From: Streptomyces violaceoruber
GTDB lineage: Bacteria; Actinomycetota; Actinomycetes; Streptomycetales; Streptomycetaceae
NCBI GenBank assembly: GCA_000720805.1
Contig: JODI01000011.1
Span: forward strand, 1-64,000
Direction of reading: 5' to 3'
DNA length: 64,000 nucleotides
The position numbers and the translations under genes were made by a program. Shown here in pieces: positions 1 through 64,000 of the stretch (position 1 is the first letter of the stretch; each line of letters starts with the position of its first letter). The notes beneath the pieces were generated by a model that was not told the DNA's origin, did not search any database, and was given only the letters and a program-made list of their open reading frames with translations.

Positions 1-10
1 CAGTGCAGTC

Positions 11-59
11 GCGAGGGTTTCGAGGTCTGTCGTCACAAACGGACCAACGAGACCCTCGC
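11..59. terminator. Long imperfect hairpin, possible terminator
   Basis: The arms at 11-22 and 48-59 pair over 12 bp with one G-T wobble. A second stem (24-30 with 39-45, 7 bp, one wobble) stacks on it after a small asymmetric bulge and closes on an 8-nt loop at 31-38. It lies between whatever is left of the window and the VOC remnant that ends at 84. It could be a factor-independent terminator or another structured RNA element. No U-tract is visible on either side, so its direction is unclear. Confidence 0.5.
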
Positions 60-83
60 TTAATGCACCCGGCCCCTTCGGAC

Positions 84-244
84 TTACTCGTCTAGGCCGG
101 ACGGGGCGTGCAGCGTGGCCCAGTCCTCGTCGAGCGTCCACCGCGGGTCCGGCCGGTCGACGGTGCCGCCGAGCAGTGACCGAACCGGGCCGGCCGACCG
201 GGAGCGGCGCGGTCGAGCACCACGCACTGCAGGTCGGCGATCAT
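84..244 (-). pseudogene. VOC/glyoxalase-family protein remnant
   Basis: The ATG at 244 starts a frame reading MIADLQCVVLD, which looks like the N-terminus of a glyoxalase/bleomycin-resistance (VOC) protein. Around position 175 the similarity moves to another frame (LLGGTVDRPDPRW, then DEDWATLHAPSG), which soon stops at 84-86. The distance from start to that stop is not a multiple of three, so a small deletion has broken the gene, and the C-terminal half of a usual 110-130 residue VOC protein is missing. It begins 5 bp after the mycosin stop codon. The family call rests on my recognition of the motifs. Confidence 0.5.
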
Positions 245-248
245 ACGA

Positions 249-1469
249 TCACGCCCAGCCGTCGTGGGTCTCGTAGCCGTCGTGGACATGGGCCGCGCGG
301 CGGCGGCCGCGCCACAGGACGACCGCGCCGATCAGCAGCGCCGCGCCGGCGCCGCCCGCGAGGGGGGCCACCCAGCCGGCGGGACCGTCGTCCTCCTCGG
401 CGGTGTCCGGGCCGGAGCCGAAGTACTTCTCGGCGTACGAGGCGGACCGCAGGCCCTCCGGCTTGATCCGGTCGGCCTCGTCGAGCGCGGCGGACGGGTC
501 GATGAAGCCGAAGCCCCGGGAGTCGTCGCGGCCGTCGGCCGGGGAGTTGCGGGCGGTGTCCTCCAGCAGCTTCTTGATCTGGGCCGGAGTCAGGTCCGGG
601 TGGGCGGCCCTGATGAGCGCGACCGCGCCGGAGACGAAGGCGGAGGCGGCACTGGTCCCCCAGCCCTCGTAGTACTTGTGGTCCGGGGCGGCGATGACGA
701 CCTTTTCGCCGGGGGCGCTGACGGTGGCGTACCACCGGCGGGTGGAGAAGGAGGCCCGGGTGCCGAAGCGGTCGACCGCGGTGGCGGCGATCACGCCGGG
801 GTAGGCGGCCGGGTAGGAGATGTGGTCGCCCTTCTCACCGCCGTTGCCGGCCGAGGCCACGACGACGGAGCCCTTCTTGAGGGCGTACTGGACGGCCTCG
901 TCCTCGGCGGGTTCGGGGTGCGCGGAGGAGGAGTCGTCGCCGAGGGAGAGGTTGATGACGTCGGCGCCGTGGTCGGCGGCCCAGCGGATGCCGTCGGCGA
1001 GGGCGTTGCCGCGGGTGCTGCGGGCCTTGGCACGCGCCGGGTCGTCGTCCTCCAGGATCACGCGGACCGGGAGGATCTTGGCCTCCGGGGCGATGCCGAG
1101 GACGCCGTCGGCGTTGCCCGGGCCGTGTCCGTGACCGGCGATGATGCCGGCCATCGCGGTGCCGTGGACGGCCCAGGCGGCGTCGCCTTCCTGCGCGCCG
1201 AAGCCGACCAGGTCCTTGCCGGTGAGGACGTTGCCGACGAGGTCGGGGTGGTCGGCCTCGACGCCGGTGTCCAGGACGGCGACGGTGATGCCCGCGCCTT
1301 GGGTGACGCGCCAGGCCTCCCGGGTGTGCATGGCGTCCAGGGCCCACTGCTGGGCGCGGATGCCGTCGGCGTGCGCGGCGGTGGGCGGCACCAGGGCGAC
1401 CGAGGCCGCGAGGAGGACGCTCAGGAGACCGGCCCGGCGGGCCGTGACCCGCTGCCCGATGCGGTTCAT
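249..1469 (-). CDS. mycP: Type VII secretion-associated serine protease (mycosin)
   Basis: A 406-aa subtilisin-family (S8) protease. It has an N-terminal signal peptide (residues 1-34, ending AHA), a catalytic Asp near 67 (VAVLDTGVEADHPD), His near 102 (HGTAMAG) and Ser near 273 (GTSAASAFVSG). A single membrane helix near the C-terminus is followed by a short basic tail. This layout of signal peptide, protease domain and C-terminal anchor is that of mycosins, which sit in the membrane with the catalytic domain outside and accompany ESX/type VII secretion. The start is placed at 1469 because a signal peptide follows directly; its ATGA overlaps the stop of the upstream gene, so the two are probably translationally coupled. 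No other type VII component is in the window. Confidence 0.9.
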   Translation of the reverse strand: MNRIGQRVTARRAGLLSVLLAASVALVPPTAAHADGIRAQQWALDAMHTREAWRVTQGAGITVAVLDTGVEADHPDLVGNVLTGKDLVGFGAQEGDAAWAVHGTAMAGIIAGHGHGPGNADGVLGIAPEAKILPVRVILEDDDPARAKARSTRGNALADGIRWAADHGADVINLSLGDDSSSAHPEPAEDEAVQYALKKGSVVVASAGNGGEKGDHISYPAAYPGVIAATAVDRFGTRASFSTRRWYATVSAPGEKVVIAAPDHKYYEGWGTSAASAFVSGAVALIRAAHPDLTPAQIKKLLEDTARNSPADGRDDSRGFGFIDPSAALDEADRIKPEGLRSASYAEKYFGSGPDTAEEDDGPAGWVAPLAGGAGAALLIGAVVLWRGRRRAAHVHDGYETHDGWA

Positions 1470-4042
1470 GAAGGCTTCTCCGTGGGCGAGCTGACGGTCT
1501 GGCGCAGGCCGCGTTCGACGCGGTCGGCGAGGCCCTGCGCCTCGTTGCCGAGGCCGGCCTGGGCGGGGGCCGTGGTGATGCCCGACTCCATGGCCTCCGC
1601 GGCGGGTTCGGGCTCGTCGACGGTACGGCCGTCCGCCCAGCCGGAGACGGCGTACACGACCACGGGGGCGTCGGTGAGGACGGACACGGTCCAGGAGGCC
1701 CGCTGCCCGGGGCCGAAGTCGGCGGCGACGGTGTTCTGGGCGGCGTACGGACGGGGCATCAGGTCGGTACGGCTGCCGAGGTTCTCGTCCTTGAAGCGCC
1801 GGGCGAGGGCGCTCATGGCGGCGGCGTCGCCCTTCGTGAACAGCAGGCCGACCGTGGTGACGTAGCTCTGGGTGGCGTCCGTGTACGTGGCGCGCAGGAG
1901 GCGCTCGCAGCCCACGGGGGCGAGGACCTTGCGCATCAGGGGATCGAAGGCGTCCGTGCAGCCGGTGTCCGGTGCGACGGCGATCCGCGTCCAGGTGCGG
2001 TCGGCGCCACCGGGGCCGGCGCCCCGGCCCGCGACGGTCGGCGGGAACAGCTGGTCCACGGGTACGTTGTGCCACAGCCCTCCAGCCACGGTGAAACTGT
2101 CCCCCGCACCGGTGTCCCCGGGCTCTCCCGTGAGCCAACTGCCGGTCACCGCCCCGCCGATGAGCCCGAGTCCGAGCACGACACACGCGGCCGCGGCGGC
2201 GACTTTCGGCCGGACCGACACCCCGATCATCCGTGGCCGCACCCGCTCGTCATACCCCTCGGGCTCCCCGAACGACACCACGGGCCGTGTGGACCCGGGG
2301 GCTCCGCCGGGCGTCATCGGAGCGCTCCAGGAGAGAGCGGGGTCCGGCGAGAGGCCGGGCGCGTCGGAGCCGCGAGGGGGGTACGGCGGTTCGGCGGGCT
2401 TGGGGGGAGGTGTGCGGGTGGCGGGACCGGAGGAGGACGCGGAGGCTGCCTGCGGACGGCCGCCGGGCCCTGCCGTCGCCGGGGGCACGCTGGGCATGGA
2501 GGGCACGCGTGAGCTGCTCGCCGTGCTGGAGGTGGTGCCCGGGCGGGCCTCACCGGTGGGGCGCGGCGGGAAGTCCGGGTGGGCGGGCGGGAGAGGCTGG
2601 CTCCGCCGAGTACCGGAGTGCGGGTCGGTCCCGCCGGTGCCGGCGCCCGGAGCGGTCGTGGCATCCGAGCGACCACCGCTGCGGGCCCCCGCCGAGCCGG
2701 AACCCGGCCGCTGAGACCCACCACCCGGCGCGGACGAACCGGCCTGCGAGCCCGAGCCCGACCCACCGGCCGAACCCGCCGACCCGTACACCTGAGACTG
2801 GGCCGAACCCTGCCGACCCGGTTCGCCGGTGGGTTCGGACGAGGCGGCCTGTGAGCGCGACGCCGGGCCGGTGGAGGAAGCCGTCGACCCGTACGGCTCG
2901 GTGTGCGCGGAGAACCGGTCGGCTCCGGTCCGCGGGGAGCCCGGGCGGGGTCCCGACTGGTCCGACGCCGGGTCCGCGGGGATCGGGCGGAGCCGGAACG
3001 TCGTCTCCGAGGCGTTTTCGGCGGGCGCGGAGGTACGGCGGGGCGGTATCGGAGGCCGACCGCTCGGGCGGGGCGGTATCCGGTCCGACGCCGGGGCCCC
3101 CGTACCCGACGAGGGCGACAGGGTTCCTCCGGCCTCCGGGACCGTACTCGGCCGGGGCGGCAGTTGTCCCCCGACGGTCGGACTCGCACTCGGCCGAGGC
3201 GGCACGCGACCCGGCGCGGGCACTTCGGCACCCGACCGCGGTGCTGCGAGACCCCGCCCGGGCGTAGCGTCTGCCGACCTGGACGGCACGCGACCCGGCG
3301 CGGCGGCGTCGGCGCCCGACCTGGGTGCCGCGAAACCCTGCGCGGGCGCCTCGCCACTCGGCCGCGGCGGTACGTGACCCCGCCCGGGCATCCCGTCTCC
3401 CGTCCGGGGCGGCACACGGCCCGGCGCCATCGGTCCGGCACCCGGCCGGGGTGGTGCGGAACCCGGCGCAGCCGGGTCGGCGCTGGGCCGCGGCGGTACG
3501 GAGTCCGGCGCAGCCGGCCTGGGGTTCGACCGTGACGGCGGAGGGTCGAAGACGGACGGCTCGTCGTCAGAGCGCGGAAAGGCGGGGCCCGGCACGGACG
3601 GTCCGGAGCCCGGGCGTGGCGGCGGTGTGTCGGGGAAGCGAGCCGATGCCTTCGGCGGAGGCGGCATGGAGGTGGAGCCGTTGGTCCCGAAGGACGGGGA
3701 CCTCAGGCCGGGGAAGCGGGCGGCGAAGCTCTGGAAGGACGGCGTACGGCCGGCCTCGTCACCGTCGGCCTCGCTGCCACGACCGGACGACGAAACGGGA
3801 GACGAACCAGAACCAGAACCAGAACCAAGACCAGAACGGGAAACAGAACCGGGCTCGGTTCCGGATCCGCCGGGCGCCGAACCGACCCCGGAAGCACGCC
3901 CGCCCCCCGGCACCGAACCGGCACCCGAACCGCTCTCCGACCCGTTCCCGCCGACTCGTGCCGGACCGTTCTCCCCGCCCCCCGCCACAGGCGGTTCCGG
4001 CGGGTGTGGGGGAACGGGGGCGCGCCTGGCTTCCGTGCTCAT
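1466..4042 (-). CDS. Pro/Ser-rich single-pass membrane protein
   Basis: 858 aa. Residues 1 to about 600 are low-complexity Pro/Ser/Gly/Ala/Arg sequence. They include a Gly-Ser stretch encoded by a hexanucleotide repeat (about 3803-3842) and many degenerate copies of a PPRPS...APG unit spaced about 16 residues. One membrane helix follows at about 612-635. The C-terminal 220 residues, predicted extracytoplasmic, form a compact domain with two Cys (GCTDAF and GCERLL) that could form a disulfide. The last 4 bp overlap the mycosin gene, so the pair is an operon. I do not recognise a named family. A role as an envelope partner of the mycosin is inferred from the coupling only. Confidence 0.8.
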   Translation of the reverse strand: MSTEARRAPVPPHPPEPPVAGGGENGPARVGGNGSESGSGAGSVPGGGRASGVGSAPGGSGTEPGSVSRSGLGSGSGSGSSPVSSSGRGSEADGDEAGRTPSFQSFAARFPGLRSPSFGTNGSTSMPPPPKASARFPDTPPPRPGSGPSVPGPAFPRSDDEPSVFDPPPSRSNPRPAAPDSVPPRPSADPAAPGSAPPRPGAGPMAPGRVPPRTGDGMPGRGHVPPRPSGEAPAQGFAAPRSGADAAAPGRVPSRSADATPGRGLAAPRSGAEVPAPGRVPPRPSASPTVGGQLPPRPSTVPEAGGTLSPSSGTGAPASDRIPPRPSGRPPIPPRRTSAPAENASETTFRLRPIPADPASDQSGPRPGSPRTGADRFSAHTEPYGSTASSTGPASRSQAASSEPTGEPGRQGSAQSQVYGSAGSAGGSGSGSQAGSSAPGGGSQRPGSGSAGARSGGRSDATTAPGAGTGGTDPHSGTRRSQPLPPAHPDFPPRPTGEARPGTTSSTASSSRVPSMPSVPPATAGPGGRPQAASASSSGPATRTPPPKPAEPPYPPRGSDAPGLSPDPALSWSAPMTPGGAPGSTRPVVSFGEPEGYDERVRPRMIGVSVRPKVAAAAACVVLGLGLIGGAVTGSWLTGEPGDTGAGDSFTVAGGLWHNVPVDQLFPPTVAGRGAGPGGADRTWTRIAVAPDTGCTDAFDPLMRKVLAPVGCERLLRATYTDATQSYVTTVGLLFTKGDAAAMSALARRFKDENLGSRTDLMPRPYAAQNTVAADFGPGQRASWTVSVLTDAPVVVYAVSGWADGRTVDEPEPAAEAMESGITTAPAQAGLGNEAQGLADRVERGLRQTVSSPTEKPS

Positions 4043-4320
4043 GCACCCCCCGTTTCCTCGTGCCCGGGCCGTCTCCTCGTACGCGGGCCAGTGTCACCGT
4101 CGGCCCGGCCCGGCGTGGACCACGCCGTCCGGGCACGCATACCCGCGCGGGCGGACCGGCATCCCGCTGCGGCCCTGCGGCCGGGGACGGGACGGTCCTC
4201 CGTGCGTGCGCGTCACTCTACGGGTTGTTGCCGGGCGAACGGGAACCAGTCCGCGAGCCCGGGGCATCTGCCCGGAACGTCCCCCTACCCTGCGGTAATC
4301 CTGTCTGGCAGGCTGCGTCC

Positions 4321-5523
4321 ATGACTGCGCGCGCCGCCGACCGGGCCCGTTACGACCGGGCCACCGCCCATCTCGACGCCCCCCTCGCGATCGTGGACCT
4401 GGACGCCTTCGACGCGAACGCGGACGATCTCGTCCGTCGTGCCGGCGGCAAGCCGATCCGCCTCGCCAGCAAGTCCGTACGCTGCCGGACCCTGCTCGAA
4501 CGCGTGCTCGCGCGGGACGGGTTCGCGGGCATCATGTCGTTCACCCTCGCCGAGTCCCTCTGGCTGGCCCGGAGCGGATTCGACGACGTCCTGCTCGCCT
4601 ACCCGTCCGCCGACCGCGCCGGATTCGCCGAGTTGGCGGCCGATCCCAAGCTCGCCGCCGCCGTGACCGTGATGGTCGACGACCCGGCGCAGCTCAGGCT
4701 GATCGACGACGCCCGCGACGGCGGACGCGAAGTCATCCGGGTCTGCCTGGAGTTGGACACCTCACTGAAGCTGCTCGGGGGCCGCGTGCGGGTCGGGGCC
4801 CGCCGCTCGCCGCTGCACTCCCCCGCCCAGGTCGCCGACATGGCCCGTGCCGTGGCCCGGCGGCCGGGGTTCAAGGTCGTCGGGATCATGGCGTACGAGG
4901 GGCACATCGCCGGCGTCGGGGACGCCGTCGCCGGCCGGCCGCTGCGCTCGCGTGCCGTGCGGCTGATGCAGGCCACCGCCCGCCGGGAACTCGCCGAACG
5001 GCGCGCCGCGGTGGTGCGGGCGGTGCGGGCCGTGGTGCCGGACCTGGAGTTCGTCAACGGCGGCGGCACAGGCAGTGTCCAGCACACCGCCGCGGAGGAC
5101 GCGGTCACCGAGATAGGCGCCGGATCGGGACTGTACGTCCCGCGACTGTTCGACAACTACACGTCCTTCAGCGGGCGTCCGGCGGCCCTGTTCGCCCAGC
5201 CCGTCGTGCGGCGGCCGGGGGTCGGGGTGGTGACCGTCCTCGGCGGCGGCTATCCCGCCTCGGGCGCGCCCGGTCCCGACCGGCTGCCGGTGCCGTACCT
5301 CCCGGAAGGCCTGAAGTACGACCCCCAGGAGGGGCCGGGCGAGGTCCAGACACCGCTGCTCGGCTCCCCCGCCGACGACCTCCTCCTCGGCGACAAGGTG
5401 TGGTTCCGGCACGCGAAGGCCGGTGAGCTGTGCGAGCGGTTCGACACCCTGCACCTGGTCGAGGGCGACACGGTGACGGCGACCGTCCCGACGTACCGCG
5501 GGGAGGGCCACACCTTCCTCTAG
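4321..5523 (+). CDS. Alanine racemase-fold PLP enzyme (amino-acid deaminase/aldolase-like)
   Basis: 400 aa. The N-terminus PLAIVDLDAFDAN followed by GKPIRLASKSVR matches the Ala-racemase N-terminal TIM-barrel fold: the Lys in ASKSVR is the expected PLP Schiff-base lysine. A central segment EFVNGGGTGS resembles the phosphate-binding region of D-threonine aldolase or D-serine dehydratase-like proteins, and the C-terminal domain ends with a metal-site-like RHAKAGE. The substrate cannot be told from sequence. Start ATG at 4321; the intergenic 278 bp upstream separates it from the divergent membrane-protein gene. Its stop codon lies inside a 25-bp tandem repeat. Confidence 0.82.
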   Translation: MTARAADRARYDRATAHLDAPLAIVDLDAFDANADDLVRRAGGKPIRLASKSVRCRTLLERVLARDGFAGIMSFTLAESLWLARSGFDDVLLAYPSADRAGFAELAADPKLAAAVTVMVDDPAQLRLIDDARDGGREVIRVCLELDTSLKLLGGRVRVGARRSPLHSPAQVADMARAVARRPGFKVVGIMAYEGHIAGVGDAVAGRPLRSRAVRLMQATARRELAERRAAVVRAVRAVVPDLEFVNGGGTGSVQHTAAEDAVTEIGAGSGLYVPRLFDNYTSFSGRPAALFAQPVVRRPGVGVVTVLGGGYPASGAPGPDRLPVPYLPEGLKYDPQEGPGEVQTPLLGSPADDLLLGDKVWFRHAKAGELCERFDTLHLVEGDTVTATVPTYRGEGHTFL

Positions 5524-5570
5524 GGCCCTTCTGATGGATCTCCGCTAGGGCCCTTCTGATGGATCTCCGC
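5521..5570. repeat. Perfect 25-bp tandem duplication at a stop codon
   Basis: Positions 5521-5545 and 5546-5570 are identical 25-mers. Each begins TAGGGCCCTTCTGATGG and ends ATCTCCGC. The first TAG is the stop codon of the gene ending at 5523. The second copy stops six bases short of the stop codon of the convergent DUF2510 gene at 5577, so the repeat fills the whole gap between two convergent genes. Confidence 0.95.
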
Positions 5571-5576
5571 GGCGTC

Positions 5577-6575
5577 TCAGTTCGTCGGGCCGATGCTGCT
5601 GCCGACTCCGCCGCCGGTGTCCGCGTCGCCGACCGCCCGTATTCCCTTGGTGATGCGGTCCATGTCGGCGAGCGGGGGGCCGTCCGGGCCCGCGTCGAAG
5701 ACGAACCGTACGAGGACCGGCGACTCGCTGCCGACGCTGGACGGGAACACCAGCGACTGCACGTAGCCGCCGGGGCCCTTGGCCGTCGTCACCCGCCAGC
5801 GCACGAAGTACCCGGCCCGGCCCGCCACCGCGACCTGTCCGGAACCGACGCTCCGGTGGGACGAGATCCCGCCGTAGGGGCGCTGGTCGAGGGAGTCGCG
5901 GTCGTAGGCGTCGTCGGCCGCCTTGGAGATGTCGGCCTCGGCGAGGGCCTCGGGGGACCGTTCGTCGGTCGCGGTGACCGTGCGCGAGAAGACCAGGCCG
6001 TGGCGGCAGAGACCGACGCCGGCGGGGCAGTCGTAGGTCCCGTCGTCGGTCATCATGACGACGTCCTCCGAGGAGACGTTCTCCGGCCTGGTCCAGCCGT
6101 CGGGCAACGGCAGGGTGATGCCGTTGAGCTGGTCCACCACGACGGCCGGGTCGTCGGCGGACGGCGTCGGTGTGGGACTGCCCGGCGCCGTCCGTGCCGT
6201 CTGCGCCGTCCCGGAGGGGGGAGACACCAGGGTCGGCACGGTGTTCACGTTCGGGTCGCCGTCGCCGCTGCCGCGCAGGACGAACGCGCCCGTGACGACA
6301 GCGACGACCAGGACGAGCCCGGCGGCGCCCAGGGCGACGGCCTTGGCCCGCCCGGAAGCCCCGCTCGAAGCCCCGCCGACGACCCCACCGGCGCCCCCGC
6401 GAATGGCCCCGACGACGCCCCCGGCGGTCGGACCCCCGACAGCCTGCGGCTGCCCCGGAGGCCCGAAGGCCTCCGGGCCGCGGCGGTGGTCGGTCCACGC
6501 GGTCCCGTCCCACCAGCGCTCCAGATGCGGGGCCGAGGGGTCGGGGTACCAGCCGGGCGGAGGCGTCATGCTCAT
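5577..6575 (-). CDS. DUF2510 domain membrane protein
   Basis: 332 aa. Residues 4-30 (PPPGWYPDPS, then RWWDGTAWT) are a DUF2510 domain, a small actinobacterial cytoplasmic module. A Gly/Ala-rich linker and one membrane helix (about 82-101) follow, then a roughly 230-residue extracytoplasmic region rich in Thr/Pro near the membrane and containing two Cys (YDCPAGVGLCRHG). Two ATGs (6575 and 6569) are possible starts; the longer is given. The function is unknown. It converges on the racemase-like gene and lies 21 bp from the stop of the SDR gene upstream. Confidence 0.82.
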   Translation of the reverse strand: MSMTPPPGWYPDPSAPHLERWWDGTAWTDHRRGPEAFGPPGQPQAVGGPTAGGVVGAIRGGAGGVVGGASSGASGRAKAVALGAAGLVLVVAVVTGAFVLRGSGDGDPNVNTVPTLVSPPSGTAQTARTAPGSPTPTPSADDPAVVVDQLNGITLPLPDGWTRPENVSSEDVVMMTDDGTYDCPAGVGLCRHGLVFSRTVTATDERSPEALAEADISKAADDAYDRDSLDQRPYGGISSHRSVGSGQVAVAGRAGYFVRWRVTTAKGPGGYVQSLVFPSSVGSESPVLVRFVFDAGPDGPPLADMDRITKGIRAVGDADTGGGVGSSIGPTN

Positions 6576-6596
6576 CCCGGCACTGTAGGACGGGCC

Positions 6597-7385
6597 CTAC
6601 AGCGGTGTGACGTAAGCCCCGGAGATCCCGCCGTCCACCAGGAAGTCGGAGGCGTTCACGAAGGAGGAGTCGTCGCTGGCCAGGAAGGCGACGGCGGCGG
6701 CGATCTCCTCGGCCTCGGCGAACCGGCCGAGCGGGATGTGCACGAGCCGGCGGGCGGCCCGCTCGGGGTCCTTGGCGAACAGCTCCTGCAGCAGGGGGGT
6801 GTTGACGGGGCCCGGGCACAGGGCGTTGACCCTGATGCCCTCCCGCGCGAACTGCACGCCCAGTTCCCGGGACATGGCCAGGACACCGCCCTTGGACGCG
6901 GTGTACGAGATCTGTGAGGTCGCCGCGCCCATCCGGGCCACGAAGGACGCGGTGTTGATGATGGAGCCCTTGCCCTGTCGCCGCATGTAGGGGATGGCGG
7001 CCTTGCAGCACAGGTAGACGGAGGTCAGGTTGACCTCCTGGACGCGCTTCCAGGCCTCCAGGCCGGTCTCCAGGATGGAGTCGTCGTCGGGCGGGGAGAT
7101 GCCGGCGTTGTTGAAGGCGATGTCGACGCTGCCGTAGGTGTCGTACGCCGTCCGGAACAGCGCCTCGACCTGCTCGGGGTCGGTGACGTCGACCTTCACG
7201 AAGGTCCCGCCGGCCTCCTCGGCGGCGGCCTTGCCGCGAGCCTCGTCGACGTCGCCGCAGACGACGTGCGCGCCCTCGGAGGCGAGCCGGCGGGTGGTGG
7301 CGAGGCCGATGCCGCTGCCGGCTCCGGTGATGACGGCGGTGCGGCCGACCAGGCGGCGGCAGATGATGTCGTCGGATGCGGTCAC
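6597..7385 (-). CDS. SDR-family oxidoreductase
   Basis: 262 aa, the usual length for a classical short-chain dehydrogenase. The NAD(P)-binding TGAGSGIG is at about 20-27, the structural NNAG motif follows, and the catalytic Ser and YTASK (Tyr and Lys) are in place. The C-terminus has the PGPVNT and VDGG signatures of the 3-oxoacyl-ACP reductase-like branch. Its start overlaps the stop of the aldehyde dehydrogenase gene by 4 bp, so the two are cotranscribed after the gamma-glutamyl ligase gene. In this context it may act on an aldehyde or alcohol from amine breakdown, but the substrate is not evident. Confidence 0.88.
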   Translation of the reverse strand: MTASDDIICRRLVGRTAVITGAGSGIGLATTRRLASEGAHVVCGDVDEARGKAAAEEAGGTFVKVDVTDPEQVEALFRTAYDTYGSVDIAFNNAGISPPDDDSILETGLEAWKRVQEVNLTSVYLCCKAAIPYMRRQGKGSIINTASFVARMGAATSQISYTASKGGVLAMSRELGVQFAREGIRVNALCPGPVNTPLLQELFAKDPERAARRLVHIPLGRFAEAEEIAAAVAFLASDDSSFVNASDFLVDGGISGAYVTPL

Positions 7386-8761
7386 TGTGCGGGGCCCTCC
7401 GTGCTGATGAAGACGTTCTTGGTCTCGGTGAAGGCGGCAAGGGCGTCCGGGCCGAGTTCACGGCCGATGCCGGACTGTTTGAAGCCGCCGAAGGGCGTCC
7501 AGTAACGGACGCTGGAATGCGAGTTGACGGACAGGTTGCCCGCCCTGACCGCCTGGGAGACGCGCAGGGCACGGCCGACGTCCCGGGTCCAGATGGAGCC
7601 GGCCAGGCCGTAGTCGGTGGCGTTGGCGAGCCGGATCGCGTCGGCCTCGTCATCGAAGGGCAGGACGACGGCGACGGGGCCGAAGACCTCCTCGACGGCC
7701 ACGCGCGCATGCGGGTCGACGCCGGTGAGGACGGTGGGCGGGAACCAGAAACCGGGGCCTTCGGGGGCCTTGCCGCGGATGCCGTCGGTGTCCGACGGGA
7801 CGTACGAACGCACGCGTTCCAGTTGGACCTTGGAGATCAGCGGGCCCATGTCCGTCGTCTCGTCGGCCGGGTCGCCGACGCGGACGGACTCGATCGCCGG
7901 TGCCAGGAGGTCGAGGAAGCGGTCGTAGGCGGAGCGCTGGACGAGGATGCGGGTGCGGGCGCAGCAGTCCTGGCCGGAGTTGTCGAGGAAGGCCATGGGT
8001 GCGGCGGCCGCGGCGGTTTCGAGGTCGGCGTCGGCGAAGACGATGTTGGGGCTCTTGCCGCCGAGTTCCAGGGTGACCCGCTTGAGGAGTGCCGAGCCCT
8101 TCGCCAACACCTGTTTGCCCACGGCCGTCGACCCGGTGAAGACGATCTTCGCGACACCCGGGTGCTCGACGAGCGCGTTGCCCGCGACGGGGCCACGTCC
8201 GGGAAGCACCTGGAACAGCCCCTCGGGCAGGCCTGCCTCCAGGGCCAGTTCGGCCAGGCGCAGGGCGGTCAGCGGGGTCGTCTCGGCGGGCTTGAGGATG
8301 ACCGCGTTGCCGGCCGCGAGCGCCGGGGCGGTGCCCCAGGCCGCGATCGGCATCGGGAAGTTCCAGGGCGCGATGACGCCGACGACGCCCAGCGGTTCGA
8401 GGATCGTGACGTCGAGGCCGCCGGCCACCGGAATCTGCCGTCCCGTCAGCCGCTCCACTCCCCCGGCCGCGTAGTCCAGCAGATCGCGCACGTTGCCGGC
8501 TTCCCAGCGGGCGTTGCCGATGGTGTGGCCCGCCTCGCGGACTTCCAACCGGGCCAGTTCCTCGACGTGTTCGTCCACGGCGGCGGCGAACCGGCGCAGC
8601 AGCCGGGCGCGCTCGCCGGGTGCGAGGGCGGCCCACCGCACCTGTGCCCGCGTGGCGCGTACGACGGCCTCGTCCACGTCGGCCGCGGTGGCGGCCGGGA
8701 CCGTGGCGACGGCCTCTTCGGTCGCGGGGTTCAGTACCTGGAGTTCGTGCTCGTGGGACAA
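7382..8761 (-). CDS. NAD(P)-dependent aldehyde dehydrogenase
   Basis: 459 aa. It carries the ALDH signatures LELGGKSPNI (general base Glu near 232) and NSGQDC (catalytic Cys near 266), and the PWNFP motif near 132-136. The start is taken as TTG at 8761, which has GAGG six bases upstream; a GTG at 8773 is in frame but overlaps the upstream stop and has no ribosome site. It follows a GlnA4-type ligase by 8 bp, so it probably oxidises a gamma-glutamylated or free aldehyde derived from an amine. Confidence 0.88.
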   Translation of the reverse strand: MSHEHELQVLNPATEEAVATVPAATAADVDEAVVRATRAQVRWAALAPGERARLLRRFAAAVDEHVEELARLEVREAGHTIGNARWEAGNVRDLLDYAAGGVERLTGRQIPVAGGLDVTILEPLGVVGVIAPWNFPMPIAAWGTAPALAAGNAVILKPAETTPLTALRLAELALEAGLPEGLFQVLPGRGPVAGNALVEHPGVAKIVFTGSTAVGKQVLAKGSALLKRVTLELGGKSPNIVFADADLETAAAAAPMAFLDNSGQDCCARTRILVQRSAYDRFLDLLAPAIESVRVGDPADETTDMGPLISKVQLERVRSYVPSDTDGIRGKAPEGPGFWFPPTVLTGVDPHARVAVEEVFGPVAVVLPFDDEADAIRLANATDYGLAGSIWTRDVGRALRVSQAVRAGNLSVNSHSSVRYWTPFGGFKQSGIGRELGPDALAAFTETKNVFISTEGPAQ

Positions 8762-8769
8762 GGCTGACC

Positions 8770-10140
8770 TCACATGCGTTCGAAGGAGCGGCGCAGCTCC
8801 CAGTCGGTCACCGCGGCGTCGAAGGCGTCCAGCTCGACGCGGGCCATGTTGCGGTAGTGCGCGACGACCTCGTCGCCGAAGGCGGCCTTGGCGATCGGGC
8901 TGTTCTCCCAGAGCTCGGCGGCCTCGCGGAGCGTGGAGGGGACGTGCGCGTAGTCGGCGGTGTAGGCGTTGCCCGTACAGGCGTCGGGGAGTTCCAGCTT
9001 CTGCTCGATGCCGTACAGGCCGGCCGCCACCAGCCCGGCCACCGCGAGGTGCGGGTTGACGTCGCCGCCGGGGAGCCGGTTCTCGAAGCGCAGGGAACGG
9101 CCGTGGCCGACCACCCGGAGGGCGCAGGTGCGGTTGTCGTAGCCCCACGCGACGGCGGTCGGGGCGAAGGAGCCCGGCTGGAACCGCTTGTAGGAGTTGA
9201 TGTTGGGGGCGTACAGGAGCGAGAAGTCCCTCAGCGCGGCCAGCTGCCCGGCGAGGAAGTGGCGCATGACGTCGGACATGCCGCCCTCGTCCTCGGAGGA
9301 GCCCGCCATGGCGTTGTCGCCGGCCGAGTCGGTGAGCGAGAGGTGGATGTGGCAGGAGTTGCCCTCGCGCTCGTTGTACTTGGCCATGAAGGTGAGCGAG
9401 ACGCCCTCCTGGGAGGCGATCTCCTTGGCGCCGGTCTTGTAGACGGCGTGCTGGTCGCAGGTGACCAGGGCCTCGTCGTAGCGGAAGACGATCTCGTGCT
9501 GGCCGGGGTTGCACTCGCCCTTGGCGGACTCGACGGTGAGGCCGGCGGCGGCCATGTCGTTGCGGATGCGGCGCAGCAGGGGCTCGACGCGGCCGGTCCC
9601 GAGCACCGAGTAGTCGACGTTGTACTGGTTGACCGGGGTCAGGCCGCGGTAGTCGGCGTCCCATGCCTGCTCGTAGGTGTCCTTGAAGACGATGAACTCC
9701 AGCTCCGTGCCGACCTGGGCGGTGAAGCCGTGCTCGGCGAGGCGTTCCAGCTGGCGGCGCAGGATCTGGCGGGGGGCGGCGACGACCGGGGAGCCGTCGT
9801 TCCAGGCGAGGTCGGCGATGAGCATGGCCGTGCCGGCGTTCCAGGGGACGCGGCGCAGGGTGGACAGGTCCGGGTGCATGGCGAAGTCGCCGTAGCCCCG
9901 GTCCCAGGAGGACATGGCGTACCCGTCGACGGTGTTCATCTCGGTGTCGACGGCGAGGAGGTAGTTGCAGCCCTCGGTGCCGTGGTGGAGGACCTCGTCG
10001 AGGAAGAAACGGGCGGCGAACCGCTTGCCCTGCAGCCGCCCTTGCATGTCGGGGAAGGCCAGGACGACAGTGTCGATCTCACCGCCGGCGACGAGGGTGT
10101 GCAGCTCCTCGACGCTCAGCGGGGGTGTGCGGTCTGCCAC
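8770..10140 (-). CDS. glnA4: Glutamine synthetase-like gamma-glutamyl amine ligase (GlnA4 type)
   Basis: 456 aa with the class I glutamine-synthetase layout: an N-terminal beta-grasp domain, the metal-binding ELEFIVF, the NPGQHEIVF segment and the late FENRLPGGDVNPH substrate/ATP region. The typical adenylylation-site Tyr motif of housekeeping GlnA is not apparent. Gene content and order match, from memory, the S. coelicolor region of GlnA4, described as a gamma-glutamylethanolamide synthetase. The neighbouring ALDH, SDR, FadR-type regulator and class I amidotransferase support a gamma-glutamylation pathway for a small amine. The exact amine is inference. Confidence 0.85.
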   Translation of the reverse strand: MADRTPPLSVEELHTLVAGGEIDTVVLAFPDMQGRLQGKRFAARFFLDEVLHHGTEGCNYLLAVDTEMNTVDGYAMSSWDRGYGDFAMHPDLSTLRRVPWNAGTAMLIADLAWNDGSPVVAAPRQILRRQLERLAEHGFTAQVGTELEFIVFKDTYEQAWDADYRGLTPVNQYNVDYSVLGTGRVEPLLRRIRNDMAAAGLTVESAKGECNPGQHEIVFRYDEALVTCDQHAVYKTGAKEIASQEGVSLTFMAKYNEREGNSCHIHLSLTDSAGDNAMAGSSEDEGGMSDVMRHFLAGQLAALRDFSLLYAPNINSYKRFQPGSFAPTAVAWGYDNRTCALRVVGHGRSLRFENRLPGGDVNPHLAVAGLVAAGLYGIEQKLELPDACTGNAYTADYAHVPSTLREAAELWENSPIAKAAFGDEVVAHYRNMARVELDAFDAAVTDWELRRSFERM

Positions 10141-10190
10141 GGAACGCTCCTTCGGCTTCTTCGCGCTTTTTCGGCCGGGCCGGAAGCCAT

Positions 10191-10210
10191 AAGGTATTGC
10201 GGAGAACCTT
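10191..10210. promoter_or_regulatory. Inverted repeat in the glnA4-fadR intergenic region
   Basis: AAGGT at 10191-10195 and ACCTT at 10206-10210 are inverted across 10 bp, in the 94-bp gap between the divergent ligase and regulator genes. A related AAAGGTATGACAGG lies near 10988, ahead of the amidotransferase gene. A binding site for the adjacent FadR-type regulator is a guess from position and partial recurrence. Confidence 0.3.
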
Positions 10211-10234
10211 TGCTTGGGAAGGGGGCGCGGCCAT

Positions 10235-10969
10235 ATGTCGCTGCAGGCTCACGGCGGCCCGGACGACCCGTTGACGCCCGTGCTGCGGGCGGTGCGGGCG
10301 GGCAACGGCTTCGAGGAGGCCCTGGAGCAGATCCTCCAGGTGGTCCGGCTCGGCCTGGTGCCGGGCGGCGAACGGCTGCCCGCCGAGCGGGAGCTGGCGG
10401 AGCGGCTGGGGATCAGCCGGGTGACCCTGCGCGAGGTGCTGAAGGTGCTCCAGGACCAGGGGCTGGTCGAGTCGCGGCGCGGCCGGTACGGCGGAACGTT
10501 TGTCCTGCCGCGTGCCGACGCCCGCGGCGAGGACGAGCTGCGGCGGCGGATCGCCGCGGTCGACATCGAGGACGTCCTGCGTTTCCGGGAGGTGCTGGAG
10601 GTGGGCGCGGCGGGCCTGTGCGCCACGCACGGGCTCTCGGCGGACCAGGCACACCGGCTGCGCGAGGCGCTGGCCGCGACGCAGGACGCCCCGCTGACCG
10701 AGTACCGGCGCCTGGACACCCTGCTCCACCTCACCCTCGCCGAGCTGTGCGGCTCACCCACGCTGACCGCGCGGTACGCGGCCGTACGGGCCTCGGTGAA
10801 CGACCTCCTGGACTGCATCCCGCTCCTGGTGCGCAACCTGGAGCACTCCCAGCGCCAGCACACCGCGCTGGTCGAGGCGGTCCTCGACGGGGACGCGGAC
10901 GGGGCGCGGGAGATGATGCGGGAGCACTGCGCGGGGACGGCGGCGCTGCTGCGGGGGTTCCTGGCCTGA
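10235..10969 (+). CDS. FadR/GntR-family transcriptional regulator
   Basis: 244 aa. The N-terminal winged helix-turn-helix spans about 25-95 (PAERELAERLGISRVTLREVL, read through to GRYGGTFV), and a C-terminal FCD-type all-helical ligand domain contains the expected His/Asp-rich positions (TLLHLTLAELCG). The ATG at 10235 is preferred over an in-frame TTG at 10214 because the winged helix begins soon after it and a purine-rich site precedes it. Divergent from the gamma-glutamyl ligase gene and 72 bp ahead of the amidotransferase, it is the likely local regulator. Confidence 0.88.
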   Translation: MSLQAHGGPDDPLTPVLRAVRAGNGFEEALEQILQVVRLGLVPGGERLPAERELAERLGISRVTLREVLKVLQDQGLVESRRGRYGGTFVLPRADARGEDELRRRIAAVDIEDVLRFREVLEVGAAGLCATHGLSADQAHRLREALAATQDAPLTEYRRLDTLLHLTLAELCGSPTLTARYAAVRASVNDLLDCIPLLVRNLEHSQRQHTALVEAVLDGDADGAREMMREHCAGTAALLRGFLA

Positions 10970-11041
10970 GCCGACACCCACGGGTCGAAAAGGTATGACA
11001 GGAGTCCATTGAGTGCAGTCCATCGAGGGGTCGGAGGGTAC

Positions 11042-11731
11042 ATGTCGGGCAGGCCGCTGATCGGTATCAGTACGTATCTGGAGGCCGGGGCGCGCTGGGG
11101 CTTCTGGGAGCTGGAGACGGCGCTGCTGCCCGCCGGGTACCCGCGGCTCGTACAGCGCGCGGGCGGGCTGGCCGCGATGCTCCCGCCGGACGCCGCGGAG
11201 CACGCCGCGGCGACCGTCGCCCGCCTGGACGGCCTGGTGATCGCGGGCGGCCCCGACGTCGAACCGGCCCGCTACGGCGCCGAGCGCGCCCCCCGCACCG
11301 GACCGCCCGCCCCCGCCCGGGACGCCTGGGAACTCGCGCTGATCGACGCGGCCCTCGCCGCACGGCTCCCGCTGCTGGGCATCTGCCGGGGCATGCAGCT
11401 GCTGAACGTCGCCCTGGGCGGCACGCTCGTGCAGCACATCGACGGGCACGCCGAGGTGCCCGGGGTCTTCGGGCGGCACCCGGTCAAGCCCGTGCCGAGC
11501 ACGTCGTACGGCGAGGTCGTCCCGGAGGAGACCTCGGTGCCCACCTTCCACCACCAGTCGGTCGACCGCCTCGGCACGGGCCTGATCGCCTCGGCGTACG
11601 CGGCGGACGGGACCGTGGAGGCGGTCGAGCTGCCCGGCCCGCACTGGGTGCTGGGCGTGCAGTGGCATCCCGAGATGGGCGAGGACGTACGGGTGATGGG
11701 GGCACTGGTGGAGGCTGCGTCAGGTCGCTGA
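11042..11731 (+). CDS. Class I glutamine amidotransferase-like gamma-glutamyl hydrolase
   Basis: 229 aa of the peptidase C26/PuuD type. It has the nucleophile elbow LLGICRGMQ (Cys about 115), the VIAGGPDVEP loop and the GVQWHPE motif with the catalytic His and Glu. GGAGGG lies five bases before the ATG at 11042, which fixes the start. In polyamine or ethanolamine breakdown such enzymes release the amine-derived acid from its gamma-glutamyl conjugate, completing the pathway begun by the GlnA4-type ligase. It converges on the LysR gene seven bases later. Confidence 0.87.
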   Translation: MSGRPLIGISTYLEAGARWGFWELETALLPAGYPRLVQRAGGLAAMLPPDAAEHAAATVARLDGLVIAGGPDVEPARYGAERAPRTGPPAPARDAWELALIDAALAARLPLLGICRGMQLLNVALGGTLVQHIDGHAEVPGVFGRHPVKPVPSTSYGEVVPEETSVPTFHHQSVDRLGTGLIASAYAADGTVEAVELPGPHWVLGVQWHPEMGEDVRVMGALVEAASGR

Positions 11732-11738
11732 CGGCCGC

Positions 11739-12674
11739 CTACCCGCGCGTCAGCGACAGCAGCTCCCGGGCCGGTCCCACCGGTCGGTGCCCGGTGGGCC
11801 ACACCGCCCTCAGGTCCCGCGCCAGCGAAACCCCGTCCACCGGCACGCTCACCAGCCGCCGCATCGCCAGCTCCTCCCGCACCGCCAGTTCGCTGAGCAC
11901 GGCCGGCCCCGCCCCGCTCACCGCCGCCGCCTTCACCGCCGTGGTGGACGACAGCTCGATCAGGGGCCGCGCCAGGCCACCCAGGGCCGTGTCGAGGACC
12001 TGACGCGTGCCCGAGCCCTTCTCGCGCAGGATCAGCGGTGTCGCGGCCAGTTCGGAGGCCCCCAGCGGACGGCGACGCCGCGCCCACGGATGTCCCGGCG
12101 CCGTCACCACGATCAGACGGTCATGGGCGATCACCACGGAGTCCAGCCCGGTGGGGACGCTGAGCCCCTCCACGAACCCGAGGTCCGCCTCGTCCGACAG
12201 CAGCCGCTCCGCCACCGCCGCCGAGTTGCCCGCCAGCAGCGACACCGCCGTGTCCGGCCGCTGGGCGCGCAGCGCGAGCAGCCAGCCCGGCAGCAGGTAC
12301 TCGGCGATGGTCATGCTCGCCGCCACCCGGAGCCGGGAGTCACGGCGGTCCCGCAGGGCCTGCGCCCCCACGTCGAAAGCCTCGGCCGCCTCCACGATCC
12401 GCCGGGCCCAGTCGGTGACCAGCGCCCCGGCGTCGGTGAGCCGGGAGCCGCGGGGCGAGCGGTCCACCAGGGCCACCCCCAGCTGACGCTCCATGGAGCG
12501 GACCCGGCTGCTCGCGGCGGGCTGGGTGATCCCCAGCTCGCGCGCCGCCTGGCCCAGACTTCCGAGCCGCGCCACCGCCAGCAGCAGCTCCAGCGCCCCG
12601 AGATCGGGCACCCGGTGCGCCAGCGAGCCGCTCACCTCGAACCGGGAGGTGTCCCGTTCCCCATCGCCGCTCAT
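11739..12674 (-). CDS. LysR-family transcriptional regulator
   Basis: 311 aa. A LysR helix-turn-helix occupies roughly residues 25-85 (GALELLLAVARLGSLGQAA, then GITQPAASSRV and RGSRLTDAG), followed by a periplasmic-binding-protein-like effector domain of about 210 residues. An N-terminal extension of about 20 residues precedes the DNA-binding domain, so translation may begin further in. It is not divergent from a candidate target: a metal-receptor gene in the same direction lies upstream. The target is therefore not apparent. Confidence 0.88.
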   Translation of the reverse strand: MSGDGERDTSRFEVSGSLAHRVPDLGALELLLAVARLGSLGQAARELGITQPAASSRVRSMERQLGVALVDRSPRGSRLTDAGALVTDWARRIVEAAEAFDVGAQALRDRRDSRLRVAASMTIAEYLLPGWLLALRAQRPDTAVSLLAGNSAAVAERLLSDEADLGFVEGLSVPTGLDSVVIAHDRLIVVTAPGHPWARRRRPLGASELAATPLILREKGSGTRQVLDTALGGLARPLIELSSTTAVKAAAVSGAGPAVLSELAVREELAMRRLVSVPVDGVSLARDLRAVWPTGHRPVGPARELLSLTRG

Positions 12675-12748
12675 AAGGACAGCTTATGCCCCCACAGGGA
12701 CAAACTCCCTGGTCGCGGCGGACCACCGACGAGACCGTGGACACATGC

Positions 12749-13522
12749 TCACCGCAGCCCGGCCGACCCCGCTCCTTCCCCGTCCGACCGCCCGCCGCCC
12801 GCGCGCCGCCGCCGTCCGTCACCTCGCAGCGCCTCGCCGAGCAGCCGTGGCGCCTCGGCCAGCGAGGGCCCGTACCACGTCAGGTGCCGTCCGCTGACCA
12901 GCGCGCAGGGCAGGCCGGGGAAGGCCTCCGGACCGTCGTCGGCGGTGAAGCGGTAGGGCTCGTCCGGGAGGACCACCACGTCCGGGGCGGCGGCCCGCAG
13001 TTCCTCGACGGGGATGCGCGGATACCGCTCGGCGTGCCCCGCGTACAGGTGGTCGACGCCGAGACGGGCCAGGACGTCGCCCGCGAAGGTGTCCCGGCCC
13101 AGGACCATCCACGGCCGGCGCCAGATCGGTACGACCGCTGTCGTACGGCCCTCCGGCGGCCGCAGCGCCGACCAGGCCTCCTCGGCCTCGTCCAGCCAGC
13201 GCGGGCGGGTCCTCGCCCCACAGGCGTGCAGCACGCGCTCGAGTTCCCGGAATGCCTGCGGGACGTCGCGCACTTCCGTCACCAGCACCTCGACGCCCGC
13301 CTCGCGCAGGGCCGCGAGGTCGGGGGCCCGGTTCTCCTCCTCGTTGGCGATCACCAGGTCCGGGGCGAGGGCGACGATCCGGTCGACCTGGGGGTTCTTG
13401 GTGCCGCCGACGCGCAGGACGTCGAGGTCCGCCGGATGCGTGCACCAGTCCGTGGCGCCGACCAGGGTGCCCGTGCCGGCCACGGCTTCCGTGAGGGACG
13501 GCACCAGAGAGACGACTCGCAC
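12749..13522 (-). CDS. Helical-backbone metal receptor (cobalamin/iron-binding-like protein)
   Basis: 257 aa. The opening RVVSLVPSLTEAV and later APDLVIANEEENR and PDVVVLPDEPY are the signatures of the BtuF/FhuD-like fold, with two lobes joined by a long helix. It has no signal peptide or lipobox, unlike a classical transporter binding protein, so it is predicted to be cytoplasmic. No permease or ATPase gene is adjacent. The GTG start at 13522 shares one base with the stop codon of the XRE-cupin gene, indicating coupling to that regulator. The ligand is unknown. Confidence 0.75.
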   Translation of the reverse strand: MRVVSLVPSLTEAVAGTGTLVGATDWCTHPADLDVLRVGGTKNPQVDRIVALAPDLVIANEEENRAPDLAALREAGVEVLVTEVRDVPQAFRELERVLHACGARTRPRWLDEAEEAWSALRPPEGRTTAVVPIWRRPWMVLGRDTFAGDVLARLGVDHLYAGHAERYPRIPVEELRAAAPDVVVLPDEPYRFTADDGPEAFPGLPCALVSGRHLTWYGPSLAEAPRLLGEALRGDGRRRRAGGGRSDGEGAGSAGLR

Positions 13523-14085
13523 TACCGCTGCCGGTCCTGGACGGCCTCGACGTGTTCGGCCACGGCGACGACGATCACTCTGGTGTCGCCCACCGTGGCC
13601 CGCCAGCGGTGGCGCACGCCGCCGGTGAGGTACAGGGTGTCCCCGCGGCCCAGCCGGTAGGCGCGGCCCTCCGCCTCGATCTCCACGGCGCCGTCGGCGA
13701 CGTACATCAACTGGTCGTTGCGGTACTGGAATTCACGGCCCGCGTCGTGGTCACCGGTGAACTCCGAGGCGTGCATCTGGTGGTGACCGCGCACCAGGGA
13801 CCGCACCTGGGGCGCGAGCAGCGGCTCGTCCTCGGCGCGGACCACGTCGACACTGCACGCGGGGTCGGCGGCGGCGAGGAGTTCCACGGCGGTGGTGCGC
13901 AGGGCGTCGGCGACCTTCTCCAGGGAGCTCTGGCTGGGGCGCGCGCGTTCGTTCTCGATCTGGCTGAGGAAGGGGACCGACAGGCCGCTGCGTTCGGCCA
14001 CGACGGCGAGGGTGAGCTCCAGGGCACGGCGGCGGCGCCGCACGGCCGCGCCCACCCGAAGGGGCTGTTCTTTGTGGTCGCCCAT
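13522..14085 (-). CDS. XRE-family regulator with cupin domain
   Basis: 187 aa. A helix-turn-helix of the Cro/CI type spans about 10-65 (LTLAVVAERSGLSVPFLSQIENERARPS) and a cupin domain covers about 105-175 (QYRNDQLMYVADGAVEIEAEG and GGVRHRWR). Such two-domain regulators usually sense a small ligand and control amino-acid or amine genes. It shares one base with the metal-receptor gene downstream, so that gene is a likely member of its operon. Confidence 0.87.
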   Translation of the reverse strand: MGDHKEQPLRVGAAVRRRRRALELTLAVVAERSGLSVPFLSQIENERARPSQSSLEKVADALRTTAVELLAAADPACSVDVVRAEDEPLLAPQVRSLVRGHHQMHASEFTGDHDAGREFQYRNDQLMYVADGAVEIEAEGRAYRLGRGDTLYLTGGVRHRWRATVGDTRVIVVAVAEHVEAVQDRQR

Positions 14086-14462
14086 CGCTCCGGCTCCCTC
14101 CTTCGCTCGTCGGTCCGCTGTTGTTAGCTCTCCGCTGTCCGTGTGCCCGCTTTGGGGCCCACCGCTCCTGAGGAGTTGTCTGCACCCTACGCATGTTCGG
14201 CAAACCGTTTCATGCGGCCCTCACATCAAGGGCCCCCCGCATGCGGTCGGACCTCACAGTTCGCGCCAGCGGATCGGCCCCGGAACCGCTGGACCGAGCT
14301 CAGCACGGACGCCTTCGCCACCGGCGCGCGGGCGTCCGTCCACCGGCTGCTCATGCGCCACCGTGAAGCTCGGGCGGGTGCGTAGCTGTATGTGGTTGGC
14401 CGGATCCTTTCCGTGGGAGAGCGGCGGGAGGGACCGCGACAGGGACATGAGCCGGGACATGA
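14086..14462. other. Gap of 377 bp with an inverted repeat and no supported gene
   Basis: No reading frame here resembles a known family. A small hairpin lies at 14211-14243: CATGC pairs with GCATG, and GGCCCT pairs with AGGGCC around a 7-nt loop, with a 4-nt bulge. The region must hold the promoter of the XRE-cupin gene, which starts at 14085 on the minus strand. Confidence 0.5.
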
Positions 14463-14521
14463 CCCGAGGGGCGGGCCTCACCACACGCTGTCAGGACGCG
14501 TGGGGAGGCCCGCCCCTCGGG
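14463..14521 (-). terminator. Strong hairpin terminator after the betaine transporter genes
   Basis: The arms 14463-14479 and 14505-14521 pair perfectly over 17 bp, and CACGC/GCGTG can extend the stem inside the loop. It begins 17 bp after the stop of the minus-strand permease/binding-protein gene. No U-run follows, as is common for Streptomyces terminators. Confidence 0.8.
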
Positions 14522-14537
14522 CGAACGGGAACGGCGG

Positions 14538-17153
14538 CTACTGCGGGGTCATCCGCTCGACCATGTCCGGGTGTTCCTTCAGCCAGGCGGCGACGGCTTC
14601 CTCCTCCTGGCCCTGGCCGCGCTGGTTGATCTCGGCCTCCAGGCTGCCGAGCTCGGCCTCGCTCATCTTGAAGTTCTTGATCCACTTGGTGAGCTGCGGG
14701 TACTGCTCGGGGAACTTCTTGTTGGAGATCGTGCGGATGGTGTTGCCCTCGCCGAAGAGCTTCTTGTCATCCTTCAGCTTGGTCAGGCCGTACTGGCTGT
14801 ACGCCCAGTGCGGCGACCACAGGACGACCGCGACGGGCTCCTTCTTGGCGTACGCCCGCTTGAGTTCGGCGAGCATCGCCGGCGTGGAGCCGTCGACGAC
14901 CTCGTACTCCTTGTCCAGGCCGTACCCGGGCAGGACCTTCGTCTTGAGCAGGTTCATCTCGCCGGTGCCCGGCTCGATGCCGATGATCTTCCCGTCGAAG
15001 AGGCCGGCCTTGCCCTTGAGGTCCTCGTAGGACTTCACGCCCTTGACGTACGACGGCACCGCGACCTCCAGCGAGGTCGGCTGGTACCAGGTGCCGAGGT
15101 CGGCGAGTCTGTCCTTGCTCTGGTCCCAGTAGTTCTTCTGCGCGTACGGCAGCCAGGCGTCGAAGTTGAGGTCCAGGTCGCCGGAGGCCAGACCGGTGTA
15201 GACCGGGCCGACGTCCATCTGCTTGAGGTTGAGCTTGTAGCCGCGCCGCTCCAGGACGTTCTTCCAGAGGTAGGTGACGGCGATGTCCTCGTCCCAGGGG
15301 AACCAGGCCACGTCGATCGGGTTCTTGGCCTCGGCGGGGGTCGCGCCGGAGCCGCCCGCGACCGGGGCCAGCTTGTCGACGACGCCCGGGTTCTGCTTCA
15401 GCCAGGCGCGCACCGCCTCCTGCTGCTTCCCCTCACCCGCCTTGTTGATCTCGGCTTCCAGACTGGTGAGCTGCTTCTCGTCCATCTTGAAGTTCTTCAG
15501 CCACTCGCCGACGACCGGGTTGTCGGCCGCGAAACCCTTGCGGGCGATGGTGTGCACCCCGTCGCCCTTGCCCCAGGCGCCCTTGGGGTCCTTCAGCTTC
15601 TTCAGGTCGTAGTCGCTGTACGCCCAGTGCGGCGACCAGAGCGTGACGACGATCGGTTCCTTCTTGCTGTACGCCCGCTTGAGCTCGGCCAGCATCGCCG
15701 GCGTGGAGCTGTCGACGACCTTGTACTCCTTGTCGAGGCCGTACTCCTTGAGGACCTTGGTCTTCAGCAGGCTCATCATGCCGGCGCTGGGCTCGATGCC
15801 GGTGATCTTCCCGCCGAAGGTGGCGGCCTTGCCCTTGAGGTCGGCCAGCGAGTCGACGCCCTTCATGTACGAGGGCACGCTCAGCTCCAGGGAGGTCTGG
15901 CCGTACCAGGCGCCCAGGTCGTCGAGCTTGCTGCCGTACTTCTTCCAGTACTGCTCGTGCGTGGTCGGCAGCCAGGCGTCGGTCTGGAAGTCGACGCTGC
16001 CCTGCGCCAGGGAGGTGTAGAGCGGACCGGCCTCGAACTGCTGGGTGTTCACCTGGTAGCCGCGCTGTTCGAGGATCTCCTTCCACAGGAAGGTGGAGGC
16101 GACGCCCTCGTCCCAGGGGATGTAGCCGATGTTGATCTTCTTGCCCTGGCCGATGTCCTTGCCGTCGGCGACGGCGGAGCCGCCCGAGGTGCCACCGAAC
16201 ATGCCCATGCCGCCCGCCACGAGGGCGAGGACCACGACGCCGATCACGGCGATCTGCGGGCGGGGCCGGTACGACCAGACCTTCAGGCCCTGCGCGGCCC
16301 GCACCCGGGCGGCGGCGCGGCGGCCCAGTGGGGAGACCTGGGTGCCCAGGGCGCTGGTCATGCGGTCGAGGTAGATCGCGAGGATCACGATGGCGACACC
16401 GGCCTCGGAGCCGAGCCCCACGTTGAGCTGGCCGATGGCCTGGTTGACGTCGCCGCCGAGGCCGCCGGTGCCGACCATGCCGGCGATCGCGGCCATCGAC
16501 AGACCGAGCATGATGACCTGGTTGACGCCCGCCATCACGGTGGGCAGCGCCAGCGGGAGCTGGACCCGCAGCAGGACGTCGCGGGGCGCGGTGCCGAACG
16601 CGTCGGCCGCTTCCACCAGTTCCTTGTCCACCTGGCGGATGCCGAGCTCGGTCATGCGCACGCCGGGGGCGAGCGCGAAGATCAGGGTGGCGACGATGCC
16701 CGCGGAGGCGCCGGTGCCGAAGAACAGGATCGCCGGGATGAGGTAGATCATCGCGGGCAGCGTCTGCATGAAGTCCAGGACCGGCCGGACCAGTCCGCTG
16801 ACCCGGTCGGAGCGCGCCGCCCAGATGCCCACCGGTACGGAGATCACCAGCGCGATGATCGTGGCGACGAGGACGAGCGAGAGGGTCACCATCGCGTCGT
16901 CCCACAGTTCGAGGGAGTCGATGAAGGCGAAGCCCACGAAGGTGAGGACACCGGCCAGGGTGCCGCGCAGCCAGAACGCGAGCACCGCGAAGATGCCCGC
17001 GAGCAGCAGCGGTTCGGGCGCCTGGAGGACGGCGTTGATCCCGTCGTAGGTGCCGGTGAAGACGGTCTTGAGGAAGTCGAAGAGCCAGGCCATGTGGCCG
17101 AGCAGCCAGTCGACGGCGTCGTTGACCCAGTCGCCGAGCGGAATCCTAGGCAC
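14538..17153 (-). CDS. Glycine betaine/proline ABC transporter permease fused to two substrate-binding domains
   Basis: 871 aa in three parts. Residues 1-280 are an OpuAB/ProW-type permease with the ATPase-contacting loop ELVEAADAFGTAP (about 178-190). A further membrane helix (about 300-320) tethers the rest outside. Two OpuAC/ProX-like binding domains follow, about 338-605 and 612-871. They are clearly duplicates: both carry the IGYIPWDE/VAWFPWDE start, a DAWLP motif, STPAMLAELKRAY and LWSPHWAYS, with the Trp-rich positions used to cage quaternary amines. The gene overlaps the ATPase gene by 8 bp. Fusion of permease and binding protein is known in this family; a tandem pair is less usual. 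Confidence 0.92.
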   Translation of the reverse strand: MPRIPLGDWVNDAVDWLLGHMAWLFDFLKTVFTGTYDGINAVLQAPEPLLLAGIFAVLAFWLRGTLAGVLTFVGFAFIDSLELWDDAMVTLSLVLVATIIALVISVPVGIWAARSDRVSGLVRPVLDFMQTLPAMIYLIPAILFFGTGASAGIVATLIFALAPGVRMTELGIRQVDKELVEAADAFGTAPRDVLLRVQLPLALPTVMAGVNQVIMLGLSMAAIAGMVGTGGLGGDVNQAIGQLNVGLGSEAGVAIVILAIYLDRMTSALGTQVSPLGRRAAARVRAAQGLKVWSYRPRPQIAVIGVVVLALVAGGMGMFGGTSGGSAVADGKDIGQGKKINIGYIPWDEGVASTFLWKEILEQRGYQVNTQQFEAGPLYTSLAQGSVDFQTDAWLPTTHEQYWKKYGSKLDDLGAWYGQTSLELSVPSYMKGVDSLADLKGKAATFGGKITGIEPSAGMMSLLKTKVLKEYGLDKEYKVVDSSTPAMLAELKRAYSKKEPIVVTLWSPHWAYSDYDLKKLKDPKGAWGKGDGVHTIARKGFAADNPVVGEWLKNFKMDEKQLTSLEAEINKAGEGKQQEAVRAWLKQNPGVVDKLAPVAGGSGATPAEAKNPIDVAWFPWDEDIAVTYLWKNVLERRGYKLNLKQMDVGPVYTGLASGDLDLNFDAWLPYAQKNYWDQSKDRLADLGTWYQPTSLEVAVPSYVKGVKSYEDLKGKAGLFDGKIIGIEPGTGEMNLLKTKVLPGYGLDKEYEVVDGSTPAMLAELKRAYAKKEPVAVVLWSPHWAYSQYGLTKLKDDKKLFGEGNTIRTISNKKFPEQYPQLTKWIKNFKMSEAELGSLEAEINQRGQGQEEEAVAAWLKEHPDMVERMTPQ

Positions 17154-18225
17154 GGGTCACCACCTTCTCGCCGTCGGGGTTGTCGCACGGCACGGCTTCC
17201 TGGACCTCGTCGCCGAGGAAGGCGACCAGCCGCTCCCGCGGCACGACCCCGATCACGCGGTTCGCCCCGTCGACCACCGAGACCCGGTGCGACAGGCGGG
17301 CGCTGATCGCGCACAGCTCCGTGAACGGGGTGTCGGCGGTCGCGGTCTCGCAGCTGCAGCTGGGGCTGCCGCCGGAGACGGAGGGGTCCATGACGGAGGA
17401 CGCGGTCAGCACGCGGGAGCGGTCGACGTCCTTGGTGAAGGAGGCGACGTAGTCGTCGGCGGGCCGCACGAGGATGTCCTCCGCGGTGCCGATCTGGACG
17501 ATCCGGCCGTCACGCATGACGGCGATCCGGTCGCCCAGCCGCATGGCCTCGTTGAGGTCGTGGGTGATGAACACGATCGTCTTCTTCAGGGACTTCTGCA
17601 GCTCGATGAGCTGGTCCTGCATGTCACGGCGGATCAGCGGGTCGAGCGCGCTGAACGACTCGTCCATGAGGAGCAGGTCGGCGTTGGTGGCGAGGGCACG
17701 GGCCAGGCCCACGCGCTGCTGCATGCCGCCGGACAGCTCGTCGGGCCAGGACTTCTCCCAGCCGGCCAGTCCGCACAGGGCGAGCGCCTCGGCGGCCCGC
17801 TCCTCACGCTCGCGCCGGGGAAGGCCCTGGACGGCGAGGCCGTAGGCGGCGTTCTCCAGCACGCTGCGGTGCGGGAAGAGCGCGAAGTGCTGGAAGACCA
17901 TGCTGATCTTGTGCGCGCGGACCTCGCGCAGGTCGCGGTCGCTGAGGGCGGTCAGGTCCTGCCCGCCGAAGCGGACATGGCCCGCGGTCGGCTCCAGGAG
18001 GCCGTTGAGCATCCGCAGCAGCGTGGACTTGCCGGAGCCGGACAGACCCATCACGACGAAGATCTCGCCGGGTTCCACGGTGAAGGAGGCGTCGACGACG
18101 GCGGCGGTGGTGCCGTCGGCCCGCAGTTCCTCCCGGTCGGCGCCCTGGCGGAGCCGCTCGACAGCGTCGTCCGGTCGTCTTCCGAACACCTTGTAAAGGC
18201 CTGCGGCCTCAAGTCTGGATGACAC
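17146..18225 (-). CDS. Glycine betaine ABC transporter ATP-binding protein
   Basis: 359 aa, a ProV/OpuAA-type ATPase. Walker A GLSGSGKST (about 59-67), Q-loop FQHFALFPH, signature LSGGMQQR, Walker B LLLMDESFSALDP and the switch HD are all present. The C-terminal 100 residues are a short CBS-like region, which in this family senses ionic strength, here with an unusual Cys cluster (PSCSCET). It overlaps the fused permease/binding-protein gene by 8 bp. Together they would import compatible solutes under osmotic stress. Confidence 0.92.
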   Translation of the reverse strand: MSSRLEAAGLYKVFGRRPDDAVERLRQGADREELRADGTTAAVVDASFTVEPGEIFVVMGLSGSGKSTLLRMLNGLLEPTAGHVRFGGQDLTALSDRDLREVRAHKISMVFQHFALFPHRSVLENAAYGLAVQGLPRREREERAAEALALCGLAGWEKSWPDELSGGMQQRVGLARALATNADLLLMDESFSALDPLIRRDMQDQLIELQKSLKKTIVFITHDLNEAMRLGDRIAVMRDGRIVQIGTAEDILVRPADDYVASFTKDVDRSRVLTASSVMDPSVSGGSPSCSCETATADTPFTELCAISARLSHRVSVVDGANRVIGVVPRERLVAFLGDEVQEAVPCDNPDGEKVVTRA

Positions 18226-18523
18226 GCGTACCTCTAGTCTCGGCGGGCAGAAGCAGAGACGCGGGCGCCGCGATCAGTTGAAAGTGCAACCGGCATCTCT
18301 TAGTGGCGGCGCCTGCCCAGACCCCTTGTGCCCAAACGCAGAGGTGGTCCAGTTCACAGGACGTTTACGTCCGCCCGTCCCGCTCCGCGTGCCTCGTCCG
18401 CGCCTGCGACGACATCTTCCCAACGGGGCTTGGCCGACCGTCACTGTCGGTGGGGTGCGGCATGTGCGTGGCGTGTGACTAATGCATCTCAATTTCGCTT
18501 CATCACTGTTTACTATTACCCAC
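18226..18523. other. Intergenic DNA before the recombinase, possible island left end
   Basis: Holds the promoter region of the minus-strand betaine transporter. The last 50 bases before the recombinase start are clearly richer in A+T than the flanking DNA, consistent with a junction of acquired DNA. I could not identify an attachment-site core or a matching direct repeat on the other side. Confidence 0.4.
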
Positions 18524-20017
18524 ATGACAACGGCACCATCCCAGGGCCGCCGGGTGGTCGGATACGCCCGCATCTCCAAGGCCACGGACGAGAGCACGTC
18601 GATCGAGTGCCAGCGGGAGCTGATCCGGACGACCTGCCAAGCACGGGGCTGGGCGCTCGCCGAGATCATCGAGGACATCGACGTCTCCGCCACCAAGGCG
18701 CGCCTGGACCGCCCCGGCCTCACCCGCGTCCGCGAAGCCATCCAGTCGGGGCGTGCCGACATCGTGCTGGTATGGAGGATCGACCGCGTCGCGCGTTCCG
18801 TGTCCGACCTCGCCGCTCTGACGGATGAGTGGGCCAAGGCCGGGGTGTCGCTCGTGTCGGCCACCGAGCCGTTCGACATGACGACGTCCGCCGGTCGTAT
18901 GTTGCTCCAACTTCTGGGCGTATTCGCCGAGTTCGAGGCCGCCACGATCCGCGACCGCGTCCTCGCCGCGCGGGCGGCCCTCGTGAAAGCCGGCCGCCAC
19001 CCCGGAGGAGCAGCGCCGTACGGCTACCGCCTCGTCGACAACCCGGAAGGTGCCGGGAGGGTGCTGGAGGTCGACCCCGTCGAAGCCGCGTACGTGCGCA
19101 AGGCCGCCGACATGATCCTCGACGGGAAGTCGCTGTATTACACGACGGCGGCGCTCAATGCCGCCGGGTCGAAGCCCCGCAAGGCCGCTGCCTGGTCCAT
19201 GACATCGCTGCGGATCGTGCTGACGCAGGACGCATCCCTCGGCTACATGACCCACAACGGGAAGCTGGTCCGCAACGACGACGGCGAACCGGCCCAGGTC
19301 TGGGAACCGATTCTGCAGCTCGAAGCCATGGCCCGACTCCGCGTGCTGTTGGCGCCGACGAAGACGCCGGGCGGCGAGCGGAAGCGCAGAGCGCGCCTGC
19401 TGTCCGGCGGACTGCTGCGGTGTTCGACCTGCGGCGGCTCGATGCGGGTGAACAGGACCGGCGGAACGAAACCTGTCGTGCGGTACTCGTGCTCGGGCAA
19501 GTCCGACGGCACCGGGTGTCAGCGCGGCGTTTCGATCGTCGCCGAGCGCATTGAGGAGTACGTCACGGGGACCTTCCTCGATCTCGTCGGGCGGTACCCG
19601 GTCGTCGAAGTCCGCGAAAGCGTCCGCGAGGTCGCCGACCTGGCCGCTGTCGAAGCGGAGATCAAGGCGGCGACAGCCGAACTGGCGGACGTGGACGACG
19701 ACGAGAAGGAAGCGAAGCTGCTGGCCGACCTCCGCTCGCTCAAGTCGCGGCGTAAGCAGATCCTCTCCCAGCCGAGCGAGCCCGTCGTCGAGTACGTCGA
19801 GATGGGCCAGACCTTCGCTGAAGCATGGGAGGCTCGCGACACGGACGGCCGCCGCTCACTGTTGGAGAGCGCCATCACGCACGTCATCGTCAGGCCGGGT
19901 ACCCGTGGCCGCCGGGGTATCGACCCTCAGAGGGTCGACATTCATTGGCGGAACCCGTACGGCCCGGACGTCAACGTACCAAGCGCGGGCGACCACATCG
20001 GCCAGCTGTCCGGTTGA
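18524..20017 (+). CDS. Large serine recombinase (phage/ICE-type integrase)
   Basis: 497 aa. The N-terminal resolvase domain has YARISK with the catalytic Ser near 18, the Arg-containing VWRIDRVARS and an EFEAATIRDRV long-helix start. A recombinase domain (about 160-260), a zinc ribbon (CSTCGG then CSGKSDGTGC, about 307-335) and a coiled-coil-like segment (about 380-420) follow. This is the full layout of large serine integrases. The ATG at 18524 lies directly before the conserved domain; it has no clear ribosome site, and an in-frame ATG at 18482 is possible. No other phage or conjugation gene is nearby, so the element is probably a remnant. Confidence 0.93.
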   Translation: MTTAPSQGRRVVGYARISKATDESTSIECQRELIRTTCQARGWALAEIIEDIDVSATKARLDRPGLTRVREAIQSGRADIVLVWRIDRVARSVSDLAALTDEWAKAGVSLVSATEPFDMTTSAGRMLLQLLGVFAEFEAATIRDRVLAARAALVKAGRHPGGAAPYGYRLVDNPEGAGRVLEVDPVEAAYVRKAADMILDGKSLYYTTAALNAAGSKPRKAAAWSMTSLRIVLTQDASLGYMTHNGKLVRNDDGEPAQVWEPILQLEAMARLRVLLAPTKTPGGERKRRARLLSGGLLRCSTCGGSMRVNRTGGTKPVVRYSCSGKSDGTGCQRGVSIVAERIEEYVTGTFLDLVGRYPVVEVRESVREVADLAAVEAEIKAATAELADVDDDEKEAKLLADLRSLKSRRKQILSQPSEPVVEYVEMGQTFAEAWEARDTDGRRSLLESAITHVIVRPGTRGRRGIDPQRVDIHWRNPYGPDVNVPSAGDHIGQLSG

Positions 20018-20491
20018 CTCGTGATGCGTCCATGCGGGCGCTCCTGGGCGCGTTGCCGTCCTGGGGCTCTCGTTCGGCCGACTCATGGGCGCTACGAATT
20101 CTGTCCTGGAAACCCGCCACCGGCCGCCACGGGACCGCCATGCCGGACCGTTCGCAGATCATCAGCCTGCCCGTCGGTGCGCCGAAACGCCGACCGTGCA
20201 GGAGACGCCGAGAGCGTCAGCGTATGCGCGCACGTGTGCCGCCCCCTGGTTGCATCGCACCGCGAGCCCCACATCCCCCGGCTCATGGCCCCGTGCCACG
20301 GGACCACAGCCTGTTGCGAAAGCCGATCCGGGGCTTGGGCGCTCAAGCACCTGAGTCCGGTGAACATGACCGGCCTGCCCGCGTAGCTCGAGCCGTTGCT
20401 GTGTTGGGGCAACAAGACCGACGGCATCCGCTGCCGAACGCCGACTCCCGTTGTACGTTTCGACCCTGACCTTGATTCGGTGCTCTCCCGT
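20018..20491. other. Non-coding or decayed stretch after the recombinase
   Basis: No frame here resembles a known protein, and frames on both strands are short or lack ribosome sites. It may be decayed cargo of the element. I see no repeat or RNA gene. Confidence 0.4.
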
Positions 20492-20860
20492 CTATCGTGC
20501 GACGGCAAGGACGAGAGACGCAGCGGCCAGACCCAGGTAGCCGCCAGGGAACGCGATGTTGTCGAAGACGCGGGCACGGATGTGTGCGGCGATCGCACCG
20601 ATGTAGAACATGACGAGTCCCGCCGCGGCGGCGACGCCGATGACCGTGACGCCCGTGAGCCCGAGTAAGAGACCAGCGGCTCCTGAGGCCTTGAGCGCGG
20701 CGAGCCACGGGAGCCAGGTCTGTGGGAGACCCACTTCGGTCGAGTTGGCGACGACGAACTCGGCCCGCAGGAGGTCCGCGATGGCGATGCCGGCGTTGGC
20801 CAGGACAGTCGTAACGGTGATGATTTCGCAAGCAAGTGCCAGCCGAACGATGCCATCCGT
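20492..20860 (-). pseudogene. DoxX-like membrane protein, start lost or frameshifted
   Basis: The readable frame ends at a TAG at 20492. It contains a DoxX-type core: ADLLRAEFVVANSTEVGLP, then WLPWLAALKASGAAGLLLG, two further hydrophobic helices and a short tail. Similarity runs upstream to about 20860, but that frame has no ATG, GTG or TTG until GTG at 20734, which would remove the first helix. An ATG near 20855 lies in another frame. A small indel near the 5' end is the simplest reading; translation from 20734 would give an 80-residue truncated protein. It lies just downstream of the 55-aa membrane-protein gene. Confidence 0.5.
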
Positions 20861-20912
20861 ATGCGGAGTCGATCTGCGTCGCCCGGTCCAGGTCTCGCAG
20901 TCGGTGAGCCAG

Positions 20913-21080
20913 TCAAGGGATCAGAGCGGCAATCAATAGGGTGATGGGCAGGAAAATCAGGGGAGTTGCTATCAGCCAGCCCATGCGCGAGGACGTTTTC
21001 GCACCGACAAGGATGCAGAACGGTGCCATGAGGAGCACGTAGAAGAAGAACACTGCCCAGATGATGAAGCCTGCGCCCAC
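20913..21080 (-). CDS. Small two-helix membrane protein
   Basis: A 55-aa protein starting at GTG 21080, with AGGAGGG four bases upstream, an excellent ribosome site. It is almost entirely hydrophobic: helix 1 (about 5-26, FIIWAVFFFYVLLMAPF), a short polar turn AKTSSRMG, and helix 2 (about 34-53). Codons such as ATA, CTA and AAA are used, unlike the strongly GC-biased neighbours, which fits an acquired segment. I recognise no family. The DoxX-like remnant follows in the same direction. Confidence 0.65.
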   Translation of the reverse strand: MGAGFIIWAVFFFYVLLMAPFCILVGAKTSSRMGWLIATPLIFLPITLLIAALIP

Positions 21081-21117
21081 GATGCCCTCCTAGCGGTAGC
21101 TGCCGCGTCCTCGCGCC

Positions 21118-21147
21118 AGCTGCTGCGCGGTCACCCGCACAGCAGCT
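21118..21147. repeat. Hairpin between the island and the exonuclease gene
   Basis: AGCTGCTG at 21118-21125 pairs with CAGCAGCT at 21140-21147 around a 14-nt GC-rich loop. It may be a terminator or part of a regulatory region. Confidence 0.45.
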
Positions 21148-21149
21148 AA

Positions 21150-21163
21150 TTGAACACGTTCAA
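21150..21163. promoter_or_regulatory. TTGAAC-N2-GTTCAA palindrome, operator-like
   Basis: TTGAACACGTTCAA has perfect 6-bp arms around a 2-bp centre, a form common among TetR-type operators. No regulator gene is next to it, so it may be left over from deleted DNA or control the small gene starting at 21080. Confidence 0.35.
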
Positions 21164-21354
21164 CTTCGATGTCTCCAGGATGTCGGGCGCGTCCTCGACC
21201 CCCGGCTGGTCGGACGAGTACGGGACCGGCGCCGACGAGCGCAAGGCTGCCCCGTCCCCCTGCCTCCCCCGCGGCGGGTGGGCGGGGCTTCAGCGTGATC
21301 CTGCTGGCATCGTCGAGCCCGGCGTCATACCCCCGTCAGTGGCATGCTGTGCTC

Positions 21355-22284
21355 ATGTCGACCCGCCCAGAAAAATGGCTTTTGCTTGACACCGCCTCGC
21401 TCTACTTCCGCGCCTACTTCGGCGTCCCGGAGTCCGTGAAGGCCCCCGACGGCACACCGGTGAACGCCGTGCGCGGACTGCTGGAGTTCATCGACCGCCT
21501 GGTGAAGGACCACCGGCCCGATCACTTGGTGGCGTGCATGGACGCCGACTGGCGGCCCCGGTGGCGGGTCGAGCTGATCCCCTCGTACAAGGCGCACCGC
21601 GTCGCCGAGGAGCACGAGGCGGGCCCGGACGAGGAGGAGGTGCCGGACACCCTCTCGCCGCAGGTTCCGATCATCGAGGCCGTGCTGGACGCGCTCGGCA
21701 TCGCGCGCGTGGGCGTCGCCGAGTACGAGGCGGACGACGTCATCGGCACCTTCACCGCGCGCGCGAAGGGCCCGGTAGACATCGTCACCGGCGACCGCGA
21801 TCTGTACCAGCTGGTGGACGACGGGCGCGAGGTGCGGGTGCTGTACCCCCTCAAGGGCGTGGGTTCCCTGCAGCTGACGGACGAGGCGTGGCTGCGGGAG
21901 AAGTATGGGGTCGACGGCAAGGGGTACGCGGATCTGGCGCTGCTGCGCGGCGACCCGAGCGACGGTCTTCCGGGCGTGCCCGGGGTCGGCGAGAAGACGG
22001 CGGCCAAGCTGCTCGCGGAGTTCGGCGACCTGGCCGGGATCCTGGCCGCGGTCGACGACCCGAAGGCGAAGCTCACGCCGGCGCAGCGCAAGCGCCTGGA
22101 CGAGTCACGGCCGTATCTGGCGGTGGCGCCGAAGGTCGTGCGGGTCGCGGACGACGTCCCGCTGCCGGACGTCGACACGGTGGTGCCGCGCACCCCGCGT
22201 GATCCGGCGGCACTGGAGGAGCTGGCGTCCCGCTGGGGACTGGGGGGATCATTGCAGCGACTTCTCGCCACCCTCGTGGCGTAA
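21355..22284 (+). CDS. 5'-3' exonuclease (PIN/H3TH, Pol I-type)
   Basis: 309 aa. It is the stand-alone 5' nuclease domain related to the N-terminus of DNA polymerase I. Acidic metal-binding motifs LLLDTASLYFRAYFG, YEADDVIG and TGDRDLYQL are present, with the helix-three-turn-helix GLPGVPGVGEKTAAKLL near 205-221. The ATG at 21355 is chosen because conserved sequence begins at once. Such paralogues are thought to process RNA primers or flap structures. Confidence 0.9.
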   Translation: MSTRPEKWLLLDTASLYFRAYFGVPESVKAPDGTPVNAVRGLLEFIDRLVKDHRPDHLVACMDADWRPRWRVELIPSYKAHRVAEEHEAGPDEEEVPDTLSPQVPIIEAVLDALGIARVGVAEYEADDVIGTFTARAKGPVDIVTGDRDLYQLVDDGREVRVLYPLKGVGSLQLTDEAWLREKYGVDGKGYADLALLRGDPSDGLPGVPGVGEKTAAKLLAEFGDLAGILAAVDDPKAKLTPAQRKRLDESRPYLAVAPKVVRVADDVPLPDVDTVVPRTPRDPAALEELASRWGLGGSLQRLLATLVA

Positions 22285-22361
22285 ACGTCGTCCCCGCACG
22301 AGGTCATGAACAGGTCATGGACCTACCCGGAAGGGCGCATCCACAGGGAAGAGATGCTAAC

Positions 22362-22375
22362 TTAGGCAAGCCTAA
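22362..22375. promoter_or_regulatory. Iron box (DmdR/IdeR-type operator)
   Basis: TTAGGCAAGCCTAA is a perfect palindrome with a 2-bp centre. It matches the core of the actinobacterial iron box bound by DmdR1/IdeR with Fe(II). It ends 22 bp before the ATG of the siderophore-interacting protein gene, so that gene should be derepressed when iron is scarce. Confidence 0.85.
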
Positions 22376-22397
22376 CCATATGGATCGGGAGGTCGCC

Positions 22398-23243
22398 ATG
22401 GCAGAACGACCGGAGCGCAAGCCGCGAAAGCCCCACACCGCGCAGGTCATCCGCACCGAACGGCTGACTCCCCATATGCAGCGGGTGGTGCTCGGCGGCG
22501 AGGGGCTGGCCGATTTCTCTCCGGACGCCTGCACCGATCACTATGTGAAGCTGCTCTTCCCGGCCGGCGGGGCCACGTACCCGGAGCCCTTCGACATCCA
22601 GCGGATCCGCGAGGAGTTCCCGCGCGAGCAGTGGCCGGTGACCCGGACGTACACCGTGCGTGCCTGGGACGCCGAACACCGCGAGCTGACACTGGACTTC
22701 GTGATCCACGGCGACGAGGGCCTGGCCGGCCCCTGGGCGCTGCGGGTACGGCCGGGCGAGACCGTGCGCTTCATGGGTCCCGGCGGCGCCTACGCCCCCG
22801 ACCCGGAGGCCGACTGGCATCTGCTCGCCGGTGACGAGAGCGCGCTGCCCGCGATCGCCCGATCCCTGGAGGCGCTGCCGGACGGCGCCCGGGCCCATGC
22901 CTTCGTCGAGATCTCCGGGCCGGAGGAGGAGCAGAAGATCGACTCCGATGTGGAGGTCGTCTGGCTGCACCGCGGCGACCGGCCCATCGGCGAGGCACTG
23001 GTCGAGGCCATACAGGCGCTGGAGTTCCCGGAGGGCCGCGTGCACGCGTTCGTGCACGGTGAGGCGCACTTCGTGAAGCAACTGCGCCACCTGCTCCGCG
23101 TCGAGCGCGGGGTCGCGCGCGAGGACCTGTCGATCTCCGGTTACTGGCGGCTCGGCCACAACGAGGACGGCTGGCAGGCCTCCAAGCGGGAGTGGAACGC
23201 GCGCATCGAGGCCGAGCAGGAGGGCACCTCCGCGCCCTCTTGA
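22398..23243 (+). CDS. Siderophore-interacting protein (ferric-siderophore reductase family)
   Basis: 281 aa. An N-terminal FAD-binding domain (RLTPHMQRVVLGGEGL, then TRTYTVRAWD) is followed by the C-terminal SIP domain (DESALPAIARSLEALP and SGYWRLGHNEDGW), as in ViuB-type reductases. The family reduces Fe(III) bound to siderophores in the cytoplasm. The ATG at 22398 has GGGAGG six bases upstream, and a perfect iron box lies just before it. No siderophore transport genes are adjacent. Confidence 0.92.
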   Translation: MAERPERKPRKPHTAQVIRTERLTPHMQRVVLGGEGLADFSPDACTDHYVKLLFPAGGATYPEPFDIQRIREEFPREQWPVTRTYTVRAWDAEHRELTLDFVIHGDEGLAGPWALRVRPGETVRFMGPGGAYAPDPEADWHLLAGDESALPAIARSLEALPDGARAHAFVEISGPEEEQKIDSDVEVVWLHRGDRPIGEALVEAIQALEFPEGRVHAFVHGEAHFVKQLRHLLRVERGVAREDLSISGYWRLGHNEDGWQASKREWNARIEAEQEGTSAPS

Positions 23244-23589
23244 CCGACCCGGGGCCTCTTGACCGACCCAGGGCACCCCGGCCCCGGGTCGGTCTGCACC
23301 GACCGCCGGCGGGAGCGGAACGAGGCGAACATCAGGGACGGCGATCCTGCCGATGCCGCCCGGGCAGTCGGCGCCACCCTGCAACCGCGGTCGTCCCCGC
23401 CCACACGCTGGACCCGAGGGCGCTCGTCACCACCATCCTGGCACCAGGCAGTCGGGTTGGGAGGTGGTCCGAGGCCGCCTGGTTCGACGAGGCCCTGGCG
23501 CCGGCGAGGGCACGGCCGCCGTCGGAGTCGTACGCGCGGCCGGTCGCGAGGCGGTGGTGCCCATCGAGCGCCTCCCACGAGGACGAGGG
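23244..23589. other. No supported gene
   Basis: GC-rich sequence between the siderophore reductase and the ABC remnant. It may contain eroded membrane-component sequence downstream of the ATPase remnant, but I could not recognise any. A short imperfect direct repeat (TTGACCGACCC) occurs near 23241-23270. Confidence 0.4.
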
Positions 23590-24045
23590 GCTCCGCGCCC
23601 GTGCTCCACTGTCGGCCTCGGCGTACCGGCGGCCCGCGTAGCGCAGGTGGACGTCGTCGCGGGGCGGGCGGGCGACGGTCGCGGTGGCGACGCCGACCCC
23701 GCCGGGTTCGAGCGCGCCGAGCAGCGCGAGGGGGCAGCGGCCCCTCCATCGTCGGAACGGACGCTGACGCGGCGCCCGTCGACGGCACCGCGTGGATGCC
23801 CGGCACTGCGCCGAGGGCACTCTTCACGGCTTACGGTCGGCGTCGCCGAGCGGTCCGCGTGGTTCACATTGGCCCGCGTCGCCGCACAGTTCGCCCTTGA
23901 GGGAGTCCGGGGTGCCCTCCACGACGATCCGGCCGCGGTCGACGAGGGCGACGCTCTCGGCGCGCGGGGAGAGCAGGGAGATCAGGGAGAGCGACAGGCG
24001 CGATGTATCGCGATCCAGGGTGCGCGGCAAGGGCGTGAGCACTTG
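23590..24045 (-). pseudogene. DrrA-like ABC transporter ATPase, C-terminal remnant
   Basis: Pieces of the C-terminal end of a daunorubicin-resistance-type ABC ATPase lie in order but in different frames. ESVALVDRGRIVVEGTPDSLKGEL is near 23880-23960, DGRRVSVRSDDGG near 23755-23795, and LGALEPGGVGVATATVARPP with RYAGRRYAEAD near 23620-23730. Walker A and B regions are missing. Several frameshifts separate the pieces, so no product can be made. The overlapping plus-strand frames look like shadows. Confidence 0.6.
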
Positions 24046-24093
24046 GGCCCGCCCCCGACATGCCCGCGTGACGCCTTCGAAACAGCGCCTCCC

Positions 24094-24116
24094 TAATTTC
24101 TGTCACCCGACAGGAA
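24094..24116. promoter_or_regulatory. TetR-type operator copy upstream of the APC permease
   Basis: TTTCTGTC (24097-24104), four bases, then GACAGGAA (24109-24116): an inverted repeat with one mismatch. With its left flank it reads CCTAATTTCTGTC, identical to the left half of the site at 32427-32455 upstream of the carboxylase operon. It lies 41-64 bp before the permease start, so a shared regulator, most simply the TetR protein encoded at 31695-32330, is inferred. Confidence 0.65.
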
Positions 24117-24156
24117 CTCGCTTCCGCCCCGCTCCCCGCGCCGAAGGCAGGCCGCC

Positions 24157-25701
24157 GTGACGACAACCGCCCCCTCCGACGTCCGCCCGGATCCTCCGCA
24201 CTCCCCGGACGACCGCTCCCTCACCGAGTTCGGCTACCGCCAGGAACTGCACCGCAGCCTGGGCCGGTACGCGTCGTTCGCGGCCGGGTTCTCCTTCATC
24301 TCCGTCCTGACCACCGTCTTCCAGTTCTTCGCCTTCGGGTACGCGTTCGGCGGCCCCGTCTTCTTCTGGACCTGGCCGGCCGTGCTGCTCGGCCAGCTCC
24401 TGGTGGCCGCCTGCTTCGCCGAACTGGCCGCGCGCTATCCGATCTCGGGCGCGATCTACCAGTGGTCGTCGCGCCTGTCGAACCTCACGTTCGGCTGGTT
24501 CGCCGGCTGGATCATGGTGATCGGGCAGATCGTGGTGGTCGCGGCGGCCGCGCTGGCGCTGCAGCTGGTCCTGCCGGCGATCTGGTCCGGCTTCCAGCTG
24601 ATCGGCACCGACACGGCGGTCACCTCGGCGGACGGCGCGGCCAACGCCGCCGTCCTCGGCGTGATCCTGCTGGTGCTGACCACGCTGGTGAACATCCTCG
24701 ACAACCGCGTGATGTCGGTGATCAACCGCGTCGGGGTCACCGCCGAGATCATCGGAGCGGTGCTGATCATCGTCCTGCTGCTGACCCACTCCGAGCGCAC
24801 CCCCGGCATCACCTTCCACACCTCGGGCGCCGCCCAGTCGGGCCTGTTCGGGGCCTTGATGGTGGGCTCGTTCGCGGCGGCGTACGTGATGATCGGCTTC
24901 GACAGCGCGGGCGAGATGAGCGAGGAGACGCACCATCCGCGGCGCACCGCGCCCCGCACCATCCTCGTCGCGCTCGGCGCGGCCGGTCTGCTCGCCACCC
25001 TGATCGTCCTCGGCGGCCTGCTCGCCGCTCCCAGCCTCACCGACGGGCATCTGTCCGTCGACGGTCTGAGCTACGTCCTGACCAGCAGCCTGGGCGACGG
25101 CGTGGGCCGGGCCCTGCTGGCCGACGTGGTCGTGGCGATCGCAGTGGCCACCCTGGCGATCCAGACGGCGGCCTGCCGGATGCTGTTCTCCATGGCCCGC
25201 GACGGCCAGCTCCCCTTCTCCGCCCGTCTCGCGAAGGTCAACCCGCGCACCGGCATGCCGAGCGCCCCGGCCGTGGTGGTCGGCGTCCTCGCGGCCGCCC
25301 TCCTGCTGCTCAACTTCGCCTCCCCGGATGCTTTCCTGGCCATCGGCACCACCTGCATCGTGATGCTGTACCTGGCCTACGCGATGGTCACCGGCCCGCT
25401 CCTGGTCCGCCGTCTGCGCGGCCAGTTCACCGTCGAGGGCACCGACGAGGAGGGCGCCAAGCTCTTCTCGCTCGGCCGCTGGGGCGTCCCGGTCAACGCC
25501 CTCGCCCTCCTCTACGGCCTGGTCATGACGGTCAACCTGGCCTGGCCGAGGGCCGCGGTGTACGACCCGGCGGGCGGGCACTGGTACTTCCAGTGGTTCA
25601 CCGTGCTGTTCCTCACCGTGACCGTGGTGATCGGCGTGGCCTACCGGGCGTACAAGGCACGCGCCTCGGCGGCCAAGGCGCCCGAGGCGGTCGCGGCGTA
25701 A
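24157..25701 (+). CDS. APC-superfamily amino acid/amine permease
   Basis: 514 aa with about 12 predicted membrane helices. The first conserved helix FAAGFSFISVLTTVF and the following GYAFGGPVFFW and YPISGAIYQW are typical of the amino acid/choline/GABA permease branch. The GTG start has a purine-rich site upstream (GAAGGCAGG). An operator-like palindrome upstream matches the one at the urea/guanidine carboxylase operon, so the substrate may be guanidine, urea or a related nitrogen compound; this is inference from the shared site. Confidence 0.88.
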   Translation: MTTTAPSDVRPDPPHSPDDRSLTEFGYRQELHRSLGRYASFAAGFSFISVLTTVFQFFAFGYAFGGPVFFWTWPAVLLGQLLVAACFAELAARYPISGAIYQWSSRLSNLTFGWFAGWIMVIGQIVVVAAAALALQLVLPAIWSGFQLIGTDTAVTSADGAANAAVLGVILLVLTTLVNILDNRVMSVINRVGVTAEIIGAVLIIVLLLTHSERTPGITFHTSGAAQSGLFGALMVGSFAAAYVMIGFDSAGEMSEETHHPRRTAPRTILVALGAAGLLATLIVLGGLLAAPSLTDGHLSVDGLSYVLTSSLGDGVGRALLADVVVAIAVATLAIQTAACRMLFSMARDGQLPFSARLAKVNPRTGMPSAPAVVVGVLAAALLLLNFASPDAFLAIGTTCIVMLYLAYAMVTGPLLVRRLRGQFTVEGTDEEGAKLFSLGRWGVPVNALALLYGLVMTVNLAWPRAAVYDPAGGHWYFQWFTVLFLTVTVVIGVAYRAYKARASAAKAPEAVAA

Positions 25702-25730
25702 CTCGGCGGCCAAGGCGGTCGCGGCGTAAC
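25665..25730. repeat. Partial duplication of the permease 3' end
   Basis: CTCGGCGGCCAAGGCG and GTCGCGGCGTAAC occur at 25665-25680 and 25690-25702, and again adjacent at 25702-25730. The coding copy holds nine extra bases (25681-25689). The second copy lies after the stop codon, so it is a recent local duplication that left the protein end unchanged. Confidence 0.8.
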
Positions 25731-25770
25731 CCGGCCCGGGTCACGGCGTACCCGCTTACGCTTGCCCGTG

Positions 25771-26739
25771 ATGACACGCAACCACCGGATCCCGCCCTCT
25801 CCCCTGCCGCAGCGCGAGGGGGTGGATCCGGTGCGGGTGCGGTTGCCCGCCGAGGGGCCGTGGGCCACGGTGCGCGAGCACCTGGTGGAGCGGCTCGCGG
25901 CGCACGCCGGTGTCGTCGAGGGGATGTTCGACGCGGGGCAGGTCGTCGGGGCGGACGGGCGGGCGGTGGCCCCGGACGCGGTGTACGTACCCGGGATGTT
26001 CGTGTGGTTCCACCGGGAGCTGCGTGCCGAGGTAGCGGTGCCGTTCCCGGTGGAGGTGGTGTACCGCGACGAGCACATCGTCGTCGCCGACAAGCCGCAC
26101 TTCCTGGCCACCACCCCCCGCGGCAGCCATGTCACCCAGACCGCGCTCGCCCGGCTCCGCCGGGAGCTGGACCTCCCCACGCTGGGCGCCGCGCACCGGC
26201 TGGACCGGCTCACCGCCGGGCTGGTGCTGTTCACCGTACGGCCCGAGGAGCGGGGCGCCTACCAGGGGCTGTTCCGCGACCGGCGGGTGCGCAAGGAGTA
26301 CGAGGCCGTGGCACCGTACTCCCCCGCGCTCACCCTGCCCCGGACCGTGCGCAGCCGGATCGTGAAGGAGCGCGGGGTACTGGCCGCGTACGAGGTGGCG
26401 GGCGAACCGAACGCGATCAGCCGGGTGGAGCTGGTCGAGCGGGGCGAGCCGGCCGCCGGCCACGAAGGCACCCTCGGCCGCTACCGGCTCACCCCCGCCA
26501 CCGGCCAGACCCACCAGCTGCGGGTCCACATGAACGCGCTCGGAGTACCCATCCTCGGCGACCCCCTCTACCCCATGGTGACCGACCCCGTGCCGGCCGG
26601 TGACTTCCGGCGTCCGCTCCAACTGCTGGCGCGGAGGCTGGAGTTCACCGATCCGGTGACGGGAGTGGAGCACCGGTTCCACAGCGGGCGGGTTCTGGGG
26701 GCCTGGACGTCGTACGCAAGGTGGGCGGCTGGTCAGTAG
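25771..26739 (+). CDS. RluA-family RNA pseudouridine synthase
   Basis: 322 aa. The catalytic motif AAHRLDRLTAGLVLF (Asp in HRLD) and the late TPATGQTHQLRVHM and ILGDPLYP are RluA-family signatures. It converts a uridine in rRNA or tRNA to pseudouridine; which one cannot be told. The ATG at 25771 is used; a GTG three bases earlier... and TTG nine bases earlier are in frame. Its last 7 bp overlap the convergent P450 gene. Confidence 0.9.
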   Translation: MTRNHRIPPSPLPQREGVDPVRVRLPAEGPWATVREHLVERLAAHAGVVEGMFDAGQVVGADGRAVAPDAVYVPGMFVWFHRELRAEVAVPFPVEVVYRDEHIVVADKPHFLATTPRGSHVTQTALARLRRELDLPTLGAAHRLDRLTAGLVLFTVRPEERGAYQGLFRDRRVRKEYEAVAPYSPALTLPRTVRSRIVKERGVLAAYEVAGEPNAISRVELVERGEPAAGHEGTLGRYRLTPATGQTHQLRVHMNALGVPILGDPLYPMVTDPVPAGDFRRPLQLLARRLEFTDPVTGVEHRFHSGRVLGAWTSYARWAAGQ

Positions 26740-28235
26740 CCGCGCCACCACCGCAGGAAGCGCCGCCACGCGCCCCGCGGGCGGACCGGTTCAGGTGCCG
26801 GGGCGGGCTGTGGCGCCGGCCCGGGCTGTGGCATCGCTACGGCGGCCGGTCGGGGGTCCGGGCTGCCGACGGGGGCCGGCTCCGGCTGGTGCGTGCCGAC
26901 CTGCCAGGAGTTGCGCGGCGGCGGGACCGGCAGCCGGCCCGGTGTGAGCGTCACCTCCTGCGGCGGCGTCGGCGCGAACCGCACCGGCAGCTCCGCCAGG
27001 TGGCGGGAGGACATGGACTCCGTCCAGGTCAGCTCGTCCTCGGGGCAGTCGAGTTCGACGTCCGGAAGCCGCATCAGCAGCGCGTCCACACCGGTGTCGG
27101 CGATGGCTCGGCCGATGTCCTGGCCGGGGCACTCGTGCGGCCCGCCGCCGAAGGCGAGGTGGGAGCGGTTGCCCTTCATGTGGGCGGAGAGGTCGGGCCG
27201 CACCCGGGGGTCGACGTTGCCCGGCGCGATGCCGAAGAGCAGGCCGTCGCCCCTGCGGATGCGCTGGCCGCCCAACTCGGTGTCCTGCTTGGCGAAGTAG
27301 GCGAAGATCGTGCTGAACGGCGGCTCGTCCCACAGGGACTGCTCGACCGCCTCCGGCACCGTCATCTGGCCGCCGTTGAGCTGGGCGCGGAAGCGTGGGT
27401 CGGTGAGCACCATCCGCAGCACGTTGGCGAGCAGGTTGGCGGTGGCCTCGTACGCGGCGATGAGCACGAGCCGCAGGTGTTCGCGGACCTCGTCGTCGGT
27501 GAGCCGGGCCGGATGGGTGATGAGGTAGCTGGTGAAGTCCTCCTCGGGGCGGGCGCGACGGCGGGCGGTGAGCCGGCCGAGGGCGTCCATGATGTACGCG
27601 TTGCTGGCGATCGCGGTCTCGGTGCCGCGGAGCATGTCGCGGGCGGCCTGCACGATCCGGTCGTTGTACTCGTCGGGCATGCCGAGGACCTCGCACATCA
27701 CGGCCATCGGCAGGTGCTCGGAGAACTGGCTGACCAAATCGGCGGTGCCCTCCTCGCAGAACCGGTTGACCAGGCGCTGGGTGTGGCGGTTGATGTGCCG
27801 GCGGATGCCGCGGGGGTCGATGGTGGAGATGGCGCCGTTGACCGCGCCGCGCAGCCTCAGGTGCTCGTCGCCCTCGACGTGGGCGGCGATGGGCTGCCAG
27901 GCGATGTGCGGCATGAGGGGGTGGTCGGGCTTGACCAGGCCGTCCAGGAGCGGGGTCCAGATGCGGCTGTCCCGGCAGAACTGCGAGGGCGTACGCACCA
28001 TGTGCAGGTTCTCTGCGTGGCCGAGCACCACCCACATCGGCACGTCGTCGTGGAGCAGCACGGGCGCCACCGGGCCGTGTTCCTCCCGCAGTTGCTCGTA
28101 CAGCGAGCCGAGGTTCTCCGCGTCGGGCCCGTAGAGCCGGCGCAGTCCGCCGGGTCCGCGGTCGTGGGCGGGACATCCGGGCGGTGGAACGAGGCCGGGG
28201 TCCGTACCGGTCGGGGAGTGGTGTTCAGGCGTCAC
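26733..28235 (-). CDS. rarE: Conservon cytochrome P450 (CYP157-type, RarE)
   Basis: 500 aa. The heme-binding loop FGGGPHECPG gives the Cys ligand at about 369, and the I-helix AAYEAT (260-265) keeps the acid-Thr pair. The K-helix ExxR motif, otherwise nearly universal in P450s, is replaced by EQSLW at 298-302, the hallmark of the CYP157 family. The C-terminal 80 residues are a Pro-rich tail. It is the last gene of the rarABCDE conservon (cvn9 in S. coelicolor, which affects aerial mycelium formation) and follows rarD by 91 bp. A redox partner is not adjacent. Confidence 0.93.
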   Translation of the reverse strand: MTPEHHSPTGTDPGLVPPPGCPAHDRGPGGLRRLYGPDAENLGSLYEQLREEHGPVAPVLLHDDVPMWVVLGHAENLHMVRTPSQFCRDSRIWTPLLDGLVKPDHPLMPHIAWQPIAAHVEGDEHLRLRGAVNGAISTIDPRGIRRHINRHTQRLVNRFCEEGTADLVSQFSEHLPMAVMCEVLGMPDEYNDRIVQAARDMLRGTETAIASNAYIMDALGRLTARRRARPEEDFTSYLITHPARLTDDEVREHLRLVLIAAYEATANLLANVLRMVLTDPRFRAQLNGGQMTVPEAVEQSLWDEPPFSTIFAYFAKQDTELGGQRIRRGDGLLFGIAPGNVDPRVRPDLSAHMKGNRSHLAFGGGPHECPGQDIGRAIADTGVDALLMRLPDVELDCPEDELTWTESMSSRHLAELPVRFAPTPPQEVTLTPGRLPVPPPRNSWQVGTHQPEPAPVGSPDPRPAAVAMPQPGPAPQPAPAPEPVRPRGAWRRFLRWWRGY

Positions 28236-28326
28236 AGTGATCGCTCCGAAGTGGATCCGGTGTCCGTGTGTGTCATGTATGTCGGTGTATGTCCGTGCGG
28301 GGCCGTCGGCGCGGCTGCGGCTGCGG

Positions 28327-28947
28327 TCACCTCAGCGCGCCCGACATGGCGAGGGAGTGCAGGAAGCGCATGAGGGTCATCAGGGTGTCCCGGCTGGAGG
28401 CGCGGCGGCGCGCGTCGCAGTCGACGATGGGGATCTCCTCACTCAGGTCGAGTGCGGTGCGCAGTTCCTCGACGGGGTAACGGGGCGCGTCCGGGAAGGA
28501 GTTGACGGCGACGATGAAGGGCACGCCGCGCTCCTCCAGACGCCCCATGACGTCGAAACTGACTTCCAGGCGGCGGGTGTCGATGAGCACGACCGCGCCC
28601 AGCGCCCCCTCGAACAGGCCGTTCCACAGGAACCAGAAGCGTTCCTGGCCGGGGGTGCCGAAGAGGTACAGCACGAGTTGGTCGGTGATGCTGATGCGGC
28701 CGAAGTCCATCGCCACGGTGGTGGCCGTCTTGGACTCGGATCCGTAGTCGTCGTCCACGCCGACGCCGGCCTGGGTCATGGTCTCCTCGGTGGTCAGCGG
28801 TTTGATCTCGCTGACCGAGCCGACCATGGTGGTCTTGCCGACACCGAAGCCGCCCACGATGACGATCTTCACCGCCGCCTGGGCGGTGGGCGGGAGGTGG
28901 TCCTCCTTCCGGGGACCCGTGACGGTGTCAGAGTTTTTGAAGTCCAT
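28327..28947 (-). CDS. rarD: Conservon Ras-like GTPase (RarD)
   Basis: 206 aa. The P-loop GGFGVGKTT is at about 32-40, and a G3-like segment FGTPGQERFWFLW replaces the usual DxxGQ. AVNSFPDA stands at the G4 position, typical of this atypical prokaryotic GTPase family (CvnD). Within a conservon it is thought to act with the RarA ATPase-like protein, the roadblock protein RarB and DUF742 protein RarC as a membrane-associated signalling complex. It overlaps rarC by 20 bp. Confidence 0.93.
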   Translation of the reverse strand: MDFKNSDTVTGPRKEDHLPPTAQAAVKIVIVGGFGVGKTTMVGSVSEIKPLTTEETMTQAGVGVDDDYGSESKTATTVAMDFGRISITDQLVLYLFGTPGQERFWFLWNGLFEGALGAVVLIDTRRLEVSFDVMGRLEERGVPFIVAVNSFPDAPRYPVEELRTALDLSEEIPIVDCDARRRASSRDTLMTLMRFLHSLAMSGALR

Positions 28948-29368
28948 GCATCACCGCTTCGAGGAGAGAACGGTCGGCCAGCGCCTGTCGGATGACCGGG
29001 GCACGCGCCGTCACCAGTTCGGCCGTCAGCAGCTCGGTGATCAGTACGGTCACCACGCTGAACGGCAGGCTCAGATAGGCCGACAGCTCGGCCACGGACA
29101 GGGGGGCCGTACACAGCCGGAGCAGCGCCGCCTGCTCGGGTGTCGCGGAGGGCGGCGGGTCGGCGCTCGCCACGATCAGCGTGACCAGGTCGAGTTCGGT
29201 GCGTCGGGCACCGTCCGGACCGGTGATCACGTACAGCCGCTCGGGGTTCTTCTTCTCCCCCTCGGGCTGCTGGTCGTCCTCGGGCGGGCGCGTCGGTTCG
29301 GGTTCCGGCCTGATGTACGGCTCGGGTTCCTGCTTGGGGTATCGCCGCCGGCGTTGCGGAGGAATCAT
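28928..29368 (-). CDS. rarC: Conservon DUF742 protein (RarC)
   Basis: 146 aa. The N-terminal 45 residues are charged and Pro-rich. The DUF742 domain follows (RLYVITGPDGARRTELDLVTLIV, with a predicted winged-helix core LCTAPLSVAELSAYLSLP). It is cotranscribed: its ATG overlaps rarB by 4 bp and its end overlaps rarD by 20 bp. Members may link the sensor-like RarA to the GTPase; the biochemical role is not settled. Confidence 0.92.
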   Translation of the reverse strand: MIPPQRRRRYPKQEPEPYIRPEPEPTRPPEDDQQPEGEKKNPERLYVITGPDGARRTELDLVTLIVASADPPPSATPEQAALLRLCTAPLSVAELSAYLSLPFSVVTVLITELLTAELVTARAPVIRQALADRSLLEAVMHGLQKL

Positions 29369-29772
29369 ACGGTCTGCCCGTTGCGCCTGGGCGGGCTGGT
29401 GAGGTGCGCGCCGATGCGGATGACCAGATCGCTCATGCGGGCGCTCATGTAGCCGGGTTCGGCGCGTACGTCGGAGAGCACCGCGAGGTAGGCGTTGGGT
29501 CCGGCGGCCATCAGGTAGAAGTAGCCGCCGTGGATCTCGATGAGGACCATCTTCATCTCGCCCTCGCTGCCCGGGATCTCCTGGGCGACGGCGCCGGCCA
29601 GGCTCTGCAGGCCCGCGCAGGCCGCGGCGACGCGGTCGGCGGTGTCCGGGTCGCCGCCGTGGCGGGCGATGCGCAGTCCGTCGGCGGAGAGCACCACGAT
29701 CATCTGGATGCCCGGTACGCCCTTGGCGAGGTCCTGGAGCATCCAGTCGAAGTTGCCGCGCTGCTGGATCAC
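29365..29772 (-). CDS. rarB: Conservon roadblock/LC7 protein (RarB)
   Basis: 135 aa roadblock/LC7 domain (VPGIQMIVVLSADGLRIA, then the central FYLMAAGPNAYLAVLSD). Roadblock proteins modulate small GTPases, here presumably RarD. It overlaps rarA and rarC by 4 bp each, so translation is coupled across the operon. Confidence 0.93.
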   Translation of the reverse strand: MIQQRGNFDWMLQDLAKGVPGIQMIVVLSADGLRIARHGGDPDTADRVAAACAGLQSLAGAVAQEIPGSEGEMKMVLIEIHGGYFYLMAAGPNAYLAVLSDVRAEPGYMSARMSDLVIRIGAHLTSPPRRNGQTV

Positions 29773-31370
29773 TTGAGGTCTCCCTCGTCGTCGGCCTCGA
29801 CGTGGGCCGGTTCGTCGGTCGGCTGGGGGGGTGCGGTGGGGTCAGGGCGCTTGAGGTTGTCGAAGAACGCCTGGACCCACTGACCCGGCGGGGTGTCGGG
29901 CGCCTTCTGCGCGATCTCCGGCGCGGGTTCGGGCTCGCGTTTGGCGGTCGACCAGATGGTCGGCCGGCCCTCCCGTTCGGCCTGCTCGATGGCTGCCTGC
30001 TCGGCGTAGCGCTGGGTGAGCGAGGTCTTGACCCGGCTGCGGCGCTGCGGCAGTCCGTTGGCGGTCCACTCGGTGACCTCGGGGACGTCGTCCTCCATGG
30101 AGACCGGAGTGACGAACTTGGGGCTGGTGGGGCGGCGGTTCTTGACCGTGCGCTTGGGGCCGGGGAGCGCGCCGAGTTCGGGCTGGGGCACGGCCGTGGC
30201 GCCGATGCCGTGGGCGAGTCCGACGCCGGGCTCCGAGGTGAGCATGTCGCTGGGCACGACGAGGATGGCGCGGACCCCGCCGTACGCGGAGGCCCGCAGC
30301 GAGACCTGCATGTTGTAGGTGCGGCACAGCCGGCCCACGACGGCGAGGCCCAGGCGCGGCGCCTCGCCGAGGTCCTGCAGGTCGACGCCGGCCATGGCGC
30401 GTTCCAGCATGCCCTCGGCCCTCAGGCGGGCGTCCTCGCTGAGGCTGACGCCGGCGTCCTCGATCTCGATGCAGACACCGGTCTGCACCTCGGTGGCGGT
30501 GACGTGCACCTTGGTCTGCGGGGGCGAGTAGCGGGTGGCGTTGTCGAGGAGTTCGGCCGCCGCGTGGATGACGGGTTCGACGGCGGTGCCCTTGACGTTG
30601 ACCTTGGCGATGGAGGTCAGGTCGATGCGCCCGTACTCCAGGATCCGGGACATCGCGCCGCGCAGCACGCTGTAGAGCGCGACGGGCTCGGGCCACTGAC
30701 GGCCGGGGCGGCCGCCGCCGAGGACGGAGATGGAGTCGGCGAGCCGGCCGATCAGCGCGGTGCCGTGGTCGATGCGCAGCAGGTCGGTGAAGACCTCGGG
30801 GTTGCGGCCGTGGTCCTCCTCCATCTCCCGCAGTTCGTTGGCCTGCTGGTGGACGATGGCCTGGACGCGACGGGCGATGCTGACGAAGGAGCGCTGCGCG
30901 GCGTCGCGCATGACGTCCTCGGTGTCGATGACGGTCAGCACCGCCTTGAGCAACGACACCTGGGACTCAGGGAGTTCGTGCCAGGCGGTCTCGACGTCGC
31001 CGAGGTGGCGAATCACCTCTGCGGGGGAATTTCCGCCGCGCATCAGGTGCAGGGCGGTCGGCAGGATCTCCTTGGCGAGGCGGGTCATCTCCTCCTCGTG
31101 GCCGGCGATCCGCCGTTCCAGATACGCGGAGCGACGGGCGTGCTCCGTGCGCAGGTCACGCAGGGTCCGGCCGCGGCGGACCGCTTCCGACGCCGTCGCG
31201 ACCAACAGCAGGGTGGCGAGGGCGCCGCACCAGCCGACGGCGGCCCGGGCCGGTGCCGTCACCAGCGCGACGGCGGCCCCGGTCGCCGCGGCCATCGCTA
31301 TGGCGGGCAGCAACAACACGCGGGTGTACGGGAGTTCACGGCGACCGGGAGGAGATTGAACACTCACCAT
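29769..31370 (-). CDS. rarA: Conservon sensor kinase-like membrane ATPase (RarA)
   Basis: 533 aa. Two N-terminal membrane helices (about 15-57) precede a cytoplasmic coiled-coil region and a GHKL ATPase domain: N-box AAAELLDNATRYSPP and a G1-like IEIEDAGVSLS. A phospho-accepting His in the usual H-box is not evident, which is typical of CvnA proteins, so it may not be a true kinase. The C-terminal 150 residues are a disordered, Pro/Glu-rich tail. The ATG at 31370 has GAGGG six bases upstream. It is the first gene of the conservon. Confidence 0.92.
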   Translation of the reverse strand: MVSVQSPPGRRELPYTRVLLLPAIAMAAATGAAVALVTAPARAAVGWCGALATLLLVATASEAVRRGRTLRDLRTEHARRSAYLERRIAGHEEEMTRLAKEILPTALHLMRGGNSPAEVIRHLGDVETAWHELPESQVSLLKAVLTVIDTEDVMRDAAQRSFVSIARRVQAIVHQQANELREMEEDHGRNPEVFTDLLRIDHGTALIGRLADSISVLGGGRPGRQWPEPVALYSVLRGAMSRILEYGRIDLTSIAKVNVKGTAVEPVIHAAAELLDNATRYSPPQTKVHVTATEVQTGVCIEIEDAGVSLSEDARLRAEGMLERAMAGVDLQDLGEAPRLGLAVVGRLCRTYNMQVSLRASAYGGVRAILVVPSDMLTSEPGVGLAHGIGATAVPQPELGALPGPKRTVKNRRPTSPKFVTPVSMEDDVPEVTEWTANGLPQRRSRVKTSLTQRYAEQAAIEQAEREGRPTIWSTAKREPEPAPEIAQKAPDTPPGQWVQAFFDNLKRPDPTAPPQPTDEPAHVEADDEGDLK

Positions 31371-31694
31371 GTGGGCCCTCTGAAACAAATCGGCGGGGTG
31401 TCGGGGAGCTTGCAGGGGGGAATGTCGTGGGTATCTCTGGATCTTCTGCACATTTGCGAACAAGCGCACGAATACGCCTCAACTCGGTGCGCTGCGGGCG
31501 AGCTTAGTCCGACCGGATCATCGCCATGTCATATTCAGCAAGCGTCTGAAACCGGGCGCACAGGAGGGGTACGCTCGGCTCCATTTATACGCTGAGGTTC
31601 TCATCGCACACACTGAGTAACGATGTACAGGCGTGCGAAAACACCCACCGTGACGAGTGACGTGCCCCCACAACGAGGCCGAGGAGCGCCGGGA
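31371..31694. promoter_or_regulatory. Conservon upstream region
   Basis: 324 bp without a gene, between the rarA start and the TetR stop, and more A+T-rich than its surroundings (for example CTCCATTTATACGCTGAGG near 31580). It must contain the rarA-E promoter. I see no clear operator. Confidence 0.5.
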
Positions 31695-32330
31695 TCAGAC
31701 CCCGGCGATGCGCAGCGCGGCGTCCGCCGTCGCCTCCGCGAACACCGACACGGACCGCGCGGGGTCGGAGCGGTGGACGAGGATGACGCCCTCGATCAAC
31801 CCGAACACCAGGTCCGTCCGGAGATCCAGCTCGCTCTTGGCGAGCTCGCCACCGGACCTGGCGGCCGCGAGCAACTGCCGGTAGGCGTCCTTGAGTTCGG
31901 CACGCACGGCGTGGAAGCCGGCGAAGCGCTCGGCGCGCACCTCGGGCAGCAGATAGAGCCCGCCGAGGTTGTGCGTACCGCCGCACAGCACCTCGACGTC
32001 GGCCCGGCACAGCTCCCACAACCGGTCCTCGGCCGGGACGGTGTCGTCTGCGAGAAGTTCACGGGCGTACGCGAGGGAGGGCGTGACGGTGGACTCCAGG
32101 AGCTGGGCGAGCAACTCCTCCTTGCCGGAGACGTAGTGGTACATGGACGCCTGGCGCATTCCGGCGCGTTCGGCGACGGCCCGGGTGGAGGTGGCCGCGT
32201 AGCCGAGGGTGGTGAACAACTCGGCGGCGGCCGCGAGGAGTTCCTCGCGCGGCTCCAGCCCGCTGTCCGGCCGCTGAGCGGCCCGCGGCCTGCCGACCCG
32301 TCGGCTTTGCCCTGTACCTGCTGTCCCCAT
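31695..32330 (-). CDS. TetR-family regulator of the carboxylase operon
   Basis: 211 aa. The helix-turn-helix (about 28-75) has the TetR signatures ELFTTLGYAATSTRAVAERAG and QASMYHYVSGKEELL. A C-terminal ligand/dimer domain of about 130 residues follows. The ATG at 32330 is chosen as it lies shortly before the conserved domain. It is divergent from the DUF1989-carboxylase operon, with a perfect inverted repeat between them, so it is the likely regulator of both. Confidence 0.9.
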   Translation of the reverse strand: MGTAGTGQSRRVGRPRAAQRPDSGLEPREELLAAAAELFTTLGYAATSTRAVAERAGMRQASMYHYVSGKEELLAQLLESTVTPSLAYARELLADDTVPAEDRLWELCRADVEVLCGGTHNLGGLYLLPEVRAERFAGFHAVRAELKDAYRQLLAAARSGGELAKSELDLRTDLVFGLIEGVILVHRSDPARSVSVFAEATADAALRIAGV

Positions 32331-32426
32331 GCGATCGATCCTCGCACACCGCCGTCCGCGGTGATCTTCGTGAGGGCCCGGTAACCGACCGGCAACGCGA
32401 CGGCAACGCCCGTGACCCGCCCCCCG

Positions 32427-32455
32427 CCTAATTTCTGTCGAGCGACAGAAATAGG
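32427..32455. promoter_or_regulatory. TetR operator of the carboxylase operon
   Basis: ATTTCTGTC (32431-32439), four bases, GACAGAAAT (32444-32452): a perfect 9-bp inverted repeat, with CCTA and AGG extending the symmetry outward. It ends about 30 bp before the first DUF1989 gene and lies in the promoter region shared with the divergent TetR gene. A near-copy is at 24092-24116. Confidence 0.8.
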
Positions 32456-32484
32456 ACAGTACCCACGGAGCCGGAGGTCCCGCG

Positions 32485-33309
32485 ATGGCGACAGCGACCA
32501 CTTACGGAGCCCGCGCCCACGCGCGTGCCCAGGAGGGCACCCGCACCGAGGCGATGCCCGTCGTCCCGGCCAGGAACTGGCCGGCCCCACCGTGCGAGGC
32601 GGGCCACCTGGTGTGGGCGGAGACGGTCGCGGGCGGCAACTACACGCACCGGGTCCTGGCCCGCGGCACCGAGCTGCGCCTGACCGACCCGCGCGGCGAC
32701 GCCTGCGCCCACCTGCTCCTGTACGCGGCCGACCGGCCCTGGGAGCGGCTGAACGTCGCCGACACGGTGAAGGTCCAGTGGAACGCCTACCTGGGCGAGG
32801 GCCAGCTCCTCCTGTCCGACCAGGGCCGCGTCCTCGCCTCCCTGATCGCCGACACGTCCGGCCGCCACGACGCGCTGTGCGGCACCTCCACCCTGGTCCG
32901 CAACACCGAGCGCTACGGCGACGGCACCCCGCAGAGCCCCTCCCCCGCGGGCCGCGAACTGTTCACACTGGCGGCCGCGAAGAACGGCCTGGAGCCGCGC
33001 GACCTGCCGCCCTCGCTCTCCTTCTTCCAGGGCGTCGAGGTCCGCGAGGACGGCGCACTCGACTTCACCGGCTCGGCCGGCCCCGGCGGCAGCGTCACCC
33101 TGCGCGCCGAGCAGGACGTCACCGTACTGATCGCGAACGTCCCCCACCCGGCCGACCCCCGCCCCGAGTACGTCAGCACCCCCCTGGAGGTGCTCGCCTG
33201 GCGTGCCGAGGCGACGAAGCCGGGCGACCCCCTGTGGGACGCCACACCCGAGGGCCACCGCGCCTTCCTCAACACCGCGGACTTCCTCGCCGCGAGGGGG
33301 CTCGCATGA
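32485..33309 (+). CDS. DUF1989 urea carboxylase-associated protein 1 (carboxyguanidine deiminase subunit-like)
   Basis: 274 aa. It belongs to the DUF1989 family (LTDPRGDACAHLLLY, then HDALCGTSTLVRNTERYG), found next to carboxylases annotated for urea. In bacteria where the pair has been studied, the two DUF1989 proteins form a carboxyguanidine deiminase, which turns carboxyguanidine into allophanate. The ATGA overlap with the next gene shows coupling. Confidence 0.87.
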   Translation: MATATTYGARAHARAQEGTRTEAMPVVPARNWPAPPCEAGHLVWAETVAGGNYTHRVLARGTELRLTDPRGDACAHLLLYAADRPWERLNVADTVKVQWNAYLGEGQLLLSDQGRVLASLIADTSGRHDALCGTSTLVRNTERYGDGTPQSPSPAGRELFTLAAAKNGLEPRDLPPSLSFFQGVEVREDGALDFTGSAGPGGSVTLRAEQDVTVLIANVPHPADPRPEYVSTPLEVLAWRAEATKPGDPLWDATPEGHRAFLNTADFLAARGLA

Positions 33310-33932
33310 CCACGACCACCACCACGACCACGACGGCCGTCGTTCCCGCACGCGCCGCCTGGTCCGCCGTCGTACGCGCCGGCGAGACGCTCACCATCAC
33401 CGACCTGCACGGCAACCAGGCCGTCGACTTCCTCGTCTACGACGCCCACGACACGTCGGTCCGCTACAGCGCCCCCGACACGATCCAGGCGCAGGGCAAC
33501 CTCTTCCTGACCACGGGCAGCGTGCTGATGTCCAACGAGCACACCCCGTTGATGACGGTGACCGCCGACGACGTCGGCCGTCACGACACGGTCGGCGGGG
33601 CCTGCTCCAAGGAGTCGAACACCCTGCGGTACGGCCACCACACCTGGTCGCAGCACGCGTGCGTGGACAACTTCCTCGCCGAGGGCGCCAAGTACGGCCT
33701 GGGCAAACGGGATCTGGTCTCCAACATCAACTGGTACATGAACGTGCCGGTCGAGAAGGACGGCACCCTCGGCATCGTCGACGGCCTGTCCTCCCCGGGC
33801 CTGAAGCTGACCCTGCGCGCCGAGCGCGACGTGCTCGTCCTGGTCTCCAACTGCCCCCAGATCAACAACCCGTGCAACGGCTTCGAGCCGACCGCCGTGG
33901 AGATGACGATCAGCGAGGCGGGCACCGCATGA
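33306..33932 (+). CDS. DUF1989 urea carboxylase-associated protein 2 (carboxyguanidine deiminase subunit-like)
   Basis: 208 aa. The first ten residues are a run of Thr after Met, from an ACC/ACG repeat. The DUF1989 core follows: DLHGNQAVDFLVYD, GGACSKESNTLRYG, a Cys-containing NCPQINNPCNGF near the end. It overlaps both neighbours by 4 bp. It pairs with the preceding gene product, from which it differs in sequence and length, consistent with a heteromeric enzyme. Confidence 0.87.
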   Translation: MTTTTTTTTTAVVPARAAWSAVVRAGETLTITDLHGNQAVDFLVYDAHDTSVRYSAPDTIQAQGNLFLTTGSVLMSNEHTPLMTVTADDVGRHDTVGGACSKESNTLRYGHHTWSQHACVDNFLAEGAKYGLGKRDLVSNINWYMNVPVEKDGTLGIVDGLSSPGLKLTLRAERDVLVLVSNCPQINNPCNGFEPTAVEMTISEAGTA

Positions 33933-36900
33933 CCTTCGACACCCTCCTCGTCGCCAACCGGGGCGAGATCGCCGTCCGCATCATCCGTACCGCCCGCGAA
34001 CTGGGCCTGCGCACGGTCGCCGTGTACTCCGATCCCGACCGCTCCGCACCCCACGTCCGGCTCGCCGACGAGGCGGTACGGCTCGGCCCGGCGCCCGCGA
34101 AGGAGTCGTACCTCGACGCCGACCTGGTGCTCAAGGCGGCCAAGGACACCGGTGCGGGCGCGATCCACCCCGGCTACGGCTTCCTGTCCGAGGACGCGGC
34201 CTTCGCGCGGCGCTGCGAGGACGCCGGGATCGTGTTCGTCGGCCCGGCACCGGAACAGTTGGAGCTGTTCGGCGCCAAGCACACGGCCCGGGCGGCGGCG
34301 GAGATGGCCGGGGTGCCGCTGGCGCCGGGGACGGGCCTGCTGGCGTCCCTCGACGAGGCACTCGAACAGGCAGCCGGAATCGGTTACCCCGTCATGCTCA
34401 AGGCGACCGGCGGAGGCGGCGGAATCGGTATGTCGGCATGTCACTCGGCCGATGAACTGACCGACGCCTGGGACCGCGTCCAGCGCGTCGCCGCCGCCTC
34501 CTTCTCCTCCGCCGGCGTCTTCCTGGAACGCCTGGTCGAGCACGCCCGCCATGTCGAGGTGCAGGTCTTCGGCGACGGCGAGGGCAAGGTCGTCACCTTC
34601 GGCGACCGCGACTGCTCCCTCCAGCGCCGCAACCAGAAGGTCCTGGAGGAGGCCCCGGCACCGGGCCTGCCCGACCGGGTTCGTGATCAGCTGGCCGCGA
34701 GCGCACGTGAGTTGTGCGCCTCCGTCGGCTACCGCTCGGCGGGAACCGTCGAGTTCGTCTACGACGCCGCCCGCGAGGAGGCCTACTTCCTGGAGGTCAA
34801 CACGCGCCTCCAGGTCGAGCACCCGGTCACCGAGGAGATCTACGGCGTCGACCTGGTCGCCTGGATGCTGCGCCTGGCCCGCGGCGAGCGGGGCGTCGTC
34901 CGCGACCCGGGCACCCCGCGCGGCCACGCCGTCGAGGCCCGCCTCTACGCCGAGGACCCCTCCCGCGAACACCGCCCCAGCGCGGGCCTGTTGACACGGG
35001 TGGAGTTCCCGCCGGGCGTGCGCGTCGACGGCTGGGTGGAGACCGGCACCGAGGTGACGACCTCGTACGACCCGATGCTCGCGAAGGTCATCGCGTACGG
35101 CCCCGACCGTGCCCACGCCCTCGAGCGGCTGGACGAGGCACTGGCCCGCACCCGCGTCGACGGCATCGAGACCAACCTGGGACTGGTACGGGCGGCGCTC
35201 ACCGACCGGGACTTCCTGCGGGCCGCGCACTCCACGGCGACCCTGGCGGCCGTCGGCGATCCGACCCCGCGCATCGAGGTCGTCTCCGGAGGCACCCTCA
35301 CCACCGTGCAGGACTGGCCGGGCCGCACCGGCTACTGGCAGGTCGGCGTGCCCCCGTGCGGCCCGATGGACGACCTGTCCTTCCGGCTCGGCAACCGGGC
35401 GCTCGGCAACGACGAGAGCGCCCCGGGGCTCGAATGCACCCTCCAGGGCCCCTCGCTCCGCTTCACCCACCCGACGACCGTGTGCGTGACGGGTGCGCCC
35501 GCCCCGGTCACCGTCGACGGCACGCAGGTCGCGCAGTGGGAGCCGGTGACGGTGCCGGCAGGGGGCCTGCTGGAGATCGGCGCTCCTCGTGAGCACGGCC
35601 TGCGGACGTACGTCCTCGTCGCCGGGGGCCTCGACGTGCCGGCCTTCCTCGGCAGCGCGAGCACCTTCACGCTGGGTCGCTTCGGCGGACACGGCGGGCG
35701 GGCGCTGCGCACCGGTGACGTCCTGCACGGCGGGACGGTGACCGAGGACGGGACCGTGACCGCGGGTGGGCCGGTACCGCTCGGTGACCGCCCGGACTTC
35801 GGTGCCGTATGGCACGTGAAGGCCGTCGAAGGCCCGCACGCCGCCCCGGAGTTCTTCACCGAGGAGGACATCCGCGACTTCTACGCGGCCGACTGGAAGG
35901 TCCACTTCAACTCGGCCCGTACCGGGGTCCGCCTGATCGGCCCGAAGCCGCGCTGGGCCCGTACCGACGGCGGCGAGGCGGGCCTGCACCCGTCCAACAT
36001 CCACGACACCGCGTACTCCGTGGGCGCCGTCGACTACACGGGCGACATGCCGGTGCTGCTCGGCCCGGACGGCCCCTCCCTCGGCGGATTCGTCTGCCCG
36101 GCGACGGTGATCAGTACCGAGCGCTGGAAGCTGGGCCAGCTCCGCCCGGGCGACACGGTGCGCTTCGCGCCGGTGGACGTGTCCGGCGCCCCCCGCCCCG
36201 CCATCGTGGACGGCGGCATCCTCGCCCGGGACGGCGACGTCACGTACCGCCGCAGCGGCGACGACAACCTGCTGGTCGAGTTCGGGCCGATGCAGCTGGA
36301 CCTCGCCCAGCGCATGCGCGTCCACGCGCTGATGGAGGCGGTGTCCGAGCAGGGCCCGGAGGGCATCACCGACCTCACTCCGGGCATCCGCTCGCTCCAG
36401 ATCCAGACGGACCCCGCCCGCCTGTCCGCGGACGAACTCCTCGCCGCCGTACGGGAGATCACCGCGTCCCTGCCACCGAGCGACGAACTGGTGGTCCCCT
36501 CCCGCACGGTCCACCTCCCCCTGTCCTGGGACGACCCGGCGACCCGCGAGGCGATCGCCCGCTACATGGCGGGCGTCCGCGACGACGCCCCCTGGTGCCC
36601 GTGGAACATCGAGTTCATCCGCCGGGTCAACGGCCTGGAGTCGGTCGAGGACGTCTACCGCACGGTCTTCGACGCCGAGTACCTGGTCCTGGGCCTCGGC
36701 GACGTCTACCTGGGCGCTCCCGTGGCCACACCTCTGGACCCCCGCCACCGCCTGGTGACCACCAAGTACAACCCGGCGCGCACCTGGACGGCGGAGAACT
36801 CGGTCGGCATCGGCGGCGCCTACCTGTGCGTCTACGGCATGGAGGGCCCCGGCGGCTACCAGTTCGTGGGGCGCACGACCCAGGTGTGGTCGGGCTGGCA

Positions 36901-37459
36901 GCAGCGCGGTGCGTTCGAACCGGGCTCGCCCTGGCTGCTGCGCTTCTTCGACCGCATCAAGTGGTATCCGGTGGACGCGGACGAACTCCTCGACCTGCGC
37001 GCCGACATCGTCGCCGGCCGCTTCGTACCGCTCATCGAGGAGGGCACGTTCTCCCTCTCCGAGTACCAGGCCTTCCTGGCCGAACACGCCGAGTCCATCG
37101 GGGAGTTCCGGTCCCGGCAGCAGACGGCGTTCTCGGCGGAGCGGGACGCCTGGGAGGAGGCGGGCGAGTTCACCCGCGCGGAGGCCGCGACCGCCCCTGC
37201 CGCTGCCCCGGCGGAGGTGACCGTCCCGCCGGGCGGGCGCCTGATCGAAGCCGAGTTCGCCGCCTCGGTCTGGCAGCTGAACGTCGGGCCGGGCGACGAG
37301 GTGACGGCCGGGCAGCCGCTGCTCGCCCTGGAGGCGATGAAGATGGAGTCCAGGGTGCGCGCGCCGGTCGACGGCGTGGTGGCGGAGATCCTGGCCAGAC
37401 CGGGCGACCAGGTGGAGGCGGGAACGGCACTGGTCGTCCTGGCCCCGGCCGCGAACTGA
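33929..37459 (+). CDS. Urea/guanidine carboxylase (biotin-dependent)
   Basis: 1176 aa. Domains in order: biotin carboxylase (1 to about 450; VANRGEIAVRII, GGGGGIGM ATP loop, EVNTRLQVEHPVTEE), an allophanate-hydrolase-subunit-2-like/KipA domain (about 455-760), a subunit-1-like/KipI domain (about 800-1000; NIEFIRR, YNPARTWT, GIGGAYLC), and a biotin carboxyl carrier domain with EAMKMES, biotinyl Lys about 1138. It ATP-dependently carboxylates urea or guanidine. With two DUF1989 partners, guanidine is the likelier substrate, but I cannot assign the discriminating residue. Both ends couple closely to neighbours. Confidence 0.9.
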   Translation: MTFDTLLVANRGEIAVRIIRTARELGLRTVAVYSDPDRSAPHVRLADEAVRLGPAPAKESYLDADLVLKAAKDTGAGAIHPGYGFLSEDAAFARRCEDAGIVFVGPAPEQLELFGAKHTARAAAEMAGVPLAPGTGLLASLDEALEQAAGIGYPVMLKATGGGGGIGMSACHSADELTDAWDRVQRVAAASFSSAGVFLERLVEHARHVEVQVFGDGEGKVVTFGDRDCSLQRRNQKVLEEAPAPGLPDRVRDQLAASARELCASVGYRSAGTVEFVYDAAREEAYFLEVNTRLQVEHPVTEEIYGVDLVAWMLRLARGERGVVRDPGTPRGHAVEARLYAEDPSREHRPSAGLLTRVEFPPGVRVDGWVETGTEVTTSYDPMLAKVIAYGPDRAHALERLDEALARTRVDGIETNLGLVRAALTDRDFLRAAHSTATLAAVGDPTPRIEVVSGGTLTTVQDWPGRTGYWQVGVPPCGPMDDLSFRLGNRALGNDESAPGLECTLQGPSLRFTHPTTVCVTGAPAPVTVDGTQVAQWEPVTVPAGGLLEIGAPREHGLRTYVLVAGGLDVPAFLGSASTFTLGRFGGHGGRALRTGDVLHGGTVTEDGTVTAGGPVPLGDRPDFGAVWHVKAVEGPHAAPEFFTEEDIRDFYAADWKVHFNSARTGVRLIGPKPRWARTDGGEAGLHPSNIHDTAYSVGAVDYTGDMPVLLGPDGPSLGGFVCPATVISTERWKLGQLRPGDTVRFAPVDVSGAPRPAIVDGGILARDGDVTYRRSGDDNLLVEFGPMQLDLAQRMRVHALMEAVSEQGPEGITDLTPGIRSLQIQTDPARLSADELLAAVREITASLPPSDELVVPSRTVHLPLSWDDPATREAIARYMAGVRDDAPWCPWNIEFIRRVNGLESVEDVYRTVFDAEYLVLGLGDVYLGAPVATPLDPRHRLVTTKYNPARTWTAENSVGIGGAYLCVYGMEGPGGYQFVGRTTQVWSGWQQRGAFEPGSPWLLRFFDRIKWYPVDADELLDLRADIVAGRFVPLIEEGTFSLSEYQAFLAEHAESIGEFRSRQQTAFSAERDAWEEAGEFTRAEAATAPAAAPAEVTVPPGGRLIEAEFAASVWQLNVGPGDEVTAGQPLLALEAMKMESRVRAPVDGVVAEILARPGDQVEAGTALVVLAPAAN

Positions 37460-37473
37460 AAGAGGAACACCGT

Positions 37474-39129
37474 ATGTCCACCACCCTCTCCCGCGTCCGC
37501 GCCGCCTACGCCCGCGTCGCGGCGGTCGACCGCCCCGAGATCTGGATCGACCTGCGCCCGCAGGACGAGGTCGAGCGGGAGGCGCGGGCGCTCGACGCCC
37601 GGCTGTCCGAAGGCGAGCACCTTCCGCTCGCCGGACGCCTGTTCGCCGCCAAGGGCAACATCGACGTGGCCGGCCTGCCCACCACCGCGGGCTGCCCGTC
37701 GTACGCCTACGACCCCGAGAGCGACGCACCGGTCGTCGCCCGGCTCCGTGCGGCGGGCGCCCTCGTTCTGGGGACCACGAACCTGGACCAGTTCGCGACG
37801 GGCCTGGTCGGCACCCGCTCCCCGCACGGCGCCGTCCGCAACGCGAACGACCCGGCCAGGATCAGCGGCGGCTCCAGTTCCGGCTCGGCCGTCGCCGTAG
37901 CCCTGGGGATCGTCGACTTCGCGCTGGGCACCGACACCGCGGGCTCGGGCCGGGTCCCGGCCGCCTTCAACGGCATCGTCGGCCTCAAACCCACCCGGGG
38001 CCTGGTCCCGACGGCCGGCGTGGTCCCCGCCTGCGCCTCCCTGGACTGCGTGACGGTGTTCGCCCGCACCCTCCCCGAGGCCGAGCGGGCCCTGGCCCAC
38101 ATGGCCTCCCCGCCCGACCGCGACCTGCCCCCGCTCCCCCAGCGCACCCCGGGCCCCTGGCGGGTTGCGGTCCCGGCGCGGGACCAGCTCGGCGAGCTGG
38201 ACGAGGGCTGGGCACAGGCGTACGAGGCGGCGGTGGACCAGCTCGTCGCAGCGGGGGCCTCGGTACGGGAGATCGACCTCAGCCCCTTCACGGACGCCGC
38301 GGCGATGCTCTACCAGGGCGCGTTCGTGGCCGAGCGCTACACGGCCGTAGGGATCTTTGTCGACAAAGCGCTGGCCGCGGACGACCCGTCCCTCGACCCC
38401 ACCGTCGCCGGCATCATCACCCGCGCCCGTGACATCCCGGCCCATCAGCTCTTCGCCGACACCGACCGGCTGGCCGGCCTGCGCACCCGAGCTCTCGCCG
38501 AGCTGGCCGACGCGGACGCCCTCCTGCTCCCCACCGCTCCCAGCCACCCCACCCTCGCGGAGGTCGCCGCCGACCCCCTGGGCGCCAACGCCCGCCTGGG
38601 CCGCTTCACCAACTCCACCAACCTCTTCGACCTGGCGGCGGTGGCGGTCCCGGCCGGCGAGGCCAACGGCCTCCCCTTCGGCGTCATGCTGATCGGCCCG
38701 GCGTTCACCGACGAGCGCCTGGCGAGGATCGCCGCCCTGCTCCAGCCGGAGACACGGCTGGCGGTGGTGGGGGCCCACCTGACGGGCCAGCCCCTCAACC
38801 CCCAACTGCTGTCCCTGGGCGCCCGCCTGGACCGTACGACGACCACGGCCCCGGTTTACCGCCTCCACGCGCTGGCGACCGACCCGCCCAAGCCGGGCCT
38901 GGTCCACGTGGGCGAGGGCGGCGCGCAGATCGAGACGGAGGTGTGGCACCTCCCGGCAGAGGGCCTGGGCCGCCTCCTGACAGCACTGCCCCGCCCGATG
39001 ACCCTGGGCAAGGTACACCTGGCGGACGGCACCAGCGTGCCGGGCTTCCTGTGCGAGCCCGGCGCCCTGTCGGATGCGGAGGACATCACCCGGTACGGCA
39101 GCTGGCGTTCCTATCTCGAAGAGCGCTGA
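37474..39129 (+). CDS. atzF: Allophanate hydrolase
   Basis: 551 aa. The N-terminal amidase-signature domain has the Ser-cisSer-Lys triad: Lys60 (FAAKGNIDV), Ser134 (SGGSSSGS) and Ser158 (DTAGSGR). The C-terminal domain (about 440-551) is the one that finishes hydrolysis in AtzF-type enzymes (FLCEPGAL). It breaks allophanate to ammonia and CO2, the last step of the pathway. The ATG at 37474 has GAAAGAGGAA upstream, 14 bp after the carboxylase stop. Confidence 0.92.
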   Translation: MSTTLSRVRAAYARVAAVDRPEIWIDLRPQDEVEREARALDARLSEGEHLPLAGRLFAAKGNIDVAGLPTTAGCPSYAYDPESDAPVVARLRAAGALVLGTTNLDQFATGLVGTRSPHGAVRNANDPARISGGSSSGSAVAVALGIVDFALGTDTAGSGRVPAAFNGIVGLKPTRGLVPTAGVVPACASLDCVTVFARTLPEAERALAHMASPPDRDLPPLPQRTPGPWRVAVPARDQLGELDEGWAQAYEAAVDQLVAAGASVREIDLSPFTDAAAMLYQGAFVAERYTAVGIFVDKALAADDPSLDPTVAGIITRARDIPAHQLFADTDRLAGLRTRALAELADADALLLPTAPSHPTLAEVAADPLGANARLGRFTNSTNLFDLAAVAVPAGEANGLPFGVMLIGPAFTDERLARIAALLQPETRLAVVGAHLTGQPLNPQLLSLGARLDRTTTTAPVYRLHALATDPPKPGLVHVGEGGAQIETEVWHLPAEGLGRLLTALPRPMTLGKVHLADGTSVPGFLCEPGALSDAEDITRYGSWRSYLEER

Positions 39130-39190
39130 GCTGAGGGGCGCGGGGAACTGCGCGATCAGCCACAGCACCCGCACCCGCACCCGCCACCAC
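39130..39190. repeat. Streptomyces-type dispersed intergenic sequence
   Basis: GGGGCGCGGGGAACTGCGCG begins near 39134 and continues with a CACCCGCACC-rich tail. I recall closely similar sequences at the ends of many Streptomyces genes. It fills the gap between two convergent stop codons and may help end transcription; that role is not shown by sequence. Confidence 0.5.
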
Positions 39191-39194
39191 ACCG

Positions 39195-42002
39195 TCACCC
39201 CACCGACGAGTAGGCCACAACCCCCCGCAGCAACTGGTCGACCGCCTTCCGCGCGACCTTCCCCACCGTCGAGCCCTCCGCGGGAGACGCCGCGGAGATC
39301 TGCCCCAGCACGTCGATCACCTGCTTGCACCACCGCACGAAGTCCCCCGCCGGCATCTCCACCTCCCGCAGCACCTCGTCGAGTCCCTTCCCGCCGGCCC
39401 ACATGTACGCGGCCCAGGCGAACCCGAGATCCGGCTCACGCTGCCCCACACCCTCGGTCTGCGTGATCCGGAACTCCTCCTCCAGGGCATCGAGATGCCC
39501 CCAGATCCGCACCATCTCCCCGAGCGCGGCCTTCGCCTTGCCCGAGGGCACCTTGGGCGCCATGGCATCGTCGGAGATCCGCGACTCATACACCAACGCC
39601 GAGACGCACGCGGCGAGTTCGGCGGGGGTGAGCCCCTCCCACACTCCGGCCCGCAGGCATTCGCTGGCCAGCAGATCGAGCTCGCCGTACAGCCGGGCGA
39701 GCCGTTTGCCGTGCTCGGTGACCTCGTCGGCGCGCAGATAGTCCAGCTCGGTCAGCAGCGCCACGATCCGGTCAAACGTACGGGCGATCGTGTTCGTACG
39801 TCCTTCGATGCGCCGCTCCAGCTGGGAGGTGTCGCGCAGCAGCCGGTGATACCGCTCGGCCCAACGGGCGTGGTCCTCACGGTCGTTGCAGCCGTGACAG
39901 GGATGTGCGCGGATCGCCGTGCGCAAGCGGGCGATCTCCCGGTCGTCGGCGGCCTGGGAGCGCTGCTTGCGGGCGCGTTCCGGCGGGATGTGTCCGGCCT
40001 TGGTGCGCAGCGCGGAGGCGAGGTCACGCCGGGACTGCGGCGAGCGCGGGTTGAAGGACTTCGGGATCCGCATCCGTTCGAGTGCCTCGACGGGCACCGG
40101 GAAGTCGATCGACGCGAGCCGCTTGACCTGACGTTCGGCGGTGAGCACCAGCGGGCGGGGGCCGTCGTGGTGCTCGAAACCCCGGTGGCCGTTGGACCGC
40201 CCGGCCGGCAGCCCCGGATCCAGCACCAGCGCGAGGCCCGCGTACTTGCCGGTCGGGACATGGATGACGTCCCCGGGCTTCAGCTTCTCCAGCGCGACCG
40301 CCGCTTCCGCCCGCCGCTGGGCCGCGCCCTGCTTGGCCAGCTCGGTCTCGCGGTCCTTGAGCTCGCGGCGCAGTCGCGCGTACTCTTCGAAATCGCCGAG
40401 GTGGCAGGTCATGGAGGCCCGGTAGCCCTCCAGGCCCTCCTCGTTGCGCTGGACCTGCCTTGAGATCCCGACGACCGACTTGTCGGCCTGGAACTGCGCG
40501 AAGGACGTCTCCAGGAGCTCGCGCGAGCGGTGCCGCCCGAACTGCTCGACCAGGTTGACGGCCATGTTGTACGACGGCTTGAAACTGGAACGCAGCGGAT
40601 ACGTGCGTGTGCCGGCCAGTCCCGCGAGGTGGTCGGGGCTCGACCCGCGCTGCCACAGCACCACCGCGTGGCCCTCGACGTCAATGCCGCGCCGGCCCGC
40701 GCGGCCGGTCAGCTGGGTGTACTCGCCCGGGGTGATGTCGGCGTGCTGTTCGCCGTTCCACTTGACGAGCTTCTCCAACACCACCGACCGGGCGGGCATG
40801 TTGATGCCCAGCGCGAGTGTCTCGGTGGCGAACACCGCTTTCACCAGGCCGCGGACGAACAGCTCCTCGACGACCTCCTTGAACGTCGGCAGCATGCCCG
40901 CGTGGTGGGCCGCGATGCCGCGCTCCAGGCCCTCCAGCCACTCGTAGTACCCGAGGACGTGCAGGTCCTCGTTCGGGATGGACGCCGTGCGCTCCTCGAC
41001 GAGCGCACGGACCTGTTCCCGTGCCTCGTCGTCGTTGAGCCTGAGGCCCGCGTACAGGCACTGCTGTACGGCGGCCTCGCAGGCGGCGCGGCTGAAGATG
41101 AACGTGATGGCGGGCAGCAGGCCCTCGGCGTCGAGGCGTTCGATGACCTCGGGACGGCTCGGGGTCCACACCCGCGAGCGCTGCCGGCGCTCCCGCTCCC
41201 GGTCTGCCTCGCGCATGGCCCGGCCGCGCCTGCGGTCCTGGTACGACGGACGCTGGGCCTCCATACGGGCCAGGCGTGTGAGGTCGGGGTTGACGGCCTT
41301 CTTGTTGCCCTCGCCCTCCTCGAACAGGTCGTACATCCGCCGCCCGGCGAGCACGTGCTGGAACAGCGGCACGGGGCGGTGCTCGGAGACGATCACCTGA
41401 GTGTCGCCGCGCACGGTGTCGAGCCAGTCGCCGAACTCCTCGGCGTTCGACACGGTGGCCGACAGCGAGACCAGGGTGACCGACTCGGGGAGGTGAATGA
41501 TCACTTCCTCCCACACGGCGCCACGGAAGCGGTCGGAGAGGTAGTGCACCTCGTCCATGACCACGTATCCGAGGCCGAGGAGGGTCTGGGAGCCCGCGTA
41601 CAGCATGTTCCGCAGGACCTCGGTGGTCATCACGACCACCGGGGCGTCGGAGTTGACGCTGTTGTCGCCGGTGAGCAGGCCGACCTTGTCCGCGCCGTAC
41701 CGGCGGCACAGGTCGGTGTACTTCTGGTTCGACAGCGCCTTGATGGGGGTCGTGTAGAAGCACTTCTTGCCCTGCTGGAGGGCGAGGTGGACGGCGAACT
41801 CGCCGACGATCGTCTTGCCCGAGCCGGTGGGGGCGGCCACCAGCACGCCCTTCCCCGCTTCGAGTGCCTGGCAGGCCTCGATCTGGAAGGGGTCGAGGCC
41901 GAAGTCGTACATCTCGCGGAAGCCCGCGAGTGCGGTGGCCTGCTCGACAGCGCGCCTACGTGCTGCCGCGTACCGCTCGGCCGGTGAGAGGTCCTCTGTC
42001 AT
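39195..42002 (-). CDS. helY: Ski2-like DEAD/DEAH-box helicase (HelY type)
   Basis: 935 aa. Motif I AAPTGSGKT (about 51-59), DEVH (VVMDEVHYLSD), SAT (SLSATVSN) and motif VI QLTGRAGRRG are intact. After the helicase core, residues about 560-935 form a Ski2/Mtr4-like C-terminal part with a Cys-containing HPCHGC segment. Ski2 relatives unwind RNA; the actinobacterial enzyme's substrate is not defined. The ATG at 42002 gives a start just before conserved sequence. The order tatA-tatC-helY-type helicase downstream of pafBC is conserved in Actinobacteria. Confidence 0.92.
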   Translation of the reverse strand: MTEDLSPAERYAAARRRAVEQATALAGFREMYDFGLDPFQIEACQALEAGKGVLVAAPTGSGKTIVGEFAVHLALQQGKKCFYTTPIKALSNQKYTDLCRRYGADKVGLLTGDNSVNSDAPVVVMTTEVLRNMLYAGSQTLLGLGYVVMDEVHYLSDRFRGAVWEEVIIHLPESVTLVSLSATVSNAEEFGDWLDTVRGDTQVIVSEHRPVPLFQHVLAGRRMYDLFEEGEGNKKAVNPDLTRLARMEAQRPSYQDRRRGRAMREADRERERRQRSRVWTPSRPEVIERLDAEGLLPAITFIFSRAACEAAVQQCLYAGLRLNDDEAREQVRALVEERTASIPNEDLHVLGYYEWLEGLERGIAAHHAGMLPTFKEVVEELFVRGLVKAVFATETLALGINMPARSVVLEKLVKWNGEQHADITPGEYTQLTGRAGRRGIDVEGHAVVLWQRGSSPDHLAGLAGTRTYPLRSSFKPSYNMAVNLVEQFGRHRSRELLETSFAQFQADKSVVGISRQVQRNEEGLEGYRASMTCHLGDFEEYARLRRELKDRETELAKQGAAQRRAEAAVALEKLKPGDVIHVPTGKYAGLALVLDPGLPAGRSNGHRGFEHHDGPRPLVLTAERQVKRLASIDFPVPVEALERMRIPKSFNPRSPQSRRDLASALRTKAGHIPPERARKQRSQAADDREIARLRTAIRAHPCHGCNDREDHARWAERYHRLLRDTSQLERRIEGRTNTIARTFDRIVALLTELDYLRADEVTEHGKRLARLYGELDLLASECLRAGVWEGLTPAELAACVSALVYESRISDDAMAPKVPSGKAKAALGEMVRIWGHLDALEEEFRITQTEGVGQREPDLGFAWAAYMWAGGKGLDEVLREVEMPAGDFVRWCKQVIDVLGQISAASPAEGSTVGKVARKAVDQLLRGVVAYSSVG

Positions 42003-42093
42003 CGTGCTTTCGAGCGTACCGGGCCCCACTGACAACAGGACGATCATTATCCGGATCCGCTCTTGGCGAACCCGGGATCTCCGCAGTTCACCG

Positions 42094-42133
42094 GCCGAGT
42101 GACCCGTGCACCGCCGCGTACGGGTCACTCGGC
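42094..42133 (-). terminator. Hairpin terminator after tatC
   Basis: The arms 42094-42107 and 42120-42133 pair perfectly over 14 bp (GCCGAGTGACCCGT and its complement) and can extend inward by a wobble and a G-C pair. It lies 48 bp past the tatC stop and upstream of the helicase start. Confidence 0.8.
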
Positions 42134-42180
42134 TCACGTCAGAAGGAGGAGAACAGGCGGGCCGGACGGGGGAAGAACCC

Positions 42181-43125
42181 TCAGGTCACGTCGTCGTATC
42201 CGTTGACCCGCTCGGTGCTCGCCTGCTCGGGAAGGGTCCGGCTCGCGGCGACGGTCTCCACCTCGCCGATGTCCTCGGGGGTGAGGTCCAGGTCGGATGC
42301 CTCGTCGTCGGCGGGACCCTCGGCCTCGCGGCGGCGCCTGCGCCGGTCGTTGAGCAGGGAGAACAGCACCGCGCCGAAGTACAGCACCCAGATCGGTCCG
42401 GCGAGCGCCAGCATGGTCAGCGGGTCGGTGCTGGGCGTGGCGACGGCCGCGAACACCGTGATGCCCATGATCATCGCGCGCCACCAGCCGAGCATCCGCT
42501 TGCCGGTGATCATCCCGGTGAGATTGAGGAAGATCAGCAGCAGGGGCAGCTCGAAGGAGAGGCCGAAGACGATGACCATACGCGTGACGAGGTCGAGCAG
42601 ATCGTCCAACGGCAGCAGGTTGGCGGCGCGGTCCGGCGTGAACTGGAGCAGCACCTCCGCCGTGGTGGGCAGCACCCGGTAGGCGAAGTAGGCGCCGCCC
42701 AGGAAGAGCGGGACGCCGGTGCCGACGAACCCGTAGGCGTACCTGCGCTCGTGCTTGTGCAGACCGGGGGCGACGAAGGCCCACAGCTGGTACAGCCACA
42801 CCGGCGAGGCCAGCACCACACCGGCCATCAGGGACACCTTCAGGGCCAGGGTGAAGGGCGTGAGCAGACCGTTGATGGTGATCTGGGCACAGTGTTCCGA
42901 CTTGGACTTCGCCAGTTGCTCGAAGGTCGCGTCGCAGCCCACCGAGTCGAGGATCGGCTTGGTGAAGAAGTTGATGATGTCGTTGTAGAAGAACGCGGCG
43001 ACCACGGTGACGACGACGATCGCCAGCATCGCCTTCGCGAGCCGGTTGCGAAGCTCGCGAAGATGCTCCACAAGGGGCATCCGCCCCTCGGGATCCTTCT
43101 CCTCTTTGCGGGCAGACTTCAGCAA
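42181..43125 (-). CDS. tatC: Twin-arginine translocase subunit TatC
   Basis: 314 aa with six predicted membrane helices. The N-terminal RMPLVEHLRELRNRL is the conserved twin-arginine signal-binding region. A roughly 50-residue acidic C-terminal tail, longer than in E. coli, is common in actinobacteria. With TatA it exports folded proteins. The ATG at 43125 is 47 bp after the tatA stop, so the two genes form one operon. Confidence 0.95.
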   Translation of the reverse strand: MLKSARKEEKDPEGRMPLVEHLRELRNRLAKAMLAIVVVTVVAAFFYNDIINFFTKPILDSVGCDATFEQLAKSKSEHCAQITINGLLTPFTLALKVSLMAGVVLASPVWLYQLWAFVAPGLHKHERRYAYGFVGTGVPLFLGGAYFAYRVLPTTAEVLLQFTPDRAANLLPLDDLLDLVTRMVIVFGLSFELPLLLIFLNLTGMITGKRMLGWWRAMIMGITVFAAVATPSTDPLTMLALAGPIWVLYFGAVLFSLLNDRRRRRREAEGPADDEASDLDLTPEDIGEVETVAASRTLPEQASTERVNGYDDVT

Positions 43126-43172
43126 CCCACGTTCCCATCTCGTGCGGCGGGCCGGAGGTCACCGGCCCTGCG

Positions 43173-43463
43173 TCAGCGCTTGGTCGAGTCCGTCGGCTCC
43201 GTGACCGGACGGGAGCTGGTCACGTCGCCGGGGGCCGCCTGGATGGTGCGCGGAACCGAGGTCTGCTGGTCGTCGTGCGGCGGGGCCGCCGGAGCGGACG
43301 CGTTGTCCTGGCCCTCGGACTTCATCGCCTTGGCCTCGCTCTTGAGGATGCGGGCCGACTTGCCGAGGGAGCGCGCCATGTCGGGAAGCTTCTTGGCGCC
43401 GAACAGCAGGATGACGACGACGAGGATGAGAATGATCTCGGGGGCGCCGAGCCTTCCGAACAT
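43173..43463 (-). CDS. tatA: Twin-arginine translocase subunit TatA
   Basis: 96 aa. It has one short N-terminal membrane helix ([20 protein letters not shown]) with the FGAKKLP hinge, an amphipathic helix ([16 protein letters not shown]) and an acidic/Pro-rich tail, the form of TatA. It oligomerises to make the Tat passage. It is the first gene of tatAC; a perfect 16-bp palindrome lies about 40 bp upstream. Confidence 0.95.
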
Positions 43464-43504
43464 AAGTCTTTACCTTCTCACCGAGGCGGCTTGGGTGGGG
43501 TGCC

Positions 43505-43520
43505 GTCCGACCGGTCGGAC
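43505..43520. promoter_or_regulatory. Perfect 16-bp palindrome upstream of tatA
   Basis: GTCCGACCGGTCGGAC is self-complementary. A partial copy of one half (GTCCGATCG) follows at about 43525. It lies 42 bp upstream of the tatA start in the 295-bp gap. It may be an operator or a short hairpin in the tatA leader; no protein is proposed. Confidence 0.5.
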
Positions 43521-43758
43521 AAGTGTCCGATCGATCGTCCTTGACAGCGATCGTAACGCTCAGGGGTGAACGCCTGGCAATCCCTGTGCGTACTCCCGGT
43601 CCGCGATCCGGGCCTCGTTCTCCGGTCCGCGACCAGCAGCGTACCTGCCGACCCCACCAAGGTGACAGGGCGAAGCGGCCCAAAGCGCAGCACACCCGTG
43701 TCTCACAGACGGCTCAATGGCGACTGGCCGATGACCCCCCGATGACTCGCCGACGAGC

Positions 43759-43953
43759 TCAGAGGGAGTCCGCGGCGCGCGCCGCGCTCAGGGACGCGCG
43801 CTCCAGGTCCTCCGCGGCACGGTTGATCCGGTGGGCGGAATCCGTGACCTGTCTGCCCAGACGCTGCGCCTCCACGAAGACCCGCACGGCGAGCACCCCG
43901 AGAACGGCGAGACCCAGAAAACCCACAGCTACCGCGAACATCGGCCAGAACAT
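43759..43953 (-). CDS. Small single-pass membrane protein
   Basis: 64 aa. One N-terminal helix (about 4-25, FAVAVGFLGLAVLGVLAVRVF) is followed by an amphipathic, Arg/Ala-rich helix that could form a coiled coil. It is common at this position between pafC and tatA in streptomycetes as far as I recall. It starts 10 bp after the stop of the zinc-ribbon gene. Function unknown. Confidence 0.75.
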   Translation of the reverse strand: MFWPMFAVAVGFLGLAVLGVLAVRVFVEAQRLGRQVTDSAHRINRAAEDLERASLSAARAADSL

Positions 43954-43963
43954 GACGCCGAGC

Positions 43964-44254
43964 CTAGAGGGTGGAGTGCAGCCGCAGAGTCCTGACCCCG
44001 CCGCCGGTGAGCAGTTCGACGATCCGCTCGCCGGCGGGCTTGCGGACCAAGGATCCGCACTCGGGACAGGTGAAGGAGTAGAAGGTGGTACGGCTGCTGG
44101 CGCCGATGGCGAGCCGCAGCGCGCTCGCGGCGAGCTCGAAACGGCCCCGGCACTCCGGGCAGCCCGCCCTGAACGTCACCGGGGTCACCCTTCTCATCCC
44201 GGCGAACGCGTCAGCCACCGTCATGTCGGCGCCGGACGTCGACGACTCGCTCAC
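43964..44254 (-). CDS. Zinc-ribbon-like protein
   Basis: 96 aa. Two CxxC pairs (CPECRG and CPECGS) about 30 residues apart would bind one zinc. The rest is short, with no membrane helix. Such proteins may bind RNA, DNA or partner proteins; the family is not recognised. It lies between pafC and the small membrane-protein gene in the same direction. Confidence 0.78.
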   Translation of the reverse strand: MSESSTSGADMTVADAFAGMRRVTPVTFRAGCPECRGRFELAASALRLAIGASSRTTFYSFTCPECGSLVRKPAGERIVELLTGGGVRTLRLHSTL

Positions 44255-44401
44255 AGCCCCTGCTCCTCTTCTCTGGTCGTTCGCCGGCGGGGCCCCCAGC
44301 CGGTGCCGAGGGGCGACCGTGCTCAGCCTTCCGGGCCGCCACCCGCCCGCGGCCCGCCACTTCGCCCCCGGTGCGCCGACGCGGCTCGGCTTGCGCCCGT
44401 C

Positions 44402-45439
44402 CTACCGCCCGTCGTGGGCGCCGTTCACCACCTGCGCCACGTCAGCGCCGCGCGCCTCGATCCCGTCGTACGCCGCCAGCGCCTCACGGGCCGCCTCACG
44501 GGCGCTGTCGGCGAGGTCGCTCGGCGAGACGATCCGGCCGTCGCGTCCGAGCCGCAGCGCCAGCCGTCTCAGCGACGCCGGCTCCGGTGTCCGCAAAGTG
44601 ATACGAAGACCGCCGTCCGGAAGCTCATCCGCACTGTCGTGCGGGTAGTACTCGGCGACCCAGCGCCCGCCGGGACCGACCTCGACCACGACCTCCGGGT
44701 CCTCCGCGGCGGGCTGCACCAACGCCTCGGACAGGTCCCGCAGCTCGATCTCGGGCGGTGCGGCGGGCTCGTCCAGGATCCTGATCTCGGCGACCCGGTC
44801 GAGCCGGAAGGTACGGCGCGCCTCGGAACGCCGGCACCACGCCTCCACGTAGGTGTGCCCGACGCTGACCAGCCGGATCGGGTCGATCTCGCGCTCGGTG
44901 AGCTCGTCGCGAGCCGGCGAGTAGTAGCGGATCCACAGGCGGCGCCGCTCGGAGATCGCCCGGTCGACGTCGGCGAAGACACCGCCCTCGGACTCGAAGG
45001 TCACCGACAGCCGGGAGCTGGCGCCCGCCTGCTCACCGGCCGCGGCCTCGACCTTGGCGGTGGCCCGCAGCAGCGCCTGCCGGTCGCTCTCGCGCAGCCC
45101 CGGCAGCGTGGAGACCGCGCGGGCGGCGACCAGCAGCGCGGTGGCCTCGTCCGCGGCGAGCCGGAGCGGCTCGGCCGCCTCCGCCCCGAGGGCGGCGGGG
45201 TTGTGCCACCAGATCCGCTCGCCGTCGGTGTCGATGTCCAGCAGGTCGCCACCGCGGAAGCTGGTCCCGCACATGGGCAGCACATCGAGGTCCGAGACCA
45301 GTTCGTCCTCGGTGATCCCGAAGGCACGGGCGACGTCCTCGACCCGGGCACCGGGCCGCTCCCGCAGATAGGTCACCAGGGAGAGCATCCGCCGGGTCTG
45401 GTCGATGGCGTTGCCCGGCCTGGCCGGTTTTCCCACCAC
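44402..45439 (-). CDS. pafC: WYL-domain transcriptional regulator PafC
   Basis: 345 aa. A N-terminal winged helix (about 14-70, MLSLVTYLRERPGARVEDVARAFG), a WYL domain with WIRYYSPARDE (about 168-178) and a WCX C-terminal domain are visible. In mycobacteria PafB and PafC act together as an activator of the DNA-damage response, independent of LexA/RecA. It is 14 bp from the pafB stop. The GTG start at 45439 is used. Confidence 0.9.
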   Translation of the reverse strand: MVGKPARPGNAIDQTRRMLSLVTYLRERPGARVEDVARAFGITEDELVSDLDVLPMCGTSFRGGDLLDIDTDGERIWWHNPAALGAEAAEPLRLAADEATALLVAARAVSTLPGLRESDRQALLRATAKVEAAAGEQAGASSRLSVTFESEGGVFADVDRAISERRRLWIRYYSPARDELTEREIDPIRLVSVGHTYVEAWCRRSEARRTFRLDRVAEIRILDEPAAPPEIELRDLSEALVQPAAEDPEVVVEVGPGGRWVAEYYPHDSADELPDGGLRITLRTPEPASLRRLALRLGRDGRIVSPSDLADSAREAAREALAAYDGIEARGADVAQVVNGAHDGR

Positions 45440-45453
45440 TTTCTTACGCCCCC

Positions 45454-46407
45454 TCAGCCCTTGGCCACGGCACGCAGCCGGTCCAGCACATCGGCCCGCA
45501 GCTCGGCGGGCTCCAGGACCACCACGTCCGGCCCGAACTCCACCAGCCAGGCGTCCAGCCCATGGCCGTACGGAATCTCCAACTCGTCCCAGCCGTCCCC
45601 CCGTTCCCGCACCGAGGTGGCCTTCGCCCGCAGGGGGTACCCCGCGCCGGTGCGCAGCCGGATCAGCGCGGAGCGGTCGGCGGTCTCCCCCGCCCAGCTC
45701 GCGACGGTCTCCCGCACGGTGACGACGTCCGGGACCGGCGCGGTGAAGCTGCTGCCGCGGGAGCGCACCTTGCCGGTGATCCGGGACAGCCTGAAGACCC
45801 GCTCGGCGCCCCGGTCACGGTCGAAACCGGCCAGGTACCAGTGGCCACGCCAGCACTCCAGCGCCCACGGCTCGACATGCCGGGGCTCGGGGTGGGCGGC
45901 GCTGGCCTTGCGGTAGTCGAAGACGACGGGACGGCGGTCACGGCAGGCCAGCATCAGCGGTTCGAACGCGGCCTCGTGCACCGGGATCCGGGGCTCCAGC
46001 GCGCTGTGCGCCTCGTACGGGTCGACGTCCTCCGGCAAGCCGGCCGCGCGCAGCTTCTGCAGGGCGCCACTGGCCGCGCCGGCGAGGCGGGCCTGCTGCC
46101 ACACCTTGGCCGCCAGACCCAGAGCGGCGGCCTCCTCGGCGTCCAGAGTGATGGGCGGCAGGCGGTTGCTGTCACGGCGGGCCATGTACCCGACCTCGCC
46201 GTCCAGGTTCTCCACCGTCTCGATGACCAGGCCGAGTTCGCGCAGATCGTCCTTGTCGCGCTCGAACATCCGGTTGAAGGAGTCGTCCGACCCCGCTTCG
46301 AGGTAGGCCTCGATGGACTCACGCAGCTCGCGCTTGCTGAGCGGTCGCCGGGTCCCGAGCAGACACAGCGCCAGATTCATCAGCCGCTCGGCCTTGGCAA
46401 TGGCCAT
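45454..46407 (-). CDS. pafB: WYL-domain transcriptional regulator PafB
   Basis: 317 aa. The winged helix (AERLMNLALCLLGTRRPLSKRELRES) begins at once, then the WYL domain (VVFDYRKASAAHPEPRHVEPW) and a WCX domain. It partners PafC, whose gene follows at 14 bp. The ATG at 46407 starts conserved sequence; a longer in-frame reading upstream lacks a domain. The gene lies downstream of two FKBP genes that separate it from pafA. Confidence 0.9.
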   Translation of the reverse strand: MAIAKAERLMNLALCLLGTRRPLSKRELRESIEAYLEAGSDDSFNRMFERDKDDLRELGLVIETVENLDGEVGYMARRDSNRLPPITLDAEEAAALGLAAKVWQQARLAGAASGALQKLRAAGLPEDVDPYEAHSALEPRIPVHEAAFEPLMLACRDRRPVVFDYRKASAAHPEPRHVEPWALECWRGHWYLAGFDRDRGAERVFRLSRITGKVRSRGSSFTAPVPDVVTVRETVASWAGETADRSALIRLRTGAGYPLRAKATSVRERGDGWDELEIPYGHGLDAWLVEFGPDVVVLEPAELRADVLDRLRAVAKG

Positions 46408-46481
46408 CGACGCCCTTCGCCTCCCTATGGTGCTTGACGACGATGACCGTACCGCCCCGAAGTAGCAGGGCAAAAGCCGAA

Positions 46482-46507
46482 GGCCCATGCCCGGACAGGC
46501 ATGGGCC
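46482..46507 (-). terminator. Hairpin after the FKBP gene
   Basis: GGCCCATGCC (46482-46491) and GGCATGGGCC (46498-46507) pair over 10 bp around a 6-nt loop. It lies 29 bp past the stop of the cytoplasmic FKBP gene and 74 bp upstream of pafB, so pafBC probably has its own promoter. Confidence 0.75.
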
Positions 46508-46536
46508 CCAGCTGGTCGAGACCGGTCGTACGACGA

Positions 46537-46908
46537 TCAGACCCCGAGGAGGTCGACCACGAAGATCAGGGTCTCGCCCGGCTTGATCGCCGGGGTCGGG
46601 CTCTGGTTGCCGTAGGCGAGGTGGGCCGGGATGGTCAGCTGGCGGCGGCCGCCGACCTTCATGCCCTGCACGCCCTGGTCCCAGCCCTTGATGACCCGGC
46701 CCCCGCCCAGCGGGAAGCGGAACGGCTGGCCGCGGTTCCAGCTGGCGTCGAACTCCTCGCCGGTGCTGAAGGCAACGCCCACATAGTGGACGGTGACGGT
46801 CTGGCCCGCCTGCGCCACAGCGCCGTCGCCCTCCCAGATGTCCTTGATCTCCAGGTCCGCCGGGGGCTCGCCGCCGGGGAAGTCGATCTCGGGCTTGTCG
46901 ATGCTCAC
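46537..46908 (-). CDS. FKBP-type peptidyl-prolyl isomerase, cytoplasmic
   Basis: 123 aa, a single FKBP domain without a signal peptide. VTVHYVGVAFSTGEEFDASW, VIKGWDQGVQGMKVGGRR and IPAHLAYG are the FKBP signatures that line the prolyl-binding pocket. The GTG at 46908 is preceded by GGAG at nine bases, which places the start. It follows the double-FKBP lipoprotein gene by 84 bp. Confidence 0.92.
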   Translation of the reverse strand: MSIDKPEIDFPGGEPPADLEIKDIWEGDGAVAQAGQTVTVHYVGVAFSTGEEFDASWNRGQPFRFPLGGGRVIKGWDQGVQGMKVGGRRQLTIPAHLAYGNQSPTPAIKPGETLIFVVDLLGV

Positions 46909-46992
46909 GTCTCTAGCTCCTGCTTGTGTACGGAAAGGCAACGGACACAGTCTTGCACTTCGGTCACGGCTACACCGTCGCGACGACGTCGA

Positions 46993-48000
46993 CTACATCT
47001 TCGCCAGGATGTCGACCGTGAAGACCATCGTGGAGTCCTTCTTGATGCCGCTGCCGGCCGGCGGCTGGTCGCCGTAACCCAGCTCCGGCGGGACGACGAT
47101 GACGATGCGGCTGCCCACCTTCTTGCCGGTCATGCCCTGCGACCAGCCCTTGACGACCTGCTGCAGCGAGAACGACGTCAGCTCCTTGCGGCCGTACGAC
47201 GAGTCGAACTCCTTGCCGGTGTCCCACAGCACGCCCTTGTACTGCACGAGCACGGTGTCATCGGCGGCCACCTTGTCGCCGTCGCCCTCGATGACGTAGT
47301 CCGCCACCAGCTTCTTCGGCGGGTCGGCCTTGGGAACCTCGATGGAGGGAGCCTTGCCGTCGGTGTTGGTGCCCACCTTTGGCAGGTCGGCATCGCCCTG
47401 GGTCACCTTCTTGCCCTTGGCGGAGCTCTTGGGACCGAACGTGTCCAGGATGTCGAACACGAAGACCAGCGTGTCGGTGCCCTTGACACCCACCTGCGCG
47501 TTCCCCGCCTTGCCGAACCCCCAGGCCGGCGGCACCGAGAACTCCACCCGGCTGCCGACCTTCTTGCCGGTCAGCGCGTAGCGCCAGCCCTCGATGGTCT
47601 TGCCCTGGGCGATCTGGGTCAGCAACGCCGTTTTACGGTCGTAGGAGTTGTCGAGGACCTTCCCGGTGTCCCAGATCTGCCCCAGGTACTGCGCCTGGAT
47701 GTAGTCACCCTCCGCGACGGGGCTGCCGCCGCCCGCGATGAGCGTCTTCACCGCGAGCTGCTTCGACGGCTCGCCGCCGCCCTTCGCGACAGTCGGCTTC
47801 GCACCGAACTTCACCCCCGCCGTGACCGCCGGCAGCGGCCCGTCCACGATCTTCGGCGGAGGCGGGGCCGACGCCGAGGCCGACGCGGATGGCGACGCGC
47901 TGTCGCTCGCCTTGCTCGAGTCGGACTCGTCGTCGCCGCATCCGGCGAGCGTGACCAGTCCTGCGGGTACGGCGGCAAGGATGACGGAGCGTCGACGCAC
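46993..48000 (-). CDS. Lipoprotein with two FKBP isomerase domains
   Basis: 335 aa. A basic N-terminus and lipobox LVTLAGC give a lipidated Cys near 21, then a Ser/Ala-rich linker. FKBP domain 1 covers about 90-200 (YLGQIWDTGKVLDNS, GWRYALTGKKVGSRVE) and domain 2 about 225-335 (YKGVLWDTGKEFDSS, GWSQGMTGKKVGSRI). It should fold proteins outside the membrane. The GTG at 48000 has GAGG nine bases upstream. The promoter region must lie in the 128 bp below the pafA terminators. Confidence 0.9.
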   Translation of the reverse strand: MRRRSVILAAVPAGLVTLAGCGDDESDSSKASDSASPSASASASAPPPPKIVDGPLPAVTAGVKFGAKPTVAKGGGEPSKQLAVKTLIAGGGSPVAEGDYIQAQYLGQIWDTGKVLDNSYDRKTALLTQIAQGKTIEGWRYALTGKKVGSRVEFSVPPAWGFGKAGNAQVGVKGTDTLVFVFDILDTFGPKSSAKGKKVTQGDADLPKVGTNTDGKAPSIEVPKADPPKKLVADYVIEGDGDKVAADDTVLVQYKGVLWDTGKEFDSSYGRKELTSFSLQQVVKGWSQGMTGKKVGSRIVIVVPPELGYGDQPPAGSGIKKDSTMVFTVDILAKM

Positions 48001-48063
48001 GGTGGGGGCCTCGTAATCGGTCGATCTTGTTGATGGCGTGCGCGCAACTCTACGACGTGAGAA

Positions 48064-48124
48064 GGGCGCCGTACGTGAAACGCACGGCGCCCGTGTGGCG
48101 TTCCGGACCTGCCTCCGGAACGCC
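48064..48124 (-). terminator. Tandem hairpins downstream of pafA
   Basis: Hairpin one pairs 48097-48107 with 48114-48124 (GGCGTTCCGGA, 11 bp, 6-nt loop), starting 5 bp after the pafA stop. Hairpin two pairs 48064-48072 with 48084-48092 (GGGCGCCGT, 9 bp). Together they form a strong terminator for the minus-strand pafA transcript. Confidence 0.8.
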
Positions 48125-48128
48125 TCCC

Positions 48129-49490
48129 TCACATTCCCGCGATCAGCTTCTCCACCCGGTCGTCCACGGAACGGAACGGGTCCTTGCACAACACGGTGCG
48201 CTGTGCCTGGTCGTTGAGCTTGAGGTGGACCCAGTCGACCGTGAAATCACGACGCTGCTCCTGCGCCCGCCGGATGAAATCGCCGCGCAGCCGCGCCCGA
48301 GTGGTCTGCGGCGGAACCGACTTGCCCTCGAAGATCTTCAAGTCGTTGCAGATCCGGGCGGCTTGACCCTTCTTCTCCAGCAGGTAGTACAGGCCACGAC
48401 GACGATGGATGTCGTGGTACGCGAGGTCTATCTGCGCCACGCGCGGGTGCGACATGGTCATGTTGTGCTTGGCCCGGTACCGCTCGATGAGCTTGTACTT
48501 CATCACCCAGTCGATCTCGGTGCCGATCCGGTCGAGGTCCTCGGCCTCGATCGCGTCCAGCGTGCGGCCCCACAGCTCCAGGACCTGCTCGACGGTGCCG
48601 GTACGGATACCGCGGCGCTCGCAGAAGTCCACGGCCTTCTCGTAGTACTCGCGCTGCACCTCCAGCGCGGAGGCCTCCCGGCCGCTGGCCAGACGCACCT
48701 TGCGCCGGCCGGTGATGTCGTGGCTGACCTCGCGGATCGCCCGGATCGGGTTCTCCAGGGTCAGGTCACGCATCACGGTGCCCGCCTCGATCATGCGCAG
48801 CACCAGGTCGGTCGCGCCGACCTTCAGCAGCATGGTCGTCTCGGACATGTTCGAGTCGCCCACGATGACGTGCAGGCGGCGATAGCGCTCGGCGTCGGCG
48901 TGCGGCTCGTCCCGGGTGTTGATGATCGGCCGGGAACGCGTCGTGGCCGACGAGACACCCTCCCAGATGTGCTCGGCCCGCTGGCTCACGCAGTACACCG
49001 CACCACGCGGGGTCTGCAGCACCTTGCCCGCCCCGCACAGGAGCTGCCGGGTGACCAGGAACGGAATCAGAATGTCCGCGAGCCGCGAGAACTCGCCATG
49101 ACGCGCGACGAGATAGTTCTCGTGGCATCCGTACGAGTTGCCCGCCGAGTCGGTGTTGTTCTTGAAGAGGTAGACGTCGCCCGCGATTCCTTCCTCGTGC
49201 AGGCGTCGTTCTGCGTCCACCAGGAGTCCTTCGAGAATGCGCTCGCCCGCTTTGTCGTGGGTGACCAGTTCGGTCACGTTGTCACATTCCGGTGTCGCGT
49301 ATTCCGGATGTGAGCCCACGTCGAGATAGAGGCGGGCGCCGTTTCGCAGAAAGACATTGCTGCTGCGGCCCCATGACACGACACGGCGGAAGAGGTACCG
49401 CGCCACCTCGTCGGGAGACAGGCGTCGCTGTCCCCTGAACGTACACGTGACGCCGTACTCGTTCTCCAGCCCGAAAATGCGGCGGTCCAT
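48129..49490 (-). CDS. pafA: Pup-protein ligase PafA
   Basis: 453 aa. It joins the C-terminal glutamate of Pup to a substrate lysine with ATP. The N-terminal [10 protein letters not shown] holds the Mg-binding Glu9, and [14 protein letters not shown] carries the catalytic Asp57, as in M. tuberculosis Paf[16 protein letters not shown] and [18 protein letters not shown] are family signatures. It lies apart from pup and dop, separated by the MFS/LacI pair and the prcBA genes. It is 9 bp from the MFS stop. Confidence 0.96.
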
Positions 49491-49499
49491 GAGTGAACA

Positions 49500-50759
49500 T
49501 TACGCCCGATCCCCCGAGCTGAAACGGGGTTCGACAGCACGGTTTGGATCATTTTCCGATGAAGACCCGACGACTGCACCCCCGCCGGCGGCTGCGAGTA
49601 CCCGCCGCGTGGCCAGCAGAACCACCAGCGACACACCCCCCGCGGCCGCCGGCACGGCGAACCCCCACAGCGCCCCGCCCGCCTCCACGACCGGCCCCGC
49701 GAGCCCCGTTCCGACGGACGCCCCCACCGTGAACGTCGTCACGAGCCACGAGAACGCCTCGGTCACCGTCCCCCGCGGCGCGTGCCGGTCGACCAGGACG
49801 AACGCGCAGGCGATGGCAGGCGCCAGGAACACACCCGCGACGACCGTCAGCAACGTCATCACCACCGCACCCGGCATCAGCGTCAACGGCAGATAACACA
49901 CCGCCAGAAGCGCCACCAGAACCCGCAGTCGCCGGGCCGGCTCACCACTCCACTGCCGCGCCCCGTAGAACACACCACCGACGAGCGCACCCACCCCGAT
50001 GCCCGCCATCAGCCAGCCGTACACCGCATCGCCCCCGTGGTCGTCCGCGTACGACACGGACGCCACCGTGATGGAGCCCAGCGCGATACCCACGAACAGA
50101 AACGCGGCCAGCAGCGCCAGGAGCCCCGGCGAACGCAGCGCACCGAGCCAGTGCGCCTCCCGCGGAGCCGAGCGCCACGCGCGCGATGGTGGCGACACCA
50201 CCACGGACAACGCGCCGAGCACCCCCACGACATTCACCACGACCAACGCCGCCTGCTCCGACCACAGCGACACACACAGCGTCACCAGCAACGGCCCGAC
50301 CGCGAACATGACCTCCTGCGCCACCGCGTCCAGGGCGTACGCCCTGTGCACCTCGTCCTCCTCACGGAGGACGGAAGGCCACAGCGCCCGCAGACCGCCC
50401 TCCAGCGGCGGCGTGAACAGCCCCGCGGCCACCACGGCGCCATACGCGGCCGGCAGCGGATCCGTACCCGTGAACGCGAAGACGGCCGTCGCGAGCGCCG
50501 ACAGGACCGCGGCCGGCAACTGCACCCGCGGCTGCCCGTACAGGTCCACCAGCCGCCCCAGCGCCGGCTGCCCGACCGCGTTGGCCACCCCGTACGCGGC
50601 CGCCAGCCCCCCGGCCAGGCTGTACGTGCCCCCCTGCGCCCGCACGAACAGCACGATCGCGATCGCGGCCGTCGCGTTCGGCAGCCGCCCCACCAGCGTG
50701 CCCACCAACAGCCGCACGGCGTGCCTCGCCCTGAGGATCTCCAGATATCCCGCGGCCAT
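49500..50759 (-). CDS. MFS-family transporter
   Basis: 419 aa with about 12 predicted membrane helices. The first helices (LVGTLVGRLPNATAAIAIVLFVRAQGG) and the A-motif-like GRLVDLYGQPRVQ are MFS features. The substrate is unknown. It is divergent from a LacI-family regulator, with operator-like repeats between, so that protein probably represses it. It ends 9 bp before pafA in the same direction, so readthrough into pafA is possible. Confidence 0.85.
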   Translation of the reverse strand: MAAGYLEILRARHAVRLLVGTLVGRLPNATAAIAIVLFVRAQGGTYSLAGGLAAAYGVANAVGQPALGRLVDLYGQPRVQLPAAVLSALATAVFAFTGTDPLPAAYGAVVAAGLFTPPLEGGLRALWPSVLREEDEVHRAYALDAVAQEVMFAVGPLLVTLCVSLWSEQAALVVVNVVGVLGALSVVVSPPSRAWRSAPREAHWLGALRSPGLLALLAAFLFVGIALGSITVASVSYADDHGGDAVYGWLMAGIGVGALVGGVFYGARQWSGEPARRLRVLVALLAVCYLPLTLMPGAVVMTLLTVVAGVFLAPAIACAFVLVDRHAPRGTVTEAFSWLVTTFTVGASVGTGLAGPVVEAGGALWGFAVPAAAGGVSLVVLLATRRVLAAAGGGAVVGSSSENDPNRAVEPRFSSGDRA

Positions 50760-50802
50760 GCCCCGCCCTTCGCTCGCCCGATGCGCCCGTGACCCATGAA
50801 GT

Positions 50803-50833
50803 GTTACGTATAACCCCGTCGGTCATACGTACC
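50803..50833. promoter_or_regulatory. Two operator-like repeats between the MFS and LacI genes
   Basis: GTTACGTATAAC (50803-50814) and GGTCATACGTACC (50821-50833) are inverted relative to each other and share TACGTAT. Each is also partly symmetric. They lie between divergent genes and reach the LacI start codon, which fits autoregulation and control of the transporter. Confidence 0.55.
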
Positions 50834-51892
50834 ATGTGCGCAGTTCACGCGTCCACACGAAAGCGCAGGCAACCGGTGGCCCGAGGCAGCACCCGACCCA
50901 CCAGCCGCGACGTCGCCCAAGCCGCCGGCGTCTCCCAGGCCGCCGTCTCCCTCGTCCTCGGCGACAAATGGCGCGGACGGGTCTCCGAGACCACCGCCGA
51001 ACGCGTCCGCGACACCGCCCGCGAACTCGGCTACCGCCCCAACCTGGCGGCCCGCAACCTCCGCCTCGGCCACACCCGCACCGTCCTCCTCGTCGTCCCC
51101 GCCCTGACCACCGAATTCTTCGCCGGCGTCTACACCGGCGCCGCCCGAATCGCCGCCGAACACGGCTTCGGAACCGTCCTCTACCCCTCCCCCGAGGGCG
51201 TCGGCCCCGCCCGCGACCCCTTCGCCTCCGCCCAAGCCGCCCTCGACGGCGTCATCGCCTCCTCCATGGCCGCCGACGCCCTCACCGCCATCCGCGGCGA
51301 CCAACTCCCCCTCGTGATGCTCGACAGCGACCCCTCCGGAAGCCTCGGCGCGGCCACCGTCAACCTCGACATCGCCGACGGCGTACGACAGATCACCGAA
51401 CACCTGCTGACCCTCGGCCACCGCCACTTCCTCCACCTCGCGGCCGACGTACCCTCCTGGACCTTCGACGTACGCGCGCGTGAACTCACCACCCGACTCG
51501 AAGCCGTCCCCGGCACCACCCTGCGCACCACCCACGCGCCCATCTCCATCGAAGGCGCCCTCACCGCGACCCGGACCGCGCTCTCCGCACCGGGCCCGCA
51601 CCCCACCGCCCTGGTCTGCGACGACGACAAACTCGCCGCCGGCGCCTACAAGGCCCTGCGCCGCCTCGGCCTGCGCGTCCCCGACGACATCTCCGTCACC
51701 GGCCTCGACGACCTCGCCCTCGCCACCGCCATCGACCCCGAACTGACCACCGTGCGCCTCGACGCCGAACTCTTCGGCGAACACGGCATGCGCGCCCTCC
51801 TGGCCGTCCTGGAAGGCCGCACACCCGACGCCGGAGACATTCCCGTCCAGCTGGTCGTACGAGGCTCCACGGCACCACCCAGGGCCTCCTGA
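50834..51892 (+). CDS. LacI-family transcriptional regulator
   Basis: 352 aa. The helix-turn-helix (about 20-65: TSRDVAQAAGVSQAAVSLVLGDKW) and hinge (GYRPNLAARNLRLG) are followed by a sugar-binding-protein-like effector domain. The ATG at 50834 directly follows an operator-like repeat and has no ribosome site, so it may be leaderless or start at GTG 50876. Divergent from the MFS gene it likely controls. It ends next to a strong bidirectional hairpin. Confidence 0.9.
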   Translation: MCAVHASTRKRRQPVARGSTRPTSRDVAQAAGVSQAAVSLVLGDKWRGRVSETTAERVRDTARELGYRPNLAARNLRLGHTRTVLLVVPALTTEFFAGVYTGAARIAAEHGFGTVLYPSPEGVGPARDPFASAQAALDGVIASSMAADALTAIRGDQLPLVMLDSDPSGSLGAATVNLDIADGVRQITEHLLTLGHRHFLHLAADVPSWTFDVRARELTTRLEAVPGTTLRTTHAPISIEGALTATRTALSAPGPHPTALVCDDDKLAAGAYKALRRLGLRVPDDISVTGLDDLALATAIDPELTTVRLDAELFGEHGMRALLAVLEGRTPDAGDIPVQLVVRGSTAPPRAS

Positions 51893-51900
51893 AACGCACC

Positions 51901-51932
51901 TGTGCCCCGGCCGGAACATCGGCCGGGGCACA
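51901..51932. terminator. Bidirectional hairpin between LacI and prcA
   Basis: TGTGCCCCGGCCG (51901-51913) and its complement (51920-51932) pair perfectly over 13 bp around a 6-nt loop. It separates the convergent LacI and prcA genes and can serve both. Confidence 0.85.
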
Positions 51933-51949
51933 TCAGGAACGAAACGGGG

Positions 51950-52705
51950 CTACTTCTCCTCGGAACCGTCCGCCTCGTCGGAACTCTCCGCCTCGGTGCT
52001 CGCCCCACCGACCTCCAGCAGCCGGCCCAGCTGACGACCGACAATGCGCTTGAACTTGCGCTTCTGCGGACGCGTACGGTCCAGCACCGCGACCTCCAGA
52101 CGCTCCGCGGGAATCTCCCGCTCACTCCCGTTCGTGTCACGGGACAGCGCCTGAACGGCCAGCTTCAGAGCCTCCGCGAGACTCATGCCGTCCTGATGGC
52201 GCTGGTCCAGATAACTGCTGATCGTCTCGGCATTGCCGCCGACCGCGACCGAACCGTGCTCGTCCACGATCGAACCGTCATGCGGCAACCGATAGATCTG
52301 GTCACCCTCCGGCGTCTCCCCCACCTCGGCGACGACCAGCTCCACCTCGTACGGCTTCTCAGCCGCACTGGAGAAGATCGTGCCCAGCGTCTGGGCATAC
52401 ACGTTGGCCAGACCACGGGCGGTCACGTCATCACGGTCATAGGTGTAACCCCGCAGATCGGCATAGCGAACACCACCGATCCGCAGATTCTCGTACTCGT
52501 TGTACTTGCCGGCGGCCGCGAAGCCGATCCGGTCATAGATCTCGCTGAACTTGTGCAGCGCACGGGACGGGTTCTCGCCGACGAACACGATGCCGTCGGC
52601 ATACTGCAACACGACCAGGCTGCGACCACGGGCGATGCCCTTACGGGCGTACTCCGCCCGGTCGGCCATGGCCTGCTGGGGTGAGACATAGAACGGCGTC
52701 GACAC
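51950..52705 (-). CDS. prcA: Proteasome alpha subunit PrcA
   Basis: 251 aa. The N-terminal [23 protein letters not shown] is the proteasome alpha-subunit region that forms the gate and H0 helix; there is no catalytic Thr. The C-terminus is an acidic, Glu/Ser-rich tail. It forms outer rings of the 20S core with PrcB. The gene follows prcB by 72 bp. Confidence 0.96.
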
Positions 52706-52777
52706 CGGTTATCCGTCCCTCTCTTCTGAGTACCGTCGAAATCCCTGGATCACCTTCACAACAAACCGGACCGCCGA

Positions 52778-53623
52778 CTACAGCAGCGCGGCCCGCGGAC
52801 CGTCCGGCTGCTCCAGACGCCGCTCCAGGATCGAGCGGGCGATCTCCGAGGACTCGTCCTCGGAGAGCCGACGGAAACCGTCCTCGGTGATCACCGTGAC
52901 GATCGGGTAGATCCGGCGAGCGACATCGGGACCACCGGTCGCCGAGTCGTCGTCAGCCGCGTCATACAGGGCCTGCACCACCAGCATCGTGGCATCGGCC
53001 TCGCTCAAGTCATTGCGGAACAGCTTCTTCATCGCACCACGCGCGAAGATCGAGCCCGAGCCGGTCGCGGCGAAGTTGTGCTCCTCCGAACGGCCACCAG
53101 TGACGTCGTAGGAGAAGATGCGCCCCCTCTCCCGGTCCACGTCGTACCCCGCGAACAACGGCACCACGGCCAGACCCTGCATGGCCATGCCCAGATTGGA
53201 ACGGATCATGGTCGACAGGCGGTTCGCCTTGCCCTCCAGCGAGAGCTGCGCCCCCTCGACCTTCTCGAAGTGCTCCAGCTCCAGCTGGAACAGCTTGACC
53301 ATCTCGACCGCGAGACCGGCGGTGCCGGCGATACCGACGGCCGAGTACTCGTCGGCAGGGAACACCTTCTCGATGTCCCGCTGCGCGATGACGTTGCCCA
53401 TCGTGGCCCGCCGGTCACCGGCGAGCACGACCCCACCGGGGAAGGTGACGGCCACGATCGTCGTCCCGTGCGGCGCCTCGATCACACCCTGCGTGGGCGG
53501 GAGCTGCCGGTTGCCCGGCAGGATCTCCGGCTGGTGCTCGGACAGGAAGTCCATGAAGGACGAGGACCCAGGCGTCAGGAAGGCAGCTGGTAGACGCCCG
53601 GTGCTACGAGTGTTGGCTTCCAC
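52778..53623 (-). CDS. prcB: Proteasome beta subunit PrcB
   Basis: 281 aa. A 53-residue propeptide ends APHG, and cleavage exposes the nucleophile Thr54 in [11 protein letters not shown]. Further signatures are [20 protein letters not shown] and [14 protein letters not shown]. It forms the inner, proteolytic rings. The first 49 bp overlap the end of the endonuclease VII-like gene, so the two are likely coupled in translation. Confidence 0.96.
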
Positions 53624-54168
53624 GCGATTCCTTCCAAGTAAGCGGCGGCCCGACGGACGGCGTCGGGGTCATCTCCCAACTTGCCGATGGCCGAATTGCA
53701 GTTGAAGCACAGTACGCCACGGACCCTACCCGTCTTATGGCAGTGATCCACATGGACGGCTGGAGCCTTTAGGCAGATCACGCAGAGCCCCATCTGAGAG
53801 GCGATCATCTCGTCACGCTCGGCTTCGGTCATGCCGTACTGACGCTTCAGGTGGCCTGCACGACCCTTGGCCGCTCTACATGCCTTGCAACTCGTCGAGA
53901 GACCGTCCGAGGCGGTCGCATTGCGGTGCCACTCGCCATGGGGCTTGATCTCCCCGCAGCTTCGGCAGAACTTGTGACCTGCGGGCACGCTCACCCTCGG
54001 CCGGACATTCCTACCCTTGGCCACCTGCCGAGCCTGGTGGTACTCCGCCCAGCACTCTCGGCAATAAGCCTGCAGCCCGTCACGGGCCGCCTTGTTGCTG
54101 GCGAAGGCCGCTCGCGGCTTGCTCTCCTTGCACCGCGAGCAGCACTTCACGCCTTCTTCATTCACCAA
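53575..54168 (-). CDS. Recombination endonuclease VII-like HNH protein
   Basis: 197 aa. Three CxxC-type zinc-binding pairs occur in the N-terminal half (CSRCKES, CRECWAE, CRSCGEI, CKACRAA). The C-terminal His-Me finger is CVICLK...[20 protein letters not shown], the endonuclease VII signature with catalytic His and zinc-binding Cys. Phage T4 endonuclease VII resolves branched DNA. Here it lies inside the pup-prcBA operon, 32 bp after pup, and overlaps prcB by 49 bp. Its role there is not known. Confidence 0.88.
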
Positions 54169-54200
54169 GCCCGACGCCCCCGCAACCTTTGATTCGAAGG

Positions 54201-54416
54201 TTACTCGCCGCCCTTCTGAACGAAACTTCGAACGAAGTCCTCTGCATTCTCCTCGAGGACATCATCGATTTCGTCCAGGACGGAGTCGACATCGTCGCTC
54301 AGCTTCTCCTGGCGCTCCTTGAGGTCCTCGGATGCCTGCGCCTCGGGCGCCTCCTCGACCTCCTCGGTGTTGCGCGTCGCCTTCTGCTGTCCGCCGCCGG
54401 TGTCCTTGGTCGCCAT
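54201..54416 (-). CDS. pup: Prokaryotic ubiquitin-like protein Pup
   Basis: 71 aa, low-complexity acidic and largely disordered, with a conserved C-terminal half (SDDVDSVLDEIDDVLEENAEDFV). It ends RSFVQKGGE. The final residue is Glu, not Gln as in mycobacteria, so Pup can be ligated by PafA directly. The ATG at 54416 is used. It is the tag recognised by the coiled coil of ARC. Confidence 0.96.
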   Translation of the reverse strand: MATKDTGGGQQKATRNTEEVEEAPEAQASEDLKERQEKLSDDVDSVLDEIDDVLEENAEDFVRSFVQKGGE

Positions 54417-54545
54417 AACCCTCACCCCGCTCGGTTCGACGTTCTTGATCAGACCCTACAAGCAGGGTCCGACATTGGTCCCGCTGTTCCGTCAACGTCC
54501 GGGGACCATCTCGATGATTCCCGGACGCGGACCTTTCCACCCTGT

Positions 54546-54562
54546 GGGGCCGAGTCGGCCCC
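54546..54562 (-). terminator. Short hairpin after dop
   Basis: GGGGCCG (54546-54552) and CGGCCCC (54556-54562) pair over 7 bp around a 3-nt loop, 9 bp past the dop stop and upstream of pup. It could attenuate readthrough rather than stop it. Confidence 0.5.
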
Positions 54563-54571
54563 GGGTACCCC

Positions 54572-56083
54572 TCAGTTGCCGGACAGTACCCTGACCAGGT
54601 CTTCGGCCGTCCGGCAGCGGTCGAGGAGCTCCTTGACGTGATTACGCGTTCCGCGAAGTGGTTCCAGGGTTGGGACGCGCTGGAGCGAGTCCCGGCCCGG
54701 AAGATCGAAGATCACGGAGTCCCAGGAGGCCGCGGCGACGTCGTCGGCGTACTGCTCCAGGCAGCGGCCGCGGAAGTAGGCGCGGGTGTCCTCCGGGGGC
54801 TTCGTACGGGCCCGCTCGACCTCGCTGTCGTCCAGGAGGCGCTTGATGCGTCCGCGGGCCGCCAGTCGGTTGTAGAGGCCCTTGTCGGGGCGTACGTCGG
54901 CGTACTGGAGGTCGACCAGGTGCAGCCGGGGTGCGTCCCAGTCGAGGTCGTCGCGGCGTCGGTAGCCCTCCATGAGTTCCCGTTTGGCGACCCAGTCCAG
55001 TTCGCCGGCCAGGCTCATCGGGTCGTGTTCGAGGCGGTTGAGGGTGTCCTCCCAGCGTGCGAGGACGTCCTTGGTCTGGTCGTCGGCGTCGGCGCCGTAG
55101 CGTTCCTCGACGTATTTGCGGGACAGCTCGAAGTACTCCATCTGCAGCTGGACCGCGGTGAGTGTCCGGCCGCTGCGGAGGGTGACCAGGCGCTTGAGGG
55201 TCGGGTCGTGGGAGACCTGGTGGAGGGTGCGGACGGGCTGGTCCACGGCGAGGTCGACGGCGATGAAGCCGTCCTCGATCATGGACAGGACGAGCGCCGT
55301 CGTGCCCAGTTTGAGGTAGGTGGAGATCTCCGAGAGGTTCGCGTCGCCGATGATGACGTGCAGGCGGCGGTACTTCTCGGCGTCGGCGTGGGGTTCGTCG
55401 CGGGTGTTGATGATGGGGCGCTTGAGTGTGGTCTCGAGGCCTACCTCGACCTCGAAGTAGTCGGCGCGCTGGCTGAGCTGGAAGCCGTGTTCGTGTCCGT
55501 CCTGGCCGATGCCGACGCGGCCCGCTCCGGCGAAGACCTGGCGGGAGACGAAGAAGGGCGTGAGGTGGCGCACGATGTCCGAGAAGGGGGTTTCCCGCTT
55601 CATCAGGTAGTTCTCGTGGGTGCCGTAGGAGGCGCCCTTGTTGTCGGTGTTGTTCTTGTAGAGGTGGATCGGCTGGGCGCCGGGTAGCTGGGCGGCGCGT
55701 TCGGCCGCTTCGGCCATGATGCGTTCGCCGGCCTTGTCCCAGAGGACGGCGTCGCGGGGGTTGGTGACCTCGGGGGCGCTGTATTCGGGGTGTGCGTGGT
55801 CGACGTAGAGCCGTGCGCCGTTGGTGAGGATGACGTTGGCGAGGCCGATGTCCTCGTCGGTGAGCTGGCTGGAGTCGGCGGTCTCGCGGGCGAGGTCGAA
55901 GCCTCGCGCGTCCCGCAGCGGATTCTCCTCCTCGAAGTCCCAGCGGGCCCGGCGGGCCCGGTGCATCGCCGCCGCGTAGGCGTTGACAATCTGGGACGAG
56001 GTGAGCATGGCATTGGCGTTGGGGTGGCCGGGGACGGAGATCCCGTACTCCGTCTCGATGCCCATTACTCGCCGTACGGTCAT
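54572..56083 (-). CDS. dop: Pup deamidase/depupylase Dop
   Basis: 503 aa, a paralogue of PafA. IETEYGIS holds the Mg-binding Glu and [15 protein letters not shown] the catalytic Asp, about 95. An insertion of about 30-40 residues between them (about 45-80) is the Dop loop, absent in Paf[21 protein letters not shown] and [13 protein letters not shown] are shared with PafA. Since Pup here ends in Glu, deamidation is not needed and its main role should be to remove Pup. Confidence 0.95.
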
Positions 56084-56273
56084 GCGGCCCTCCTTGCCCG
56101 GCGGCGCCCTCGGTCGGGGGCGCCGCTCAAGTACCGCTGGCGCTCCGGTGCGTGTGCGGTGCCCGTCCCCGCACTGCGCGACTCGGCGGTATGGAAGAGC
56201 CTAGAACGCCTCTGCGCCGGCGGGGAGATCATTTGCGTCATTGCCTTGCTCCAGCCGTGGCCTGGAAAACAGT

Positions 56274-56308
56274 CGGCTGCGGGTACCCGGTGTGGGCACC
56301 CGCAGCCG
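56274..56308 (-). terminator. Hairpin between arc and dop
   Basis: CGGCTGCGGGT (56274-56284) and ACCCGCAGCCG (56298-56308) pair over 11 bp, 10 bp past the arc stop. It suggests that dop is transcribed from its own promoter in the remaining 190 bp. Confidence 0.75.
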
Positions 56309-56317
56309 CCCTGTGTT

Positions 56318-58084
56318 TTACAGGTACTGCCCGGTGTTTGCCACCGTGTCGATGGAGCGTCCGGTGTCCGCACCCTGCTTTCCGGTGATGAGCGTGCGGA
56401 TGTAGACGATCCGTTCGCCCTTCTTGCCGGAGATGCGGGCCCAGTCGTCCGGGTTGGTGGTGTTCGGGAGGTCCTCGTTCTCCTTGAACTCGTCCACGCA
56501 GGCCTGGAGGAGGTGGGAGACCCTGAGGCCCTTCTGTTTGTGCTCCAGGAAGTCCTTGATGGCCATTTTCTTGGCGCGGCCCACGATGTTCTCGATCATG
56601 GCGCCGGAATTGAAGTCCTTGAAGTAGAGGACTTCCTTGTCGCCATTGGCGTAGGTGACTTCCAGGAAGCGGTTTTCCTCGGATTCTGCGTACATGTGTT
56701 CCACGGCCGTCTGGATCATGCTCTGGACGGTGGTGGCCTTGCTGCCGCCGTGCTCGCCGAGGTCGTCGGTGTGCAGGGGGAGGCGCTCGGTGAGGTACTT
56801 GCCGAAGATGTCCTTGGCGGCTTCGGCGTCGGGACGTTCGATCTTGATCTTCACGTCGAGTCGGCCGGGTCGCAGGATGGCGGGGTCGATCATGTCCTCG
56901 CGGTTGGAGGCGCCGATCACGACCACGTTCTGCAGGCCTTCCACGCCGTCGATCTCGGCGAGCAGCTGCGGGACGATGGTGTTCTCCACGTCCGAGCTGA
57001 CGCCGGAGCCACGGGTGCGGAAGAGGGATTCCATCTCGTCGAAGAAGACGATCACGGGGGTGCCCTCGCTGGCCTTCTCACGAGCACGCTGGAAGACGAG
57101 GCGGATCTGCCGCTCGGTCTCGCCGACGTACTTGTTCAGCAGCTCGGGGCCCTTGATGTTGAGGAAGAAGCTCTTGCCGGCGGCCTGGCCGGTGACTTCG
57201 GCGACCTTTTTGGCCAGCGAGTTGGCGACGGCCTTGGCGATGAGCGTCTTGCCGCATCCGGGTGGCCCGTACAGGAGGACGCCCTTGGGCGGGCGCAGTT
57301 CGTGCTCCTTGAACAGGTCGGGGTAGAGGTACGGGAGCTCGACGGCGTCGCGGATGGCCTCGATCTGGCCGCCGAGGCCGCCGATCTGCTCGTAGCCGAT
57401 GTCCGGGACCTCTTCGAGGACGAGTTCTTCGACCTCGCTCTTCGGAACGACCTCGTAGACATAGCCGGAGCGGGGTTCGAGCAGCAGGGCGTCGCCGGGA
57501 CGGATGGTGATGTCCAGCAGCGGCTCGGCGAGCCGCACCACCCGTTCCTCGTCGGTGTGCCCCACTACGAGGGCGCGCTCGCCGTCCTCGAGGATCTCCT
57601 TGAGGGTGACGATGTCGCCGACGCTCTCGTACTCCATGGCCTCGACCACGTTGAGAGCTTCGTTGAGCATGACTTCCTGGCCGCGCCGGAGCTCGTCCAG
57701 TTCCACGCTCGGGCTGACGTTCACCCGCAGCTTGCGGCCGCCGGTGAAGATGTCGGCGGTGCCGTCCTCGTTCGCCGTGAGGAAGACACCGAAGCCGGCC
57801 GGCGGCTGTGCGAGCCGGTCGACTTCCTCCTTGAGGGCCACGATCTGGTCGCGGGCCTCACGGAGCGTGTTGGCGAGTCGCTCGTTCTGGGCGGACACGC
57901 CGGCCAAGTTGGTCTGCAGCTCGACGATCCGCTCTTCGAGAATCCTCGTGTGTCGCGGAGAGTCGGCGAGCTTGCGTCGCAGGACGGCGATCTCCTGCTC
58001 AAGGTAGGCAATCTGACCGGCGGGGTCGTCGGACCCTCGTCCCGGGCGGATGCCGCGGTTCATGTCGTCGTCGTGGGCTGCCAC
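56318..58084 (-). CDS. arc: Proteasome-associated AAA ATPase ARC (Mpa)
   Basis: 588 aa. An N-terminal coiled coil (about 22-93) binds Pup. Two OB-fold regions follow (about 98-220), then an AAA domain with Walker A GPPGCGKT (273-280), Walker [13 protein letters not shown] and the second region of homology [11 protein letters not shown]. The C-terminal QYL is the motif that docks into the proteasome alpha ring. It unfolds pupylated proteins. The GTG at 58084 is chosen to give the usual AAHDDD N-terminus; an ATG at 58102 is in frame. Confidence 0.95.
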
Positions 58085-58327
58085 GGTCCTCACCTCCTCC
58101 AAGGGGAGCTGGACGCTTCCAGACCCTACCTGGGTGGGTGTCGATTGAAACCCCTAGATCACAAAGACGGTAGGGGTGTGTCCGATCTTCACCCTTGCGC
58201 TCTCCCTCACGCCAGGGGAATACCCACTGAACATGATTGGGAAGCCGCCGGAGGTAGGGTCGAAGTGTTCAACACCCGTCAGAGCTGGCCGGATTCCCGT
58301 GCGGCTCGACGAGAAACGGCAGGAGAG

Positions 58328-58633
58328 ATGAGCGTGCAGCAGGAGGCCGGGGCCGACACCGAGGCGCTGGAGGTCTGGATCGACCAGGATCTCTGTACCG
58401 GCGACGGCATCTGTGTCCAGTATGCGCCTGAGGTGTTCGAGTTGGACATCGACGGACTGGCGTACGTGAAGGGTGCGGAGGACGAGCTGCTGCAGGACAG
58501 GGGTGCCACAACGCCCGTACCGCTGCCGCTTCTCACCGATGTGGTCGACTCCGCGAAGGAGTGTCCGGGGGAGTGCATTCACGTACGCCGGGTTTCGGAC
58601 AGGGCCGAGGTCTACGGTCCGAACGCCGAGTGA
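58328..58633 (+). CDS. Small ferredoxin
   Basis: 101 aa. CTGDGIC near the start and ECPGEC near the end provide four or so Cys for one iron-sulfur cluster of the 3Fe-4S or 4Fe-4S type; the arrangement resembles P450-partner ferredoxins. AGGAGAG lies directly upstream of the ATG at 58328, a strong ribosome site. It is divergent from arc. Its electron partner is not evident; a conservon P450 gene lies 30 kb away. Confidence 0.88.
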   Translation: MSVQQEAGADTEALEVWIDQDLCTGDGICVQYAPEVFELDIDGLAYVKGAEDELLQDRGATTPVPLPLLTDVVDSAKECPGECIHVRRVSDRAEVYGPNAE

Positions 58634-58691
58634 CGGTACGGGTGCCCGCTGTGACGGGTGTCTGTTTTCTCACATGCGCCGGTGGCGCGGG

Positions 58692-59270
58692 TCAGACGGT
58701 GTGGGAGCCGGCGGGTGTCGAGCGGACGAACGCGCCGTTCTTCCACCGCCACTTCGCGCTGTCCTTGACGTCGGGGCAGCAACTGGGCACGTCGGCGGTG
58801 GAGTAGCCGAGGAGGGTGGCGAGGACTGCTCCGTCCCGGAGAGCGAAGTCGGTCACGCTCCGGCGCTCCTTGGGGTCGACGAGCGTGGCCACCACGCGGG
58901 GGGTGCCGGTGTCCGCGGAGCGGGTGAGGACGTAGACGCCGTCGGGCGGGGTTCCCATCGCGGTGTCGCAGTGCACGACGGCGGCTGTTTCCGGCCTGCC
59001 GTCTCCGTCGAGGTCGCCGGTGGCCTTCTTCACCACGACCGCCTTGGCGGGGCCGCATTTGATCGGGAAGTCGACGCCTGTGGGATCGGGGGGTGCGGTG
59101 GCGGCGGGGGCCTTCTTGGTCTGGGGGCCGGCTTCCTGGGCCGCCGTCGCCGGGTGGGGCTGCAGGACCGAGGAGAGGGCCATGACACCGGCGACCGCCG
59201 TCGCGGTGGCGACCCAGTGGATGGGACGGGTGTGGGTGTGTGCCAGTTCCGGGACGGCGGGTTGCTGCAC
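58692..59270 (-). CDS. Exported or membrane-anchored protein of unknown function
   Basis: 192 aa. One hydrophobic segment (about 21-42, VATATAVAGVMALSSVL) after a His-rich N-terminus looks like a signal peptide or anchor ending near TAAQ. The rest has Cys at IKCGP, HCDTA and SCCPD, possibly disulfide-bonded, and DLDGDGRPET, similar to FG-GAP/Ca-binding repeats. The GTG at 59270 has AGGAG upstream. I do not recognise a family. Confidence 0.7.
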   Translation of the reverse strand: MQQPAVPELAHTHTRPIHWVATATAVAGVMALSSVLQPHPATAAQEAGPQTKKAPAATAPPDPTGVDFPIKCGPAKAVVVKKATGDLDGDGRPETAAVVHCDTAMGTPPDGVYVLTRSADTGTPRVVATLVDPKERRSVTDFALRDGAVLATLLGYSTADVPSCCPDVKDSAKWRWKNGAFVRSTPAGSHTV

Positions 59271-59480
59271 TAGGAGCGTCTCCTGAGGGCTGTGCCGGTG
59301 GGATTTGCTGCATGGTGCCACACGTCACAGCGGAGGGGGAACGGCGGGGTCGGTACTCCGCCGACCTGGGGCCTTACGGATTCTGGTGTCGTGTCAACAC
59401 GCGGACGCCGTGGCGCAGTTCCCTTGGGTCTGTGGGAACTCGGCCACGGCGTTCGTGCGTTGTCGCGGCACCGGGCCGCC

Positions 59481-60383
59481 TCAGCGGGCGGCGCCGCCGT
59501 CGGCGTTGGGGCCGGTGTAGTCCTCGCCGTAGGCGCCCTTGGCCGGGCGGCGGCGGCGCATGGGGGGCTCGACGCCGTCGGCGAGGCGGCGGGCGGTGAG
59601 CAGGAAGCCGGTGTGGCCGATCATCCGGTGGTCGGGGCGGACGGCGAGGCCCTCGACGTGCCAGTTGCGGATCATCGACTCCCAGGAGGTCGGCTCGTTG
59701 AAGGAGCCGATCTCGCGGATGGACTCGACGGTCCGGGCGAGCTGGGTGGTGGTGGCGACGTAGCAGCACAGGATGCCGCCGGGGACGAGTGCCTTGGAGA
59801 CGGCTTCCAGGCATTCCCAGGGGGCGAGCATGTCGAGGATGACACGGTCGACGTCCGTGTCGGACAGATTGTCCTGGAGGTCGCCGACGGTGAGCTGCCA
59901 GGCGGGGTGGGGGCCGCCGAAGTAGCGTTCCACGTTCTGCCGGGCGATGTCGGCGAAGTCCTCGCGGCGCTCGTAGCTGTGCAGCATGCCCTGGTCGCCG
60001 ATGGCGCGCAGCAGGAAGCTGCTGAGCGATCCGGAGCCGACGCCGGCCTCGACGACGCGTGCGCCGGGGAAGATGTCGGCGAAGGCGAGGATCTGCCCCG
60101 CGTCCTTGGGGTAGACCACGGCGGCGCCGCGGGGCATGGACAGGACGTAGTCGGGGAGCAGGGGGCGCAGCGCGAGATAGGCGACGTTCCCGGTGGTGCG
60201 GACAACGCTGCCCTCTGGAGCGCCGATCAGTTCGTCGTGGGGGAAGGAACCCTTGTGGGTGTGGAAGTTCTTCCCGGCCTCGAGTGTGAACGTGTAGTGG
60301 CGGCCCTTGGGGTCGGTCAGCTGAACCTGGTCCCCGACCTTGAAGGGCCCGCGCCTGCGGGCGGCACCGGTCGGTTCGGACAT
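59481..60383 (-). CDS. trmI: tRNA (adenine58-N1)-methyltransferase TrmI
   Basis: 300 aa. An N-terminal beta domain is followed by a Rossmann-fold methyltransferase: VVEAGVGSGSLSSFLLRAIG binds S-adenosylmethionine (about 111-130), and DRVILDMLAPWE is motif IV. It methylates A58 in the tRNA T-loop. The position beside the proteasome ATPase gene is conserved in Actinobacteria. The C-terminal 25 residues are a basic disordered tail. Confidence 0.94.
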   Translation of the reverse strand: MSEPTGAARRRGPFKVGDQVQLTDPKGRHYTFTLEAGKNFHTHKGSFPHDELIGAPEGSVVRTTGNVAYLALRPLLPDYVLSMPRGAAVVYPKDAGQILAFADIFPGARVVEAGVGSGSLSSFLLRAIGDQGMLHSYERREDFADIARQNVERYFGGPHPAWQLTVGDLQDNLSDTDVDRVILDMLAPWECLEAVSKALVPGGILCCYVATTTQLARTVESIREIGSFNEPTSWESMIRNWHVEGLAVRPDHRMIGHTGFLLTARRLADGVEPPMRRRRPAKGAYGEDYTGPNADGGAAR

Positions 60384-60421
60384 GTGAACAGCCTACCGGT
60401 CCTGGCGGGGGCCTCGGACCA

Positions 60422-62110
60422 CTAGGAGGGCCTGGCCATCGCCTTGACGAAGGCGCGCTCCACGTCAGCCGCGGACAGGACGCCGTAGATCTCGCCGGTC
60501 TCCTCGACGACGAGGTACTCGGTGGCCGGGGCGGCGCGCAGGGCGTCCAGGAGGTCTTCGCCGGCCAGTTCCGCGGAGACGCGCATGCCGTCGGTGAGAT
60601 CCTGGGCGAGACCGCTGACGGCGACCCAGGGGCGGCGGTGTTCCGGTACGCCGACGATGGCGGCCTCGCGGACGAGGGACTGCGGGTGGCCGTCGGCGTC
60701 GACGACGACCAGGGCGCGGGCTCCGGCGGCGTTGGCGCGGCGCAGGGCTTCGGAGAGGGGGGTGTTGCTCTCGACGGGGACGGCGCGGCGGGTGAGGGTG
60801 CGGGCGCGCAGTTCGGGCAGGTGTTCGCGCAGGCGTGCCATGCGGAGGCTGTTGCCGGCGCCGGTCCAGATGATGGCGGCGAGGATGGCGGCGAGCAGGG
60901 CGTCCATCACGGTGTCCATGCCGACGCTGTCCTCGGCGTTGGAGCCGAGTGCTCCGGACTGGGTGAGCAGGGGCAGGCCGATGAGGACGGAGACGGCGAG
61001 GGCGCGGCCGACCCAGGCGGCGGCGATGGTGCCGCTCATGGGCTTGCCGGTGAGCTTCCAGACGACGGCGCGGAGCATCCGGCCGCCGTCGAGGGGCAGG
61101 CCGGGCAGCAGGTTGAAGGCGGCGACGATCAGGTTGGAGGCCATCAGGCCGGCCAGCAGGACGCCGGGGACCGTGTCGGGCTCGACGGGCTGCAGGGCGA
61201 GGTAGAAGAGGCCGGAGAGTGCGAGGGAGAGCAGCGGGCCGACGAAGGCGAGCCAGAACTCCCGGCCGGGGGTCTCGGCCTCCTTCTCGATCTCGGAGAC
61301 GCCGCCGAAGAACTGGAGCTGGATGCGGCGGACGGGGAGCTTGAAGCGGAGGGCGGCGACGGTGTGGGCCAGTTCGTGGACGAGCACGGAGGCGTAGAAG
61401 GCGACGGCGAAGAAGAGGGAGACCAGATAGCGGGCGGCGCCGAGTTCGGGCAGCACCCGGTCGAGCTGGCCTCCGAACACCCAGGTGATCAGGGCGGCGA
61501 CGAGGAACCAGCTGGGCGCGACGTACACGGGTACGCCGAAGGGCCGCCCCATCAGCAGCCCGCCGCCGGGGCCCCGTTCGCGCCGGGGAGGGCGGCCCTT
61601 GGTGGAGCCGGCGTGGGCGAGGGGCCGGTCGCCGACGGGGTGGGTGTGCTCCGGGCTGCCGGTGTGCGCTTCGGTCCGGTGGTGGTCGGCGGTGTGCTGG
61701 GGGGCGGGGTGCTCGGTGCCGTGTCCGGGGGGCGGGGTCCGGTGGTCCTCGGGTGTGTGGTGGGTGGGTGCCTGGTCGCCGGCGGCCTGGTCCGTGCGGG
61801 GCCGGCCTTCGGTGGGCTCGTCCCGGGAGGTGTCGTCCTCGGGTGACCCGGTTCGGGGGTGCCCGGGGCTCTCGCCCGGGGTGGTCCTGTCGCCGTCGGG
61901 GGTGGGGTCGTCGGGGGTCTCGGGCGGGGCCTCCGGCCGGCGTACCACCATGGTGGGTTCGTCGGCCGGTGGGTTCTGGCCGGTGTCGGCGGCCCGTCGG
62001 GGCTGCCCGGGGCGTGCGGGGCCGGTGGCCGGGGTCGCAGGTGTTGCGGGGCGCTCGGTCGGCTCGTCGTCGCCGGACCGCGGCTGCCCGCTCCCGCTGC
62101 TCTCGTCCAC
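60422..62110 (-). CDS. Site-2 protease-like M50 metallopeptidase with CBS domains
   Basis: 562 aa. Residues 1-185 are disordered and rich in Pro, Thr, His and Asp. The membrane peptidase follows: HELAH (245-249) binds zinc, and LPGLPLDGGRML supplies the third ligand Asp. Four to six helices surround these. Two CBS domains (about 440-555) end the protein, which could sense a nucleotide. The GTG at 62110 has GAGGGG upstream; a later ATG before MGRPFGVPV would give a shorter protein without the disordered part. Confidence 0.88.
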   Translation of the reverse strand: MDESSGSGQPRSGDDEPTERPATPATPATGPARPGQPRRAADTGQNPPADEPTMVVRRPEAPPETPDDPTPDGDRTTPGESPGHPRTGSPEDDTSRDEPTEGRPRTDQAAGDQAPTHHTPEDHRTPPPGHGTEHPAPQHTADHHRTEAHTGSPEHTHPVGDRPLAHAGSTKGRPPRRERGPGGGLLMGRPFGVPVYVAPSWFLVAALITWVFGGQLDRVLPELGAARYLVSLFFAVAFYASVLVHELAHTVAALRFKLPVRRIQLQFFGGVSEIEKEAETPGREFWLAFVGPLLSLALSGLFYLALQPVEPDTVPGVLLAGLMASNLIVAAFNLLPGLPLDGGRMLRAVVWKLTGKPMSGTIAAAWVGRALAVSVLIGLPLLTQSGALGSNAEDSVGMDTVMDALLAAILAAIIWTGAGNSLRMARLREHLPELRARTLTRRAVPVESNTPLSEALRRANAAGARALVVVDADGHPQSLVREAAIVGVPEHRRPWVAVSGLAQDLTDGMRVSAELAGEDLLDALRAAPATEYLVVEETGEIYGVLSAADVERAFVKAMARPS

Positions 62111-62285
62111 GGTGTCCCCTCGTTCGAAGCGTCTCCCGCGCCTGCCGGGCGGGAGGGTCTCGGGGTCGATGGTATGCGGCCGTCGCGATGCGTTCCGCCC
62201 CGGCACCCCCGTGTTTTCGGGGTCGTCGCGCCGGTCGTGACGGTGGCTGGGTCACTGTCAGTGGCGGGCCGTATGGTCTGTGGTC

Positions 62286-63416
62286 ATGGAGACGAGCACG
62301 GAGGACGCCGCGGAGGACGCCGGCGAGGGCACCGCGCAGGAGGAGCCGCCGGTCACGGCCGAGCCGACGGCCGCGACCACGGCGGTCACGGCCACGGCAG
62401 GGGCAACGGCGACGGCGGACACGGCAGCCGGAGCGGCGGTGACGGCTACGACGACAGCGGCCACCACAGCTACGGCCGACGAGGCGATCACGATCACGAC
62501 CGGCCCTACCGGCCCTACCGGCCGGACCGGTTCTACGGGCCTGGCCGGCCAGACCGCTCCCCCTGCCATCGCCCCGGCCTCCCTGTCCCCCTCCCGTGCG
62601 GGTGACTTCATGCAGTGCCCCCTGCTGTACCGGTTCCGGGTGATCGACCGGCTGCCCGAGAAGCCGAGCGCGGCGGCGACGCGCGGCACGCTGGTGCACG
62701 CGGTGCTGGAGCGGCTCTTCGACGCCCCGGCCGCCGAGCGGACCGCTCCCCGTGCCAAGTCGCTCATCCCCGGCCAGTGGGACCGGCTGCGGGAGACCCG
62801 GCCGGAGGTCGTCGAGTTGTTCGCCGACGATCCTGAGGGCGAGCGGATGGCGCGCTGGCTCGGTGAGGCGGAGCAGCTGGTGGAGCGCTGGTTCACGCTG
62901 GAGGACCCGACCCGGCTCGAGCCGGTCGAGCGCGAGTTGTTCGTCGAGACGGTGCTGGACTCGGGGCTGAAGCTGCGCGGGATCATCGACCGGGTCGATG
63001 TGGCGCCCACCGGTGAGGTGCGGATCGTCGACTACAAGACGGGCAAGGCGCCCCGGCCTGAGTACGCCGAGGGTGCGCTGTTCCAGATGAAGTTCTACGC
63101 CCTGGTGGTGTGGCGGTTGAAGAACGTCGTCCCGCGCCGGCTGCAGCTCGTCTACCTCGGCAGCGGCGACGTTCTGACGTACGACCCGGTGGTGGCCGAC
63201 CTGGAGCGTGTGGAGCGCAAGCTGCACGCGCTGTGGGAGGCGATCCGCGAGGCCACGGAGACCGGGGAGTGGCGGCCGCGTCCGACCAAGTTGTGCGGCT
63301 GGTGCGATCACCAGGCGCACTGTCCGGAGTTCGGGGGCACTCCCCCGCCGTATCCGCTGCCGGTGAGGGCGCCGGAGTCCGGCGGCGGCCCGCAGGGCAG
63401 AATGGGGCCGGACTAG
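62286..63416 (+). CDS. RecB-family PD-(D/E)XK nuclease with Fe-S cluster
   Basis: 376 aa. Residues 1-95 are low-complexity Ala/Thr/Glu sequence. The nuclease starts at SPSRAGDFMQCPLLYRFR and has the active-site motif RIVDYKTGKAP (Asp and Lys). Cys in MQCPL and CGWCDHQAHC (C-x2-C-x5-C) make the four ligands of the RecB/AddB-type cluster. No helicase is attached. It is divergent from the M50 peptidase gene; ATG 62286 is used, with a GTG two codons earlier. Confidence 0.9.
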   Translation: METSTEDAAEDAGEGTAQEEPPVTAEPTAATTAVTATAGATATADTAAGAAVTATTTAATTATADEAITITTGPTGPTGRTGSTGLAGQTAPPAIAPASLSPSRAGDFMQCPLLYRFRVIDRLPEKPSAAATRGTLVHAVLERLFDAPAAERTAPRAKSLIPGQWDRLRETRPEVVELFADDPEGERMARWLGEAEQLVERWFTLEDPTRLEPVERELFVETVLDSGLKLRGIIDRVDVAPTGEVRIVDYKTGKAPRPEYAEGALFQMKFYALVVWRLKNVVPRRLQLVYLGSGDVLTYDPVVADLERVERKLHALWEAIREATETGEWRPRPTKLCGWCDHQAHCPEFGGTPPPYPLPVRAPESGGGPQGRMGPD

Positions 63417-63430
63417 CGAAGGAGACTTAC

Positions 63431-64000
63431 GTGGCCATCCGCGTCCTACTGGTCGATGACCAGCCGCTGCTGCGCACCGGCTTCCGGATGATCCTGGAGG
63501 CCGAGCAGGACCTCGCGGTCGTCGGCGAGGCCGGAGACGGCCTCCAGGCTCTGGACCAGGTGCGGGCTCTGCAGCCCGATGTGGTCCTGATGGACATCCG
63601 TATGCCGCGGATGGACGGTGTGGAGGCGACCCGGCAGATCACCGGGCCGGGGCGGGACGGCCCGGCCAAGGTGCTGGTGCTGACCACCTTCGACCTCGAC
63701 GAGTACGTGGTGGAGGCGCTGCGGGCGGGTGCCAGCGGTTTCCTGCTGAAGGACGCCCCGGCCAATGAGCTGGTGCAGGCCATCCGTGTGGTGGCGGCGG
63801 GTGAGGCGATGCTGGCGCCGAGCATCACGCGGCGGCTGCTCGACAAGTACGCCACGCATCTGCCGTCGGGTGACGAGCCGGTGCCGGACACCCTGCACAC
63901 GCTCACCGACCGCGAGGTCGAGGTGCTGAAGCTGGTGGCGCGCGGGCTGTCCAACGCCGAGATCGCCGCGGACCTGTTCGTGAGCGAGACGACGGTCAAG
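63431..64000 (+). CDS. LuxR/NarL-type response regulator (cut by window end)
   Basis: 190 codons of a longer gene. The receiver domain has acidic residues VDDQP, phospho-accepting Asp near 55 (VLMDIRMPRMDG), Thr in LTTFD and Lys in LLKDA. The LuxR helix-turn-helix begins near 155 (LTDREVEVLKLVARGLSNAEIA) and runs off the right edge. GAAGGAG precedes the GTG at 63431. The start is 14 bp after the RecB-like stop. Its kinase partner is outside the window. Confidence 0.93.
   Translation, partial: MAIRVLLVDDQPLLRTGFRMILEAEQDLAVVGEAGDGLQALDQVRALQPDVVLMDIRMPRMDGVEATRQITGPGRDGPAKVLVLTTFDLDEYVVEALRAGASGFLLKDAPANELVQAIRVVAAGEAMLAPSITRRLLDKYATHLPSGDEPVPDTLHTLTDREVEVLKLVARGLSNAEIAADLFVSETTVK

Follow-up and report, generated by a model that had tools for sequence, protein, structure and literature searches.

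Among the closest described counterparts of this locus is the AmtRsav regulon of S. avermitilis (sav6697-6709), for which Table 3 of PMC4222082 and PMC8864220, the latter citing Chen et al. (2013, Microbiology 159:2571), give the same gene set as found here: a regulator of the same family, a permease gene (sav6709) located apart from amtR (sav6701), a carboxylase gene (sav6698), and an amidase gene (sav6697), with amtR transcribed opposite to the operon. The 22-bp AmtRsav site, TAtCTGTCa-n2-cGACAGATAT, is close to the site described below. Similarly, the M. smegmatis permease-carboxylase genes msmeg_2184-2189 are repressed by AmtR and activated by GlnR, and form a very small regulon as described in PMC4222082 and PMC3662644; as far as PMC3662644 describes, a GlnR peak and gel shift exist only for this counterpart. 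Given the S. avermitilis gene set and the partial tests in M. smegmatis, the regulon is known in outline. C. glutamicum carries a homologous AmtR, whose palindrome has the same spacing (CTAT-N6-ATAG, as given in PMC8864220). Furthermore, guanidine-I/II riboswitch operons, as described in PMC12186494 and PMC11410670, likewise comprise guanidine carboxylase, carboxyguanidine deiminase, and allophanate hydrolase genes together with a transporter gene. Among the sources within reach of a literature search, which excluded subscription journals, no link in print was found between AmtR, guanidine, and the carboxylase, or between guanidine carboxylation and GlnR.

We analyzed a stretch of 64,000 nucleotides from Streptomyces violaceoruber, hereafter the window, which carries the following features.

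24057..24083, + strand: predicted GlnR half-site ladder GACAT-n6-GTGAC-n6-GAAAC, by pattern and conservation
24094..24099, + strand: predicted -10 hexamer TAATTT, overlapping the operator left half; in 54/60 distinct permease-type sites
24096..24117, + strand: predicted AmtR operator of the permease gene, ATTTCTGTCACCCGACAGGAAC, by sequence match, conserved in relatives
24157..25701, + strand: APC-type permease of the urea-carboxylase system (TIGR03428-like), 651.6 bits
31695..32330, - strand: AmtR-type TetR-family repressor (amtR), by sequence and predicted fold
32381..32418, + strand: predicted GlnR half-site ladder GTAAC-n6-GCAAC-n6-GCAAC-n6-GACCC, by pattern and conservation
32429..32434, + strand: predicted -10 hexamer TAATTT, overlapping the operator left half; in 93/93 aligned operon-type sites
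32431..32452, no strand assigned: predicted AmtR operator of the carboxylase operon, a perfect palindrome between the divergent amtR and operon
32485..33309, + strand: UAAP1 (DUF1989), carboxyguanidine deiminase subunit by family (TIGR03425, above cut-off)
33306..33932, + strand: UAAP2 (DUF1989), carboxyguanidine deiminase subunit by family (TIGR03424, above cut-off)
33929..37459, + strand: guanidine-type "urea carboxylase" (Asp702, Asp925), by family match and active-site alignment
37474..39129, + strand: allophanate hydrolase, by family match

The operon site at 32431-32452 reads ATTTCTGTC-N4-GACAGAAAT, and a copy with two mismatches precedes the permease gene at 24096-24117. Both were located where an earlier note on this DNA had placed them, with 0 mismatches (32427-32452) and 2 mismatches (24092-24117) to a 26-bp pattern; the right arm of the permease site, however, differs by two bases (GACAGGAAC versus GACAGAAAT), one of them within the 20-bp core, and not by one as the note had counted. 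A better reading of the palindrome is ATTTCTGTCG-AG-CGACAGAAAT. The note's argument that two such long matches would hardly arise by chance was borne out, as none of 100 dinucleotide shuffles of the window gave a motif match. The whole-genome scan that it had proposed (10,528,896 bases) found these two sites only at up to 2 mismatches. At up to 3 mismatches the 22-bp motif matched three places, namely these two and, on contig C31, a site with 3 mismatches, which was left out of the target count, while the reversed control pattern matched none. The second TIGR03428-like permease of the genome (C69:35290-36699) had no site within 3 mismatches, all sites lying on contigs C11 and C31. The TACCTGTC-type operator of an alternative lineage was also sought in the genome and rejected, as four places at 2 mismatches, versus two for the control, are nothing above noise.

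Conservation of the sites was then examined in a genus sample of 199 genomes, with TTTCTGTCNNNNGACAGRAA as the exact search pattern. The exact motif occurred in 47/199 genomes and the control pattern in 0; these 47 were among the 55 genomes carrying the urea/guanidine carboxylase, versus 0/144 without it, although kinship among the sampled genomes means that such counts are not independent. Each of the 8 carboxylase genomes lacking the exact motif could be accounted for. Of the 47 motif-bearing genomes, 40 had a single site of the operon type, a single site of the permease type, and no other exact match. When two mismatches were allowed in the 20-bp palindrome, 82/199 genomes matched, but the control pattern also matched some, including this genome, and thus the search is noisy at that setting. 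Among related loci, the operon-type site was kept in 80/80 (79 exact and 1 with one mismatch), and a copy with one mismatch in the 20-bp core lay upstream of the permease gene in 45 of 46 assessable cases; in the remaining case, site and predicted start overlap. In one genome, the gene that follows the motif is that of a sodium:solute symporter, in place of the permease gene. Thirteen genus genomes contain an AmtR-like gene while lacking both the carboxylase and an exact site, indicating that the AmtR-like protein is not tied to permease and carboxylase targets alone. Taken with the genome rarity and co-occurrence, this conservation gives strong comparative support to the note's proposal that the TetR protein has two targets, the permease gene and the carboxylase operon.

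The sequence and predicted fold of the TetR protein identify it as AmtR, an already known repressor of nitrogen genes, which in soil bacteria of this type is found next to a transporter and the enzyme set considered below. A search with it retrieved six chains of solved AmtR at 1.9e-36 to 9e-28, the next match being at 2.2e-11; conversely, a divergent AmtR-type protein of another family retrieved the 31695-32330 gene at 1.3e-40, with the next at 1.4e-10. Its predicted fold is that of AmtR, the palindrome TTTCTGTC-N4-GACAGAAA conforms to the C. glutamicum and S. avermitilis boxes given in PMC8864220, and amtR occurs together with permease, urea carboxylase, and amidase genes, comparable to those listed in Table 3 of PMC4222082. 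In the ligand domain, the acidic positions Asp111, Glu130, and Glu180 were invariant in 36 aligned AmtR-type proteins and were kept in 29/30 class-wide loci, the remaining one having Asp-Asp-Glu.

The TAATTT hexamer inside both operators is probably the -10 element, and would explain the one-sided CCTAA of the motif. Directly upstream, GlnR-type half-sites about 11 bp apart were conserved at both promoters, although the periodogram peak of the permease promoter was nearer 11.5-12 than 11 bp. Compared with the GlnR box consensus gTnAc-n6-GaAAc given in Table 2 of PMC10704036, predicted boxes were found as GTGAC-n6-GAAAC at 24068-24083 and, in the M. smegmatis form, as GTAAC-n6-GCAAC at 32381-32396. 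The GlnR pattern matched three times in the window against 1.19 expected, three being reached in 14/100 shuffles, and one of the three matches overlaps the permease operator itself; the count is therefore near chance, and the support comes from conservation only.

As for the substrate, PMC11410670 gives Asp at K. lactis positions 1330 and 1584 as the criteria for a guanidine carboxylase and carboxyguanidine deiminase as the function of the PF09347 pair. In the carboxylase of this operon, Asp702 aligned with K. lactis Asn1330 of 5i8i and Asp925 with Asp1584, and both deiminase subunits were present, assigned by family and not by the tree in PMC11410670. The best family of the permease was TIGR03428, but its score lies below the curated cut-off of 740.45. 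Of urea and guanidine, both brought up in the note, guanidine is supported by the residues and subunits rather than urea; the enzyme set looks built for guanidine as a nitrogen source.

We propose, with a probability of about 0.85, that the repeated motif reflects AmtR repression of the operon and the permease gene from two operators, combined with GlnR activation. An AmtR dimer at each site would repress the operon cgdA-cgdB-guanidine carboxylase-allophanate hydrolase, probably the divergent amtR gene too, and, via the second operator, the separate permease gene. Since the operator covers TAATTT at both promoters, bound AmtR would block RNA polymerase. GlnR, the nitrogen activator, would occupy the half-site ladder directly upstream and turn the promoter on under nitrogen limitation. 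From this likely promoter logic we infer that the genes for guanidine uptake and breakdown would be expressed together only under nitrogen shortage and once AmtR has been released.

A guanidine riboswitch was rejected as regulator of the operon, as an Rfam scan of the window at the gathering threshold gave no match; seven motif-less loci (L114-L120) gave none at gathering score either. Among the 100 to 132 first-look candidates scored per genome, a guanidine-III match was found elsewhere in 20/25 genus genomes, 18 of them above the gathering score, guanidine-I in none of the 25, and guanidine-III in this genome not at E 0.01. An SMR exporter gene lay at the guanidine-III match in both loci opened. 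The note's idea of a protein-based alternative to riboswitches fits the carboxylase operon, but matches to the guanidine-III RNA lie elsewhere in most of the genus genomes sampled.

That the two sites resemble each other by chance, as might be thought from a window holding two sites only, one of them imperfect, was rejected as having virtually no probability, given the exact copies across the genus, the control and shuffle results, the whole-genome rarity, and the conserved loci. It is very improbable that the palindrome is an RNA hairpin in the leader and not a protein operator. A perfect inverted repeat 32 bp ahead of a start codon would suit a hairpin, but the copy at the permease gene departs from a perfect palindrome and is conserved in just that imperfect state (GACAGGAA), the site overlaps the conserved TAATTT in a conserved promoter region, its form fits an AmtR box and co-occurs with an AmtR gene, and the window has no Rfam family match. 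Databases call the carboxylase "urea carboxylase" and the permease "permease, urea carboxylase system," which suggests that the operon and permease serve urea; we consider this unlikely in view of Asp702 and Asp925 and of both DUF1989 subunits being present. Moreover, Asn stands at the Asp702 position in both opened genus genomes in which the extracted stretch showed a carboxylase gene and lacked DUF1989 genes.

With AmtR repression from two operators and GlnR activation as our preferred explanation, candidates for the releasing signal can be weighed. Adenylylated GlnK, not guanidine, might release AmtR, the regulon then reporting nitrogen shortage only, and we give this serious weight, if short of even odds. 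PMC8864220 presents GlnK release as the proposal for C. glutamicum AmtR, with no small-molecule effector identified there, and M. smegmatis AmtR binding was unaffected by urea and amino acids as described in PMC4222082. However, a GlnK input would be redundant should both promoters already receive nitrogen status through GlnR, nitrogen control of the M. smegmatis AmtR-regulated genes persisted without AmtR according to PMC4222082, and C. glutamicum AmtR aligned with Glu, Ile, and Met at the positions of Asp111, Glu130, and Glu180. Our own tentative suggestion is that non-Corynebacterium AmtR may be a guanidine-sensing repressor, its effector guanidine or carboxyguanidine/allophanate being bound by these three residues, and that this repressor may form an AND gate with GlnR beside a separate guanidine-III/SMR export arm in the genus: RNA for export and protein for catabolism. 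The three residues are retained in AmtR-type proteins of several actinobacterial families and replaced in C. glutamicum AmtR, which on this view would answer to GlnK instead.

On this evidence, a gene list described as "urea carboxylase" under AmtR would become a guanidine regulon, and guanidine becomes a concrete effector candidate for non-corynebacterial AmtR. If guanidine is indeed the effector, the regulator would parallel the guanidine riboswitches at the protein level and could readily serve as a biosensor. How nitrogen and substrate signals combine could also be tested cleanly in a two-site regulon with this fixed GlnR/-10/AmtR layout.

Compared with the known systems, the site here differs slightly from that of AmtRsav in the outer half-site bases (TTTCTGTC here), and guanidine as the probable substrate, together with a GlnR-type ladder at each promoter, goes beyond AmtRsav as described in PMC8864220 and PMC4222082. 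What our sequence comparison adds is the guanidine-type Asp702, the adjoining deiminase subunits, and the conserved GlnR-type ladders with TAATTT at both promoters. Unlike M. smegmatis, where amtR (msmeg_4300) lies elsewhere, amtR and the operon here are transcribed divergently, and the permease gene stands apart under an operator of its own. C. glutamicum AmtR, in contrast, regulates at least 35 genes as stated in PMC4222082, has GlnK as its proposed signal in PMC8864220, and has the three acidic ligand-domain residues replaced in our alignment. Finally, whereas the guanidine-I/II riboswitch operons described in PMC12186494 and PMC11410670 rely on an RNA sensor, the operon here would be governed by a protein repressor and probably GlnR.

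Comparative evidence indicates that an AmtR regulon with two targets is real and well conserved; it would join the motif sites, amtR, the carboxylase operon and the permease gene in the following arrangement.

24096-24117: predicted AmtR operator of the permease gene
24157-25701, + strand: separate APC-type permease gene; its best family is the urea-carboxylase-system permease, with a score under the family cut-off
25762-31469: pseudouridine synthase gene, P450-like gene and a four-gene block (HATPase, roadblock, DUF742 and ATP-binding domains), a layout known as a conservon
31695-32330, - strand: amtR, an AmtR-type repressor gene of the TetR type
32431-32452: predicted AmtR operator of the operon
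32485-39129, + strand: operon for UAAP1, UAAP2 (both DUF1989), a biotin-dependent carboxylase (1842 bits against TIGR02712, cut-off 1304) and allophanate hydrolase

The permease gene adjoins amtR in loci L123-L127, unlike in the window, where the pseudouridine synthase gene, the P450-like gene and the four-gene block intervene; in locus L122, just short pseudouridine synthase matches lie between the two. Upstream of the studied region, an ORF at 18482-20017 resembles a serine recombinase on visual inspection of its translation.

In the window, the 26-bp pattern was found without mismatch at 32427-32452 and with two mismatches at 24092-24117. Both copies described in the earlier note are thus present, but the right arm of the permease copy differs at two bases rather than the one it reported. 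A genome-wide scan, the kind of check that it proposed, favored its reading: when as many as three mismatches were tolerated, the 22-bp motif ATTTCTGTC-N4-GACAGAAAT occurred at only three places in the 10,528,896-base genome, namely the two window sites and a site on contig C31 with three mismatches, and the reversed control had no match in the same whole-genome search. The C31 site (positions 1501-1522 of locus L003, in the window's own genome, G000) lies about 20 bases 5′ of a possible start codon, and the gene that follows has, by eye, a lipoprotein-like N terminus; this site may be due to chance.

When 199 genomes of the genus were searched, 47 had an exact match to TTTCTGTCNNNNGACAGRAA and none matched the control pattern. 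Exactly one palindromic site plus one GACAGGAA-type site occurred in 40 of the 47, on one contig and 2.4 to 13 kb apart in 38 and on different contigs in two; five genomes carried the palindromic site alone and two the permease-type site alone by exact search, with no further exact sites in any of the 47. The carboxylase (TIGR02712, E 1e-200 or better) was found in 55 genomes, including all 47 with the motif, and the exact motif in none of the 144 without a carboxylase match. Restriction of the motif to carboxylase genomes, together with the paired sites, strongly supported the shared regulon of permease and carboxylase operon that the earlier note had suggested. Sixty genomes, including 46 of the 47, had a match to the TetR gene at E 1e-40 or better; the exception, G139, is an assembly in 1010 contigs. 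Fourteen TetR-positive genomes lacked the exact motif: G097 and 13 with neither carboxylase nor exact site.

These thirteen (loci L200-L212; G012, G085, G046, G094, G173, G054, G078, G039, G188, G167, G083, G038 and G074) keep an AmtR-like gene of 64-76% identity, which adjoins a pseudouridine synthase gene in 10 of them. Allowing two mismatches raised the matching genomes to 82 of 199, and the control pattern then matched in some as well. Two recurrent two-mismatch sequences, GTTCTGTCATGGGACAGCAA (G033, G016, G181, G146, G161) and TTTCTGTG-N4-CACAGAAA (G166, G082, G161, G059), may be operators of other regulators.

Each of the eight genomes that have a carboxylase match but lack the exact motif was inspected. 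G097 carries both sites as one-mismatch versions. In G003, G007, G020, G063 and G111, the gene order is permease-UAAP1-UAAP2-carboxylase-hydrolase-TetR, the TetR protein has 37-42% identity, and a palindrome, TACCTGTC-N4-GACAGGTA, replaces the motif upstream of the permease gene in all five; in this second lineage of the genus (L114, L115, L116, L117 and L119), the operator has apparently shifted along with the regulator. G069 and G171 (L118, L120) have carboxylase and hydrolase genes, and the 18 kb examined yielded no match to the DUF1989 proteins, the permease or TetR. Of the five genomes with the palindromic site alone, four were inspected (the fifth being G001): the permease site has two mismatches in G041, G065 and G159, and the 19 kb examined in G044 showed no permease.

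At the upstream site of G097, a gene for a sodium:solute symporter (PF00474, 92 bits) stands where the APC permease gene is elsewhere, its ATG starting 31 bases past the end of the 20-bp core; GTAAC-n6-GAAAC-n6-GGTAC is readable by eye upstream, one base off the register of the repeats described below. Because an unrelated transporter sits under the same motif, this one genome supports the view that the sites would be functional.

A search with UAAP1 gave 413 loci, of which the best 80 were used; these are close relatives, so that their counts are not independent. The operon site was present in all 80 (79 exact, one with one mismatch). The permease start was assessable in 46, flank or contig ending first in the other 34, and a one-mismatch permease site lay within 300 bp upstream in 45 of the 46; in the remaining locus, L049, the site overlaps the predicted permease start. 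Conservation of both sites, which the earlier note had named as a check, held in close relatives. Of 3000 random 330-bp segments drawn from these loci, 2923 were kept after removal of those with TTTCTGTC; none came as close as three mismatches, and four was reached only once. The permease promoters of L059, L080, L092 and L108 carry tandem operators whose copies are spaced by 19-20 bp; in L080 the first of them is weak, with 3 mismatches. Two repressor dimers could bind at such promoters side by side. Across the order, 58 of 293 genomes matched, comprising genus members and three of five genomes of other genera in the family (two genera), with no match in 15 genomes of other families. Class-wide, a looser AmtR-type box, a pattern uncontrolled for chance, occurred at 21 of 30 AmtR-like loci (18 without mismatch), ten of the 30 being from this genus, the window's own included.

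Gapless alignments were made of 93 operon-type sites, among them the symporter site of G097, and of 61 permease-type sites, which include the tandem copies and amount to 60 distinct ones. Mean information came to 1.84 bits (operon type) and 1.83 bits (permease type) within the core, to 1.14 and 1.12 bits upstream of it, and to 0.25 and 0.28 bits downstream. An 11-bp periodicity upstream was equaled by none of 5000 position shuffles for the operon and by eight of 5000 for the permease, where the power peak lay nearer 11.5-12 bp; the two upstream profiles agreed best at zero shift (r 0.69). The upstream repeats in the operon set were GTAAC (86/93), GCAAC (75/93), GCAAC or GCAAT (75/93) and GACCC (64/93), and in the permease set GACAC or GACAT (51/60), GTGAC, GTCAC or GTCAT (50/60) and GAAAC (56/60). 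The GlnR box is described as gTnAc-n6-GaAAc or t/gTAAC-n6-Gc/aAAC (PMC10704036), and the repeats upstream of both operators fit predicted half-sites of this nitrogen activator; counted by itself, the GlnR pattern occurs in the window at close to chance frequency (3 found against 1.19 expected). Because TAATTT is kept at the left edge (93/93 operon-type and 54/60 permease-type sites) and its mirror image, AAATTA, is rare (13/93 operon-type sites), the one-sided CCTAA seen earlier is best read as a putative -10 hexamer.

Asp at the positions equivalent to 1330 and 1584 of the K. lactis enzyme has served as a criterion for calling guanidine carboxylases (PMC11410670). In the window's carboxylase, Asp702 aligned to Asn1330 and Asp925 to Asp1584 of that enzyme, which favors guanidine over urea as the probable substrate. 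Across 12 aligned carboxylases (the window's plus 11 relatives), residue 702 was the sole column with Asn in both DUF1989-less genomes and Asp in the other ten. Given this Asn at the specificity position and no DUF1989 match nearby, G069 and G171 likely encode true urea carboxylases within the same genus.

In the ligand domain of AmtR, Asp111, Glu130 and Glu180 were invariant in 36 aligned proteins and at least 97% kept in 103; the triad occurred at 29 of 30 class-wide loci, the remaining one having Asp-Asp-Glu. By alignment, M. smegmatis AmtR keeps all three, and the corresponding residues of C. glutamicum AmtR are Glu, Ile and Met. This acidic triad is compatible with a guanidinium site without demonstrating one, and the link to guanidine is not exclusive, because some triad-bearing class-wide loci had no match to guanidine genes in the 3.5 kb examined. 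When the best 100-132 first-look candidates per genome were scored in 25 genus genomes, guanidine-I riboswitches were found in none and guanidine-III riboswitches in 20 (18 above the gathering score), with no guanidine-III match in the window's own genome; an SMR exporter gene stood at the match in both of two inspected loci.

AmtR binding and repression, as well as GlnR activation, are predictions from sequence, and guanidine is a candidate inducer. Relative to the known AmtR regulon, the present locus would add its assignment to guanidine, the promoter layout of GlnR, -10 and AmtR sites, the transporter swap and the acidic ligand-domain triad.
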